Translations under genes and position numbers: made by a program
Notes under the pieces: generated by a model
Databases searched by the model: none
The model's input: the letters and a program-made list of their open reading frames with translations, nothing else
Told to the model about the DNA's origin: nothing
Source of the DNA: Sipunculus nudus
Taxonomy: Eukaryota; Annelida; Sipuncula; Golfingiida; Sipunculidae
DNA: 64,000 nt
NCBI GenBank assembly: GCA_026874595.1
Contig: CM049313.1
Span: 71,354,659-71,418,658 of the forward strand
Direction: 5' to 3'
Part shown: one piece after another, positions 1-64,000 of the stretch
Layout of the letters: every line of letters starts with the position of its first letter
Position numbering within the stretch: position 1 is the first letter of the stretch

Positions 1-658
1 ACTTGTCAGATAGCTCGATAAAATTACACATTATATGCAAGAATTTATATACACATCAATTAAAATCAACATTCATAATGGTTTCTATCTTCCTATTATC
101 AAAGTTATAAATTTGGTCTACATGATATAAACATGTAAAGAGGACCGAAATTACCGGGAATACGATGAGTAGAAAAAGAGATAAATAGTTTTCGTAGCAA
201 ATGTCACATGAATTTAATTACATTTAGATTAATTAAACATTATTAACGGTTTATTGAGTGAGTTTAAACACATCATTTAGTTGTTAAACACTTAATACCA
301 ATATAGGAAGAAGGTCAGTGGCAGGGTGCTTATTTCAACGTACTTTAGCAAATATTAAAAACCGTGTACCCGCATGTTATTTTCATATACCCATTACATG
401 AGGAAAAATACCCATTACAACAGGAAATACCTATCACATGCATCTTACAAAACCTCAAGACCTTGTACCATTATTTTTTTCTTATTCATGTTTGGAAAAT
501 TGCCTAAAACAGTAATTTACGACGCAACTTATCTAGTTTATATCCGCTTTCATATAAACATATGCCTACTATTTAACTACCTTTAAACATACGGTATTAT
601 TAACCAGAAAATAAATCTTTCCAATACGTGTTATCATGCATGGATAATGTGTGAGTCA

Positions 659-729
<71 letters not shown>

Positions 730-730
730 G

Positions 731-1264
731 TTACGAAGACAAGTTGCTTAGGGGAAAACATTGGACCGATCCCTGATTAATTATCTAAGAAATCGAACTT
801 TGATGAGCCTATTCCCTGGGCTACAAAGTTAACCGTCATCCCGGACGAGCCCCCATTTGTTACGAAGACAAATTGTTTAGAAAAAAAATACTTGGTCGAT
901 CCGGGATTCGAATCCTTGTCCGGCGTTCCAACCGCTACGCCAGAAAAGCAAGCTTCACTAGCGAGACAGTTCGGTCCGCTTTTATGTCACCCCGTAACAC
1001 ACCCCGTCTTAAGAGCGTGCTGCTATCAGAACAAGACTAATTATCCCAGAAATCACACTTTGATGAGCTGATTCCCAGGGCCACAAAGTTTACCGTCATC
1101 CCGGACGAGCCCCCATTTGTTACGAAGACAAATGTTCAGGTGGAAATACTGGGCCGATCCGGGATTCGAACCCATGTAGTTGTCGGTGTCCGGCGTTCCA
1201 ACCGCTTCGCTAGAAAAGCAAGCTTTACTAGCGAGACAGATCGGTCCGCTTTGATGTCACCCAA
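731..1264 (-). repeat. Two tandem tRNA-derived SINE copies
   Basis: On the minus strand 1264-1036 reads as a tRNA-like head with A box TAGCGAAGCGG (1212-1202) and B box GGGTTCGAATCCC (1173-1161), then a body ending near TCTGGGATAATTAGTC. A second copy (993-766) and a truncated head (731-765) follow. Pol III promoter boxes identify a SINE; the family is not named. Absent from the aligned intron of copy 2. Confidence 0.75.
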
Positions 1265-2252
1265 TAACAATAGTCTTTATTTTCCACTACCCTGACAATG
1301 CAGTATTTCCCTCTAGCCCCTGTTGATACACTGACATCTCCTACTGATCTACTATTATCCAAATAAAGGCTTAAAAGCAAATTTTTTTGGAAGCATGTGT
1401 ATTTCTTCTATTTTATCATATATCTAATAAAAATGATAAATCCTTAGTATTTCTCGGTATATGACAACCGCCGAAGTGTTTGCAAGGCTTTATGTGTATT
1501 ATGTGTAATATAAATATTATATGTGTATGTTTGTGTGTGTTTGTGATATCACAGCTTTAATGATGCAACGTGCGTTAACATGTAACTTGAACATGGAAAT
1601 AATAGCTGCTACGATGACAATTCATGTCGTTACATCATGACAAATTATGAGTTTATCCTCAACAATTGATACAAATTATAATTTACACCTGGCGAACTCA
1701 CTTCGGGAAAAAAGTTATCTATTCTTAAGTGAAGGACGTATTTCCTTAACAGTTTCTTAGAACATAAATTGGCATGTACTGCTTATTGCCGCTGATTTGT
1801 ATGTTTCTATGTATGTTATACACATAGGGGCCGTGTTTAAATGGAACGTACAAATATGTTGTTCTGAGGTCGCTGTATATGCAAGGGAATTGAATTACTC
1901 CAAGGCTCAATATTTATTTCCTAATCTAACTAGAATAAGCTCAGATTTACATTATTCTAATATAATGACACGGCATTAAATTAATTATGTTTGGTTTTCA
2001 TTTAATTTTAACAAGAAAGATAACTATAATAATAAGGGATCGACATTAGAGATAGCCATAATATATATGAGTTTTCACAAAATCGGAATGTATATGTGTT
2101 TTGATAGTAAAAATATAAATAAAAAAATTAAATAAAAAGAAGAATTGAGCAAACATACAGAAGGGATATTCGGACACTTCCACACACATTTGCCCCTGTG
2201 TAAAACAAGTGTGTTTCACTGACGAATTGATGTAACTGTTTCTATTCAATAG

Positions 2253-2382
2253 GGACATTATAAAGAAATGTTTGAACACAACAGAAGAAGACGTCGTGAT
2301 ATTCACGGGGTCAGGAGCCACGAGTGCCATACACAAACTCATCCACGCCTTGCAGGTCGAGGACGAGGAAGCCAAGAACACA
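2253..2382 (+). CDS. Copy 1 exon 5: GSGATSAIHKL segment
   Basis: Acceptor AG at 2251-2252, donor GTACGT from 2383. It starts with one base completing an Arg codon and ends in phase 0. It encodes 43 residues including VVIFTGSGATSAIHKL, the equivalent of the phosphate-binding turn after the first large helix in class V aminotransferases. Same length and phase as 61464-61593 in copy 2, with 5 substitutions, all Asp/Glu/Gln exchanges. Confidence 0.93.
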
Positions 2383-5300
2383 GTACGTCATTTTAGTGCA
2401 CGCTTTAATTATAAGTACACAACTTTCCGCTAGGGGTCACTCTACTCAAAACGAACCTCTTAGGCCAAAATAAATAAAGGGGTTAAGGTATGGTTCTCAG
2501 ACACTTTTTTTTAAGTTAGTGCGGGCGGGCGATTTTTTACCCTTTTTTTGCATTTTTCGAAAAAAATGTCATATGATAAGGGAAAAGTAAAATCATAAAC
2601 AGATTTTTTTTGCTAAACAGGTAAAAGCACAAAATAACAAAGGAAATCTAAGCAAACTTGTATCATTTTATCTTCTTGAAAGAAGAAAATCAAAATAGAA
2701 ATATTTGATGTTGGGGTTAAATTTGACGCGCACGGTGCCTGAGAAAAATACCTTTATTTATTTATTAATGTTTTTGTACAGTTGGGCACTCTCGAACGCC
2801 CTGGACTACTTGTTTCAGCTTTCAAACTCTAAAATCAAAGTTTATTTCCTTTTAAGCAAACGCCTTCTGTTTATATTTGACATGTGCACTCTCAAAAATC
2901 ATAGTTATACCGTCAAGTCCTTACCTAAAAATACACCAATGTTTATAAAAATTTGCCTTGCGATTATCATAATTTATATTACCTAACGTTGTCTGAAAGT
3001 TAAGAAAAATTAACATATACGTTACTCATTTAATGAATAGAAAAATTTTCTCTTTCAGACTGTGATAGTCGGTCCGTACGAGCACCATTCCAACATACTT
3101 CCATGGAGAGAGTCGGGCGCTGAGGTAAGAGACCTACGAACAAATCGACACATTTTTACAATAAACGGTATACTGTGATTGCTTATCTCACTCTAACTAG
3201 TGTATATGCCCCAAACCATTTAAAGAACGTTTGTGTATAATCTGATATCTCGGACGCTGTCAGTCTCATCCGACTTCGTCTTCTTGGTCTTTCGGGCCTT
3301 TTAATTTTTGTAGCCTTTCTCGGATCCCTGGGGAGCATCCGATGTATGCAGCCATTAAACTTTTATAGAGTTCGATATTTCCCTGCGGCACATGCATGGC
3401 CAGTTTCTAAACACTCCTTGGTGTAGAGGGCGCACCCTAGTGTCCAAGACTTTGAAGAGTCTTGCCGAGGAAGTCGGTTTGTTGGGATTCGAACCTATAA
3501 CCTTCTGTCACAAGTGCAGCGTCCGAACCATTACGTCCCACGACACGGGACATACATGTAACAAATGAACCAGTGTTACCTTAACAACTGTTCTTGTATT
3601 TGTGTTCATCACGCATACGTGATCTGTTTATATTAGGTTCTGTAACAATATTGATATTTGCATTTAATTTGTCATTTTATTAAGCTTCATTTAGTAGGTT
3701 CATAGTATAAGCAAGCATAAGTCAATGAAATTTTGGCTCGCAGTACGAAGACAGGATGAGAAATAAAATACTTGCACAAGATGACACTACTGATGTGTGC
3801 AACATGCAGACTAAACTTAAGGTTGCGATTTAGACTAAATATTTGTTTAAATGTCGTGAGTCAGACCTTTTGAGTATACTGATATACACGTTTACACGAA
3901 CCTGGGTTTTCAAAAGCTCGATGTAAGTCCCCCATCCATCCCATTCAGTTTACTCCGCCCCCCCCCCTCCCCGGGCAAACTGAAATCGATTTCAGATTAC
4001 ATCCATCGGTAAGATTAACCAAATTTTAGGTTACCCCGAACTGTTCATATTACCCCCTCGCTGACTGAACAAGATGACGCTTTTAACACTGAAATATTAT
4101 TTCAATAAAACAAGTGAAAATTAAATTATTGAATATATTTACCTATATACTTCTCTTAAACATCACATACAAACCTAAAATATACAATGATTCAATCTAA
4201 TTTGAGAATTCAAGAAAATGAATTTATAAGAATTTTAAGCACAAAAAAAAACTGTTTTAAAGGGGTAATCTTAAATCGCAGGGGATAATGTGAAGCGGGG
4301 GTAAGCTTAAATTGCGACACCGGTGTTCATGCAGTTTTGGGTTGCCGAGTATTTTCTTAAATAAAATGTTATGGGCAATAAAAACAGCCGTAATTCACAC
4401 TAAGTCCTAGATATATCCATTATATGACACCTTATGTACAAAAAGCATACTTTTCCGACACGTTGAGAGTGATAACGCAATTTATCATGTGATGTTGCGT
4501 AACAAGAGGATTATAACCAATGTCCCACCAGAAAATGGACAAAAGCGGCACAATAGCACAAAGCTCTCATCAGCAAAGAAAATAGCGAGAGCTTTTCAGG
4601 TTTACATCCCGACACGCAGAACGCATCTTTCAGTTTAAAACACTGAGAAAGCTAATAAATAACTAAATCACATTGAAATATATTTGTTTGAGTTAACACA
4701 TTTGATGTAAATCTAATACTTGTGCAAGGAATTCGGTCCACCTTTCTTCGCAATGCTTTTTGAAACCGCGTTGCGAAAGACACTGTGCCATACCTCATTT
4801 TAAAGGCTATTTTCCCGAAGGAATATCGCTGATATGATAATAAATAATTTCTAAAGTACACATCGTTTTGAGAGATTTTTTCGTGTTTTCTGACTTGAGT
4901 GGAGACTACCACCGACTACTGCCTTCGGCAAAGACTGGATTGCCTGATATTAATTCCCTTCATAGCAGGATAAAGGACTATTGTGCATGTGAATAAACTT
5001 CCTTTCATGCAGAGAGGGATTTAAGTATGTTATGCCTGACATTTGACCAAGGCTCTGACCCCCCGCGGTCAGTAAATGTTAAAACACATGACTCTCTCTT
5101 TATGAAAATGAGGGGTTAATCCAAGGGGGATTAATGACTTAACCTAAAACAAGGTCGGTATTTCCGGAAAAGGGGTGATCCGATTAAAAAAATAGTCTGA
5201 TACGATTTAAAAACGGTAGGACTTCATTTGGATCCCCTTCTGCTATTAACGAGGTATGCATGTTTCCGTATCCTTCTTCAGGAAAAGTTTTTTTGCCTTA

Positions 5301-7347
5301 AAACGTAAATTCAACTTATCATTCATGTCTTCCTCACATCAACCCATTCCTTAAACGTCCAACAATCGTAACTTAACAAAGATCATTGAAAATCTGAATG
5401 CCCCCGTGTCTCATTCAGGTTGGCAAATGTAAATATAACTCAACAGGTCTTCAAGGTAAATATACATACCGGTATATGAATATCTTGCCGTGAACGCAGC
5501 GACGCAAAATAAATGTAAAAAAACTTGTACAAAACCATTCTGAGACAGTATCCCACTGAAAATCTATATTTACTTATAACTTTTAGAATAAAAATAGAGC
5601 CAACATTCCTCTTCTTAATTAATTCATCTCCCAAATCCCGGTAAAAAGCTAGCTGGTATACCGTGTTTTTCAGCTAGTATGTATATATATAATTCATCTC
5701 AAATATGTCAATAGATTGATCAAGCTTCACACTTATAGCATTCCGTAGGTCACATTTCCCATTCAGTTAACATAACTATCACATTTATCAGTTATGTTGA
5801 ATATATATAAATAAAATTAACCTCAAAGTATTACATTAAATAAGGGTATCATATGACACAAGAGTAAATTAAAGATTCATCTTACCATGAGAATGTCTAT
5901 GTTTATTATTCTTTGTCAACTTGAAGACGGAGCGAATCAAAGAGACGTTCGATGGAACAGTTGACCTCGAAGACCTTGAGAGAAGATTAAAGGTACATAA
6001 TGCATGGTTATCTGTTACTGTCACGAGGTAAAGGTTTATTTACCTTAAAAAAGCTTTAATTTATATTTTTCTAATAAACATATTTAAATCTTTAAACAAT
6101 TATTTTTAGCAAAACATGGATGCAAAATTAAACCTTAACGTAATAAGTGTTAAGGCTTCCGTATTCTAGGGGAAGAGCACCGGGCACAAAGCCGGGAGAG
6201 TTCGAATTCAGTCGAGGCGGTGAGATTTTTAACGTTAAACCCCCACCCAGAGTGAACGCTCTGCAGGCTTAATGGGGAGACTGTGCCCAATAATTGTATT
6301 TCATTCACAAGCGGTTCGTCTTTCGGGGGTTCCTCGGTGTTAGGACCTACCAATGGGGATGACACATAATCAGGACAAGCAGGAGTTGTACACTGAGTCT
6401 GATTGACACCAGGATTATCGCTTGTAAGCCCCTGCCACGTGATCCGAAACCGCACTTTTATTCCGCAGAAGATCATAGTAGTTAATTATCAAGTATTAAA
6501 AAATGGAGGCGGTTACCTGCACTATACGTCCGTGTCCATGCAAATGGGTCAGTTGACAAGGTCATTTTAAATTGGGATCAGGGTTTTTATGACAGTGATC
6601 TTGACTTTGCATTTTCTATTATTTTTTAATGAAAATCACATTGTGAACTTATATTTCAGGAGAATGAGTGAGTGAACAATGATATGGCCACTGATCATTA
6701 CCTTTTGCTACACCCTTGCAGGACCACTTACACATTTTGTGTTTTAGGGAGATGTATTTGTAACTAGCAAATAATAGGCTGATATTTTTCTTTAAGGTAC
6801 CATTCACCCTCCTTTTGATAAAGAATTGATGAGATTTCTGGCTTCTTCTGTGTAAATATTAATGATCTAAGGGTAATTCTGGTTATGAAAAGTTCTTTTA
6901 ACGCCTCCGTAAAGGATGTATAAACTTGTTTATCAACAACGTGTTTGTACACACAGCAATGTATAGAAAAACGGGAAAAATGTAACCTAAGGTGGAAGGT
7001 AGAAGCCGTAGTCGGATGAAACATGATTGTATAACTCAGCCTCGAACCGGTCCTGATAGTTATATTGTTGCATGTGCTCATTACTTTACAGACCCTGTAT
7101 ATAGTTGTTACCTTTTGTCAGATTCACCAAGATGGCGGCCGGCGCATAATTGTGGCCATCTCGGCAGCGAGTAACGTGACTGGGATCAAGACGGACACTG
7201 TGGCGGCCGCCGAGCTCTGTCACAAGTATGGAGCCCTGTCACTGTGGGACTACGCCGCCGGGGGTCAGTAGCTAAGTTTTATAAGCTCTCCGTATATTAT
7301 AATTTACACCTATATAACGGTCAAGTTGTTATACCTACGTTTTATAT

Positions 7348-7392
<45 letters not shown>

Positions 7393-10300
7393 GAGAGAGA
7401 GAGAGAGAGAGAGAGATGTCTGCTTCAGAGAGCCTCAGTTATATATATAATAAAGGGAAATTTCAGGGGACTTGAAATTTGTTCGTAATAGCCAGTTTTC
7501 GCTTAAGAGAGGTTTTCGCAAGACCAGGTTTAACTGTACATTGTAATGGAAAAGATTCTCTGCCCTTGTGAGCTGGGAACCAAGCTGGTGAACTGTGGAC
7601 CTGCATGTGTACAGAAATACAGGAATGTTTTAATTAACATTCCGGAGGAGGCATATTAAGGTTCTAGTTTCTATATTTCTTACAAGAGTTTGGATTAATC
7701 AAAACTTGATAAATTCATCTGAATTCACCTGAAATCCACACTTAAATATTACGCCAAACTTTCATATTGTGTTAAGAAGACTTGAAACTGTTTGCTTTTC
7801 ACGTGTAAATGTCCATCGCCCGTTATTATTTTAAGTAAACCAAAGGGAACGAAAGAAAACATGGTTTCTCATTAAAAAATCTATTATATTGTATCTATCA
7901 GTAAATATGCGAAAAAGCAAAACACCCTATGTTATACGGGCTACAGTGCCCAGCCCTATAGCCCCATTCTCTCCAACGATACGCTGTGAGAGCCACCACT
8001 TGAAACCTATACGGCATATGTGAGGTTACGGAACTCCATGATGTATGATCAATGAGGAACTCTGACTATTAGAGTATAGAAGTGCGCTATATTAAGTGAT
8101 AATTGTAACATCATTTTTGTCCTTAGGCGATGATGTTACAGCTATGATTATAGACACTCACAGTTACACCTAGAGTACCGCATAATTCTCCCTCCCTTTT
8201 TTTAGCAACCCTAGATTGCATCGTTATTTTCGCTGCAAAAGAAATAATGGTTGTATAATTCGTAATGCCTGACATGATGCCAGTGATCTGTTTACATTCC
8301 GCATGGCATAAAAAGATAAAAAACTTAAAATTGATCATGATTTAGTAAGATGATCGGGTTAATCCTGTAAAAATAATATGCCAAGAAAAACCTCATATTT
8401 GAAACCTTTTACCTGTTCTGGTTTAGTGTCGACACTTTATTGTCGGCGAATGCTTACACTCTGTGTTCGGGTCCCTTATATCGGCATGGAAAATCATGTT
8501 CTGTTTTCTCTCAGACTTGTCAATTGTTAAAGGCGATTTTCTGGTTTGTACCTGGTTCCTGCCGGAGCTTCTCGTTTGAACCTGGTACCTGCAAGACTTT
8601 CTAGATTGAACCTTGTACCAGCCGGAGTTTTTAGTTTGTACCTTGTTCCTGCCGGAGTTTTTAGTTTGTACCTGGTTCTTGCCGGAGTTTCTAGTTTCTA
8701 TAAATATATATTAACAGGTTCCTGCTGGATTTTCTGGTTTGTACATGGTTCCTGCCGAAATTTTCTGGTTTGTAAATGGTTCCTACCGGATTTTCTGTTT
8801 TGTACATGGTTCCTACCGGAATTTCTGGTTTGTACATGGTTCCTACCGGATTTTCTGGTTTGTACATGGTTCCTACCGGATTTTCTGGTTTGTACATGGT
8901 TCCTGCCACATTTTCTGGTTTTTACATGGTTCCTACCGGATTTTCTGTTTTGTACATGGTTCCTACCGGATTTTCTGGTTTGTACATGGTTTCTGCCGGA
9001 TTTTCTGTTTTGTACATGGTTCCTGCTGGAGTTTCTTGTTTGTACATGGTTCCTACCGGATTTTCTGGTTTTTACATGGTTCCTGCTGGAGTTTCTTGTT
9101 TGTACATGGTTCCTACCGGATTTTCTGGTTTTTACATGGTTCCTGCCGGATATTTTGGTTTGTACATGGTTCCTACCGAATTTTCTGGTTTGTACATGGT
9201 TCCTACCGAATTTTCTGGTTTTGTACATGGTTCCTGCCGGATTTTCTGGTTTGTACATGGTTCCTGCTGGAGTTTCTTGTTTGTATCTGGGTCCTGCCGC
9301 ATTTTCTGAATTGTACATGGTTTCTACCGAATTTTCTGGTTTGTACCTGGTTCCTACCGGATTTTCTGGTTTGTACATGTTTCCTACCGGATTTTCTGGT
9401 TTGTACATGGTCCTACCGGATTTTCTGGTTCGTACATGGTTCCTGCCGGATTTTCTGGTTTGTACATGGTTCCTGTCGGATTTTCTGGTTCGCACATGGT
9501 TCCTGCCGGATTTTCTGGTTTGTACACGGTTTCTGCCGGATTTTCTGGTTTGTACACGGTTCCTGTCGGATTTTCTGGTTTGTACATGGTTCCTGCCGGA
9601 TTTTCTGGTTCGTACATGGTTCCTGCCGGATTTTTCTGGTTTGTACACGGTTCCTGTCGGATTTTCTGGTTTGTACACGGTTTCTGCCGGATTTTCTGGT
9701 TTGTACATGGTTCCTACCGGATTTTCTGGTTCGTACATGGTTCCTGCCGGATTTTCTGGTTCGTACATGGTTCCTGCCGGATTTTTCTGGTTTGTACACG
9801 GTTCCTGTCGGATTTTCTGGTTTGTACACGGTTTCTGCCGGATTTTCTGGTTTGTACATGGTTCCTACCGGATTTTCTGGTTTGTACATGGTTCCTACCG
9901 GATTTTTTGGCTTGTACCTTGTTCCTGCAGCATTTTCTGGTTTGTACATGGTACCTACCGGATTTTCTGACTTGTACATGGTTCCTGCCGGATTTTCTGG
10001 TTTGTACATGGTTCCTGCCGGATTTTCTGTTTTGTACATGGTTCCTATCGGATTTTCTGGTTTGTACCTGGTTCCTACCGGATTTTCTGGTTTGTACCTG
10101 GTTCCTGCCGGATTTTCTAGTTTGTACCTGATTCCTGCTGGAGTTTCTTGTTTGTATCTGGGTCCTGCCGGAGTTTCCAGTTTGTACCTGGTTCCAACCG
10201 GAGTTTCTAGTTTGTTCCAGGTTCCTGTCGAAGTTTCTGGTTTGTACCTATTATCTGCCGGATTTCCTGGTTTGTACCTGGTTCCTGCCGGAGTTTATTG

Positions 10301-13300
10301 TTTTGATCAAATTTTTGATAAACCTACATTGCTGGTTCATTCTATCGGGAGACTACAAACCGATATTACGTGCAATGCGCACGCTCACAGAAAAATTTAA
10401 TTTTTGGGTTATTTAATTCACGAGCGTCTGATTGCGGTAAGATGTAGCCGAACTAGATTTATCAAGTTTATTATTTTCTTTTTGATTGGCTGTTTTCTGA
10501 AAATGACATTTAAAATTCAACTTAATGGGGGTTTTCTGATCAGAGTAACATTTTCATCAATCGGAAGTTATCTGGATGGAATGACATATATTCTTAAAAC
10601 CGTTTTTACATGTTCTCTCGGTCAATCAAGCGTTTTCAGAAATCCCTTTTTATTGGGTTATAAATATCTGCAATCGATATGGCAATCGATAAATCCTCTT
10701 CCGGATATCGAAGCTATCATAAACGTATTACTTCTCCTGCACTAGATTAACTCTGTAAAATATTAAGATAAATGTTAATATTTTCTTTTGAAATATATCG
10801 GTTTTACTCATGCTCATTCAATAGATTAAGGTCATTATACGCTTAAACACAAGGTACTTATTGTCATACACATTTAAAGAAACTTGTATGTCAAGTCTGT
10901 ATTGTTCGATCGTTATCCGATGACACTAGGTAGGAATTGCATCAATTGTGAATGGTTAAGCCGCATATTCCAGTTTATGAGGTTAAATCCATTAATCAGC
11001 ACCACAGCCCATACGTTCCGCCCTTTTAACCTAATAATGATAATGATCCACAGAAACGCTCCTTCTAGAAGGGCTTCCATGCCCATGGTTGTCCCCAGTT
11101 ACGGATATAGCTTCCAATATTTTGTATTATTTGTCTCATACGAATTACGTCCATGGTAAGACATGAATATTATTCACTTGGCCATCGGCGAAATGGCTTC
11201 TGCAACCTTTCGCGTATATCTTTTTATGTACTCTCTCCTTCGAATTCACAAATATCCCGGCTACTGCTAAAGACTACACGTGTTCTGTTTGGGAGAGTCG
11301 CCAAAATTATGCAAATTTTGGAATTGTCGGGTGATTGACTGTTTACATTACTATAGTCCCTTTCATCACCTGCTGTCCACCTGTTTTTTGTTGATGATTT
11401 TCTCAACAGTTTATATTTTTTAATAATGCCCAAGAAAATAAAATATGGAAGTGACAACCTAATATGGAGATTAACAATAAATCAACCGTTTATGTTTCAC
11501 AACATTTTAATCTCTTCACCATGATCTTGCTGATATGATGTTTCCCTCCACAAGAAGCCATCTTTGTTTTAGCTTGTTATATTTTTTAGAGTGTTTACAT
11601 GAGATCATCCAATCAGCAGCTGTTAATTGAGGCTGTTTTTGCATGTGACCAATGACCTTGACCGCCATACATCGGTCTGATATGTTGTAAAATGTAGACT
11701 GATTTCTCATATTTTCAAATAATTCTGTTTCTTAAATAAGGTGTGAGGTAGGTATTTATTGAAAACCTTGTTGAAAATTAGGTCCTTTAATCCTCTACTC
11801 TCCACTATTATTGTTTCTTATGAAATGTAACTAATAAAAATTTTCATAGCAAAAAAAAAAAAAACCAGGTGGACATGAGGGGATGAAACGGACTATAACG
11901 GTAACTTGATTGGTTGCTCGCTACTGCTCTGCTCATAAATATTCATTGAATGAATATCCAATATAGGTCACATAGCAATTATTGGATAGGTCAATTGGGG
12001 ACCTTTTGATATAATGAGTGACGACAAGAATTTTGTTCTTGCAGCACCATACCTGAAGATCGACATGAACCCTTCTGAGTTAGGGTAAGTTTTGAATTAA
12101 ACCTATCTCCATTTTAATAAATTCGTGAGTGAGTAAATATACACGTCCGTCCTCTATAACCGTAAGGCAAAAAAAGATATGGTTCTCAGGTTATTTTTTT
12201 TAGAAATCAGTGCGCGCGGGCGCTTTTTTCCACCTTTTTTATGTTTCGATTTAAATGTCATATGATCAGGGAAAAGCATGGTAATAACAACATTTTGCTG
12301 AACAGTTCAAAGTATTTCACTATTATTTTACCATTTTGATGCAGGGATTTAAAATTGCCTTGGCAGTGCCTGTAAACAGTACCTGTTTTGCCTTATCGCC
12401 AAGGACTATTGGACTATGGCTGTATAATGTAGATCTGTGGACCATAGTCGACTTGGCTGTGTTATAAGGCATTATATTTGTGTTTTTACAAGCCGTATTG
12501 AATCCAATTATTAATACCTTATGTATATATTCATTAATGTTTTCGTTGTGACCTATTAACTTTTGCTATGTTTTCAGGTACAAAGATGCTGTGTTTATAT
12601 CTCCACACAAGTTTGTTGGCGGTCCTGGAACTCCTGGTGGGTTGAGTTTTATGATAAAACTTATGTATTTATACATATGTTTATTTATATTTATTTTACA
12701 AACCGAAAAGACATACAGAGAAACATTGTTTGCGTGCTCATACAAAATACAGTCTTTAGGCAGTAGTAAGATGGCCCTAGACCTGGATTCACACTAAAAA
12801 GTTACGACCGACGTTTATGGCGTTTTAGCACACGTCTAGCTCCCCTGGTTAAAGTTGATGAAACTTGATGAGAACGGTGGTGAACGTCATGGTCGTTGAA
12901 AATTTTCAACATGCTGCAAATTTGCCCACGTTTTGAAATGATTTTTGGTGAAAGTTATGCTCCTTTTGAAAACATTCCTGAACGCTAGGTTAAGTTGTGC
13001 AGAACTTGTCCAAACTGAGCTCCGTTAGCGAACGTCGGCACTGGCAGTGGTGAACGTAGTCCAACGGAAATCAACGGAGGTGAACGTGTACCCTAAGCAA
13101 GGGGCTGCAATAGACAAACTATCAACAAAAGGGTCTGAATGCCAGGAAGCTTCCACAAACGTCGACCTAACTTTTATATCTACGCTGAGTATTCGGTTGC
13201 CTTTAGTTCTCCGAGGCGACCGGCGACCGATGCACACAAGCTAAATCTAATTTGGGAAAAGTTCGCCTATGCTTAAAATAAATTCATGCAACGCTAACAA

Positions 13301-16300
13301 ACGATGTTAGACAGAAAATATTCGTAAAAGTGGATATGCGTTAGACTCAAAACGTTCGTAGTGTTAATAATACACATTTTCGAATTATTACCTCGATGTC
13401 AGCTAGTAACAAAACGATCTATATAGTCAGTACAAGAGGCAGCGTATATTAAAAGCAGAATATGTTTCGACTTTCCGCTGCATCAGGGACGTACCATCAA
13501 GCATCATTTTCATGAACCCTAAATACAAAAATCCGATCTGCATTATATCTGTAATTAACACTTCTAATACATTCTGCTATTTGTGATATATATTTCCGTG
13601 CAAGAAGCTGATGCCTTGAATGCCTCAGGTCCTGTTTAATACTAAAAATACGTCACCAAAACTAATCAATAATCCTTTGTCATGTTTCATGAATACCTCC
13701 CCACTTCCATAGGTGAAACTTATAAATGGATGGACCCTGTGGATAAGTAAGTGTTTGATGTTCTGAACTGATACAAATATTGGTCTGTGAATAGTAACTA
13801 ATACACATGTTGTATTTGCAAGTACACATTCATTTTATACAACTCAAACTTTCATATAATTGCGTGAATCTGCATCTCACTAATTTGCTTGACATCTAGC
13901 TACAAGCCTGTAACACAAACAATTCTCATTTAATTGTTCTTTCTTTTTGCGTTAGAGCTCCTAAGGTGGAGCGTTGGTCAGATCTGACCAAAGTGGTTCA
14001 GACCACGAAATTCGGCGGTCAGTCGGGGACATACGAATCTTCTACATTTTAAGCATATTACAGTTGTGTTGACTCAGTTCGGACAAAAATTGTAACTTAA
14101 CGTTCAGCATGTATGAAAATATTGTCATATACTCTCAAGAAAACTGGATAATTGTGACCTCCATCGGCTGTTCTTTACAGCCTGGCAACGCGTGCTGCGA
14201 AGGCTTAGGAGGGCTTTATTCTTGAGTGAGTCATGGCGATCTATGAGGGAACCACCATCTATATAATATTACAAGTTAATTTGCAAAGATCCTCCCTTTA
14301 ATATCCATGAGATTCCCATTTAGGGTTGAGTCGAATCAGAGAAACTCTGCCCCGCAGATGTTCGGACTTCGTCCCTGAATGAAGGCTGAATGTTCGGGCT
14401 AGTAAACAGATTGTTATATCTTGAAAAAGGGGCTGTCACAACAGTCTTCGAAATGAAGTGTTCTCCTTAATCAAATTTTATGTAGCACTACGTCTATATA
14501 GAATCGGCAAACCTAATAAAACGTTGACTTATGGTAAATATTGAGATAAGGAGAAGATCTTTTTCATGTTGTTCATTTTCTTTTTAATTTTCATATCTAC
14601 ATGACCCCCGATGTTTATTTATGGATTGGAAGAACTACTAGTGTTGTCCGCCTTCAACATTGCCTGGATAAATCATAGCGCTCCGTATTGTTTTCAACTT
14701 ATCATTCTTTGAGTTTCCCGTCAGTCCAAGCTGCAAGGAATGTAAATGCTTCTTTCTCTCAACAGGAATTTTGGTGGCCAAGAAAAATTTGTTCCAGAAC
14801 ACGGTTCCCGGCGGGTGTGGTGGAGGGACAGTTGTCTTTGTAAGTATATCAGGTGATTGCTTGACCTCTAAATACTATAAGTTCGGTTGAGTGCTAAATA
14901 TTGCGCATCAGTGAAAATTTGCAAAGCACAGTTTTAAATGTTCACCGAATTATATTTCATGTGTATGTTAACCTTCTTTAAAACCTCATTCGCTCATCAC
15001 GGTTGATTTTATGGGTTTGTATTTCAGTCTTTCTCTCTTTCCGCTTCATTGTGTTTGTATTCAGCAATAATAATAACCTGGTTATCATCGATATCATTTT
15101 CCAGGTGACCCGTGAGTCTCATCTGTATACCAGTGACATAGAAGAGCGGGAGGAGGGTGGGACGCCGGCCATTGTGGAGTGTATCCGGGCAGGTCTGGTG
15201 TTCCAACTCAAAGAGGTAAATGCTAGTTATACATGACTATATCAGCAAACCTGGCGCAAAATCAGGTGATATTCTATGATTTAGAAAGGTTTTCCCGATC
15301 TGCTGCACTGCTTCCTCTTCACAATGGTTGGTCCTGTATCAAGTCGAATATTTTTTTTTATGATGAATTACTTATCTCATAAACCATTATATATTTAAAA
15401 AGTGTAAGGGCCATTCAGTGAAATATTGAAATGTATATGAAATATTTGTTATTCGTTTTCTTTTTTTTGCATTTTTTATTTGTGTTTCCCACATTTATTC
15501 CATATGTGTACGTGACCGCACTCTACCGTCAAGACAACTTTTTAATATTAAGGTATATAAAACAACTATGAGTAGATGAAGAGCTTTTAAATATCGGTAT
15601 GAAATTGAGAACCTGTGAAATAGGTTTTACATATTTTTAATATACATATATATTATATTTTTTATATATAATTTTATCTGGTTCTATCGGATGAAACGGA
15701 TGTCTGATCGGGTCTAGGTATTTGTACAATTCTTACCTTTGAAATGCAAAAGTTTCTTTTAAATACCGTTGACTATGCAGTGGAACATTAAACTGAACTA
15801 CGAAGGAAAAAGCAACTGAATAACGCAAAAATGAGAAAGTATGGACAAAGCGCATTGGGATACTTGTTCTTCGGCAGTTTTGTCTTGGAAAGAGATATAT
15901 ATGGGACCCGCAGTTATACTGTTGCCGAAGCTTGAAAATAGACTAATATAATGCAGGTTCCTCAATCAATAAAACCTTACTTCCTATAGACACATCCTCC
16001 TAAACAATTTGGTGGAAAAGAGACGAACATTTTTATCCGTAGTGATAACGTAGTGAAGTATCTGCAGGTTATTGCTGGAAATTCCAATAAGTTCAATTCT
16101 TTCATATATCTCCCACTGTTGGTGGAAGAATTTCCAGCTGTTTCATGTTCTCTTAGCTCTTTGTACAATTGTTAAGATTTTGCGTGTATATTAGGTAATT
16201 GATACAATAATGGTTATTTTCCCTTTTCTACTTAAACTGACAGGTTGTTTAGACCACATAAAGATTACCTTCTTCATCAACGCCGTCTACTTGTTCTGGT

Positions 16301-19118
16301 TCATAGGCCTCACTCCAGACTAATCATAGGATTCATTGTCTCCTGGACATAACGTAATACAATTATTTTCGCTGGCCAAATATGACTTTGTTTCCCTTTT
16401 TGTGGAGATCAGGGAATAATCCATGTAATGTTGGAGGTCATCAATATTACCTCCAATCCATATTCCAAACCATTCCATGTTTTTTTTTACAAACAAACCT
16501 TAAGCTTTGTGAGATAGGGTCATGTGTACATCTAAGCCGAGGGCGTGATAATTGGTATTAGGGGCCGCCGTATTCCGTCTGGCTTGCAGAAATCATCTTT
16601 GGTACAACCATAGGCTAGATGAACCGTGACACACATTTTTTTGTGTTTCACATACCAGGATCCTTGCAGAGTTATATATATGTTCTCTGATTGCATTATA
16701 CTTTTATAAATATAATTTATAAGTGTAAATCCGTGAATGTTAAGTTACTGCTTTTAATTTCTGAGGCACATCAGGTATTTTTATACTTCTTAACGTGAAG
16801 TGACAGTAGTCAAACATTTCATTGCAATTTGTTACGAGAACCCCTATCCTGCACATTTGGAAAGATGTTTATTATATCGGACTTCATAAAGAAGTCAGGT
16901 TTCACTCGGAAGCTGTTAGGTAAAAAAACAAGTTAGGTTCTCAGGCACTTTTTTTTCAGAGATCAGTGCGCGAGCCGTTAACTACACACACACAAACACA
17001 CACACACACAATGTAAGCGTCCCCGGCAGAGTTAAATTCCAAAACGTTCGCCTAAAACAGCTTTAAAAGCTGGTAGTCACGTGTACTTCTACTATTGCAA
17101 AACAATCTTTCTCGATCCATCCCTTTATTGAAATCCTCAAAAAGGGTAAATCAGTTCCGTACAGGGTATGTTTCAATGAAATTTTGGAACTTCACAAAAT
17201 TGTAACCATGCTTTCCATGTGAGCATAAAATGTGACCAAAAGGGCCCACATATAAAGCAAATGAAGGCCAATGGACCAACGTCTGTGAGACATATACTCA
17301 TTTGAATTTAAGGTTAAACCAATACCATGGGATCCCGAGTTTGTATATAATGTGAAGATAATGAACTAAAATTTGACAAAATATGTATAATTATTACAGA
17401 AATACAACAGAATGTTTGCAAACTCATAACAGAGCAAATTATATGGTGTATTGCCCTAGCATGAGTGATTGATAAAATCCAATTTTTTCCATCAGGGAAT
17501 TGACAAATCTATCATTAGAACTGCACATCTTTCTTGACAGCTGCACTAACAGGGGTCAACTGCACGTAACAATTTACCCTGGTTATATAACCTGCTTATA
17601 AACAATCACGATTGGAAACATAGCCTCAACGCGAAGATAATAATCGCCAACAGCAGTAATTCTTTTCCAGTTAAATAAAGATTAAAATCCTATGGCCCAC
17701 AATCCCGTGCCCTTTCAAAATTAAATATTGTTTAACTTGAATGGTGTTTTATTTCAGGAAATCGGTCCGGAATTTATCGAAACAATCGAAGAAAAGATGT
17801 GCAGGTAACTATTCTAATGTATTTATTTCGTAATGCCTCGCCGTAAAGTTAACTTGCATGTTTGAGATCTCATGTGAGCTCACAAACACTGTGCTCGGAG
17901 ACAGCGACATCTGTTGTTGAAATTCAACACCATGAGTCATCCACCACCTGGCCTCCAAACCATGACGGGTTACCTGTATTAGATAAATAACATGTTTTGT
18001 TGTGCCATGCATACTAAGGAAATATTAAATGGAAATAAAATAACTAATTTTTGTGCATGGTAAACCCTGATCCAGTGAATATATATAACAGAAGCGTGTC
18101 ATTACGTACATCAGGGTAAAGCTTGATTAGCAGACAGGTTCTATTACGGGGTTTTCAGGTAGTCCTACGACTACACACACATCAAGTTAGGTCATTTTCT
18201 AATTTGGCACCTAATTTGGTACACGCTAATTAGTTTAAGTTACAGACAATCTGCTACTTACCAGGGAGATCAAGCTGAAATCACTTGATCCTTTAATTGA
18301 AATTTAATTTGTATACTGAACGAATCCCTTAAACAGGTTAAAATGACTACTCAAGGGGCAAACAGTCGTAACGTTTATGGACGGTACTACGTACAATCAA
18401 ACATATTGAATAGATAATGATATGCTCCAACGAACTAATATAAAACCGTGACTTTAAAGTGTACCACATTGCTTAATCAGCGCCGTCTATTTGTCCTGCC
18501 CGTAGGAAAAAAAATCTGAATATATGCAGTAAAATGTGTGTAAAAAATTACAACGACAGAGCTTATGAATTATATTGGTTTGAAGAACAATATTATTTCA
18601 GTTCAACAGGGAACTAATGATGGGGATTTCTAATGATGGGGAATCAACCAGAAATTCAGGTGGTATGTCACCTGTTCGATTTAATCGATGATTGGTCGTT
18701 TCCTTTACTATTTGCGTCCTTACACAATCGATCATGAATGATTATGTATGGACATGCATAGAATTCAGGTTATCAAGAAAAAAATATTATCATCTTGTCA
18801 AAGATATTATAAAAGAGAACAAAGAGAAGCGAACAGCATTATATATGAACCTTGTGTAGCATGGTTCCAAGCCTGCCTCGCGCTACACTCACGGAAGGTG
18901 GCGCAAGCCAGGCGGGGGACCATGCTAAACCTATTACAGCACGTTAGTGTTAACCACCTTTCAGCGTAATGTCCATGTCTGAATTTAAGTGGTCAGTATT
19001 TAGGTGTAATATTAAATATAATTCTTTAGGCTGATGACATAAAATATTCAATTAATAATCTATCATCGGTCCTTTTTTCTTTCAATAGTCGAATAAGAGT
19101 TTAAAATCTGTACCTACC

Positions 19119-19184
<66 letters not shown>

Positions 19185-22100
19185 TACTTGAAGAATAAAT
19201 ATCTTTATTCGTACAAGGAAATACAGGAGATTATATGGAATGAATAAAAATATGAAATAAATGAAAAATATACAGAAAGAAGGAAAGCAAATTAAAGTTA
19301 AATATATACGAGAAGGTTTTATAGTGGTCGCTATCTGTTCATGTTTTCAAATAAATCACAGAAAAGCATTTGATGCCTGGAAGAAGAACCGGAACATCAA
19401 GATCCTTGGCGACCACAGCTCCCCGCGTATTCCTATCTTCTCCTTCCTCGTCATGCACGCCAAGAGCGGAAAGCTCTTACATCATAACTTTGTGGCCGCA
19501 GTTCTCAATGACGTTTACGGCATACAGGCACGTGGGGGCTGCGCATGCGCGGGACCGTATGCACAGGTACATTCAAATTTGGTATTGCATTATAAACCTA
19601 TACTTACAAGCAACTGTATATCAAAATGCAAATATATATTAATAACAAATCAAGATCAGTCATTTTATTATATTATTAACTGAACTGACGAAATTAATTT
19701 TCTTCTTGATTAATTTGTGAACCAATTTATATCACGCTCCAGCAGAACGTTTATTGAAATTGTTTAAGCATTTTTCACAAAACGTTTCTGTGAAAATGCT
19801 TAACATGCTCAAGTGGACACACGTTATAAAGGCATTTCTCATGGAGATCTTAATGTACGTTCTTACCCTATTTTACTTTTTGACTCGGTGTTTTACTTGT
19901 TCCCTCTGTGTTTTACTTGTTGACTCGGTGTTTTACTTGTTCCCTCTGTGTTTTACTTGTCGACTCGGTGTTAACATTCAGGACCTGTTAAGTATGGATG
20001 AGGACGTTGCCCAACAGTTTGCCTGGTTTCTCAAGGAAAAGGAAAAATCGTAAGTTTATTTTTTAAATCACATAAATCTAAACAATAAATCATGGTATCA
20101 GATATCGTTCATTCTATTTTTTAATAAATGACCAATTATTGATTGTTGAAAAAATTAAGAACTGTCTCAAGTAAAGTAAGTTTTGACCATTAGAATATAT
20201 TTTCCATTTTAGAAGTTTAACATATGAAGACATTTCGTGCTTCCTGAATAAAGCTTAAATCATGTTTAATATTACAATTAACATGCATTTTAAATTTATG
20301 AAAAAGTTAAATTATCATGTTCTTCCATAAGAAGGTTTTTTCAGCACTGTTTTTTTTTCTTTTATTGTTAAAAAATATATATTAAAACTTTTTAAAACTA
20401 TTTTTATCTAACAACTTCAAATAAATCAATCACTTCCCGATAAACAATATTATGTGACCCTTCCAAGCATTGAAGTTTTTCTTGTTTTATTAGTATGTGT
20501 TTGCGTGTGATGATAATTCTCTTGAAGCAGACAAAGAATTACGTATTGTGCAAATAGAATTTTTAAAGATAAAGGTGAGGATTACGTCTGAGTTGTTTGT
20601 TTTATTAACCTTTTGTAGCGAAAATGGAATTCTAATGACGGAAAAGCCATTGGAAATCATGAAGTAAGTGTGAAAATAATTTGCTGAATGCCCAATATTG
20701 TATAATATTTGTACTTTTGGACTTATGACCTCAACATCGCTATTTAAAACCCCCATCCCCATCTTCCACAATCGTTCGATTCAGTGTAAGGTCTTAATCA
20801 CGAGTGTACCTGTTAACTTATTGTTTTCTCACCAAATAAACCCAGAACTCAAATATGAGGTGATGAATAATAAAATATGATATTTATTTCCGAATATTCA
20901 TATTTTATTATTATCATATTTAATCTAGGAAATTGTATTAATGTATTTTTTTTTAATATTTGTTTTAAGAGAATCGAAGTAATGGGTAAAAATAAATTGG
21001 TCGTTTAATGCTTGAGAGGTTTAAAAACTTTCTAACCTGAAAAGTTGCCTCTGTTCCTTGTAAGTTATCATCAAACTTCTTGGATTTACAAATACAGTTT
21101 GTTTTTGTTGAAGAAAACATTTGCAAATGTTAACTTTAGTGATTAAATTTGATGAATCTTCAGCCTAGATATCTGTAACTACACAGTAAGAATCTATTAA
21201 TTTCCTTTGTCTCTTTTTGTTAATTCGTGAAGGCCTGGGTTCGCAAGACTGAACCTTCCGTATTTCTTCGTCGAAGAGGAGGTGGACTACGTCATCAAAT
21301 CTGTGGATCACATGGCCGAAAACTGCTGGAAATTACTGCCACAGGTAAGGGTTATAAAAGGATCTGTCATCGATCACTTTTTTTTTTGCCAAAATCAGGC
21401 TGACTTGGTAATCTATTTGGATTGTATATGGGAAATTCATACGATCACGGAACAGCATGATACTAACATGATTGTTTTGCCAAACAGGTAAAAGCACATC
21501 ATAGCAAAATGAAGTTTTATTTTTATATTACTTTACCCAAATTTGCTTACTCAAAATTGACGCGCGCTATACGTGAGAAACCAGCCCTGTTTACTTGCAT
21601 CATGCATCTAGATTACAACATGCAAAAATAGTATAAAGGCTGGCCGTTTTTCCTAAACGATAATTTATTTTTTAAGTTGTAACAGGTAACAACAATGAGT
21701 GATTTTATATTAACAGTATCACTATGAACCTCATCATGGCAGCTGGCGTCACAAAAACCAAATTTCTGGTCCTCGGATTGGCAGTATGTGGGACGTGACT
21801 TACAAGAACGGGCTGGAAACTGGCAAGGATTATGACGTCAAAGCCAGCGGCAAGATTTCGCTCAAAGTGGGTGTCGGATATTGAATGAATTATCAGTTAC
21901 TATCGATATACCCTTTATTTTGACGTGTGACTTGCGGTCGCGAAATGGCAGCCCTAATGAACAGTTTCGATTTTTTTTCCCGCAAATTTTATCAGGGTAT
22001 GTTATATTTGACCAATCAAAGTGCGGGAAACGCAAACGTTTGCATATTGATATTTGACAGAATATGCATGCTCAATTGTGAAATATGCGTTTTTGGAACA

Positions 22101-24536
22101 ATGACACATTCAGGTTCCGGATTCATTGTCAGACCATGTTTTCTATTTTTTATAAAAACATGATAAATTAAATGTGGAACTCATTCAAATTTCTCTGTTG
22201 GTAGATATGTTGTGGATTCACTTAATTGCATGCAGTTATAAATTACCGAAGAAAGAGACCAGAATTCCGTGTTTAGCACAGTGTAAAGCGACGGCTGTCT
22301 GAAGAATGTCTGTTTTAATATATGTGTGTTCTGATAAATTCTTCTCATAAAGGCATCTTATCTCGGAAAACACTCTGCCATTCATAGGAATGGCCATGTA
22401 TGGTATTGCGCAGAATTCAAGATACATGAACAATATTCACATTTCATACCTCAGACCTTAGGTGTTCGGAAGGGTTATCATTAGTACATCTTCTTACATA
22501 TTTTGTTACGCAGTTAAATCTACTGGTGTAGAGACAGTCACTTTAATTGTGCCTACCCTGTCTGTGCGACATTCTGCTGTGTGCTTCATAATAATAATTA
22601 TAATAATAATAATAATAATGAGCTTATGAAGGGCATATCAACAATCATTGTATTTCCGTTTGTACAGGAAATGTGGAAGAGTGCCGAAGAAATCGTTAAC
22701 GATGCACTCAGCGCCTGTAAGGTAAATATATTTATTCAGCTCAAGATGGACAATGAAGTATTGGAATATCGTATCCTCATCAACAACAGTATGGATTGCA
22801 TTTGTTCCCTTTAAACTGGGTATTTAATATACGGGGTGTCTCTTAAAAGTAACGGGGCTGGTGTCACAAAACAATTTATCTCAATGCCAAACCACAAACA
22901 GCATGGTTTCTCCTTCAAAGTGAACCCCCGGAGTTTAATGCATTTTCCGTCATTCTCCTCCACACCTCTATGCTTTGCTGGAAGGATTCTTCTCGGATGA
23001 CCAACAGCTCCGTTGTTTTAGTCCTCTAAGTTGCTTCCACGCCTTCAGAATAGGGTTTGCTTTGCTCAGTGCTCGTGAAGAAATGGGATTTTTGGCAGGA
23101 ACAATCATGGCTGCGCCACTGCGACAGTGCACCTGCGCACCACGCCCTAGATACGGCAGTTCCTGTCCGGGAAGAACATCACTATACTTGAACAAACCCT
23201 GACGTTTCTCCTTTTCCCTAAGCCCAAGGGGATTATCAAGGGGACCTTTTATGAAATCTTGGAAGATATTAAGAGGGCCGAAACGTCGGGGCTGAGTGGC
23301 ATCCCAGAAGAACCCTTCCAGCAATGCACAGAAGCCAGTGGCAGAGAAAGACGGAAAGATGCACTAGACTCGAAGGGGATTACTTTGCAGGGAAAACCAT
23401 GTAATTAGTTGTTTGGTATTGAGATAAACTGTTTGTTACATCAGTCCCGTTAGTTTTCATACACACCTCAAATGCATACAGTCTGGTAAATATTTCTAAT
23501 TACGTGTCCTCTAGCTTACGCGGTCCTAACTCACGACATATGTATCCGACGCTTGTGTATGTGTTACTTCTGAAAGGAAAGTGAGCCTTCCATGATCTTT
23601 TGGTCAGGATGTTTCTAAACATCCAATCATTTTTTTTAAATTTTAAAAATGATTAGTTACGGCTCTCAGGAAAGGAGCAAAAATGGATTATATTCCTTTG
23701 ATAAACAATTATCATGGTGTCAGACATAACCGCTCGAGTGCGCCTGTGATACAGGTAGTGTCACCTGGCGAAAGACATATAAACTATTGTAAGGAAATAC
23801 CTGTTCTGTTTGTTGGGATCTACCCTTCGCGTCAATAATAGTTACAGTGAACCCTTCCAATGTTACTGCAGCTAAAGGCGGTAACGTCAAGATAACCGTT
23901 AAATTATTTTTATGTTCTCCTTTTCCTGAAAAGAAAAGAATAATAAAAATAAAGTTAAATCCGGAATTATACACTATAATTAATTCTGCTTTAAAAACTT
24001 GAGCGGAGATTTAATTTTGTCGTTATATTCTTCTATTTAACAATATTTGGAACTAATGTGTTGTATAAACTTTCTGCCTGATATGTTTTATTTAAGCTTC
24101 ACATTTTTAAACGTTATTCAGAAATATATATATATATTTTTATTGGTCAGGAGTTAAAGGTACAGGACGACGAGCTCCCCCTGCCGGCGGATATGATAGA
24201 TTTTGTGTGGTTCCTCCTTCCAAGCGCTGCCAAGATATACCTGGAACATCCCAGTGTCACTTTGATGCCAATAAAAAATAAGCCCCTCCCATATGCACCA
24301 CGGGACCTGAAACTGGACCGCGCCAAACAAAACTGGAAGAAACTAACTGATAGTAAATAAAACCTTTTATGTTTATTTCCAGTTTAGATTAATTATCTTA
24401 TTTATTACAGCCCACTGAAACTCTGAAGAGCTTTAAGGATGGCCCTTTCACAAGTGTTAAAACGTAACAATGAAACCAAGGAGTTTACAGACACATTTTT
24501 ATGGATTTTTTTTGTTTTTCTGTATACATGTTATTT

Positions 24537-24587
<51 letters not shown>

Positions 24588-24735
24588 GCAGAGCCTCGAA
24601 TAACGTTGGTTAATTTGTTTTGTTAGGCTTTTACGTTCTGTATTAGGAATATGTTGCATGAAATACTTTCCTTTTTTAGACCCTGGTTTTGAGCATGAGG
24701 ACGAGGACAAGTCCAGCGCCAAAGGAAAAGCATGA
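2253..24735 (+). CDS. Aminotransferase class V-fold PLP enzyme, copy 1 (exons 5-21, 5'-partial)
   Basis: Spliced gene: 2253-2382, 3059-3124, 5927-5992, 7122-7263, 12045-12084, 12578-12636, 14766-14839, 15105-15215, 17758-17804, 19362-19566, 19982-20049, 20619-20663, 21233-21344, 21717-21866, 22668-22721, 24151-24352, 24680-24735. All junctions are GT-AG and every phase matches the next, giving 541 residues plus a stop. Motifs in order resemble NifS/SufS-type fold-type-I enzymes: GSGATSAIHKL, YEHHSNILPW (PLP-stacking His), SAASNVTG, WDYAAGAPY (Asp near the pyridine N), SPHKFVGGPGTPG (Schiff-base Lys), EEREEGGTPAIV, ARGGCACAGPY (cysteine loop). A C-terminal extension of about 200 residues follows. 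The reaction is not known: desulfurase, lyase or another PLP chemistry are all possible. No targeting peptide can be judged because exons 1-4 lie off the left edge. Copy 2 begins at about 55.1 kb. Confidence 0.93.
2489..2751 (+). mobile_element. MITE family A (TGGTTCTCAGGCAC ends), copy in intron 5
   Basis: Starts TGGTTCTCAGACAC and ends GGTGCCTGAGAA, imperfect terminal inverted repeats, with shared interior CATATGATAAGGGAAAA and AACAGGTAAAAGCAC. No coding capacity. Other copies: 12178-12382, 16934-16980 (fragment), 53838-54112 and 61624-61968 (reverse). Confidence 0.7.
3059..3124 (+). CDS. Copy 1 exon 6: EHH motif
   Basis: Twenty-two residues, phase 0 on both sides (acceptor tttcAG, donor GTAAGA). 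Contains YEHHSNILPWRESGAE, matching the SufS-type EHHxNxxPW motif whose His stacks on the PLP ring. Differs from 62302-62367 of copy 2 at one residue (Arg/Lys). Confidence 0.95.
3411..3550 (-). repeat. tRNA-like SINE fragment
   Basis: The reverse strand has AGGTTCGAATCCC (3496-3484), a B-box match, and an upstream A-box-like TAATGGTTCGGACG. It lies in intron 6 of copy 1 and has no match in the shorter intron 6 of copy 2. Confidence 0.5.
3590..3650. repeat. Interspersed repeat shared with 32042-32100 (inverted)
   Basis: TGTGTTCATCACGCATACGT and TCTGTTTATATTAGGTTCTG here match the reverse complement of 32042-32100. The 32-kb copy starts TGTAACGGAACCTTATATAA, like the edge of an LTR, but no paired LTR or coding region was found. 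Confidence 0.45.
5927..5992 (+). CDS. Copy 1 exon 7
   Basis: Twenty-two residues, phase 0, beginning TERIKETFDG and ending DLERRLK; two conservative differences from 63379-63444. The acceptor (cttgaAG) is weaker than its counterpart in copy 2 (ttcacAG), but length and phase are conserved. Confidence 0.9.
6150..6470 (+). repeat. tRNA-like SINE, + strand
   Basis: TATTCTAGGGGAAGAGC (A-box-like) followed about 30 bases later by GAGTTCGAATTCAG (B-box-like), then an unrelated body of about 250 bases. It lies in intron 7 of copy 1. Confidence 0.45.
7122..7263 (+). CDS. Copy 1 exon 8: SNVTG and WDYA motifs
   Basis: Forty-seven residues plus one base (phase 1 out; donor GTCAGT at 7264). Contains VAISAASNVTGIKTDT and ALSLWDYAAG. 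By family analogy the Asp of WDYA hydrogen-bonds the PLP pyridine nitrogen. It is locally GC-rich, unlike the AT-rich introns around it. Confidence 0.93.
7341..7418. repeat. (TA)n-(GA)n microsatellite
   Basis: Uninterrupted TA dinucleotides pass directly into a GA run, the same composite seen at 660-728. Intronic, just after exon 8. Confidence 0.9.
8541..10310. repeat. 30-bp minisatellite, about 59 copies
   Basis: Consensus about GGTTTGTACATGGTTCCTGC + CGGATTTTCT. The centre (about 8720-10130) is fairly uniform. Both ends carry a different variant (CGGAGTTTCTAG with GTACCTGG). The unit is a multiple of three without stops in several frames, which creates long spurious reading frames on both strands. 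Located in intron 8 of copy 1. Confidence 0.95.
11352..11897. mobile_element. Inverted-repeat element B (TATAGTCC ends)
   Basis: Left end TATAGTCCCTTTCATCACCT and TGTCCACCTG is mirrored by right end CAGGTGGACATGAGGGGATG and ACGGACTATA, about 32 bases of terminal inverted repeat. The interior (GCCAATCAGCAGCTGT-like, GCATGTGACCAATGACCTTG) recurs at 25.4 kb. No transposase reading frame. Confidence 0.7.
12045..12084 (+). CDS. Copy 1 exon 9
   Basis: Forty bases, acceptor ttgcAG, donor GTAAGT. Joined to exon 8 it reads YAAG-APYLKIDMNPSELG, a well-conserved stretch of the family. It lies after a 4.8-kb intron filled mostly by a 30-bp minisatellite and an inverted-repeat element. Confidence 0.9.
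12178..12382 (+). mobile_element. MITE family A, copy in intron 9
   Basis: Begins GGTTCTCAGG, keeps GAAATCAGTGCGCGCGGGCG and CATATGATCAGGGAAAA, and ends near GCAGTGCCTG. Shorter than the 53.8-kb copy, with internal loss. Confidence 0.6.
12578..12636 (+). CDS. Copy 1 exon 10: PLP lysine (SPHK)
   Basis: Encodes YKDAVFISPHKFVGGPGTPG. The AAG codon at 12609-12611 is the Lys expected to form the internal aldimine with PLP. Exits in phase 1 (donor GTGGGT). Direct joining to 14766 gives GTPG-ILVAKK, the normal family continuation. Confidence 0.95.
13713..13746 (+). CDS. Candidate cassette exon a after the lysine exon
   Basis: Thirty-four bases between a consensus AG (13711-13712) and a perfect GTAAGT donor (13747). 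Read in the phase left by exon 10 it encodes ETYKWMDPVDK with no stop. Length 34 alone breaks the frame, but together with 13956-14017 (62 bases) it adds exactly 96 bases, 32 residues. Not part of the usual family sequence; possibly alternative splicing. No transcript evidence is available here. Confidence 0.45.
13956..14017 (+). CDS. Candidate cassette exon b after the lysine exon
   Basis: Sixty-two bases with a pyrimidine-rich acceptor (ttctttttgcgttAG) and a GTCAGT donor. In the phase left by cassette a it reads APKVERWSDLTKVVQTTKFG and returns to phase 1, so exon 11 continues in frame with ILVAKK. It must be used together with cassette a to keep frame. Confidence 0.45.
14766..14839 (+). 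CDS. Copy 1 exon 11
   Basis: Acceptor tctcaacAG, donor GTAAGT. Encodes ILVAKKNLFQNTVPGGCGGG and TVVF, the strand following the PLP lysine loop and a Gly-rich turn. Phase 1 in, phase 0 out. Confidence 0.93.
15105..15215 (+). CDS. Copy 1 exon 12: EEGGTP motif
   Basis: Thirty-seven residues, phase 0 at both ends. Contains SHLYTSDIEEREEGGTPAIV, the counterpart of the FExGTP active-site loop of cysteine desulfurase-like enzymes, then a helix IRAGLVFQLKE. Confidence 0.95.
16934..16980 (+). mobile_element. MITE family A, truncated
   Basis: Only the left end remains (TTCTCAGGCACTTTTTTTTC, GATCAGTGCGCG), followed by a (CA)n tract. Intron 12 of copy 1. Confidence 0.55.
17758..17804 (+). CDS. Copy 1 exon 13
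   Basis: Short exon encoding EIGPEFIETIEEKMC plus two bases; acceptor tttcAG, donor GTAACT. It follows a 2.5-kb intron, which holds a truncated copy of the GGTTCTCAGGCAC inverted-repeat element at 16934-16980. Confidence 0.9.
19362..19566 (+). CDS. Copy 1 exon 14: GGCACAG cysteine loop
   Basis: Largest internal exon (68 codons). Contains RIPIFSFLVMHAKSGKLLHH, then HNFVAAVLNDVYGIQ and ARGGCACAGPYAQ. The paired cysteines occupy the place of the catalytic persulfide cysteine of NifS/SufS enzymes, but whether either is catalytic cannot be told from sequence. A long (TA)n tract lies about 180 bases upstream. Confidence 0.95.
19872..19972 (+). repeat. Short 20/40-bp tandem repeat at exon 15 acceptor
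   Basis: TTTTACTTGTTGACTCGGTG alternates with TTTTACTTGTTCCCTCTGTG, about five 20-base units. Ends about ten bases before the exon 15 acceptor and so forms part of its pyrimidine-rich tract. Confidence 0.85.
19982..20049 (+). CDS. Copy 1 exon 15
   Basis: Encodes DLLSMDEDVAQQFAWFLKEK followed by EKS, mostly charged helix; donor GTAAGT. A short 20/40-bp tandem repeat (19872-19972) rich in T and C abuts its acceptor. Confidence 0.9.
20619..20663 (+). CDS. Copy 1 exon 16
   Basis: Forty-five bases encoding ENGILMTEKPLEIMK between ttttgtAG and GTAAGT. Phases 2 in and 2 out agree with both neighbours. It supplies the segment just before the PGFARLNLPYF strand. Confidence 0.88.
21233..21344 (+). 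CDS. Copy 1 exon 17
   Basis: Encodes PGFARLNLPYFFVEEEVDYV and IKSVDHMAENCWKLLPQ. This matches the small-domain end of the family, in which a P-G-x-x-R-x-N strand is followed by a helix and W-K-L-L-P. Donor GTAAGG. Confidence 0.95.
21717..21866 (+). CDS. Copy 1 exon 18
   Basis: Fifty residues, phase 0, including YHYEPHHGSWRHKNQISGPR and WDVTYKNGLETGKDYDV. A tryptophan- and histidine-rich strand segment that follows the WKLLP helix in this branch of the family. Donor GTGGGT is weaker than most. Confidence 0.9.
22668..22721 (+). CDS. Copy 1 exon 19
   Basis: Eighteen residues, EMWKSAEEIVNDALSACK, phase 0; acceptor tgtacAG, donor GTAAAT. The following 1.4-kb intron carries a 0.64-kb inverted-repeat element. 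Confidence 0.9.
22833..23470. mobile_element. Long inverted-repeat (foldback) element, intron 19
   Basis: The left arm (GGTGTCTCTTAAAAGTAACG, TTTATCTCAATGCCAAACCA) and the right arm read on the other strand (GGTGTGTATGAAAACTAACG, TTTATCTCAATACCAAACAA) pair imperfectly over about 200 bases. A GC-richer centre is open on both strands. Probably a non-autonomous DNA transposon. The family was not recognised with confidence. Confidence 0.6.
24151..24352 (+). CDS. Copy 1 exon 20
   Basis: Acceptor ggtcAG after a TA- and T-rich tract. Encodes LPLPADMIDFVWFLLPSAAK, then KPLPYAPRDLKLDRAKQNWK and KLTD. The donor GTAAAT at 24353 lies within what would otherwise be codons Ser-Lys-stop (24352-24360), so splicing and read-through give different C-termini. 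Confidence 0.9.
24680..24735 (+). CDS. Copy 1 exon 21 (terminal)
   Basis: T-rich acceptor ctttttttAG at 24678-24679. In the phase left by exon 20 it reads NPGFEHEDEDKSSAKGKA and stops at TGA 24733-24735. The tail is acidic then Lys-rich and hydrophilic. If the intron is retained the protein instead ends two residues after Asp (Ser-Lys-stop). Confidence 0.8.
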
Positions 24736-24855
24736 CGAGAAGAGAATGGAGGGCCAGCCATGCAGTTTTCTCATCCGAAGACTAATCACAAACTTCGCAT
24801 CGGGTGCATAATTTCCGAGTGTGAACTAAATTGGGAAAAATACGGCAAGGACAAT

Positions 24856-24861
24856 AATAAA
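24856..24861 (+). terminator. Candidate polyadenylation signal of copy 1
   Basis: AATAAA about 120 bases after the terminal TGA. A second AATAAA lies at 25231-25236. Both are plausible, and in AT-rich DNA the hexamer alone is weak evidence. Confidence 0.4.
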
Positions 24862-25243
24862 TAACAGATAAAACTACAGCTGGCATATATTAAAATCATT
24901 ATTATAAATTACGTATGCATTCGCTCCATTTTATTTATAAAATCACTTCTCAATTAAACTATATATTTTGCATCATGTCGCCATAATGTAGTATATATAG
25001 ACAGCAGATAACAAAGCATTTGTATGATTTTATGTATGAATATATACTCTGATACCCACTTTAACACTTTTAGTCTTCATACTTTTTATATGAATTCTAG
25101 CATTTGTTCTTTAACAGTGGAAGCAGTACATTTTTCATGTCAGCCTAAACCATATGTGATTTATATTTCCATACCAATCGTGATTTTAAGCTTAGAGAGT
25201 TAAGAGTACCTCGAAAACACACTTAACATCAATAAATCTAACT

Positions 25244-25713
25244 GTACTCTTGTTCCACCAACCTGTGTCCATCTTTTTTTTTTCTGAGGTAGTTTTATAA
25301 AAAGTATTTTTTTTTATGGAAGTGTCAACATAATATTGCAAATTTGAATTTAACTATAAAGTTCAATTTTATGTTTCACAACTATCTGTGTCTTTTTGTG
25401 TTCCTGCATGAGTAGCCATCTTTGTTTTAGCTGGATCAGCCAATCAGCAGCTGTCAATAGGGGCTGTTTTTGCATGTGACCAATGACCTTGACCTTGAGT
25501 TGGTCTGAAATGTTCTAAAATATAGGCTGATTTCTCGTTATTTTAAAAGATTCTGTTTCTTAATAAGATAAAAGGTAGATATATATTTACTTTATTGAAA
25601 ATAAGGCCCTTTCATCCTCAACCCTACACTATTAGGTCTTCCCTTTAAATGCGACAAATAAAACATTTCATAGCCAAAAAAAAGTGGACTTCAGGGAATG
25701 AAACGGACCATAG
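25244..25713. mobile_element. Inverted-repeat element B, second copy
   Basis: Shares CCAATCAGCAGCTGT, GCTGTTTTTGCATGTGACCA and ATGAAACGGACCATAG with 11352-11897. The left end is diverged. It lies just past the 3' end of copy 1. Confidence 0.55.
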
Positions 25714-27796
25714 ATGATTCAACTAACAACATTCGTAATCAGATAAGACGCTGATATGCCGTACGACAGTGGAATGAAATACCAGTGAACCTCCATTAAA
25801 TCGTATGCAACCCCGTAGCGTACTACAGGAAGGACACTATCATATTGAGAAAAAGAGGGACCATTTAAAATAGGTCTGACAGAATCCCCCCCTCCCACTT
25901 CCGAAATATGTACAGTGACACAAAATTTCAGGATAATTCCCAATATTTCACATAGGAAAAATCACTGTCCAAGAATATCCTAAAATTCTTCTCCCAGAAT
26001 GAATTTCCACTTCAGCTGAACAGGTTCTGTGAAAAAAATGACATAAGGAGAGTCCATGTAAAAATACCCTGCCATTGAACGCGTTAATGCAATCTTAATT
26101 TTACACTTCTTTCAACCTCTACAGGCACTATAGTGTCCAGCCTTCATTACCGCACAATCCATTTGATGATCCTTCACAGTGAACCTGTCGTATCTTCTGC
26201 AGACGTCAGATGCCCTTTTGATCTCCAGCATCCTCCACATTCTCGTGGTTATCGCCTGGAGGACCGGAAGGTTTTTCTATCATTTCTTGGAGACGACCTA
26301 CATGATGAAAGCTCTTGTGCTCCCTTTAGCCTGGTGCTTCTGCTCTGGGGAAATGGCATAATGAAATTTCTCTAATTGTAGATTACAATGAAAACCAATA
26401 TATATATGTAACTGCATGGGGATTACAAGATATATAAGTCCTATAATTAAAAAAATAATCATTGTCATCAATTTACTAAGCAATTTCTTAGCTATCTTTA
26501 GACCTCAAGGAAGACAGACAATTGACAAAACGAGCTTAATGTATCAAATATCCGTAGCTTTCGTTGACAGTCTATTGTCATATCATCATGAAATAACGTA
26601 CAATGTGTTTCTTTTATCTCAGTCTGTATTGTTCATAAGTTCCGTTGCCTCTTCTTGTAAGCATGTAATATATCACTGTCGTCTTGATATATGTTGCCAA
26701 ATTTAAACCTCTCCCGGTATGGGGGAAGGGGGGGGGGGGGGTACTTATGTATGAGTTAATTATTAATTTCATTTCGATATTTGAGTCGAGATATCCGGAG
26801 GATAGGAAGTGGAAGCTGTCGAAGAGTTTTTTTTTTATTTTACTGTTTTTTTTTCATATCTCAAAAACGATTCTTTTGCAAATATTGAGTTTGGTCGGAT
26901 AAATCACAAGTGACAGATTTACATCTGAAATGGAATATTGTCTTTGACCTTGATCTAGGTCATGACCGGGGCAGGCTCCTTGCCATCGTTGTTAGACCTG
27001 TAAGGCCCGTATATGACATCGACTTTTTGGAAGCTGTACACACTCAACAAACGTTCATTTTTTTTTAATATATTATTCATTCATATGGCAGACACCAAAA
27101 AATACATCCATAAAATATACCTATGTAGCATATTTTTATGCAAAAAGTTCTTAGAGTAATATATTACACCTTCCATCAAAGAGCTCCGTACAACATATTA
27201 TGAAAAAAGGGGCCTGGTTTAAGTCATACCTCATGTTTAATGCTTTGGATTTCGGACACGAATGTATTAGAATTCATCCTAGCCTGATGCATATGAAACA
27301 AAAAACCATTGGGGCTCACTAAAAGCATCTGGCACGTGCATCATTCATTAGACAGAGCCATCTGCAGGCCATGGACCCATTTACCAGCGTCAAAATACAT
27401 AAAATTACATGTTAAGTTTGTTTGCCACTAGAGAACTGTGACTTTTTTTATATATTGCATGTTCAAGTAATAAGTATAACCAGAAGATCGTTTTTACAAT
27501 TTATTGTACATTAACATGGAATATCATGTTTAGATATTAGCGCGATAACTTAGGAAAGAGAGCACAGGTGTCTCATTTGATGTTAATTTTAGTACAGTTT
27601 AATTCCGTAGGAGCCAGCTCCAGTCTAGACGGTAACTATAGTAATGTTGTTTACTGTAGACTTCAAAGGCAAAACACCTGCTTACTTGCTTTTTCTCAGG
27701 GTTTGATCTCTGGAGGCGTGTCCATTTTAATATTGATATAATAAATGAGTCGGCATAAGAGAGCGAGACGATTGGCAAGAAGACGGCCAAGACTTG
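25714..27796. other. Intergenic, no supported gene
   Basis: AT-rich sequence with a poly-G run (about 26728-26741). Open frames here are short, lack recognisable motifs and have no consistent splice context. Confidence 0.6.
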
Positions 27797-27948
27797 TGAC
27801 GTCAGCAAACACATATAAGCGGTGGTTGAGAAGAAAATCGCTACAATGCCTGTTTAGCGCGCCAGGTGTAGTCTGACGATTGTCTGCAGTCTAGTGTCTG
27901 GTGTGCGTTCACCAGAGTCTGGACAGCTTAGAGACGATGTCTGTAAGC
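27797..27948 (+). promoter_or_regulatory. Candidate CRE plus TATA promoter and start exon of an unknown gene
   Basis: A full CRE palindrome TGACGTCA (27797-27804) sits 10 bases before TATAAG (27814). About 120 bases later ATG TCT (27937-27942) meets a GTAAGC donor in phase 0. No recognisable second exon was found downstream, so the gene is unidentified and this may be fortuitous. Confidence 0.3.
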
Positions 27949-28804
27949 GCAAATCATCAGTGTCTGCGAAGGCCACTGATACCTCTGTAACGGACTTCAG
28001 AGTAGATATTCCAATTGCCGACGGACTGGTACGAAAAACTTAAGAGGTACTGAATTTCTTAATGTGGATAAATATTCAGTTACCTAGGGCTATATGAATC
28101 CAGGAGACATCAGCTGTGAAAGACATTGATTCTAAGTTCATATGGAATAGGCTGTCCTCAAATATAAATTTATACTTTTTTTAAATAGATTTATTCTCTG
28201 GATATGATAACCCCTTGCGGCCATACCTTCAGAGTAAACAAACTCACTGAATATGATAAAACAAAAATGAAAATTGAAGCATTCTTATACATTTTATGCC
28301 AAAATAAGATTTTAAAATGGACGACATGCTGAACCAAAAATTGACACCACACTGCCACCTATGTTTATTTGGTACTTTAGGATACTATTTAACTGGTTGT
28401 TATGTGTCATATTTTCTTCCGAAATCCTCACAGGAGTGCAGTCCTGGACATACGCGCCTGCACTGTAAAGGATGTACTGTAAGAGAGGGATACATTTTTT
28501 TCTCTCGATTTAATGTCATGTGTATTCCCATGCATATCCAAACTAATAAACTGTAAAAAGGCACACAGAGGTCTTATTAGGTATCCTTATAACCTCAGGG
28601 CTAGCAACGTACAAGACAGAAACGGATCAAGGATCAAGGGAAAGTAGGCGTCCTACCCAGGGTGACAAAATATAATTTAACGTGAAACCGTAAAACTAAT
28701 GGCCCATGGGCCCTGACGCCCAGCTGATTTTTATACAGTGGTTGATCCAGGACTGACACCAATATTGGGTTGGTGGTGTATGAGTATTATGAATGCTTAA
28801 AATG

Positions 28805-28842
<38 letters not shown>

Positions 28843-30492
28843 ATATAATATAATATAATATAAAACGTTATCTATTTTCGTGATATGAAAATTATAAATA
28901 TTGGTTTTTATTGAAGTAAATGACAAGTATATGGGAGAAGGGAATATGGGGTCTCCCCCTTCCAATGTTGAGAAAATTTTAAATATGTAATGTAAGCAGG
29001 ACATCTTTTTCACAAGAAAATATGATGATTTTTTCTCCCACAATTAATGTTCTCTTAAACGTCTTAGCAGAATGTAGTAAAACTAAAGGGAGGTTCAATA
29101 TTCAATATTTATATTTCAATATTTCAATTGTGAAAATGCCATTCCACGTTTATATATAGCTTGCAAAATAGTATTTTTCAAATGGATTGCTCGGGGTAAA
29201 ATAATTGATATTTTAAAGTCATATATTAAATTCTGCATGCATTTTACTGGCTTCTGTGGTCTCGGCCGGGCACAAGACTCGGGCAGCAGAGTACAGATCG
29301 TTTGTTCGAACACCGGTATCAGCAGAGGAGCAATTGGATTTTCAAGGTTGATCCAAATCAAGTCCCAGCGCTCAAACAGCTAATAGGAAGGCCGTGCATT
29401 CCGCACTCACAGTACTATGGCGATATCTGTTTGCAGAAAAGTAAACTGCAAATTAAACGAGTTGCTTATTTGAGAGACTTTACAACTTTTACATGTATGA
29501 TAAAGATATGATATATTCCAGGTACAGTTGGAATACTAGTAGCAAAGAACAGTATAAAGAGAGGAAGTAACTGCGTATGTAACGTGTGCTGAACTGATAG
29601 ACAGACAGGAACAGAGAATTATATAATGCTCCGCATATTCTCAAGAAAGCTTGTTATTTATTTGAATTAACAGGACAAACCTCGTGGCTATTGATGAAAA
29701 GGAAATGCTCTTTCATATCGTAGGAAGAAGGGTTCTAGACAGCGCCGAACTGTTTGAATGCTGGTGGAAGGGTTGTTCCGGTTATCGGCACCGAATGGGC
29801 ATGGTTGCTGCTGCTCTGTTGGCCCACCCGACTTCTAATCTGGTCCCTGCATGGGCTGGGCGGTCTACAGTTGCGCTGGAGTGTCCTCGGCTTTTTGCCA
29901 CCAAGCTTAGAGTTGAATCTACAAAATTACAGCTTTAGGATATTTCACCTTAGTCCTTTAAAAATTATTCCTACATTTTATTCAAAATAAAAACTCGAAA
30001 CCCCAAATCAATACCCACATTTACGGCTGGGTACGGCTTAAGATGAGACTAAAATGCCGCTCGGGCGCCATCTTTTCCCTTCTAATGATTTTGATACACT
30101 GGCCCATTCGATGCAGTGGTTAAAACTTTATCATTTTTTCCAGCTGACAGAGCCATCAAACTCGATCATGCTGTAGCAAAACGCTTAAAAGAGGTACTGC
30201 TACCACGCGGCAAATCTTTTAATTAGTTTACGCCTCTCTTTAGCGACACATTTAGTGAAAGGAACTCACACTGATATGAAATCACGTTTTATTTTACGCA
30301 TTTTGTAGCAAACGTAAATGATAGAGCTTTGGCTGGGTTTTCATCACGGACGCGAAGTACTTGTGTAGAACCTTAGAAACGAAACAGTACGCTGTTAGGT
30401 TTGCTTGCAGTCTATGAATTAAGTTAAGTATTGCCTCGTAACTATTCAAATGTTGTTTCTTTGTGCAGTCTCGTGTTGTCGCTCCCTCAGTC
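27949..30492. other. Intergenic, one unrecognised open stretch
   Basis: Contains a (TA)n tract at 28806-28842. At 29670-29938, after an AG, a frame of about 85 codons (KEMLFHIVGRRVLDSAELFE, then CWWKGC) is open and GC-richer than its surroundings. It might be a pseudogene or element fragment, but I cannot assign it. Confidence 0.4.
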
Positions 30493-30841
30493 TAGTCTTT
30501 CCAACAGACGCCAGGTGCCCCTACTGCTCTACATACGTCTGTTATTGGACGCCATTTTTTCTCAAGAATCTTGAAAAACGGAAGTGTCGTTTGGCATGCG
30601 CTAAGAAACCCCCTAGCATCCGGAGGTGTATCGAGAATGGATGTCGTCCTTGCACAGACCCGGCAGAACCCAATCAAGACAAGTAAACAATCCACTTTTG
30701 CTGGTCTATGCAATGGTGAGATAATAGGGGGGATTCCTTGCGCATGCCAAACGACACTTCCGTTCTTGAAAAAAATGGCGTCCAATAACAGACGTACTGG
30801 TGCAGAGCAGTAGCGGCACCTGGCGTCTGTTGGAGAGACTA
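30493..30841. mobile_element. Foldback element with arms of about 100 bp
   Basis: Left arm: CCAACAGACGCCAGGTGCC, ACGTCTGTTATTGGACGCCA, CGGAAGTGTCGTTTGGCATG. The right arm is its reverse complement in the same order to TGGCGTCTGTTGGAGAGACTA. The unpaired spacer is about 110 bases. Non-coding MITE-like element in the intergenic region. Confidence 0.8.
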
Positions 30842-33037
30842 TCCCTCAGCCACCACTCCCCCTGTTTAGTATCAATGGTAATTTCGCCCAGCCAACGAAG
30901 AGACGGGATATTGCCATACGGAATTTATTAACGGCTTTTGTATTAGGTGGGACCGAGGCAGCGTTTGACAGGACAGCCAAGCTTCGGTCGAAGAGACCGG
31001 AATACACGAGCCAGGATGAATGGGGTTGAATGGGTCAGTGAGGGAAACATTGTAATTGTCCATCTCAGGAAAAAGTGTTCAAAATATAATGATCAGTGTA
31101 AGTGAATTTGGCCATAATCTGACACCGCTAAATATTAACTGAATTGAATTAGTATGTATTGAGTTCAAATAGAATCTATCATACGTGTGTGTAATAGAAA
31201 TGCCTGGAGACCGTTACACTGCACCGTTATCATCACCTGGTCACTGATGCATATATAGGTCAGGTGTCGTCTTCAGGGACTCGGTCAAGTGTGACTGACA
31301 CAAACATTTGCTTTTATGTGCGAATTTATTGTAAGTGACGGGTCATTGGAGTGCTCATAGTTTATAGATAAACTGGGTTATACTCTATGTACTCTATCTA
31401 ACGTATTCAATGTCGATAGCTGGTTGGTGTGACCGTTGGCATCTTTGCTCATACATTTCTGAACGGGTTTAGGCAAAATTATGCCGAGGTTTAGGGTAGC
31501 ATCCAAGAAAAAAGTCTCTAAATTTTGGAGGTAATCTTGCTCTTTAGAATACTTTTTCATACAAATACGACTTATAAATTTTGTGGTATATGTAGGGCGA
31601 TATGATTTCTGCTGTAAGGGGCCTCTGCTCTGGCCCGCAGAGCAGATATTTGATGCAACCACAGAATTGCAGACCACAATCAATTGGGCATGCATTTTGT
31701 GTGGAACAAACAGGGCAGAGGCATCTAGGTGGTCTCAGACTATTATTATAGTTCCCAAACTCTCCCTCTCTTTCATTCATTCAATGTGTTACGTCTCACT
31801 CTTTTGAAAGAAAGATGAAAACAATATTTGTTATATATTTGGAAAGTCTTCATTGCGCCTCAGCCACTAAAGATTAAAATGTGAAGAAGTAACACGCTGT
31901 GTGGTTTCGAAATCACTATCAAAATTATGAAATCTTTTCCACTCGTGATACTGCAAAACGTCTGCAAATAGGGTTAAGAAAGGGAAAGCGTGTATATTAA
32001 AACCGTGTCAATGTAACCCTGTATGGGGCACAACGCGATGTTGTAACGGAACCTTATATAAACAGACCACGTATGCGTGATGAACACAAATTTTGTAATG
32101 GAGATAAAAACAAATCAGATTCTGTAACACAAGGCAGCGTGAAATGTCTAGGGGAATGAATAAAGAACTCAATGTTTTGTTGTTAACAAATAACTATAAT
32201 TTATTCTTAAAACAACCCTAACATTACAATACACTAAATCAATACAACTATACAGTAACACAGCGGTATAGCAACAAGTCAATTCAATCACACAGAAAAT
32301 AATGTATGTGCACAGTACCTGCACACCAACACCATCACAACGATAAGTCCTTCAAATGTAAACTCTCGGAGAATAACAGTCCAGTGGAAAGTACTTGCAA
32401 CAACCAAGAGAGTAAACTGAAGTCCAAATGCATAAAATCCAGGAGAAAGTCTTTGAAAATGTATAATTGCCGCATTAATCGGATAAGGTCCTAGAATCTG
32501 ACACACGCTTCTGCGTCCGCTGGAATCTGCTCTGCCTTCTCTGCCCTTGCTTAAACACAGCCCCTTATAAAAAATATTCACCCCAAGCCGGGAATTTTCT
32601 ACTTCTCGAACAGTCTATAAGATCTGTACCGTAAACACGCGTTTCAGTAATTTTCTAGAAAAAACAACACTGCGTGTCTCCACACACCATGGTGTACACG
32701 TGACCCACGACCATGCCAGCAGGACAAGAGTTCAACCGGTACGGATTATACATAGAATGTAACAAGCGGCCAGGCAAGAGCGCTACAACATGAGTTACGC
32801 CCGTGTCACACAATAAAAAGAGCACCTGTAACAATGTGCAGACTGATATTTAGAGCGTTAATGAGACATGTCATTTATTAGACTTGAGCCTAAGGTATTA
32901 AACTCAGCAAGCTTTTAATATATCTGTTACAATGGCAGTTACACTAAGAAACGCATAGTAGGTTTATTGTGTTACCCAGGCCAATTTTCAGAAAGGGGGA
33001 TGGGCAATGCAATCATCCCCCAAGCAATTCAGACAAT
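30842..33037. other. Intergenic, probable old retroelement or repeat sequence
   Basis: Includes the 32042-32100 repeat described with 3590-3650. A span from TGTAAC (32042) to CTGTAACA (about 32832) has LTR-like ends, but neither a partner LTR nor gag/pol coding was seen. Confidence 0.35.
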
Positions 33038-33212
33038 AATATTTATATATTGAAATCAATAATTAAAATTATATAGTTTAGTTCCATTTCCTAGTTTGCT
33101 ATGATCTATTGTTAACCTAAACTTGGTTAATAATTAACCCACACTGGAAACATGATACGCTATTTTTTAAACCTTAACATCAATTTAAATATATTAGAAA
33201 TGTGTCACACAG

Positions 33213-33272
<60 letters not shown>

Positions 33273-33520
33273 TAGTATATTATCATTATTATTATTTTTA
33301 TTATTGTTACATACACATTAGAAAGTAATCAGGAATGTCATATATTATCATTTAGAATAAATTAATCATACCTCATGTGTCCATATTGAAGGAAAACAGT
33401 TCGATTGATAATATGAAAAACTCAGAAAGTATTTCTCAAGGAAAACGGGTAATTGCAAGGACCAAAGCTAAAAATTATAAATGTTTCTACAACCTTAGGC
33501 CTAGAACTTTTACACTCTAT
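33038..33520 (+). repeat. Segmental repeat X, copy 1
   Basis: Near-identical to 34321-34794 from AATATTTATATATTGAAATC to TTTTACACTCTAT; the main difference is the length of an internal (TA)n. Non-coding. Confidence 0.9.
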
Positions 33521-33607
33521 ATGAATATTTGCATATGTGTATGTGTGGATATGTAGAAATTTATTTATGTTTATGTAGGTGAAGATTTGAAAGTATATAT
33601 GTATATA

Positions 33608-33657
<50 letters not shown>

Positions 33658-33660
<3 letters not shown>

Positions 33661-33847
33661 TGAAACCTCGTGTGGAAGTCGAAGGGGACCTATGGAAAAA
33701 TTCATCACATCCGAGAAATTTTATAAATAAGCGTGTTTTATTTCGTAATAATTTAACTAGAGTTGTCCGGAATATCGAGTCTGTAACTTGGACATAAACG
33801 GGTTATTAATCGACTTAAGCGACTTCGATCACAACGAGTTTTCACTG
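33658..33847. mobile_element. pogo/Tigger-like MITE, copy 1
   Basis: Terminal inverted repeat CAGTGAAACCTCGT paired with ACGAGTTTTCACTG, 190 bases, flanked by TA on both sides inside a (TA)n tract. CAGTxxAACCTCG ends and TA target duplications are typical of the pogo/Tigger branch of Tc1/mariner. No transposase. Confidence 0.75.
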
Positions 33848-33989
33848 TATATATATGTCGGATTTTGCAGCTATGGAGTTGCTGGTACATAACTATGTAG
33901 GTGTTCACCTAGAGAGATATATGATTACCAAGCTAATTCACTGTGTAGGAGATAGAACATGAATACACGGAGAAGTCGGATAACTCCGT

Positions 33990-34052
33990 ATAGGAATCGA
34001 AAGCATGACCTTCCGATTGCCAGTCGTTTGCTCTACCACTTAGCTAAGGTGA
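33990..34052 (-). repeat. tRNA-like (pseudo-tRNA or SINE head) sequence
   Basis: Minus strand reads TTAGCTAAGTGGTAGAGC (A box) then GCTTTCGATTCC (B-box-like). The anticodon stem pairs only in its inner three positions and no clean cloverleaf forms, so a functional tRNA is unlikely. Duplicated at 36930-36992. Confidence 0.5.
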
Positions 34053-34320
34053 ACCCCAACCCCAGTTTAAATTGGCATACTTTCATGGGAACCAGCGAAC
34101 GTCACAGTTTAGTGACGTCATGGTACTTAGTAACATGATATACCACATGTGTCGACACAGCGACCTGGCATGCAGCATTGAGAACTGGTGGACTTTAAGT
34201 AAGATAACTATCTGTGTATCTGTGTATGTATGTATAGCAATCAGAGAATGTTCATTTAATCTGTCCCCTGTTAGCAGTGATTACAAGGCATGTCACTCCA
34301 GACACATATGTTTATGGCAC

Positions 34321-34495
34321 AATATTTATATATTGAAATCAATAATTAAAATTATATAGTTTAGTTCCATTTCCTAGTTTGCTATGATCTATTGTTAACC
34401 TAAACTTGGTTAATAATTAACCTACACTGGAAACATGATACGCTATTTTTTAAACCTTAACATTAATTTAAATATATTAGAAATGTGTCACACAG

Positions 34496-34547
<52 letters not shown>

Positions 34548-34794
34548 TAGTATATAATCATTATTATTTTTTTATTATTGTTACATACACATTAGAAAGT
34601 AATCAGGAATGTCATATATTATCATTTAGAATAAATTAATCATACCTCATGTGTCCATATTGAAGGAAAACAGTTCGATTGATAATATGAAAAACTCAGA
34701 AAGTATTTCTCAAGGAAAACGGGTAATTGCAAGGACCAAAGCTAAAAATTATAAATGTTTCTACAACCTTAGGCCTAGAACTTTTACACTCTAT
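34321..34794 (+). repeat. Segmental repeat X, copy 2
   Basis: Direct repeat of 33038-33520. The junction from Y copy 1 falls in a shared ACAA/AATATTT sequence, consistent with microhomology. Confidence 0.9.
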
Positions 34795-36061
34795 TCTTTG
34801 AATAAAATATCCCTCAAAATATGTGGTCAGGGGTTCTGGTACAGATTACATGTTTTCTGGATGAGAGAGTAGAGGAGGACGCAAATGTTGCGCTTGTCAG
34901 GTGATTTACTGTTTACATTGCCAACGGTAACCTGATTGTTTGCTCGTAAACTGCTCTGCACATGATTATTCATTGGATGAATATACGATTAGGGTCACAT
35001 AAAGGTCATGGTCAGGTCAACTGATCAAAGTAAGCTACTGTCTGATCAACCTACAACCAGGTGCTCTCATTGTGTTCAATATGACCTCAGACGAAACGTC
35101 CGGAAGCTCGTTTTTTGACCGTTGAACAAAATATCCATCATTTAGATAGCACGTTACACACGTACAGATAATTCCTTGTTTTCTTCACCAGCTTTGTAGA
35201 CGATAGACGGCGACAATGGATTACGTTTTTTATGTACAATCGCAACTATTACAACCATTCCTTCTTCATCCATACAAACAAACGAAAACTAAAACTACCT
35301 AACCAATAAAATCAGTCCATTACATATCACGTGTCATTTCTATTTTTACCTGAGATGATAAAATGACAAATGCATTCAATGCATTTGTAAATATTAAACA
35401 ACGTCCGGTATGAGGACGCAAACTCTGTGTGGGAGATAGTGTTCAAAGTTGGCGCCATGGAAAGTAAATTAAACGTGTGTTATTCCTAGGATTTTAATTG
35501 AAAATATTCGGTAAAATACTAAAAAAAACTAAAGCCTTCCTTACAGACTGAACAGAACAGAAAATAATATTGGTGCACATTGATTATGAAAAAAAAAATT
35601 AAATTCCCTCCTTTGCCTCACAGTGTCTATCAAATTGAGCCTGTCATTAATAAATGTTAGCCCCAGTGATATACACATCATTGGAATATATATATATACG
35701 TATATATATTTATTTATAAAGGTCATTGTTGGCCTGATTTATAAAGCAAATTTTTTATTTTTAATCCAACAAATAACGCGATATATCTTGTCTCTGGCAT
35801 TTAGGGCAATTTGTGTACATTCGAGAATAACCTTATTAATCACAATATCTCATGTTTTTTTTTCTATTGCATATTTAACTTGTTTCCTTCTTAAACTAAA
35901 TTTAATAAATATTGACAATTGAACATTTTGTTTTTATAAATGTATAGTTCACACACACACTATATATATATATATATATAAATAAATAAATATATATATA
36001 TATATATTTACATATATAAATATATGAGAACCACTTTATGACCATGATCCGTTTTCTCTGT
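34795..36061. other. Spacer Z between X copy 2 and the 36.1-kb module
   Basis: Includes 34888-34990, which matches the flanks of element B at 11325-11351 and 11898-11990 without the element between them. Otherwise AT-rich with (TA)n; no gene seen. Confidence 0.5.
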
Positions 36062-36191
36062 CACTTGACATATAGCCAACAGAGGATAACGAGGGCAAAC
36101 CGCAGCATGGTTTACCGCTCATAGTGTTCAACATATTTGCGCACAGTTAAGGGACAGAAGCCATGGGAAACAGGCTTCAGCAGTGCAAGGT
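36062..36191 (+). promoter_or_regulatory. Diverged first-exon module (MGNRLQQCK)
   Basis: A CACTTG E-box variant at 36062 lies 101 bases before ATG 36163. The exon 36163-36189 encodes MGNRLQQCK and ends in phase 0 at GTAATG, the same shape as MGNTVHPQCK at 55084. Upstream sequence no longer aligns clearly with the other modules, so relationship is inferred from architecture and the shared CAGTGCAAG|GTAATG end. Confidence 0.4.
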
Positions 36192-36539
36192 AATGGCTAT
36201 TTTTGTAACATTATTGTCCTTTTTAACACTCTTTTTATGCATTACATACCATGACATTTATATTGGACTCGTGCCATTAATTTCTCGCGTGATTTCATTA
36301 ATTCGATTTATCAATGATATAATGCTGAAATGGATGTTAACATGAGCATGTACGATTGTACGTGTGTTTTCATGAGTGTTTGTTTTTAGTATGTAAATAT
36401 AAACAATTTATATGTGTTCTGGTATGTGTTTGTTTGTTTATATGTATCTATGCATATTTTACGTTTGAATATTTGCATATGTGTATGTGTGGATATGTAG
36501 AAATTTATTTATGTTTATGTAGGTGAAGATTTGAAAGTA

Positions 36540-36595
<56 letters not shown>

Positions 36596-36598
<3 letters not shown>

Positions 36599-36785
36599 TG
36601 AAACCTCGTGTGGAAGTCGAAGGGGACCTATGGAAAAATTCATCACATCCGAGAAATTTTATAAATAAGCGTGTTTTATTTCGTAATAATTTAACTAGAG
36701 TTGTCCGGAATATCGAGTCTGTAACTTGGACATAAACGGGGTATTAATCGACTTAAGCGACTTCGATCACAACGAGGTTTCACTG
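36596..36785. mobile_element. pogo/Tigger-like MITE, copy 2
   Basis: The same 190-base element within Y copy 2. Here the right end ACGAGGTTTCACTG is a perfect complement of the left end, so this copy preserves the ancestral terminus better than 33658-33847. Confidence 0.8.
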
Positions 36786-36929
36786 TATATATATGTCGGA
36801 TTTTGCAGCTATGGAGTTGCTGGTACATAACTATGTAGGTGTTCACCTAGAGAGATATATGATTACCAAGCTAATTCACTGTGTAGGACATAGAACATGA
36901 ATACACGGAGAAGTCGGATAACTCCGTAT

Positions 36930-36992
36930 AGGAATCGAAAGCATGACCTTCCGATTGCCAGTCGTTTGCTCTACCACTTAGCTAAGGTGAAC
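36930..36992 (-). repeat. tRNA-like sequence, duplicate
   Basis: Same sequence as 33990-34052, carried along in Y copy 2. Confidence 0.5.
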
Positions 36993-37260
36993 CCCAACCC
37001 CAGTTTAAATTGGCATACTTTCATGGGAACCAGCGAACGTCACAGTTTAGTGACGTCATGGTACTTAGTAACATGATATACCACATGTGTCGACACAGCG
37101 ACCTGGCATGCAGCATTGAGAACTGGTGGACTTTAAGTAAGATAGCTATCTGTGTATCTGTGTATGTATGTATAGCAATCAGAGAATGTTCATTTAATCT
37201 GTCCCCTGTTAGCAGTGATTACAAGGCATGTCACTCCAGACACTTATATGTTTATGGCAC

Positions 37261-38940
37261 AACTTTTTCCCTCAGGTCAGGTTTCACAGCCAGACGTGTA
37301 TTAATTATGCGGCATTGAGAGCCATTCTAGCGTGTAAACGAAATACTTGATGCATGATGAAAACATACATATCACCTCTTGGTATTTCATTTGCAAAGTT
37401 TTAAAAAAAGTTAGAGGTACAGATAACAATCAGTTTAAGAATGTTATAAACATTACCTTATTCCAAGAATTAAGTCTCTCGTAACAATGTTTTATTTCAA
37501 GCATTTATTGTCTGAGCAAGGCCCACCTCAATTATCTAGTCTTTCAGAACAAATTCGATTTAAAGTTTGTAGTCTCTCGGTACAAGTCTAATCGTATGTA
37601 TATCATCGAAAAAATTTAAAAGTATATATTTTCTCAGAACAAACTTTACTTCAAGAAGTTAATCTCATTTCATGTATTTAGTTTTACAGAAGAAGAATTA
37701 TTCGAAGTATCCAAACTCTTGGAGCACAATTTTTTTCAGCCATGCAGTCTCTCAGGACAAATTTGATTCAATCTTAATTAACACCCGCCATGAATATTAA
37801 CTTCGGAGTTTAAGCTGCTTGTGAAACTGATCATCCCAATCATGACAGACTTAGCCATCCAATCGTTAAATATTCAGTACAAGGCATATAAATTTATAGA
37901 TTCCTTGGACCATGTCTAAAATAAAATAGGTGCAAAACGTTTATTAAAATAATGCAGTTTAGATGATAATTCAAATTGATTTTAATAGAATTAGTTCTTC
38001 AAAGTTATGACCACTGGCAGCTTTTGTTGCATTTAACAAAATCAAAACTTTGTTTTACCCTATATGCTTCCTTATGCGGGGAACTGTCTATAATAACCCA
38101 TCTAATTCTTAATAGTATCCGAAACGAGATTATTTGATAATTTACCGATTGCAGGCCTTGAAATCTTCCAAGAAAGTAATATTTTGTATATATGTGAAAA
38201 ATTTGTAAAGTACTTTAAAGGAAAATGACATCAAACCTAATTATGACTGGCGGATGCAGCAAGCTCGGAATTAAAAAGCTGTTCCCAGAAACTGGTCCCC
38301 GGGCAACATCAAATCTTCCTCAAGTATGTCCGAATGAAACAACTTATTTTACCAGTTCTTACAACGCCACCTGTAGGCTGCAATTTGACCCAAACATGGC
38401 CGAAGTTGGCTTAAAAGAGAAAAAAATCCACACCCGGTAATAGCCATGATGCGTAGATTTCAGTGACGTTACACCTGTAATTATTATGTGGCGGTTATGT
38501 TCAAGCTCCAGCGGCACCTAGACCCAGTTGTGGCTCTGGAGTATACTATAGGGCCACAACAGGGTCCATAATGGCTCCTATTTCCGATGTACACGTGTCA
38601 GGCAGTCCTCCGTCAAATGGGACATTTCGTTCACTCTCAGTTTGCGCCGAATCACTCTCAAATAAAAAAGAATCAGCCGTCTAGGAATTTTTGGTACAGA
38701 TTAAATACGATTAAATACGCCAGTCGTGTAGTTGTAATTGTGGAGAAGAGAATAGAAGATAAAAATAGAAAGATTTTTTTTTTCAAGAAAAAATACATGC
38801 ACAGAGCATATTTGTTATTCTTTTGCGATAAGGACTAAATGAAAACGTAGCATTTTTAAGAGTCCGTATATATGCAACGTAAATAGGAGGCGGGTTTTTT
38901 TTTTTTTTTTTTTTTTTTATTTTGCGTCAAATGTGACAAA
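37261..38940. other. Intergenic, weak degenerate repeats
   Basis: Around 37460-37770 a motif like AGTCTCTCRGNACAA recurs at irregular spacing. The frame at 38225-38440 (MTSNLIMTGGCSKLGIKKLF) has no recognised homologue and no intron context. Poly-T run near 38895-38918. Confidence 0.4.
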
Positions 38941-39700
38941 TTTTGATTTTAAAGTTTAAATAGAAACGACCTCTGAGGGAAGGGTGAATCATTTCTAAGA
39001 AAGGTGGGTTCAAGTAACGGATATGGAGGACCATTGTGTCATGACCATTATTTTATACCTATTCATCTATAGCAAATACAATTAATTACACCCTGCATGT
39101 AAATTGTGGATAAGGATTAATTTCATTCATGTAGATCCGCTTAGAGCAGGGAGGGCCAAAATCCCTTTACCTTAAAGTTACCCAATCCGGTCTGTCACGT
39201 GACGGGCAGGCGAGGTGGTCGTGAGATGGGACAAACAGGCCGACGAAGGCATCTTCGCTTTTGAGATATATATAATGTTAAATGTGCCATATATTTCAAG
39301 GATCATAGTTATGGGGACAAAGTGCATCCGCAGTGCAAGGTAATGACTACTAAGAGTCCCGTGTTTTTGGTTTCAGGCCGACTAACATTGTTCTGTTTGG
39401 TGTGTGTCTGCGTGTACTGCCCTAATAGCCAATATCTAAGCACTATCGATGTGTGTATATTTATGTATGTAAATACTTGGTGTTTGCAGGCACCGTTTTA
39501 CAACAGGTAGGACAAACAGGTGTGTAGATGCGTAGAGTTTCTAAACATAAGTCTTTTGCAGTTGTTATCAAAACACCTTATTCTCAAACAGAAGTTGGAG
39601 AACCCTAAGAGGTCGAAGAAATAATTACGAAAATTACAAATACAATTGAAAGGACAGAAAATTATGAAAAACATAACATGAAGAGGATACATATATATAA
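38941..39700 (+). promoter_or_regulatory. Promoter/first-exon module, frameshifted copy
   Basis: Aligns with 54716-55400 over roughly 700 bases, both upstream and in the intron side. CACGTG at 39196-39201, TATATATAA near 39270, ATG at 39311. The exon to the GTAATG donor is 29 bases here against 30 in the intact copy. The single-base loss changes the reading (MGTKCIRSA) and leaves phase 2, which would break exon 2. It ends where the 145-bp satellite begins. Confidence 0.6.
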
Positions 39701-39734
39701 GGACTTAAGGTGATGTTAACGACTACATTCAGCC

Positions 39735-42700
39735 TTACAAGCCTACACTCAGCCCAGTAGGGAGAAAACGGAATCTGTCGTCACGGTTTGACTGTGTTCT
39801 ACGTCACTTTTTGAGCCTTAACTAAGCCATCTAGGTAGAAAACGAGAGCTGTCATCACGGTATTACTGTGTTCTACGTCACTCTTATAGCCCTAACTAAG
39901 CCTTGCAGGGAAAAAACGGGATGTCATCACGGTGTGACTGTGTTCTACGTCACTTTTTGAGCCTTAACTAAGCCATCTAGGGAGAAAACAGGAGTAGTGA
40001 TCACGGTATGACTGTGTTCTTCGTTACTGTTATAGTCTTAACTAAGCCCTGCAGAGAAAAACGGGATGTCATCACGGTGTGACTGTGTTCTACGTCACTT
40101 TTTGAGCCTTAACTAAGCCATCTAGGGAGAAAACAGGAGTAGTGATCACGGTATGACTGTGTTCTTCGTTACTGTTATAGTCTTAACTAAGCCCTGCAGA
40201 GAAAAACGGGATGTCATCACGGTGTGACTGTGTTCTACGTCACTTTTTGAGCCTTAACTAAGCCATCTAGGGAGAAAACAGGAGTAGTGATCACGGTATG
40301 ACTGTGTTCTTCGTTACTGTTATAGTCTTAACTAAGCCCTGCAGAGAAAAACGGGATGTCATCACGGTGTGACTGTGTTCTACGTCACTTTTTGAGCCTT
40401 AACTAAGCCATCTAGGGAGAAAACAGGAGTAGTGATCACGGTATGACTGTGTTCTTCGTTACTGTTATAGTCTTAACTAAGCCCTGCAGAGAAAAACGGG
40501 ATGTCATCACGGTGTGACTGTGTTCTACGTCACTTTTTGAGCTTTAACTAAGCCATCTAGGGAGAAATCGAGAGCTGTCATCACGGTATGACTGTGTTCT
40601 TCGTTACTGTTATAGTCTTAACTAAGCCCTGCAGAGAAAAACGGGATGTCATCACGGTGTGACTGTGTTCTACGTCACTTTTTGAGCCTTAACTAAGCCA
40701 TCTAGGGAGAAAACAGGAGTAGTGATCACGGTATGACTGTGTTCTTCGTTACTGTTATAGTCTTAACTAAGCCCTGCAGAGAAAAACGGGATGTCATCAC
40801 GGTGTGACTGTGTTCTACGTCACTTTTTTAGTCTTAACTAAACCCTACAGGGAGAAAACGGCAGCTGTCATCAAGGTATGACTGTGTTCTACGTCACTTT
40901 TTGAGCTTTAACTAAGCCATCTAGGGAGAAAACGAGAGCTGTCATCACGGTATGACTGTGTTCTTCGTTACTGTTATAGTCTTAACTAAGCCCTGCAGTG
41001 ATAAACGGGATGTCATCACGGTATGACTGTGTTCTACGTCACTTTTTTAGTCTTAACTAAACCCTACAGGGAGAAAACGGCAGCTGTCATCAAGGTATGA
41101 CTGTGTTCTACGTCACTCTTATAGCCATAACTAAGCCTTGCAGGAAAAAAACGGGATGTTATCACGGTTTGACTTTGTGCTACGAAACTTTTATAGCCTT
41201 AACTAAGCTCTGCAGGAAAAAACGAGAGCTGTCATCACGGTATGACTGTGTTCTTCGTTACTGTTATAGTCTTAACTAAGCCCTGCAGAGAAAAACGGGA
41301 TGTCATCACGGTGTGACTGTGTTCTACGTCACTTTTTGAGCCTTAACTAAGCCATCTAGGGAGAAAACAGGAGTAGTGATCACGGTATGACTGTGTTCTT
41401 CGTTACTGTTATAGTCTTAACTAAGCCCTGCAGAGAAAAACGGGATGTCATCACGGTGTGACTGTGTTCTACGTCACTTTTTGAGCCTTAACTAAGCCAT
41501 CTAGGGAGAAAACAGGAGTAGTGATCACGGTATGACTGTGTTCTTCGTTACTGTTATAGTCTTAACTAAGCCCTGCAGAGAAAAACGGGATGTCATCACG
41601 GTGTGACTGTGTTCTACGTCACTTTTTGAGCTTTAACTAAGCCATCTAGGGAGAAAACGAGAGCTGTCATCACGGTATGACTGTGTTCTTCGTTACTGTT
41701 ATAGTCTTAACTAAGCCCTGCAGAGAAAAACGGGATGTCATCACGGTGTGACTGTGTTCTACGTCACTTTTTGAGCCTTAACTAAGCCATCTAGGGAGAA
41801 AACAGGAGTAGTGATCACGGTATGACTGTGTTCTTCGTTACTGTTATAGTCTTAACTAAGCCCTGCAGAGAAAAACGGGATGTCATCACGGTGTGACTGT
41901 GTTCTACGTCACTTTTTTAGTCTTAACTAAACCCTACAGGGAGAAAACGGCAGCTGTCATCAAGGTATGACTGTGTTCTACGTCACTTTTTGAGCTTTAA
42001 CTAAGCCATCTAGGGAGAAAACGAGAGCTGTCATCACGGTATGACTGTGTTCTTCGTTACTGTTATAGTCTTAACTAAGCCCTGCAGAGAAAAACGGGAT
42101 GTCATCACGGTGTGACTGTGTTCTACGTCACTTTTTGAGCCTTAACTAAGCCATCTAGGGAGAAAACAGGAGTAGTGATCACGGTATGACTGTGTTCTTC
42201 GTTACTGTTATAGTCTTAACTAAGCCCTGCAGAGAAAAACGGGATGTCATCACGGTGTGACTGTGTTCTACGTCACTTTTTGAGCCTTAACTAAGCCATC
42301 TAGGGAGAAAACAGGAGTAGTGATCACGGTATGACTGTGTTCTTCGTTACTGTTATAGTCTTAACTAAGCCCTGCAGAGAAAAACGGGATGTCATCACGG
42401 TGTGACTGTGTTCTACGTCACTTTTTGAGCTTTAACTAAGCCATCTAGGGAGAAATCGAGAGCTGTCATCACGGTATGACTGTGTTCTTCGTTACTGTTA
42501 TAGTCTTAACTAAGCCCTGCAGAGAAAAACGGGATGTCATCACGGTGTGACTGTGTTCTACGTCACTTTTTGAGCCTTAACTAAGCCATCTAGGGAGAAA
42601 ACAGGAGTAGTGATCACGGTATGACTGTGTTCTTCGTTACTGTTATAGTCTTAACTAAGCCCTGCAGAGAAAAACGGGATGTCATCACGGTGTGACTGTG

Positions 42701-44610
42701 TTCTACGTCACTTTTTTAGTCTTAACTAAACCCTACAGGGAGAAAACGGCAGCTGTCATCAAGGTATGACTGTGTTCTACGTCACTTTTTGAGCTTTAAC
42801 TAAGCCATCTAGGGAGAAAACGAGAGCTGTCATCACGGTATGACTGTGTTCTTCGTTACTGTTATAGTCTTAACTAAGCCCTGCAGTGAAAAACGGGATG
42901 TCATCACGGTATGACTGTGTTCTACGTCACTTTTTTAGTCTTAACTAAACCCTACAGGGAGAAAACGGCAGCTGTCATCAAGGTATGACTGTGTTCTACG
43001 TCACTCTTATAGCCATAACTAAGCCTTGCAGGAAAAAAACGGGATGTTATCACGGTTTGACTTTGTGCTACGAAACTTTTATAGCCTTAACTAAGCTCTG
43101 CAGGAAAAAACGAGAGCTGTCATCACGGTATGACTGTGTTCTTCGTTACTGTTATAGTCTTAACTAAGCCCTGCAGAGAAAAACGGGATGTCATCACGGT
43201 GTGACTGTGTTCTACGTCACTTTTTGAGCCTTAACTAAGCCATCTAGGGAGAAAACAGGAGTAGTGATCACGGTATGACTGTGTTCTTCGTTACTGTTAT
43301 AGTCTTAACTAAGCCCTGCAGAGAAAAACGGGATGTCATCACGGTGTGACTGTGTTCTACGTCACTTTTTGAGCCTTAACTAAGCCATCTAGGGAGAAAA
43401 CAGGAGTAGTGATCACGGTATGACTGTGTTCTTCGTTACTGTTATAGTCTTAACTAAGCCCTGCAGAGAAAAACGGGATGTCATCACGGTGTGACTGTGT
43501 TCTACGTCACTTTTTGAGCTTTAACTAAGCCATCTAGGGAGAAAACGAGAGCTGTCATCACGGTATGACTGTGTTCTTCGTTACTGTTATAGTCTTAACT
43601 AAGCCCTGCAGAGAAAAACGGGATGTCATCACGGTGTGACTGTGTTCTACGTCACTTTTTGAGCCTTAACTAAGCCATCTAGGGAGAAAACAGGAGTAGT
43701 GATCACGGTATGACTGTGTTCTTCGTTACCCTTATAGTCTTAACTAAGCCCTGCAGAGAAAAACGGGATGTCATCACGGTGTGACTGTGTTCTACGTCAC
43801 TTTTTTAGTCTTAACTAAACCCTACAGGGAGAAAACGGCAGCTGTCATCAAGGTATGACTGTGTTCTACGTCACTTTTTGAGCTTTAACTAAGCCATCTA
43901 GGGAGAAAACGAGAGCTGTCATCACGGTATGACTGTGTTCTTCGTTACTGTTATAGTCTTAACTAAGCCCTGCAGTGAAAAACGGGATGTCATCACGGTA
44001 TGACTGTGTTCTACGTCACTTTTTTAGTCTTAACTAAACCCTACAGGGAGAAAACGGCAGCTGTCATCAAGGTATGACTGTGTTCTACGTCACTCCTATA
44101 GCCATAACTAAGCCTTGCAGGAAAAAAACGGGATGTTATCACGGTTTGACTTTGTGCTACGAAACTTTTATAGCCTTAACTAAGCTCTGCAGGAAAAAAC
44201 GAGAGCTGTCATCACGGTATGACTGTGTTCTTCGTTACTGTTATAGTCTTAACTAAGCCCTGCAGAGAAAAACGGGATTTCATCACGGTGTGACTGTGTT
44301 CTGCGTCACTATTATAGCTTTAACTAAGCCTTGCAGGGAGAAATCAGGAACTATCATCAGGGTATGACTGTGTTCTACGTCAAATTTTTAGTTTCAACTT
44401 AGCCCTGTAGGGAAAAAACGGGATCTGTCATCACGGTATGACTGTGTTACATCGTTTTATAGCCTGAACTGAGCCCTGCAGGGAGAAAACGGGACCTGTC
44501 ATTACGGTATGACAGTGTTCTACATAACGTTTACAGCCTTAATTTAGCCCTGCAGGGAGAAAACAGGATTTGTCGTCACGGTATGACTGTGTGGACTTTG
44601 TCACTTCCCT
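39735..44610. repeat. Satellite: about 72-bp monomers in 145-bp dimers
   Basis: Two alternating monomers: one with GTTCTTCGTTACTGTTATAG and CCCTGCAGAGAAAAACGGGA, the other with GTTCTACGTCACTTTTTGAG and CATCTAGGGAGAAAACAG. The CCCTGCAGAG landmark recurs at 40046, 40191, 40336 and 40481, a 145-bp period. Roughly 67 monomers. Longer blocks also repeat: a marker at 41097 recurs at 42985 (1888 bp) and 44074 (1089 bp). Non-coding. Confidence 0.95.
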
Positions 44611-45593
44611 GCACATTCTCTGACATAGCGTATGCAATACGAAAGGTTTCCTGGTTAATAAAAATAAAAATTAACAAATATAACAGACAAACACACACAC
44701 ACACACATGTATATCTTTCCTATGTGTTTTACCTGGCTTAAAATTGCTATAGCTTCCAGGTAAAGACTGAAAAAAAATAATAATTTGAGTATAAAGAGAG
44801 TAATGATAAAGTCAAATATTATACTTTAAATAAATAGGTATAAATAATCATTTAAATTTTAAAATTTTACATATATGAATAAAAGATAAATAAATTAAAA
44901 TGGCTTCTTTTAATGAGGACCTGACAGTTCTATGGATAAGTATCAGATAAATATATGAATAATTCAGATAAAATATCTTGTCTGTGAGAAAATGTATAAA
45001 GAGAATAAACGATATACCTAATGCTATAAGCCTATACTAAATAGCCTAGTCTAAACGTACCACAGTGATATTTAGCATTTTACAAATGGCTTGTCTCTGA
45101 CGGCTAGTACAATGTGCTACCTTTTCGATACAAACTAATCCGTCCATATCTTTGCCACTGTTTTAGCAATTCCAAAAAAGTAGAAGGATCGGGCAACATT
45201 ATCACGGTCGGAGGGTGCCACGTTGTCCTGTCTGCTTCCTTAACTCCAGAGATCACATGACCACCGCTTTGTGTTCTGGGATAACCTGGGATGTTTTCTT
45301 ACGCAAAAAGCTAATATTATAATGAATGAACGATAGAGAAAGAGCGAGAGAAATATTTCTGAATACAGTCATGATTGGATGATTTTTGTCAACTTGTTAT
45401 TGATAACCAGCTCTGATTGTTTCGACTACAAAATTGATTTAAAGAAGAATTTTCTATTAAAGTGGTCCGACGGAAGACCTTTTCATGTATAACATTTGGT
45501 GAATTGTTTATAGAAGCATGTAAGGAACATGTAGGCAACATGTATGACATTTCAAAGGCGATGTCTTTGTTTTATTATCATGAAAACCCTCTT

Positions 45594-45594
<1 letters not shown>

Positions 45595-45665
<71 letters not shown>
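45595..45665. repeat. (CT)n microsatellite
   Basis: About 35 CT dinucleotides directly before the 33-bp array. A similar run lies at 49169-49218. Confidence 0.95.
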
Positions 45666-45668
<3 letters not shown>

Positions 45669-45729
45669 ACCCAATATAACGACCATTCGGTAAAACGATC
45701 ATTCATTGACACGCATACAACCACTTCAC

Positions 45730-48560
45730 GCTGACGACTTCTCCAAAGAACCAACCCATTATGATGACTATCCCCTTTACAATCTTCGTACACGACCAAC
45801 CTATTATGAGGACCTACCCGGAGCACGATCACCCAGTTATGACGACAATCTCCGATAACGACCATCCCATTATGCCGAAAATCCCGTAACACGACCACCC
45901 AACAATGACGTCAGTCCCCTAACACGACCAATCCATTAAGACGACAGTCCCCTTACACGATCACCGCATTAGGACGACATTCCCCTATCACAACCACCCC
46001 TTTATGACGGCATTCCCTTAACCCATTATGACGACAGTCCCCATACAGGACCATCGCATTATGACGACATTCCCCTAACACGACCACATCATACTAACGA
46101 GAGTCCCCTAACACCAATCCTTTTTGACGACAGTCCCCTTACACGATCATCGCATTAGGACGACATTCCCCTATCACGACCACCCCATTATGACGGCAAT
46201 CCCGTTACACGACCACCCTATAATTACGAGAGTCCCCTTACACGACCAACCTGTTATGACGAGAGTTCCCTTACACGACCACCGCATTATGACGACATTC
46301 CCCCAACACGACCACATCATACTGACGAGAGTCCCCTAACACGACCAATCCATTATGAAGACATTCCCCTAACACGACCACCCCATTATGACAAAAATCC
46401 CATGACACGACCAACCCATAATGACGACAGTCCCTTAACACGACCACATCATACTGACGAGAGTCCCCTAACACGACCAATCCATTATGAAGACATTCCC
46501 CTAACACGACCACCCCATTATGACAAAAATCCCATGACACGACCAACCCATAATGACGACAGTCCCCTAACACGACCAACCCATTATGACGACATTCCCT
46601 TAACACGACCATCCAATTATGACAAAACTTACATAACACGACCACCCCATTATGATAACAATCCCGTAAAACGACCACCTAATAACGACGAGAGTCCCCT
46701 TACACGACCATCGCATGATGAACACAATCCCTTGTACAATCACTCGATGATGACAACGATTCCCTGTACCACCACCCCATTATTACGATTCCTCTCATAC
46801 GACACCCCATGATAACAACAATCCCTAATACAACCAACCCCTTATGACGAGTCCCCTTACACGACTACCCCATAATGACAACAAAACCTTATACAACCAC
46901 CCCATTATAACAACAATCTCTTATACATCCCCCCATAATGACAACATTCTCTTATCCAACCAACCCATTATGACAACAATACCTTATACACCACATCATG
47001 ATGACAACAACCCCTGATACAACAACCCCATTATGGCGAGTCTCCTCACACGACCACCCTATTACGAACACCCCAACACAACAACCCTATTATGAAGAGT
47101 TCCCTGACGCGACCACCCCATTATGACAACAATCTCTTATACAACCACATCATCATGACAACAAACCCTTATACAACTACCCCATTATGACAACAATCCC
47201 TTAAAAGACCAACCCATCATACGAATCCCCTAACACAACCACCCCACTATGACGACAGTAACTTAACACGACCACCCCACTATGACGACAGTAACCCAAC
47301 ACGACCACCCCATTATGACTAAAGTGCCAAAACGCGACAACCCTGTTATAACGACAGTCCCCTTAAACAATCCCTTATACAACCAACCCATTATGACGAG
47401 TTTCCTTACCAGACCACCCCATTATGACAAAAAACGCTAATATAATCTCCCCATTTGACGAGTCCCCTAACACGACTACCCCATGATGACAAAACCCCCT
47501 AATAAAACCAACCCATCATGACAAAATCCTTTAAACAACCACGTACCCATTGTGACGAGTCCGCTCATACGGCTAACCCATGATAACAACAATCCCTAAT
47601 ACAACCACCCCATTTTGACGAGTCCCCTAACACGAATACCACATGATGACAATAATTCCTGATAAAACAAACACCCTTATGACGAGTTCCCTAACGGGAC
47701 GACAGTAACCTAACAAGTGTCCAAACGCGACCACCCTTTTTTAACGACAGTCCCCTTAAAGAATCCCTTATACAACCAATCGAAAATGAGTTCCCTAACG
47801 GGACCTCCCCATTATGACAAAAAAACTAATAAAACCAACCAATTATGAAAACAATCTCTTATACAACTACCCCATTATGACAACAATCTCTTATACCACC
47901 ACCCCATTATGACACTAATCTCTTATACAACCACATCATGATGAGAAAAACCCTAATACAACCACCCAAATAAGCCAACAATCCCTTAAAGGACCAACCC
48001 ATTATATGAGTCCCCTTACACAACCATCCCATTATGCCGACAGTAAACTAACACGACCACCCCATTATGACAACAATTTCTTTTACAACCACCCCATAAT
48101 GACAACAATCTCTTTCACAACCACCCCATTATGACAACAATCTCTTATACAACCACCCCATTATGACACCAATCTCTTATACAACCACATCATGATGACA
48201 AAACCCCTTATAAAACCAACCCATTATGACAACAATCCTTTATACAACCACGTACCCATTATGACGAGTCCACTCATACAACCACCCCATGATAACAACA
48301 ATCCCTCATACAACCACCCCATAATGACGAGTCCCTTAACATGACTTCTCCATTATGACAACAACACCTTATACAATCACCCCATTATGACAACAATCTC
48401 TTATACAACCACCCAATTATGAGGAGAACCTTTAGGACACTACCCCATGATGACAACAATCCCTTATACAATCACCCCATTATGATAACAGTCCCTTATA
48501 CAACCACCCCTTAATGACAACACATTCCTTACACGACCATCCCATTATGACGCCCATCCC
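45730..48560. repeat. Degenerate 32-33-bp minisatellite
   Basis: Unit about CACGACCACCCCATTATGAC + GACAGTCCCCTAA (33 bases) in the left part. It shifts to a 32-base TACAACCACCCCATTATGAC + AACAATCTCTTA form on the right. Roughly 85 copies, much more diverged than the 39.7-kb satellite. Spurious frames with an RPTHYDDSPLT-type repeat arise because 33 is divisible by three. Confidence 0.9.
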
Positions 48561-48719
48561 AAAAATAAAAACGACCATCCGGCTTTCAGGCCACAAAGAC
48601 TAACCCCCGTGAACGTTCATGTGGAGGTAGTTATATTCCTAAAACTGTGAGTGGGCAAGGAAAACCAATGGTTCATTACGGAGCGTAATAAATAGAGATA
48701 ATGGTGACAAAAAAGGCCT

Positions 48720-48858
48720 GTTGCTCACGTGTGTGGAAATTCCTATATAAACGATAGTGACGTTATCAGTGCGCACAGTTTTAAGCACACAACAAGCTTC
48801 TTGTGTGCTTAACTGTTAATGAGCAGTGTTAAAAATTAATATGCCGAGCAAGGTAAGT
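48720..48858 (+). promoter_or_regulatory. Promoter and short start exon (MPSK), related architecture
   Basis: CACGTG at 48726-48731, TATATAA at 48744-48750, a TCAGT initiator-like site near 48766, then ATG 48841 with ATGCCGAGCAAG and a consensus GTAAGT donor in phase 0. The E-box to ATG distance is 115 bases, like the MGN modules, and GCGCACAGTT is shared with the 36.1-kb module. It could serve copy 2 as a distant alternative start or be a relic of another gene. Confidence 0.4.
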
Positions 48859-49170
48859 ACTGTTTTACTTGCTATATATATATATTCATTCAATATTAAC
48901 ACACTCCGCATTCGTGTAGGATTTCCATGTAAACGGCAAAATCGATCATATGTGATGGGTACAATTTTTGTTAGCAGACTGATTACCACCAAGTTCTATG
49001 GAAAACTTTGTATCGTTTCTTTGCGCTGCACATTAACTTAACCCGTGCTTGTTTTTATACAGAAATTGTTCTCCTGTCAGGAATAGGATTTAGTTAGTAA
49101 TGTGTAGTCTGCTTTCGTATAATGGTCAAAGAGCGATTTTAGATATAAGGACAGCAGCATCTCTCTGTCT

Positions 49171-49220
<50 letters not shown>

Positions 49221-49229
49221 CACACATAT

Positions 49230-52200
49230 ATATATAAATATAATAAACAATGGTGCACACTGTACTCTGTTATGGTATCATGATCGGCTAGCAACACTTT
49301 TTCAACCCTCTCCAAGAAAATGTAAATAAATTATTAAATTTGCAGACCTAACAATAGAAATCATACATCATTTTTAAAGCTAAGAAAATATTGTGTCTTT
49401 CAGTATGCGTTGGTGAGAATACCTGAGGAAGAAAATCATTTGAATTTTAAAAATTGAAAAAAAAAATCATATAAAGATACCTTAAAGTTCAGGATTAACC
49501 GGTATCGGTTCGTTTGATAGAGCTCACAAGAACATAAGAGAATTGACGATTGCTTTAGATTTTTTTTCATTCTTGATCTTATTTAATTTTAATGGAATCA
49601 CCTACAATTTTTTTATAAATCATGCAATATTTAGGTCAAACTCGGTGTCGTTTTACTTTCCTGTGACTGGACTTCAAACGGGAACCTTCACTTTCGAAAT
49701 CCCAAATCATACAGGTGCTTCCTCCTACCCCCTCACACTTGCATTTTGCCCTTTATTATATGTATATTTTTTACACCTACATGCCTATATGTAAACTTGT
49801 GCATACCTTATTAATGCATGGCGCTAGACATTGCTGAGACTTGAACATTTATTACAGGAAATCATGACTTTAGGTCACTTGCCAAGTAGCTATCCAAACA
49901 AGTACTTAATCAAACAACAAATTACGTGAACCTAAATGATACGGGAAATCTGTGCACTGTGTTTATAATGGTTGTTACAACAGGTGTGGAATTATTTATT
50001 ATACCCCTTACAATATCACGCACGCCGTTATGCATTAGGATATAAATAACCGATACGTAAGCTTATATAGCAATATGCAATATAACAGAAGATATTTCCA
50101 TATTGAGTAACTCATATAGCGTTATTAAACACGGAGCAGGCGTATTTAGTGCATGTATGAGGATTTGGTTAGATCGGCACGTAATGGCATATCTAATATA
50201 TTGAAAGGCGTTCATATATTACTCAGCCCATACCTAGTGGCCCATTCCAATACTTTATAAGTGTTAACTTAAGGTAATCCATTGAACCTTTCATTGTTAT
50301 AAGCCAGAAAAGGACATGCCAAGAAGCAAAAAGCTGGGGCGCCCGCCAAGGTAATCCTCGTACGACGGGTGTTTTTGGGTATTCCGTGTGGTTGACGTAC
50401 GGCAATCGTGCTTTTTTTCGCAGGTGGCAGATACACTCGCGAATGGTGGCCTTGGGACACCGGATGGCCTCTGGCCACCAACCCGCCGTGCACCCTTCTT
50501 GATCTGTTTTCTTCCGCCAATATCATAAACAGTTCCATGAAAGAACATCAAATTCAGACTAAAATATTTTGTTAGTTTACTTCTTTCATTCAAGAACACC
50601 TCAGGTAAATCATGGTGGCCCAGGAATACAGTATTGGTACGATGCTGTGCACAAGGGCTTGTCACAGAAGACTGATTAAATAATATCCCGGAATTTTGAT
50701 CCACAATCCACCAAGAATAAGCGATACAACCGATTGTGACAAATACAGCTCTTTGGCTACGTAGTAACAACACTCAATGAACTGTATATGTAATTTTGGG
50801 TTGTATCACTTATTCCTGGGTTTTGTGGCTCAAATTCCGGGATATTAATTTTTTTTTCAGCTTCTGTGACAAGCACCTGTGATGCTGTGTGTCCTCGTGG
50901 CCACCACAGGTATAATTCTGTATACCCCTGGTGGCCTAAGGACACCACATGTATAATGTTGTGTATCCTGCTGGCCTATCTGCGGAAGGAAACAGATCGA
51001 GAAGGGCGCACCTTTTTTCAAAGGCCGCGAGGACTCCGCAACTATTATAAACCAGAAAAGGACAAGCTAAGAAACAAAGGCTATGGCGCCCGCCAGGTAT
51101 TCCTGCAGTCCCCCCCCCCCCCCCAAAAGTACGTTAAAATATAAACACATTTTACGAAGACATCTGGCGACAAGTCACACGAACCAGAGTTTTGCAATGG
51201 CATTTTGTAATCTGCTGACATTTTATATTCCTCACATATGCAACCAACAACCTTCAGTTACATGGTGTTACATGGTATTGGCGCATATTCGGTCTATACG
51301 AACAGTTTGTAGATAAAAAGGGTCATGCATTAAATATAATGCTTATAATGCCTGTAACCGAGGCATTATAAGAATCCTAGCAGGAATTACCTAAAGTTCA
51401 TAATTGTGTTGGCAAGGTAAGCCACACCTTACATAAATGCTGCAGACAAGCAAATTATATATATAATTTGGGCCCCAGTGTTCATTTGAATGGGTATGGC
51501 AAAATAAGAAATACACTGAGTAATGACAATTAAGGGCAAAACTCGTTGGATTATCTTTGCTCTCCCGAGCTGTGTGTCATTTGAATGACATCGTAAAAAT
51601 TATTAAACTTAACGTTATTTAACGTTACAGTTTAGTAAACGTTACATTAACAGAGTGGATCTATGCGCAAGCTTTATAATCGGTCCAGAAAGAGTCTTTT
51701 ATAAATAAAATCAACATGACAACACGGGCAATCCCCATGTTTGGACACAGAGCCAGGAAAAGTATTAATTCTACATATCACTTATACTAATTTAAACCAA
51801 CAGGAACTTTTTTTTGATTATCTGACTATTTAAAAATAAACACGTCATGGCATTATAATAAAATTATTATTTGAAAGGTACACCGTTTTTGTACACTTCG
51901 GAAGCTTTTAATGAAAAGCTCAGATTTTTACTTACAATAATAACCGGTATTAGTCATAACAACCAATTGATGCGCAACTCACTTCTTGAGATTTTCAGGT
52001 TATGTAATTTCCACAAAACTGAACTTTAGTAAACCCCTTTTGGTTTAAACATCCGTTTTTTTCTCATGCTTTTAGGAAATAAACCACATTCTTCCGACAG
52101 TACTGACCAGGCAAAGAGTGCGCGGTGACAATACTTGCGAGAAATAGTACTTTTGGTAGCATATATATTGTTGTGTGTTAGCTTAGTGCGCCCGCCAAGT

Positions 52201-53139
52201 CAATATGTGCCACACCCTTGTGATATGCTGATCATAACATCACGACTTTCAACACGTTTTTCTAATTGGGTTTGACGTAGTCTGATGTAATATTTTATGT
52301 CTAGAGAGTTTTAATCCTTCTCCTGAATCACAGTACTTTTGAAGTAAGCTATGGAATTTTTTTTTCTAAATGAGCTTATGAATGGCAACTATTTATATTT
52401 CAATCTAAACAACCTCAATCGTGTTGATACAAAAATATCTACGTCATTTTTTAAACGTCCATGTAGCTAGAATTGTATATTACTACTTTTGAAGTAAGAC
52501 ATAGAATGTTTATTTTGCCTTAATGACTATATGAATGACACTGTTTATTTTTCCAATTTTTCAATCTCAATAAAAAACCTCAACACTCTTTATACCTTCG
52601 TATAGCGATTTTTATTGTTTTATTGAATTGTAAGGACAGAATACTCTACGAGGACCCTTTGGGGTTTTAGTAGGTGTAGAAGATATAGGCGTTTCGGGGA
52701 ACTTGTGTAAGATAAGGAACAGAACTGCGCCCACAGGCACTTTCATATCAATTATTGTTATATCTTGAACTGCCTCTCCGACGCTCGTCATTGCCATTAA
52801 GATTAGACTGAACTGGTGGAGCTACCGCCAGTGATATAACCTCTCGCTGAGTAAGTTACAGCTACCCTTATATTGGATCAAATATGAAATACACCGTATA
52901 TCATTTCTGATCATACTTCACCAAATTCGAAACTAGCCTGCATTTGTTATGAGAATTCATCACCAATTTGGTTATATTTGCATATGCAGGTAACAAACGT
53001 TTCCTCTCGTCTTAAAATGGTTCAAGGATTTTGAAGTAGGCCGATTCTATATTATATCAATGTGAATAAATATGTGTTCCCCCCCCCCCCCCCCCTTCCA
53101 TAAATCCTGGCGACGTCCTTGGTGACGAAGGGTAATTAG
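49230..53139. other. Intergenic or far-upstream region of copy 2, no supported gene
   Basis: Apart from the composite repeat at 50290-51105 it holds AT-rich sequence and poly-C runs (about 51112-51124 and 53081-53095). If the MPSK start at 48841 is used, this would be intron 1. Confidence 0.5.
50290..51105. repeat. Composite direct/inverted repeat region
   Basis: AAGCCAGAAAAGGACA..GGCGCCCGCCA at about 50304-50350 recurs in the same direction at 51048-51100. Between them GCACCCTTCTTGATCTGTTT (about 50489) is mirrored by AAACAGATCGAGAAGGGCGC (about 50990). Probably a degenerate transposable element; no confident gene. Confidence 0.4.
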
Positions 53140-53470
53140 CAACTAAGAATTGTGGGTTAAAGTAACGGATATTGAGGCCCATTGTGCGCGACTAATATTT
53201 TACCTATTCATCTTTAACAAATACAATTAATTACACCTTGCAGGTCAATTGTCGATTGGGATTAATTACATTAAAGCAGATCCGCTCAGTGCGGGCAGGG
53301 CCAAAACCCCTTTAGTTTATAGTTACCGAATCCCGTCTGTCACGTGGCTGACAGGCAGGAGAAGTTGTCGCGAGAACTGACCGACGAAACACATTTTCGC
53401 TAGTTGAATATATTTATTGTTAAAAGTGTCATATACTTCAAGAATTTCAGGCATGGGAATCCATTCATCA
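53140..53470 (+). promoter_or_regulatory. Promoter/first-exon module, decayed copy
   Basis: Same order as 54716-55130: shared TAACGGATATTGA-type sequence, CACGTG at 53341-53346, GACGAAACACATTTTCGCT, then ATGGGAA at 53453. The coding tail and splice donor are lost, so it cannot act as the same start exon. About 1.5 kb separates it from the intact copy. Confidence 0.55.
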
Positions 53471-53837
53471 AATTTTACCAAAAGTTGAAAACTAGTTTAA
53501 ATAAACTGTGTAGCTAGATATTAAAGAATACCTGTTTTAACCTGATGGATAAATCTGGAGCATACAGAGGCGTCAATTCCTCTTCCACAATGGATAGGAA
53601 ATATTTTACTCTTTATATGCACATGTCAAAGAAATTCGTGTTAAGTGTTGGGCCGCTTATACATTAGTGTTTGGGTATATTTTATACTTTAATAAAATAA
53701 CTTGCTATTCGGCTCTGCCAAAGCAATTTTGTTAAAATTCATCTTTATATAATTTGAGGACTTGAAACACGCCGCATTCATGTTCTATTCATCCATCATG
53801 GGAAATGACATTCTTGATTAGGCCAAAGAAAAAAAAG

Positions 53838-54112
53838 TATGCATCTCAGGCACTTTTTTCAGAAATCAGTGCGGTCGGGTGATATTTAATTTTGACCTTT
53901 TTTGTATGTTTCGATAAAAATGCCATATGATCAGGGAAAAAAGCCTGAAAACAACATAATTTTAAGGGTAAACAGGTAAAAGCACCACATAACAAAGGAA
54001 ATCTTATAAAAATTGTGTTATTTTAACTTCTCATATGACGAAAATCAAAATAAAAATTTTTGATGCGGGGGTTAAAATTTTAATTGACGCGGGCGGTGCC
54101 TAAGAACCATAC
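53838..54112 (+). mobile_element. MITE family A, fullest copy
   Basis: CATCTCAGGCAC at the left and GGTGCCTAAGAACCATAC at the right, with the whole interior present. About 275 bases, non-coding. It lies between two promoter modules. Confidence 0.7.
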
Positions 54113-54715
54113 CCATTATTTTTTTTGGCCTTTCATGGAAACAATAGTTTTTATGACAGTTGCGTCCATATAGTCTAAACTGATATTGACATGGACAATA
54201 GAGTTTGTGTAAAACAGCAACCCACGCTTCATCTTCTGAGAGAAGTTGCAGTCATGCAAGGTCACGTGCTAATACGCTATAAATAACCACAATAATTTAA
54301 AACCAGTGACCTTTCCTATCAGGTATTTTATCTCCTGGAGTCTTGATCAATCCATGAGAACTAATCAACGATACCGGTTGTTGCATCTCAGATCATATAC
54401 TCATGATGCCGCTGTGAAGGTACCCATTAAACAGAGAGATAAAGATCACAGGAACAAGTCAAATGTCACAAAGAATTCATTAATTAATGCATCTAGCAGC
54501 ATATCATCAACTCTTATTAGCAAGCGTGCAGCATCCAGGTTTTCTATTGAGCCAGTTTCCCTGCTTGATTCTCGATACGCGTAGATTCTGATAGATTTTT
54601 CGAGATAGCCCCCTTAGCGAATTAATGTCAAAGTTCTGAAGATTTATAGACTCCCCTTGGAACATTCATATATCTGAAACGTAAACAGGAAAATTTTTTC
54701 ATTGAGAGTGACAAA

Positions 54716-55400
54716 TTTTGATTTTAAAGTTTTAGTAGAAAACGACCTCTGACGAAAGGGTGATCCGCTTCAAAGAAAGGTGGATTAAAGTAACGGATAT
54801 TGACGCCCATTGTGTCATTTCTATTATTTTACCTATTCATCTATAGCATATACAATTAATTATACCCTTCAGGTCAATCGTCGCATGGGATTAATTTCAT
54901 TATAGCTGATCCGCTCAGTGCAGGCAGGGCCAAAATTCCTTCTAGTCTATGGTTACCCAATTCCGTTTGTCACGTGACTCACAGGCTGGAGAGGTGGTCG
55001 CGAGAACAGACTGACGAAACACATTTTCGCTATTCGTATATATTTACTGTAAAAAAGTTTCGTATATTTCAAGGAATTCAGGCATGGGAAACACAGTGCA
55101 TCCGCAGTGCAAGGTAATGACTAAGAGTTCTGTGTTTTTGGCTTTATGCCAGCCAACATAGGCTACCCAGGTTGCCAAAATCTAAGTAAATACTGGGTTG
55201 ACGCATTATTCATTTGGCTAACAGGTATGTAGATGTGTAAACATGTGTCTTTTTGTACATAAACTGCAGTTGTTATCAAGTCACCTGATTCTCAGCGAGA
55301 AGTTAGAAAACTCTAATGAGTCTAAGAAATAATTAAGAAAACATGAATGAAAGGACGGTAAATTATGGAAAACATACCATGAAGAGGACATGCATAAGGA
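54716..55400 (+). promoter_or_regulatory. Promoter/first-exon module, intact copy (copy 2 promoter)
   Basis: Aligns along its length with 38941-39700 and in part with 53140-53470. Contains CACGTG at 54971-54976, a TATATATT stretch near 55038, and the ATG at 55084 followed by a GTAATG donor. Directly upstream of copy 2 exon 2, so the likely active promoter of copy 2. Confidence 0.55.
55084..55113 (+). CDS. Copy 2 exon 1 (probable start exon)
   Basis: ATG to phase-0 donor GTAATG, encoding MGNTVHPQCK. Joining to 57788 continues GSSEEDSQQL in frame. A CACGTG E-box lies 113 bases upstream (54971-54976) and a TATATATT stretch between. Gly2 allows N-myristoylation in principle, but position 6 is His and not Ser/Thr, so this is only a possibility. 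A near-copy (39311-39339) lacks one base. Confidence 0.6.
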
Positions 55401-57450
55401 TTCAAGAAATTCATCTCTCTTTCACAGCAAACTGCTCTTAAAGCCTTTATCTGACAAAAAGGTAGACCAGTCGGGGAATGCCAGTCCTGAGGGGTAGAGC
55501 AAACTGTATGACCAACCACACTAGGTCAACGCGAGGTTTAGTGGCAGATTTTGTCATCTGTCAGCGCTTCAGCAAGATCAGATACAGAAATATACTGTAT
55601 TGTCAGGGTAGTATGGACTAAGCGCTATAATTCCCATATTATCCATAATGACATGTTTGCCAAGATGCATATCTTCTAAATTAATAATTCCATGGGTTAA
55701 AGGGTAGAAAGAATTATCGGGCATATGATTCGAGAACTGACATTGTAACTGTTCAAACGTTTCTTTTTTTTTAATTTTAGGAATTAAACATATCGAGAAT
55801 TAATCTAAATATGACGGTCAGTAAAGTAAACGTTTAATAATGTCAAAGAGACTTTGAAAGTTTTTCCGGCCGCCTGTCAGAGCTAAATTTAATATGTTTA
55901 CTTTGGTGCAATTTTGCCGTAGTAGATTTTGTATTAATAATTAATTCTGCCAACAATTACCCATGACAGAAATAACGGGAGAAGTTAAGGAATCTCTTCC
56001 GAAGACGTTCATTTTAGGAAGAGCTGATGCAAGGAAACATGTTATCTGATATAGATATTTCATACAGATATCCTGTAGTCCTTTACACAAGGAATTTTTG
56101 TGTCAAATGATATTCTTGGATTTCTTAGTGTCATATAGACATTATCAAAACTATATTTAGAGCCAAACCACTATATCTTGTACTAGGGCTGTATCAATAT
56201 ATCGATATATCGACACGAATCGATACACGACGTCGATACGATAACCCAAATGCGTTACATGCTGTATCGGTCGTATCGATGTAAAATATTTATTGCTAAC
56301 GAATAGGGATATGACTCTAAGTTTAAATATAACCTTGACGATTTATAAAGCTAAATGCACTGTATATTTGTTGCGTTGGTTTTTAAGACTTGATAAGAAA
56401 TGTTTATACGCATGCACGTCAGTACTTCCATGACAACTACTTCCATCAGAACTACAAATTAAAGCCATAAGAATTATCACAAATAGCAAATACAATGCCC
56501 ACACAAAACCGATTTTTAAATCATTAAAAATCCTTTCAATTAAAGACATCTTCAGACTTGATATATAAAAAAATTTACTATAATTACTGCCACGAAGCAC
56601 AACCAAAATATTTACAAACATTTAATTTATCAACAAGGACCATGACACACGAACATGACACAAGACATAAAGATATCCTTGTAAACTAAATCCGACTAAA
56701 TCATTGTTGACAAAATCTTCACTCATAGTCTTCAAGGTTTGATTTGCTATATTATACAACATTTTATAAATTATTTTAAAGACAAACGCCTTCAGATAAA
56801 CTGCTACATCTGTAACAAAAATTAGTCTAAGCCATAAAAAATTGTTTTAATCAATAACAAACTATAACTTCAGTAATTCAGGTGGTTAATCTTCCAAGTT
56901 TTTTTTTTTACAGATTTCCTCATTAAATCATATAGTCTCAAATATTAAGATTGTATAATCATTTAACCTCCATATTTATGTACTATTTCTCTCTCTCAAT
57001 GTTTCATGCACAGGGGGCTGTTGTGTAAGCGGATTAAAATGCTTAACAACAGTCTCCAGACATAATAAAAACAAAAATATTGACATACTTAATATATTTT
57101 GTATGGAAGCTTTACTTTTATGTCGAATAAAATATTTCTCTCTCTCTCTCTCTCTCTCGCTCTCTCTTTCTCAATGATGGATTCATATTCACATAAATAA
57201 ACAAAACTGTGTAATTACATGACGCAAAAATAAAGCCTATGATCTTTCCCATCGAATGAAATAAAAATGTTTGTGGTGTGTGTGTGGGGGGGGGGGGGGA
57301 GGGGGGGTGCAAAGGGCTAAAAAATCGAGATTTTGGTAGTTTTAATTAGATTTAGATATTTAAAATCAACTGGTCTGTTTATTTGTTTAATATCAAGCTT
57401 AAGCTGCTCAACTTGGGTGCAGAGCATACGGAATATGTGGTATATTAAAA

Positions 57451-57517
<67 letters not shown>

Positions 57518-58783
57518 TTATATATATATATATAAACATGAAACAGAGCTTTTATAAAGAAATGATATACAAAAAGAAATGAAGCGTATCGTCAATACGT
57601 ATCGGTATCGAATTAATTGTATCGCAATACGTATTGTACCGGATGAGGCGAACCGATACCCAGCCCTATCTTGAAACATTTTGTATTCAAATGAAAAATA
57701 AACCTATACTGTGGAATGTCACGCCTACTTTCAAATGAACATAATACTATATTAATGGACTAATAAGTCATGTTTCATCTCTGACAGGGTTCAAGCGAGG
57801 AAGACAGTCAGCAGTTGCTGGATTATGTGCGCCGAAATGTAATCGGGAAAGATGCCATCTTTACGGGGCCGTTTGGTGATAAGAAAGGCAAGGATATTTA
57901 CATGTTTAATTATTGATTTTGTCGTTACTGGTTTTACTGTGTCGTAACTGGTTTTACTCAGACTCGATGTCTAAACATATCATATCGAAGTCTAGACGTA
58001 TCATATCGATATCTAGACGTATCATACCCATGTTCAGACGTATCATATCGATTTCAAGACGTATTATATCGATGTCTAGACATATCACATCCATGTCCAG
58101 ACGTATCATATCGATTTCAAGAACTAATTTATCGATGTCTAGACGTATCATATCGATGGCTAGACGTATCATGTCGATGTCCAGATGTATCATATCGATT
58201 TCAAGACGTAATTTATCGTTGTCTTTACGTATCACATCCATGTCCAGACGTATCATATCGATTTCAAGACGTATTATATCGATGTCTAGACGTATTATAT
58301 TGATGTCTAGACGTATCATATCGATTGCTAGGCGTATCATGTCGATTTCAAGACGTAATCTATCGATGTCTAGACGTATCACATCCATGTCCAGACGTAT
58401 CATATCGATGTCTAGACGTATCATATCGATGACTAGACGTATCATATCAATGTCTAGAAATATTATATCGATGTCTAGACGTATCAAATCGATATCCAGA
58501 CTATCATATCGATGTCTAGACGTATTATATCGGTGTCTAAACGTATCATATTGATGTCTAGACGTATCATATCGACGTCTTCATGTATCCCCACGTCTTA
58601 CAGTATCATATCCACGTCTACAAGTATAATATTGGTGTCTTTGCGAAGTCATAAAGAAGATGCGTGATTCATTTCTCAATATCTAAGTAATATAAAGATA
58701 AACAGTACAAATCCACAAATCATGGGAATGTATTTAAAACTTTATAGGATAAGAAATGCACTCTAGAAGTCTAAATCTTGAAA

Positions 58784-58848
<65 letters not shown>

Positions 58849-61000
58849 ATTTTTGTCTTTGCAGTGATTTACTGTGATTACGTGGCCTCTGGAAAGTAAG
58901 ATACATTTTGTTTTATCTAATAAGGGTTAAAAAACAAGAAAATGGTAGAATTGTTATAACTCTATTGCATATATATAGGGTCAGTGTTTTAAAACTATAG
59001 AAAGGTATCTTACAGTAACCTACTAATGCTGACAGGCTAGTTAACTAATTAAGAACCTATGAAAGTACCGAATAAAAATATAATGCTAACTTCATATGTT
59101 ATTTAAATATATAGCTTATGAACAGTTTCTCCTTGCTTATTCTGTCCTGTATTATCTATACTCAAGAGGAGTAGTTATGTGTTTGTGCAAAATTGATAGT
59201 CACTATTTTTTCACTCTGAATATGTCATAATTTTTCGATTTGCTGGCTTTTTCTTTATTTCATTCTTCTTATTTGCATGGGATTTATCTTTGTCCGTCCG
59301 TCCGTCTCCTCTCTGTAGGAATATACCTATCACCAATCTGCCGCTAGCACCGCCTCTCTAAAAAAACGGCGTCCAGTTATGTCCGTCTGACTTTCTCTCT
59401 GTCCGTCTGTCTCTCTGTCTATGAGTCTCTCTGTCTATCTCTTTGTGGTAGCTGCAGATTTGTTAACAGTGTTTATAACAAACTATCTTCATGCCCGTAG
59501 TTGTATGTTCGCGGTCTCCCTGTCTCTCCAATGCCATTAGTCATAACTTATTTGACTTTGACAGACCCTTGGTGTTTATAGAGGACTACATACGAGACCA
59601 TGTTCTGCCTTTCTACGCTAATACACACACTACCACCAGTCTCTCCGGGCTACAGACCACGCACTTTCGGCACGAGGCAAGGTTAGTTGTTGTATACGAA
59701 CTAACAAGACATCACATGTGTATATAATAAATATATATGTGTGTGTGTGTGATACAACGTGGCTCGCACGTGCCTGTGTGTGTGTGGGTGTACTTGTGCG
59801 TTTGTGTAAAATATCAAATTGAAGATCTGTGACATGTGTAATCTCATTGACGAATTGTCATTAAAATTGTTTCATCAAACTTTTAAATTATGTCACTTTA
59901 TAATTACCACTCATTAAACCTGCCCCACGGAGAAGATGCAGACATTTGCAGGTTGTTTGATTAATTAAGTCAACCACCGCTGTCCTGACAAACGTGCATC
60001 AGTTGGCAGTCAAATGAAAACATTTGTTCGAAACGCTTGTCAAATTGCTGAATAATAATTACACATTAAATAGATGAATTTATTTAAACATTAATTATAC
60101 AGATTCAACATCCATTCTGGTTTACAGCTTCCTAGTTTTCAAAACTGTGAATTGGTGTACATATATAACATGTAAGGTGGAACGAAATTATAGGGGTTAC
60201 CGATGAGTCAAAAAGAGATAATTACTTTAGCTGGCGAATGTCACATTATAATAATAGAGTAATCAAACATTTAATACGGTTAATAGAGTGTGCGTAAACA
60301 CATCGCTAAATTGTTTGACAACATAATACCAGTACAGGAAGTAGACAGTGACAGGGAGCTTATTTTCAACATACATGAGCAAATAACTATAACCGTGTAC
60401 CTCTATGATCATGACACATACCCATTACATAACCTCCGGCAGTGATATAGAAGTAGAAAAGAAATACCCATCATTTGCATCGTAAAAACACCTTCAGACC
60501 TTGGACCATTAACCCTTTTTCTCAACCATGTTTGGAAAGTTGCCTAAAACAGAGTTTATTAGTATATAACTCATTTACATTCATCTATAGTCTACATCCG
60601 CCTTCATATATATGTATATATGTATGTGTGCGTGTGTGTGTGTTAGGGTATGTGTACATGTGTGTGAGGGTGTGGGTGTGTGTATGCGAATTAATGTTGT
60701 ATATATGAATGTATTAATATCACATATATAAGAAGTTTTACTATATTCGTGTATAATATATGTGTGTGTGTGTATTTTGTTATGATAGCACAGCTTTAAT
60801 GATGCAACGTACGACAACATATAACTTAAACACGGGAACAGCAGCTGCTGCGATGATGATTCATGTGGTGTTGCATTAAAAATTTCAGACCAAGAGTTTA
60901 TCCTCAACAATTGATTCAAAAATTGATACAAATTATATTTTACACTTAGCGAACTCATTTCAGGAAATTTTAATCAATTATGGGCTGAATCTTATTTGAA

Positions 61001-61058
<58 letters not shown>

Positions 61059-63444
61059 TCTGAACAGTTCCTTATAACATAACATGGCTTGTACTGCTCA
61101 TTGTCGCTAATTTGTATATATGTATGTATGTATCTTAAACATTATGTTATGAGGTCTCTTTACATGACGGAGAAATGCCTGAATCCAAGGCTTAATATTT
61201 ATTTCTTAATCAAACTAAATGAGTTAAAATTGAAAAATTATAGTATGTTTGTTATCCTTAGTTTTCATTTATTTTTTTTTTTCACAAAAAAGGTAAATAT
61301 AATAAAAGGTTCCATCAACCATATGGAATGTAAAATATGTCCTGATACAAGCAGGGAAATATCATGCAGCAGAGGCATTCGGAAACTACAACACATATTT
61401 CCCCTTGTGTACAACAAGTGCGTTTCCTGACGAACTCTTGAATAATGTTTCTATTCAATGTAGGGAAATTATAAAGAAATGTTTGAACACAACAGACGAT
61501 GACGTCGTGATATTTACGGGGTCAGGAGCCACGAGTGCTATACACAAACTCATTCACGCCTTGGAGGTCGAGGACGAGCAAGCCAAGAACACAGTACGTG
61601 ATTTCATTGGGCAAAAACAAAATGTTGGATTCTCAGGCACCGCCCGCATCAATTTTACCCCAGGCATGAAATTTTTTTTTTATTTCGATTTTCAAAAGAA
61701 ATTAACCGATTTGTGCACCGGCCTATCGGACGCTTGTTGTTTGCGGTCCATAATGTTCGGTTTTTACTAAAATGCTAGCATGAACGCGTACACGCATATT
61801 TCTACTGTTTACTCCAAAACATAACCGGCCCTGCACGCATGCGTGTACGCGTTTAAGTAACAACCGAATGTTTGATATCTTATTAAAGCGACCCGAACGC
61901 TTCTTGGTATAAAAAGGGTAAACAAATCGCCCTCCCTCAATGATTTAAAAAAAGTGCCTAAGATCCCCCATTTTTTTTTGGCCTTACAGGCTTTAATTAG
62001 AAGGACACACCCTTCCGCTAGAGGTCGTCTCTACCAAAAACGCATCTCTTAAAGTTAGGCAATGTTGGATGACTGTGACATCTTGTCTCAACTGTAAAAC
62101 TTCAAAATCAATATTTTTTAAAGGAAACACTTCTGTTTACATTCTACATGCGTATGCTTACAAAATATTACTTATTCCGAGACATCCTCACCACAGAAGC
62201 ACCAATATGTTACTTGCCTTAAAATTGATCATACAACCTGCCGTTGCCCTAAAATCAACATATACATTGTTTATTTAAGATACTTTAATTTTCTGTTTCA
62301 GACTGTGATAGTCGGTCCGTACGAGCACCATTCAAACATACTTCCATGGAAAGAGTCGGGCGCTGAGGTGAGGGCTCTATGAACAAATCGACACACATTT
62401 TCAATAAATGGTATCGTGATTGTTCAGCTCACTCTGACTTGTACCCATTCACTTTGGGTGGAGAGCCCCCCCCCCCCCCCCCCCCCGCTGATTTAACTAA
62501 ATGTTTAATTATGACGGTTTAACTTCATTGAATATTATTTAAATAAATACGTGCAAGGTCCCAGATTTAAAAAACTGGAATTAATATATAAATAAATTGT
62601 CGCCAAAGTTTAATAAAATTGTAATATTGACTCATATACTTCACTTACACATCATGCACATACATAAATAAGATGAAAAGATTCAAACTTATTTGAAAAG
62701 TAAAGTAAATGAATTAAACAGAATTTTAATTACAAAGATACCTACATACAAACATAAGGGGTAATCCGGAGCTGGGGCAATCTAAAATCGCTACACCGGC
62801 GTGTATGCAGTTACTGTCAAGTAGTATCTGAGATGAAACCCGGTGGACCATAATCACAATCACGCTCAGCTGTCCTAGATGTGTCCATTATATGACAACT
62901 TATGTACAAAAAGTATACCATTCCGACACGTTGACGATGATCATTACGTTATGTGTCATGTGATGTCGTGTAAACTGGTGGATTCTAAGCACTCAACAGC
63001 CGAGCAACATGTGGGAGCTTTCCGGTTTACATCCCGACACGCAGAACAAAACTGCCAGTTTAAACCACTGTGAAAGCTGATAAAGAACTGAAGTCCATTA
63101 AAACATGCGTTTCCGAGTTAAAACACACGTCTTAAATGTGTAATAATATTGATCAGATTCTTGTCTGTACCATCCCGTTTTGCCGTCTGTTGACATAACT
63201 TTTTCATGGTCCAATTATGTCTAGTTTGAAATGGTAATATGTAATGTGTAATATGTTATGCGTAATATTACGTAAAAGTAGGTTTTCATGTGACATGAAA
63301 ATCCATTAAGTTTTTTTCACAAACAGATCCAAAACACATAACCTTGCATTTTCATATATTTATTTTTCCTTTTCACAGACAGAACGAATTAAAGAGACGT
63401 TCGATGGGACCATTGACCTTGATGACCTTGAGAGGAGATTAAAG
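55084..63444 (+). CDS. Aminotransferase class V-fold PLP enzyme, copy 2 (exons 1-7, 3'-partial)
   Basis: Tandem paralogue of the gene at 2253-24735. Exons: 55084-55113 (probable start), 57788-57887, 58865-58895, 59565-59681, 61464-61593, 62302-62367, 63379-63444; it runs off the right edge. It supplies the N-terminal part missing from copy 1: IFTGPFGDKK, VIYCDYVASGK, PLVFIEDYI and TTTSLSGLQTTHFRHEAR, then GSGATSAIHKL and YEHHSNILPW. The exons shared with copy 1 have identical lengths and phases and about 91% protein identity (8 differences in 87). Intron 2 uses a GC donor. The start exon was chosen for its phase-0 donor, its position and its upstream promoter module, and is less certain than the rest. 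No inactivating change is seen in the visible part. Confidence 0.88.
56184..57668. mobile_element. Non-autonomous hAT-like element in copy 2 intron 1
   Basis: Ends TAGGGCTGTATC and GATACCCAGCCCTA, with long stretches of ATCGATA/CGTATCG motifs at both termini. The flanking octamers TCTTGTAC and TCTTGAAA match at 6 of 8 positions, compatible with an aged 8-bp target duplication. The interior is AT-rich with a (TA)n tract and no recognisable transposase. Confidence 0.6.
57788..57887 (+). CDS. Copy 2 exon 2, GC donor
   Basis: Acceptor tctgacAG. Encodes GSSEEDSQQLLDYVRRNVIG and KDAIFTGPFGDKK plus one base. No GT donor fits. The exon ends AAAG|GCAAGG, the GC-AG donor consensus, and the next exon (58865) then continues in frame as VIYCDYVASGK. 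Reading past the junction meets a stop soon after. Confidence 0.88.
57955..58640. repeat. 21-bp minisatellite in copy 2 intron 2
   Basis: Unit TCTAGACGTATCATATCGAT + G, with a TTCAAGACGTATTATATCGA variant interspersed, about 32 copies. It starts within 70 bases of the GC donor. Being a multiple of three it leaves frames open on both strands (SRRIISM-type repeat), but splice sites on both sides mark it as intronic. Confidence 0.92.
58787..58843. repeat. (TA)n microsatellite beside exon 3 of copy 2
   Basis: Pure TA run ending about 20 bases before the exon 3 acceptor. Similar tracts: 660-697, 19127-19182, 24547-24585, 28806-28842, 33220-33271, 34501-34548, 57454-57535, 61006-61057. Confidence 0.95.
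58865..58895 (+). CDS. Copy 2 exon 3
   Basis: Thirty-one bases encoding (V)IYCDYVASG plus two bases; acceptor tttgcAG, donor GTAAGA. Equivalent to the YxDYxASG strand that opens the class V aminotransferase fold. It lies after a 21-bp minisatellite and a (TA)n tract. Confidence 0.88.
59565..59681 (+). CDS. Copy 2 exon 4
   Basis: Encodes PLVFIEDYIRDHVLPFYANT then HTTTSLSGLQTTHFRHEAR. The N-terminal helix and the Thr/Ser-rich segment match NxHT-type motifs of cysteine desulfurase-like enzymes. Phase 2 in and out; donor GTTAGT is weak but the phase fits exon 5. Confidence 0.92.
61464..61593 (+). CDS. Copy 2 exon 5
   Basis: Same 130-base length and phase as 2253-2382 of copy 1. Encodes EIIKKCLNTTDDDVVIFTGS and continues GATSAIHKLIHALEVEDEQA. 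Acceptor aatgtAG, donor GTACGT. Confidence 0.94.
61624..61968 (-). mobile_element. MITE family A, reverse orientation, copy 2 intron 5
   Basis: Starts GATTCTCAGGCACCGCCCGC, the reverse complement of the right end at 54.1 kb, and ends AAGTGCCTAAGATC, the reverse of the left end. Same intron as the copy at 2489 but at another position and in the opposite direction. Confidence 0.65.
62302..62367 (+). CDS. Copy 2 exon 6: EHH motif
   Basis: Encodes TVIVGPYEHHSNILPWKESG then AE, 66 bases, phase 0. One residue differs from copy 1 (Lys for Arg). Acceptor tgtttcAG, donor GTGAGG. Confidence 0.95.
63379..63444 (+). CDS. Copy 2 exon 7 (last visible)
   Basis: Encodes TERIKETFDGTIDLDDLERR then LK, 66 bases, phase 0; acceptor ttttcacAG, donor GTAGAT. 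The SNVTG/WDYA exon expected next is not in the remaining 556 bases. Confidence 0.93.
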
Positions 63445-63649
63445 GTAGATATAACGCGTGTTACTGGCAAGATGTAAAGGATGAGGAACATTGCAACAGA
63501 TATAATAATAATGTATCTCTTTTTTCTAATAAACTCATGTAAATTTTAAACATTATTCCTAAGCAATAAAAGGCTAACAAGCGTAACAAGATAACTGATC
63601 AGAATATTGGAAGGTATATTAATATAACAGATTATATAAGCTCAGATGC

Positions 63650-64000
63650 TTAATAGGTGAGGTCCAGGGGTCCTGACGCCCCCTTTCAGAAGTCACCTAT
63701 TCTTGCAAACTGTTTTAAGGGTATCCGGTCATTTTTTTGCGGCCAGGATTCCCCTATTTCTGAAGCCCCTGTCACATTAGCATTGCGTGGGCCACACGGG
63801 CTTGTTGCGCGCATGAAGTTTGTTGCACGCAGGAACATTTCTGCGGGCAGGCCAAGATTTGGGTAGGTTTCGCGTGGAACTTGCCCGTGGGATGCGTGGA
63901 ATCTGCGGGGGCCTTGCGTTTGCTCCGTGTGACATGAGGGCCAGGCGTGTGAGAGCTTGGAGCCAGCTCCGGGCCACATACGGGCACTGCGGGTTACCTG
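63650..64000. other. GC-richer unassigned segment at the right edge
   Basis: From about 63770 it has quasi-repeated G-rich words (GCGTGGGCC, GCGTGGAAC, GATGCGTGG), unlike the AT-rich intron before it. A similar style of quasi-repeats (GGTGAACGT, AACGGAGGTG) occurs at 12790-13250 in intron 10 of copy 1. Possibly transposon subterminal sequence; the right end is cut by the window. Confidence 0.35.

Follow-up and report, generated by a model that had tools for sequence, protein, structure and literature searches.

The window analyzed here, 64,000 nucleotides of Sipunculus nudus contig CM049313.1 (assembly GCA_026874595.1, positions 71,354,659 to 71,418,658, forward strand), holds parts of two tandem copies of one gene. 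Positions are counted from the first base of the window, and negative positions lie upstream of it. The first exons and E2 and E3 of copy 1 are upstream of the window, and copy 2 runs past the window end, to about 83.0 kb. The gene bodies comprise the following features.

-2465: copy 1 exon 2 (counterpart of 57788 in copy 2)
2253..24360, + strand: copy 1 exons 4 to 13
2254-2382, 3059-3127, 5927-5992, 7128-7265, 12579-12638, 15105-15215, 19402-19566, 21231-21344, and 24148-24327, + strand: copy 1 exon cores
57788..57887, + strand: copy 2 exon 2, first common coding exon, no Met; GC-type donor AAAG|GCAAGG at 57888 (read by eye)
58865..58895, + strand: copy 2 exon 2b, VIYCDYVASGK, ends read from splice signals
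59565..59681, + strand: copy 2 exon 3, ends read from splice signals
61464..61593, + strand: copy 2 exon 4
62302..62370, + strand: copy 2 exon 5 (core)
63379..63444, + strand: copy 2 exon 6 (core)

Both copies are predicted to encode a class-V aminotransferase, a cysteine-desulfurase-like (SufS-like) PLP enzyme. The joined exon translations match PF00266, the Pfam class-V aminotransferase model, at 85.7 bits against a gathering score of 21.5 (E = 4.1e-24); with TIGR01979, the NCBIfam model of SufS cysteine desulfurase, they reach 110.8 bits, below the curated cut-off of 475.1, and the predicted enzyme is a relative of SufS outside TIGR01979 membership. No Pfam model scored above its curated cut-off with ten of the window's longer open reading frames, and no Rfam family reached its gathering score in positions 26000-60000. 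The two copies specify an identical residue in 401 of 426 compared codons (dN 0.028, dS 0.259), and both gene bodies look to be under selection at the protein level. An apparent frameshift 5' of copy-1 exon 4 was rejected, being intron that adjoins an intact acceptor. Methionine is absent from the compared cores of nine coding exons (E2, E2b, and E3 to E9) in both copies, and an in-frame TGA lies two codons 5' of exon 2, just upstream of the acceptor; a coding first exon is therefore required upstream.

Candidates for this exon are seven modules, three before copy 1 and four before copy 2. Each is modeled as a promoter-like stretch, putatively a promoter, with a CACGTG box about 100 to 115 bp 5' of an ATG, and a tiny coding exon. 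The first exons are 27 or 30 nt long, end in AAG|GT in phase 0, and encode a peptide of the type MGN...QCK; CACGTG is kept in five of the seven modules. They are listed here with a further site, proposed earlier, that lies among them.

-22.7 kb (-22731): copy-1 E1c, with an in-frame stop
-22.2 kb (ATG -22202, exon end -22176): copy-1 E1b, GTCACGTGAC at -22301, ATG and donor whole
-19.8/-19.4 kb (start -19443): copy-1 E1a, CACGGG in place of CACGTG, donor GAA|GTATTC
36010..36200, + strand: E1b of copy 2, mutated box GTCACTTGAC at 36060 (CACTTG 36062), ATG 36163
38933..39420, + strand: E1a-1 of copy 2, GTCACGTGAC at 39194 (CACGTG 39196), ATG 39311, donor AAG|GTAATG
48726..48852, + strand: earlier fifth site, CACGTG, ATG 48841, MPSK, AAG|GTAAGT; outside the module family
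53123..53459, + strand: E1a-2 of copy 2, CACGTG 53341, ATG 53453, without donor
54669..55162, + strand: E1a-3 of copy 2, GTCACGTGAC at 54969, TATA-like ATATATTTA, ATG 55084

An initial annotation had united five sites between the paralogues by a hexamer and an ATG and suggested a search for the same module upstream of copy 1, where three were indeed found, outside the window, at -22.7, -22.2, and -19.4 kb. All five of its hexamer and ATG coordinates are exact, and the modules at 36.1, 39.2, 53.3, and 55.0 kb are, by their alignments, one family of promoter/first-exon modules; the site at 48.7 kb is not a member. BLAST bore out the proposed three-way homology of the 38.9-, 53.1-, and 54.7-kb modules, aligning 38933-39388 with 54708-55159 at 77.8%, 53123-53459 with 54750-55090 at 83.6%, and 38995-39303 with 53143-53445 at 79.0%. 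The 36.1-kb module belongs to the family by its exon, which matches that at 55.1 kb at 82% over 44 bp (E = 2e-5); its scores against the 39.3 and 55.1 modules and E1c were reached by none of 500 shuffles, and that against copy-1 E1a was reached by 5 of 500. E1c likewise scores above shuffles with the 39.3 and 55.1 modules (0 of 500) but not with copy-1 E1a (105 of 500), which counts against the history favored below.

The 48.7-kb site was rejected as a family member on three counts: its score against six modules (the 53.1 module being outside this test) is attained by 27 to 275 shuffles out of 500, BLAST gave no match to any module, and a genome search with its 501-bp surroundings, in which common words were skipped, returned only the site and its own internal inverted repeat. 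On the + strand, six CACGTG boxes have an ATG 101 to 115 bp on, against 2.4 expected, a number reached by 3.7% of 300 Markov shuffles; three of the six are homologous copies, and two, at 6436 and 7800, were absent from the initial annotation. Box and spacing, being near chance, were rejected as evidence alone; this motif with this spacing is weak evidence, and the family rests on homology.

Three of the seven modules (-22202, 36163, and 55084) have both a start codon and a usable donor and stay in phase 0 without a stop. A disabling lesion is present in the other four: -19443 keeps its phase with a near-dead donor (U1 pairing of GAA|GTATTC at -1.9 versus -6.6 kcal/mol for AAG|GTAATG), and -22731, 39311, and 53453 are broken. 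These results support the earlier view that the modules are coding first exons preceded by promoter-like DNA and that they include both intact units and relics. The module described as intact is so, with a 30-nt exon (55084-55113, MGNTVHPQCK, donor AAG|GTAATG), and the single-base deletion at 39311 leaves an exon of 29 nt instead of 30 and shifts the phase. At 53453 the donor is absent as claimed, but it was not lost by mutation of the donor: homology breaks off after 7 bp of exon, which marks the module as truncated. In both copies, E1b retains the ATG, a length of 27 nt, and the donor; in copy 2 the exon (36163-36189) reads MGNRLQQCK, with donor AAG|GTAATG and phase 0 with E2, and the module matches -22351..-22165 before copy 1 at 76.4%. 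At neighbouring rates, the chance that ATG and GT survive in 30 bp with no indel is about 0.08 (P), and any single retained exon is therefore weak evidence.

The surrounding DNA records how the modules arose. DNA between -22.4 kb and at least 28.7 kb matches 36.0 to 93.9 kb in collinear blocks, with one more block, at 32.0/97.9 kb, that may belong to a dispersed repeat. Repeats are abundant at this locus, and it has been rearranged. The modules at 36.1 and 38.9 kb are collinear with those at -22.2 and -19.8 kb upstream of copy 1 (-21380..-19336 and 37165..39420 match in one alignment) and hence arrived with the whole-locus duplication. These alignments indicate that roughly 50-60 kb, the entire locus with E1b and E1a, was duplicated in tandem; the two modules follow the same order upstream of each copy, within collinear sequence, which places both before the duplication. 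In contrast, the homology of the 53.1 and 54.7 modules to the other modules is confined to about 340-760 bp of start-region DNA, and these two are sisters in the tree (-19.8, 38.9, (53.1, 54.7)), with bootstrap values of 100 and 99. Duplication of the start region alone, as first proposed for the family, thus holds for 53.1 and 54.7 but not for 36.1 and 38.9.

The 10-mer GTCACGTGAC occurs four times in the 264 kb read, three of them in modules (-22301, 39194, and 54969). One source gives this sequence as the CLEAR element bound by TFEB (PMC9562866). The likeness consists in the identical 10-mer in three modules, and binding of MiT/TFE factors here is putative. The core of the CLEAR element is also bound by USF, MAX, and further bHLH-zip factors. 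The start pattern for N-myristoylation is MGxxx[STAGCN] (PROSITE PS00008); the sixth residue of MGNTVH, MGNRLQ, MGNILK, and MGNKIH is H, Q, or K (by eye), and classic N-myristoylation was rejected. Among the 43 solved-desulfurase matches listed, the earliest PDB match starts with residue 12 of the joined protein; a first exon of 9 to 10 residues lies outside the desulfurase-matched stretch, and the variable part would therefore be mainly promoter.

Three distant paralogues in this genome (C8:20.34, C1:35.38, and C11:29.99 Mb) show 39-84% identity when exons are compared singly. A search of the DNA 5' of E2 in the C8 (11.6 kb), C1 (4.1 kb), and C11 (5.3 kb) paralogues turned up no related MGN exon, a further point against the history favored below. 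E2 of the C1 and C11 paralogues seems to carry its own ATG. In the C1 paralogue, ATGGGAAAC lies 0.8 kb before E2, with no CACGTG within 200 bp; it was rejected as a family member, as 51 to 171 of 500 shuffles reach its score against six modules. GTCACGTGAC lies about 2.1 kb before E2 in the C1 paralogue and TCACGTGA about 1.9 kb before E2 in the C11 paralogue, and neither box is found within 11.6 kb in the C8 paralogue. Given the background rate of such boxes, those near the paralogues are only suggestive.

We consider it probable that E1b and E1a predate a tandem duplication of the locus, that E1a was then copied again in copy 2, and that independent decay left the two copies with unequal starts. 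The ancestral gene would already have had at least these two homologous start modules, and duplication of the whole locus would have carried them along; E1a in copy 2 would then have been copied twice more, toward the gene body, before the modules decayed independently. We infer that the upstream DNA is a promoter and that exon 2 is the splice partner of these first exons. Copy 1 has a whole E1b and an E1a without box and donor, and would most likely start at E1b (-22.2 kb). Copy 2 has one whole E1a and an E1b with a mutated box; its start would most likely be E1a at 55.08 kb, with 36.16 kb, where the box is changed, as a possible second start. Because different modules are whole in each copy, divergent expression of the copies is plausible. 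The reciprocity is imperfect: the E1b of copy 2 has an intact exon and donor, and its only lesion is one change in the box. The pattern fits birth-and-death of first exons and perhaps subfunctionalisation; that unequal survival of modules divides expression between the copies is a further step, about which we are less sure. A more specific scenario, which we regard as unlikely, would make this a pair dividing ancestral start sites. In it, a pair of homologous promoters with CLEAR boxes, each joined to an N-terminal micro-exon, would have been duplicated with the gene, copy 1 keeping E1b and copy 2 an E1a rescued by the re-duplicated module after the frameshift; the copies would differ in their response to bHLH-zip factors (MiT/TFE-type), and gene conversion would have kept the catalytic exons partly alike.

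The same anatomy and history could also exist with no division of labour, one working first exon sufficing, the rest being neutral, decaying duplicates, and the copies being expressed alike. We give this somewhat less than an even chance, a confidence that overlaps with that in the favored history, since the anatomy is shared. With the 38.9 module as outgroup, the intact 54.7 module is not slower than the truncated 53.1 module (23 versus 17 unique changes, chi2 0.9), and with -19.8 as outgroup the counts are 18 (54.7) and 17 (53.1). The rate tests thus show no sign of extra constraint on the intact module, and this equality, the disabling lesions in four of seven modules, and the repeat-rich, rearranged setting all favor neutral decay. 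However, E1b is whole in copy 1 and E1a in copy 2, and the E1b exon and donor are kept in both, which counts against this reading. Several starts between two gene bodies might instead be remnants of vanished whole gene copies with deleted bodies, as the initial annotation had allowed. We judge this very unlikely, because a search (E up to 0.1) of the 264 kb read placed each of ten exon peptides exactly twice, except that exon 2 is partly repeated within gene copy 1, and placed none of the ten at 26-57 kb; moreover, 36.1 and 38.9 pair collinearly with copy-1 modules, and the homology of 53.1 and 54.7 is limited to the start region. Least probable of all is a dispersed repeat carrying CACGTG and ATG by chance: the window does hold dispersed repeats (53834-54125 resembles 2485-2763 and, in part, 12169-12312), but a genome search with the 801-bp E1a query (38900-39700), in which only the best candidates were scored, found five places at this locus, equal to four modules with one in two pieces, and elsewhere only 65-bp and 30-bp matches on two other contigs.

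The favored history, of duplicated start modules that decayed unequally, has known counterparts. Homologous tandem first exons upstream of common exons, as in multiple-first-exon genes, stand before both copies. Birth-and-death of variable first exons, including loss by single-base changes and a reported single-nucleotide insertion, is described in one account of the variable first-exon clusters UGT1, GCNT2, and clustered protocadherins (PMC1885805), and another gives each UGT1 first exon its own promoter (PMC3325998). The present locus resembles these clusters in its tandem first exons, common constant exons, lineage-specific duplication, and single-base losses, with splicing here predicted. 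It differs in what a first exon encodes, a signal peptide with a large recognition domain in UGT1 but only 9 to 10 residues here, and in that the whole cluster was apparently duplicated afterwards, first-exon usage again being a prediction. Duplicate mitf genes in fish were reportedly shown in 2002, with expression data, to have lost different members of a set of ancestral alternative exons after whole-genome duplication. In contrast, the duplication here would be in tandem, E1a and E1b are mutually homologous, E1a was re-amplified in one copy, and a division of expression would be a prediction from sequence. Duplicate genes generally tend to lose shared start sites early, a genome-wide statistic, whereas the lesions here are legible at one locus. 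A topic-based literature search found no paper joining subfunctionalization, alternative first exons, tandem duplication, and promoter, and none of the matching titles listed concerned this gene.

At present, the locus is a well-resolved example of known processes, a compact case of one that is documented, in the accounts cited here, mainly in vertebrates. If expression confirms the predicted starts, it would reveal, lesion by lesion, the way in which tandem duplicates share out their alternative promoters, and it would show that a re-duplicated promoter unit can replace one with a frameshifted exon.

We read the window, C8:71354659-71418658 of the 1.43-Gb assembly, together with 100 kb on each side (264 kb; negative coordinates are upstream of the window) and ran genome searches on that assembly. 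Both copies of the enzyme gene lie in tandem.

Copy 1: -2.46 kb (exon 2) to 24.3 kb (exon 13), + strand
Copy 2: 57.79 kb to about 83.0 kb, + strand

A match to Pfam PF00266 (E 4.1e-24) places the enzyme among the class-V aminotransferases, and each of the 43 solved sequences listed as matches is by name a desulfurase, selenocysteine lyase, desulfinase, CsdB or aminotransferase; the enzyme scores under the curated SufS cut-off. Across 12 exon cores, a comparison that leaves out exons 8b, 9b, 11b and 12 although these exons were seen, the copies share the same residue in 401 of 426 codons (dN 0.028, dS 0.259). Between 2254-24327 and 61465-82955, dS is a mosaic of 0.10 (E4, E5, E7, E8, E10, E13) and 0.57 (E2, E2b, E3, E6, E9, E11), the exon groups having been picked post hoc, once per-exon values were known. 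This mosaic and the ~94% identity of E7 and E10 between copies, intron flanks included, suggest gene-conversion tracts. Read by eye, exon 2 of both copies has an apparent GC donor, AAAG/GCAAGG (57878-57893; about -2365 in copy 1), where a paralogue on C1 has GT. At -4629 to -4552, copy 1 also carries a partial exon-2 duplicate (26 open codons), whose acceptor TGACAG, donor-like end GTATGA and phase, read by eye, fit an additional cassette exon ahead of E2. Tandem repeats of 30 bp (8530-10305) and 21 bp (57964-58640, a short way past copy-2 exon 2) have long open frames on both strands.

Neither copy has a methionine in the cores that were compared for exons 2, 2b and 3-9, and an in-frame TGA lies two codons ahead of exon 2; an upstream coding first exon is therefore required. 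Candidates lie in promoter-like modules (labelled E1a, E1b and E1c), each a CACGTG-type box, an ATG, a tiny coding exon and a donor in its complete form. A search upstream of copy 1 found three modules there, outside the window, and four precede copy 2.

-22731: E1c, copy 1; box TCACGTGA; in-exon stop
-22202: E1b, copy 1; box GTCACGTGAC; MGNILKQCK; donor AAG/GTAAAT
-19443: E1a, copy 1; mutated box CACGGG; MGNKIHPQCE; donor GAA/GTATTC
36163: E1b, copy 2; box CACTTG; MGNRLQQCK; donor intact
39311: E1a-1, copy 2; box intact; exon one base short
53453: E1a-2, copy 2; truncated 7 bp into exon
55084: E1a-3, copy 2; box GTCACGTGAC; MGNTVHPQCK; donor AAG/GTAATG

Module exons that are unbroken measure 27 or 30 nt and share phase 0 with exon 2; start, frame and usable donor coincide in three of the seven modules (-22202, 36163, 55084). 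E1c matches E1a-1 and E1a-3 (score reached by 0 of 500 shuffles each) and has no alignment above chance with copy-1 E1a (105 of 500). Three of the four perfect GTCACGTGAC 10-mers in the 264 kb fall within modules (-22202, 55084 and the frameshifted one at 39.3 kb); the fourth falls, as read by eye, in an apparent coding exon of another gene. TFEB binds an identical 10-mer, known as the CLEAR element (PMC9562866), and a TFEB-type factor may act at the modules.

The five hexamer-ATG pairs that the initial annotation grouped as one family all lie where it placed them, but four belong together. Modules at 39.2, 53.3 and 55.0 kb share homology across hundreds of bases, and the 36.1-kb site joins them through exon and donor homology. 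The 48.7-kb site is ruled out as a member: its alignment with six modules never went beyond shuffles, and the genome search found no second copy. CACGTG-to-ATG pairs at such spacing number 6 on the + strand (2.4 expected; at least 6 in 3.7% of 300 shuffles), and three of the six are homologous copies; hexamer and spacing are close to chance level, and homology is the deciding evidence. At the 48.7-kb site a near-perfect inverted repeat (48781-48812), for which the genome search gave no other copy, separates the box from the ATG, and a 9/9 consensus donor follows. As first described, one module is intact (55084) and one a single base short (39311); the third, said to have lost its donor, ends within the exon itself.

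Collinear DNA surrounds both E1b (-22351..-22165 in copy 1, 36010..36200 in copy 2) and E1a (-21380..-19336 and 37165..39420), so both modules already existed when the gene was duplicated and were copied with it. The collinear blocks, in places rearranged and interrupted by long stretches that do not match, reach about 28.7 / 93.9 kb and perhaps extend to 32.2 / 98.1 kb. The initial proposal that the start region alone was duplicated thus holds for the 53.1- and 54.7-kb modules and not for E1b and E1a. The modules at 53.1 and 54.7 kb have no separate counterparts before copy 1 and are sisters in the tree (bootstrap 100 and 99), which makes them later E1a copies; the 53.1-kb unit is 340 bp long and ends inside the exon. 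Recent direct repeats flank copy-2 E1b (33522-34322 / 36466-37262, 98.5% identity; 33038-33520 / 34321-34794, 97.5%). A satellite of 33 145-bp units (39747-44592; consensus containing ACGTCAC) begins ~400 bp past the E1a-1 exon, and a 33-bp C-rich minisatellite (45790-48551) is strongly strand-skewed (GC skew -0.55 at 46-48 kb).

The best reading of these sequences is that an alternative-first-exon gene was duplicated whole, with subsequent birth and death of start modules. An ancestral gene with E1b and E1a would have undergone tandem duplication, modules included, and E1a would have been copied further in copy 2 (53.1 and 54.7 kb). Copy 1 probably starts at E1b and copy 2 probably at the 55.08-kb E1a, with 36.16 kb possibly an additional copy-2 start. 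Under duplication-degeneration-complementation, the surviving modules may divide expression between the copies, and the module class surviving whole does differ between them; however, the copy-2 E1b exon remains intact, relative rates give the intact 54.7-kb module no sign of constraint (23 unique changes versus 17 in the truncated 53.1-kb module; 18 versus 17 with the other outgroup), and neutral survival of one exon's ATG, GT and length has a P of about 0.08. A dispersed-repeat origin of E1a is rejected, since an 801-bp query hit five places in the locus, which together represent four modules, and gave just two short matches among the best candidates scored from the rest of the genome.

Three more multi-exon family genes (C1, C11 and C8:20.3) are 39-84% identical exon by exon, and no related MGN exon was found within 4.1, 5.3 and 11.6 kb upstream of their respective exons 2. 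In C1 and C11, exon 2 apparently has its own ATG (read by eye); the coding first exon could thus be new to the tandem pair or to the gene from which the pair arose. Open frames of 416-569 aa on contigs within C61-C113 (12 matches on 11 contigs; 26-29% identity across most of the enzyme length) are probably bacterial DNA within the animal assembly.

Fish mitf duplicates reportedly divide alternative exons between copies. Variable first exons of UGT1 and GCNT2 undergo birth-and-death, including loss through a single-base insertion (PMC1885805), and start sites turn over between duplicates genome-wide in humans (PMC2687787). The Sipunculus locus is probably a further case of first-exon birth-and-death and start-site turnover, and may be one of exon division between duplicates, processes that are already known.
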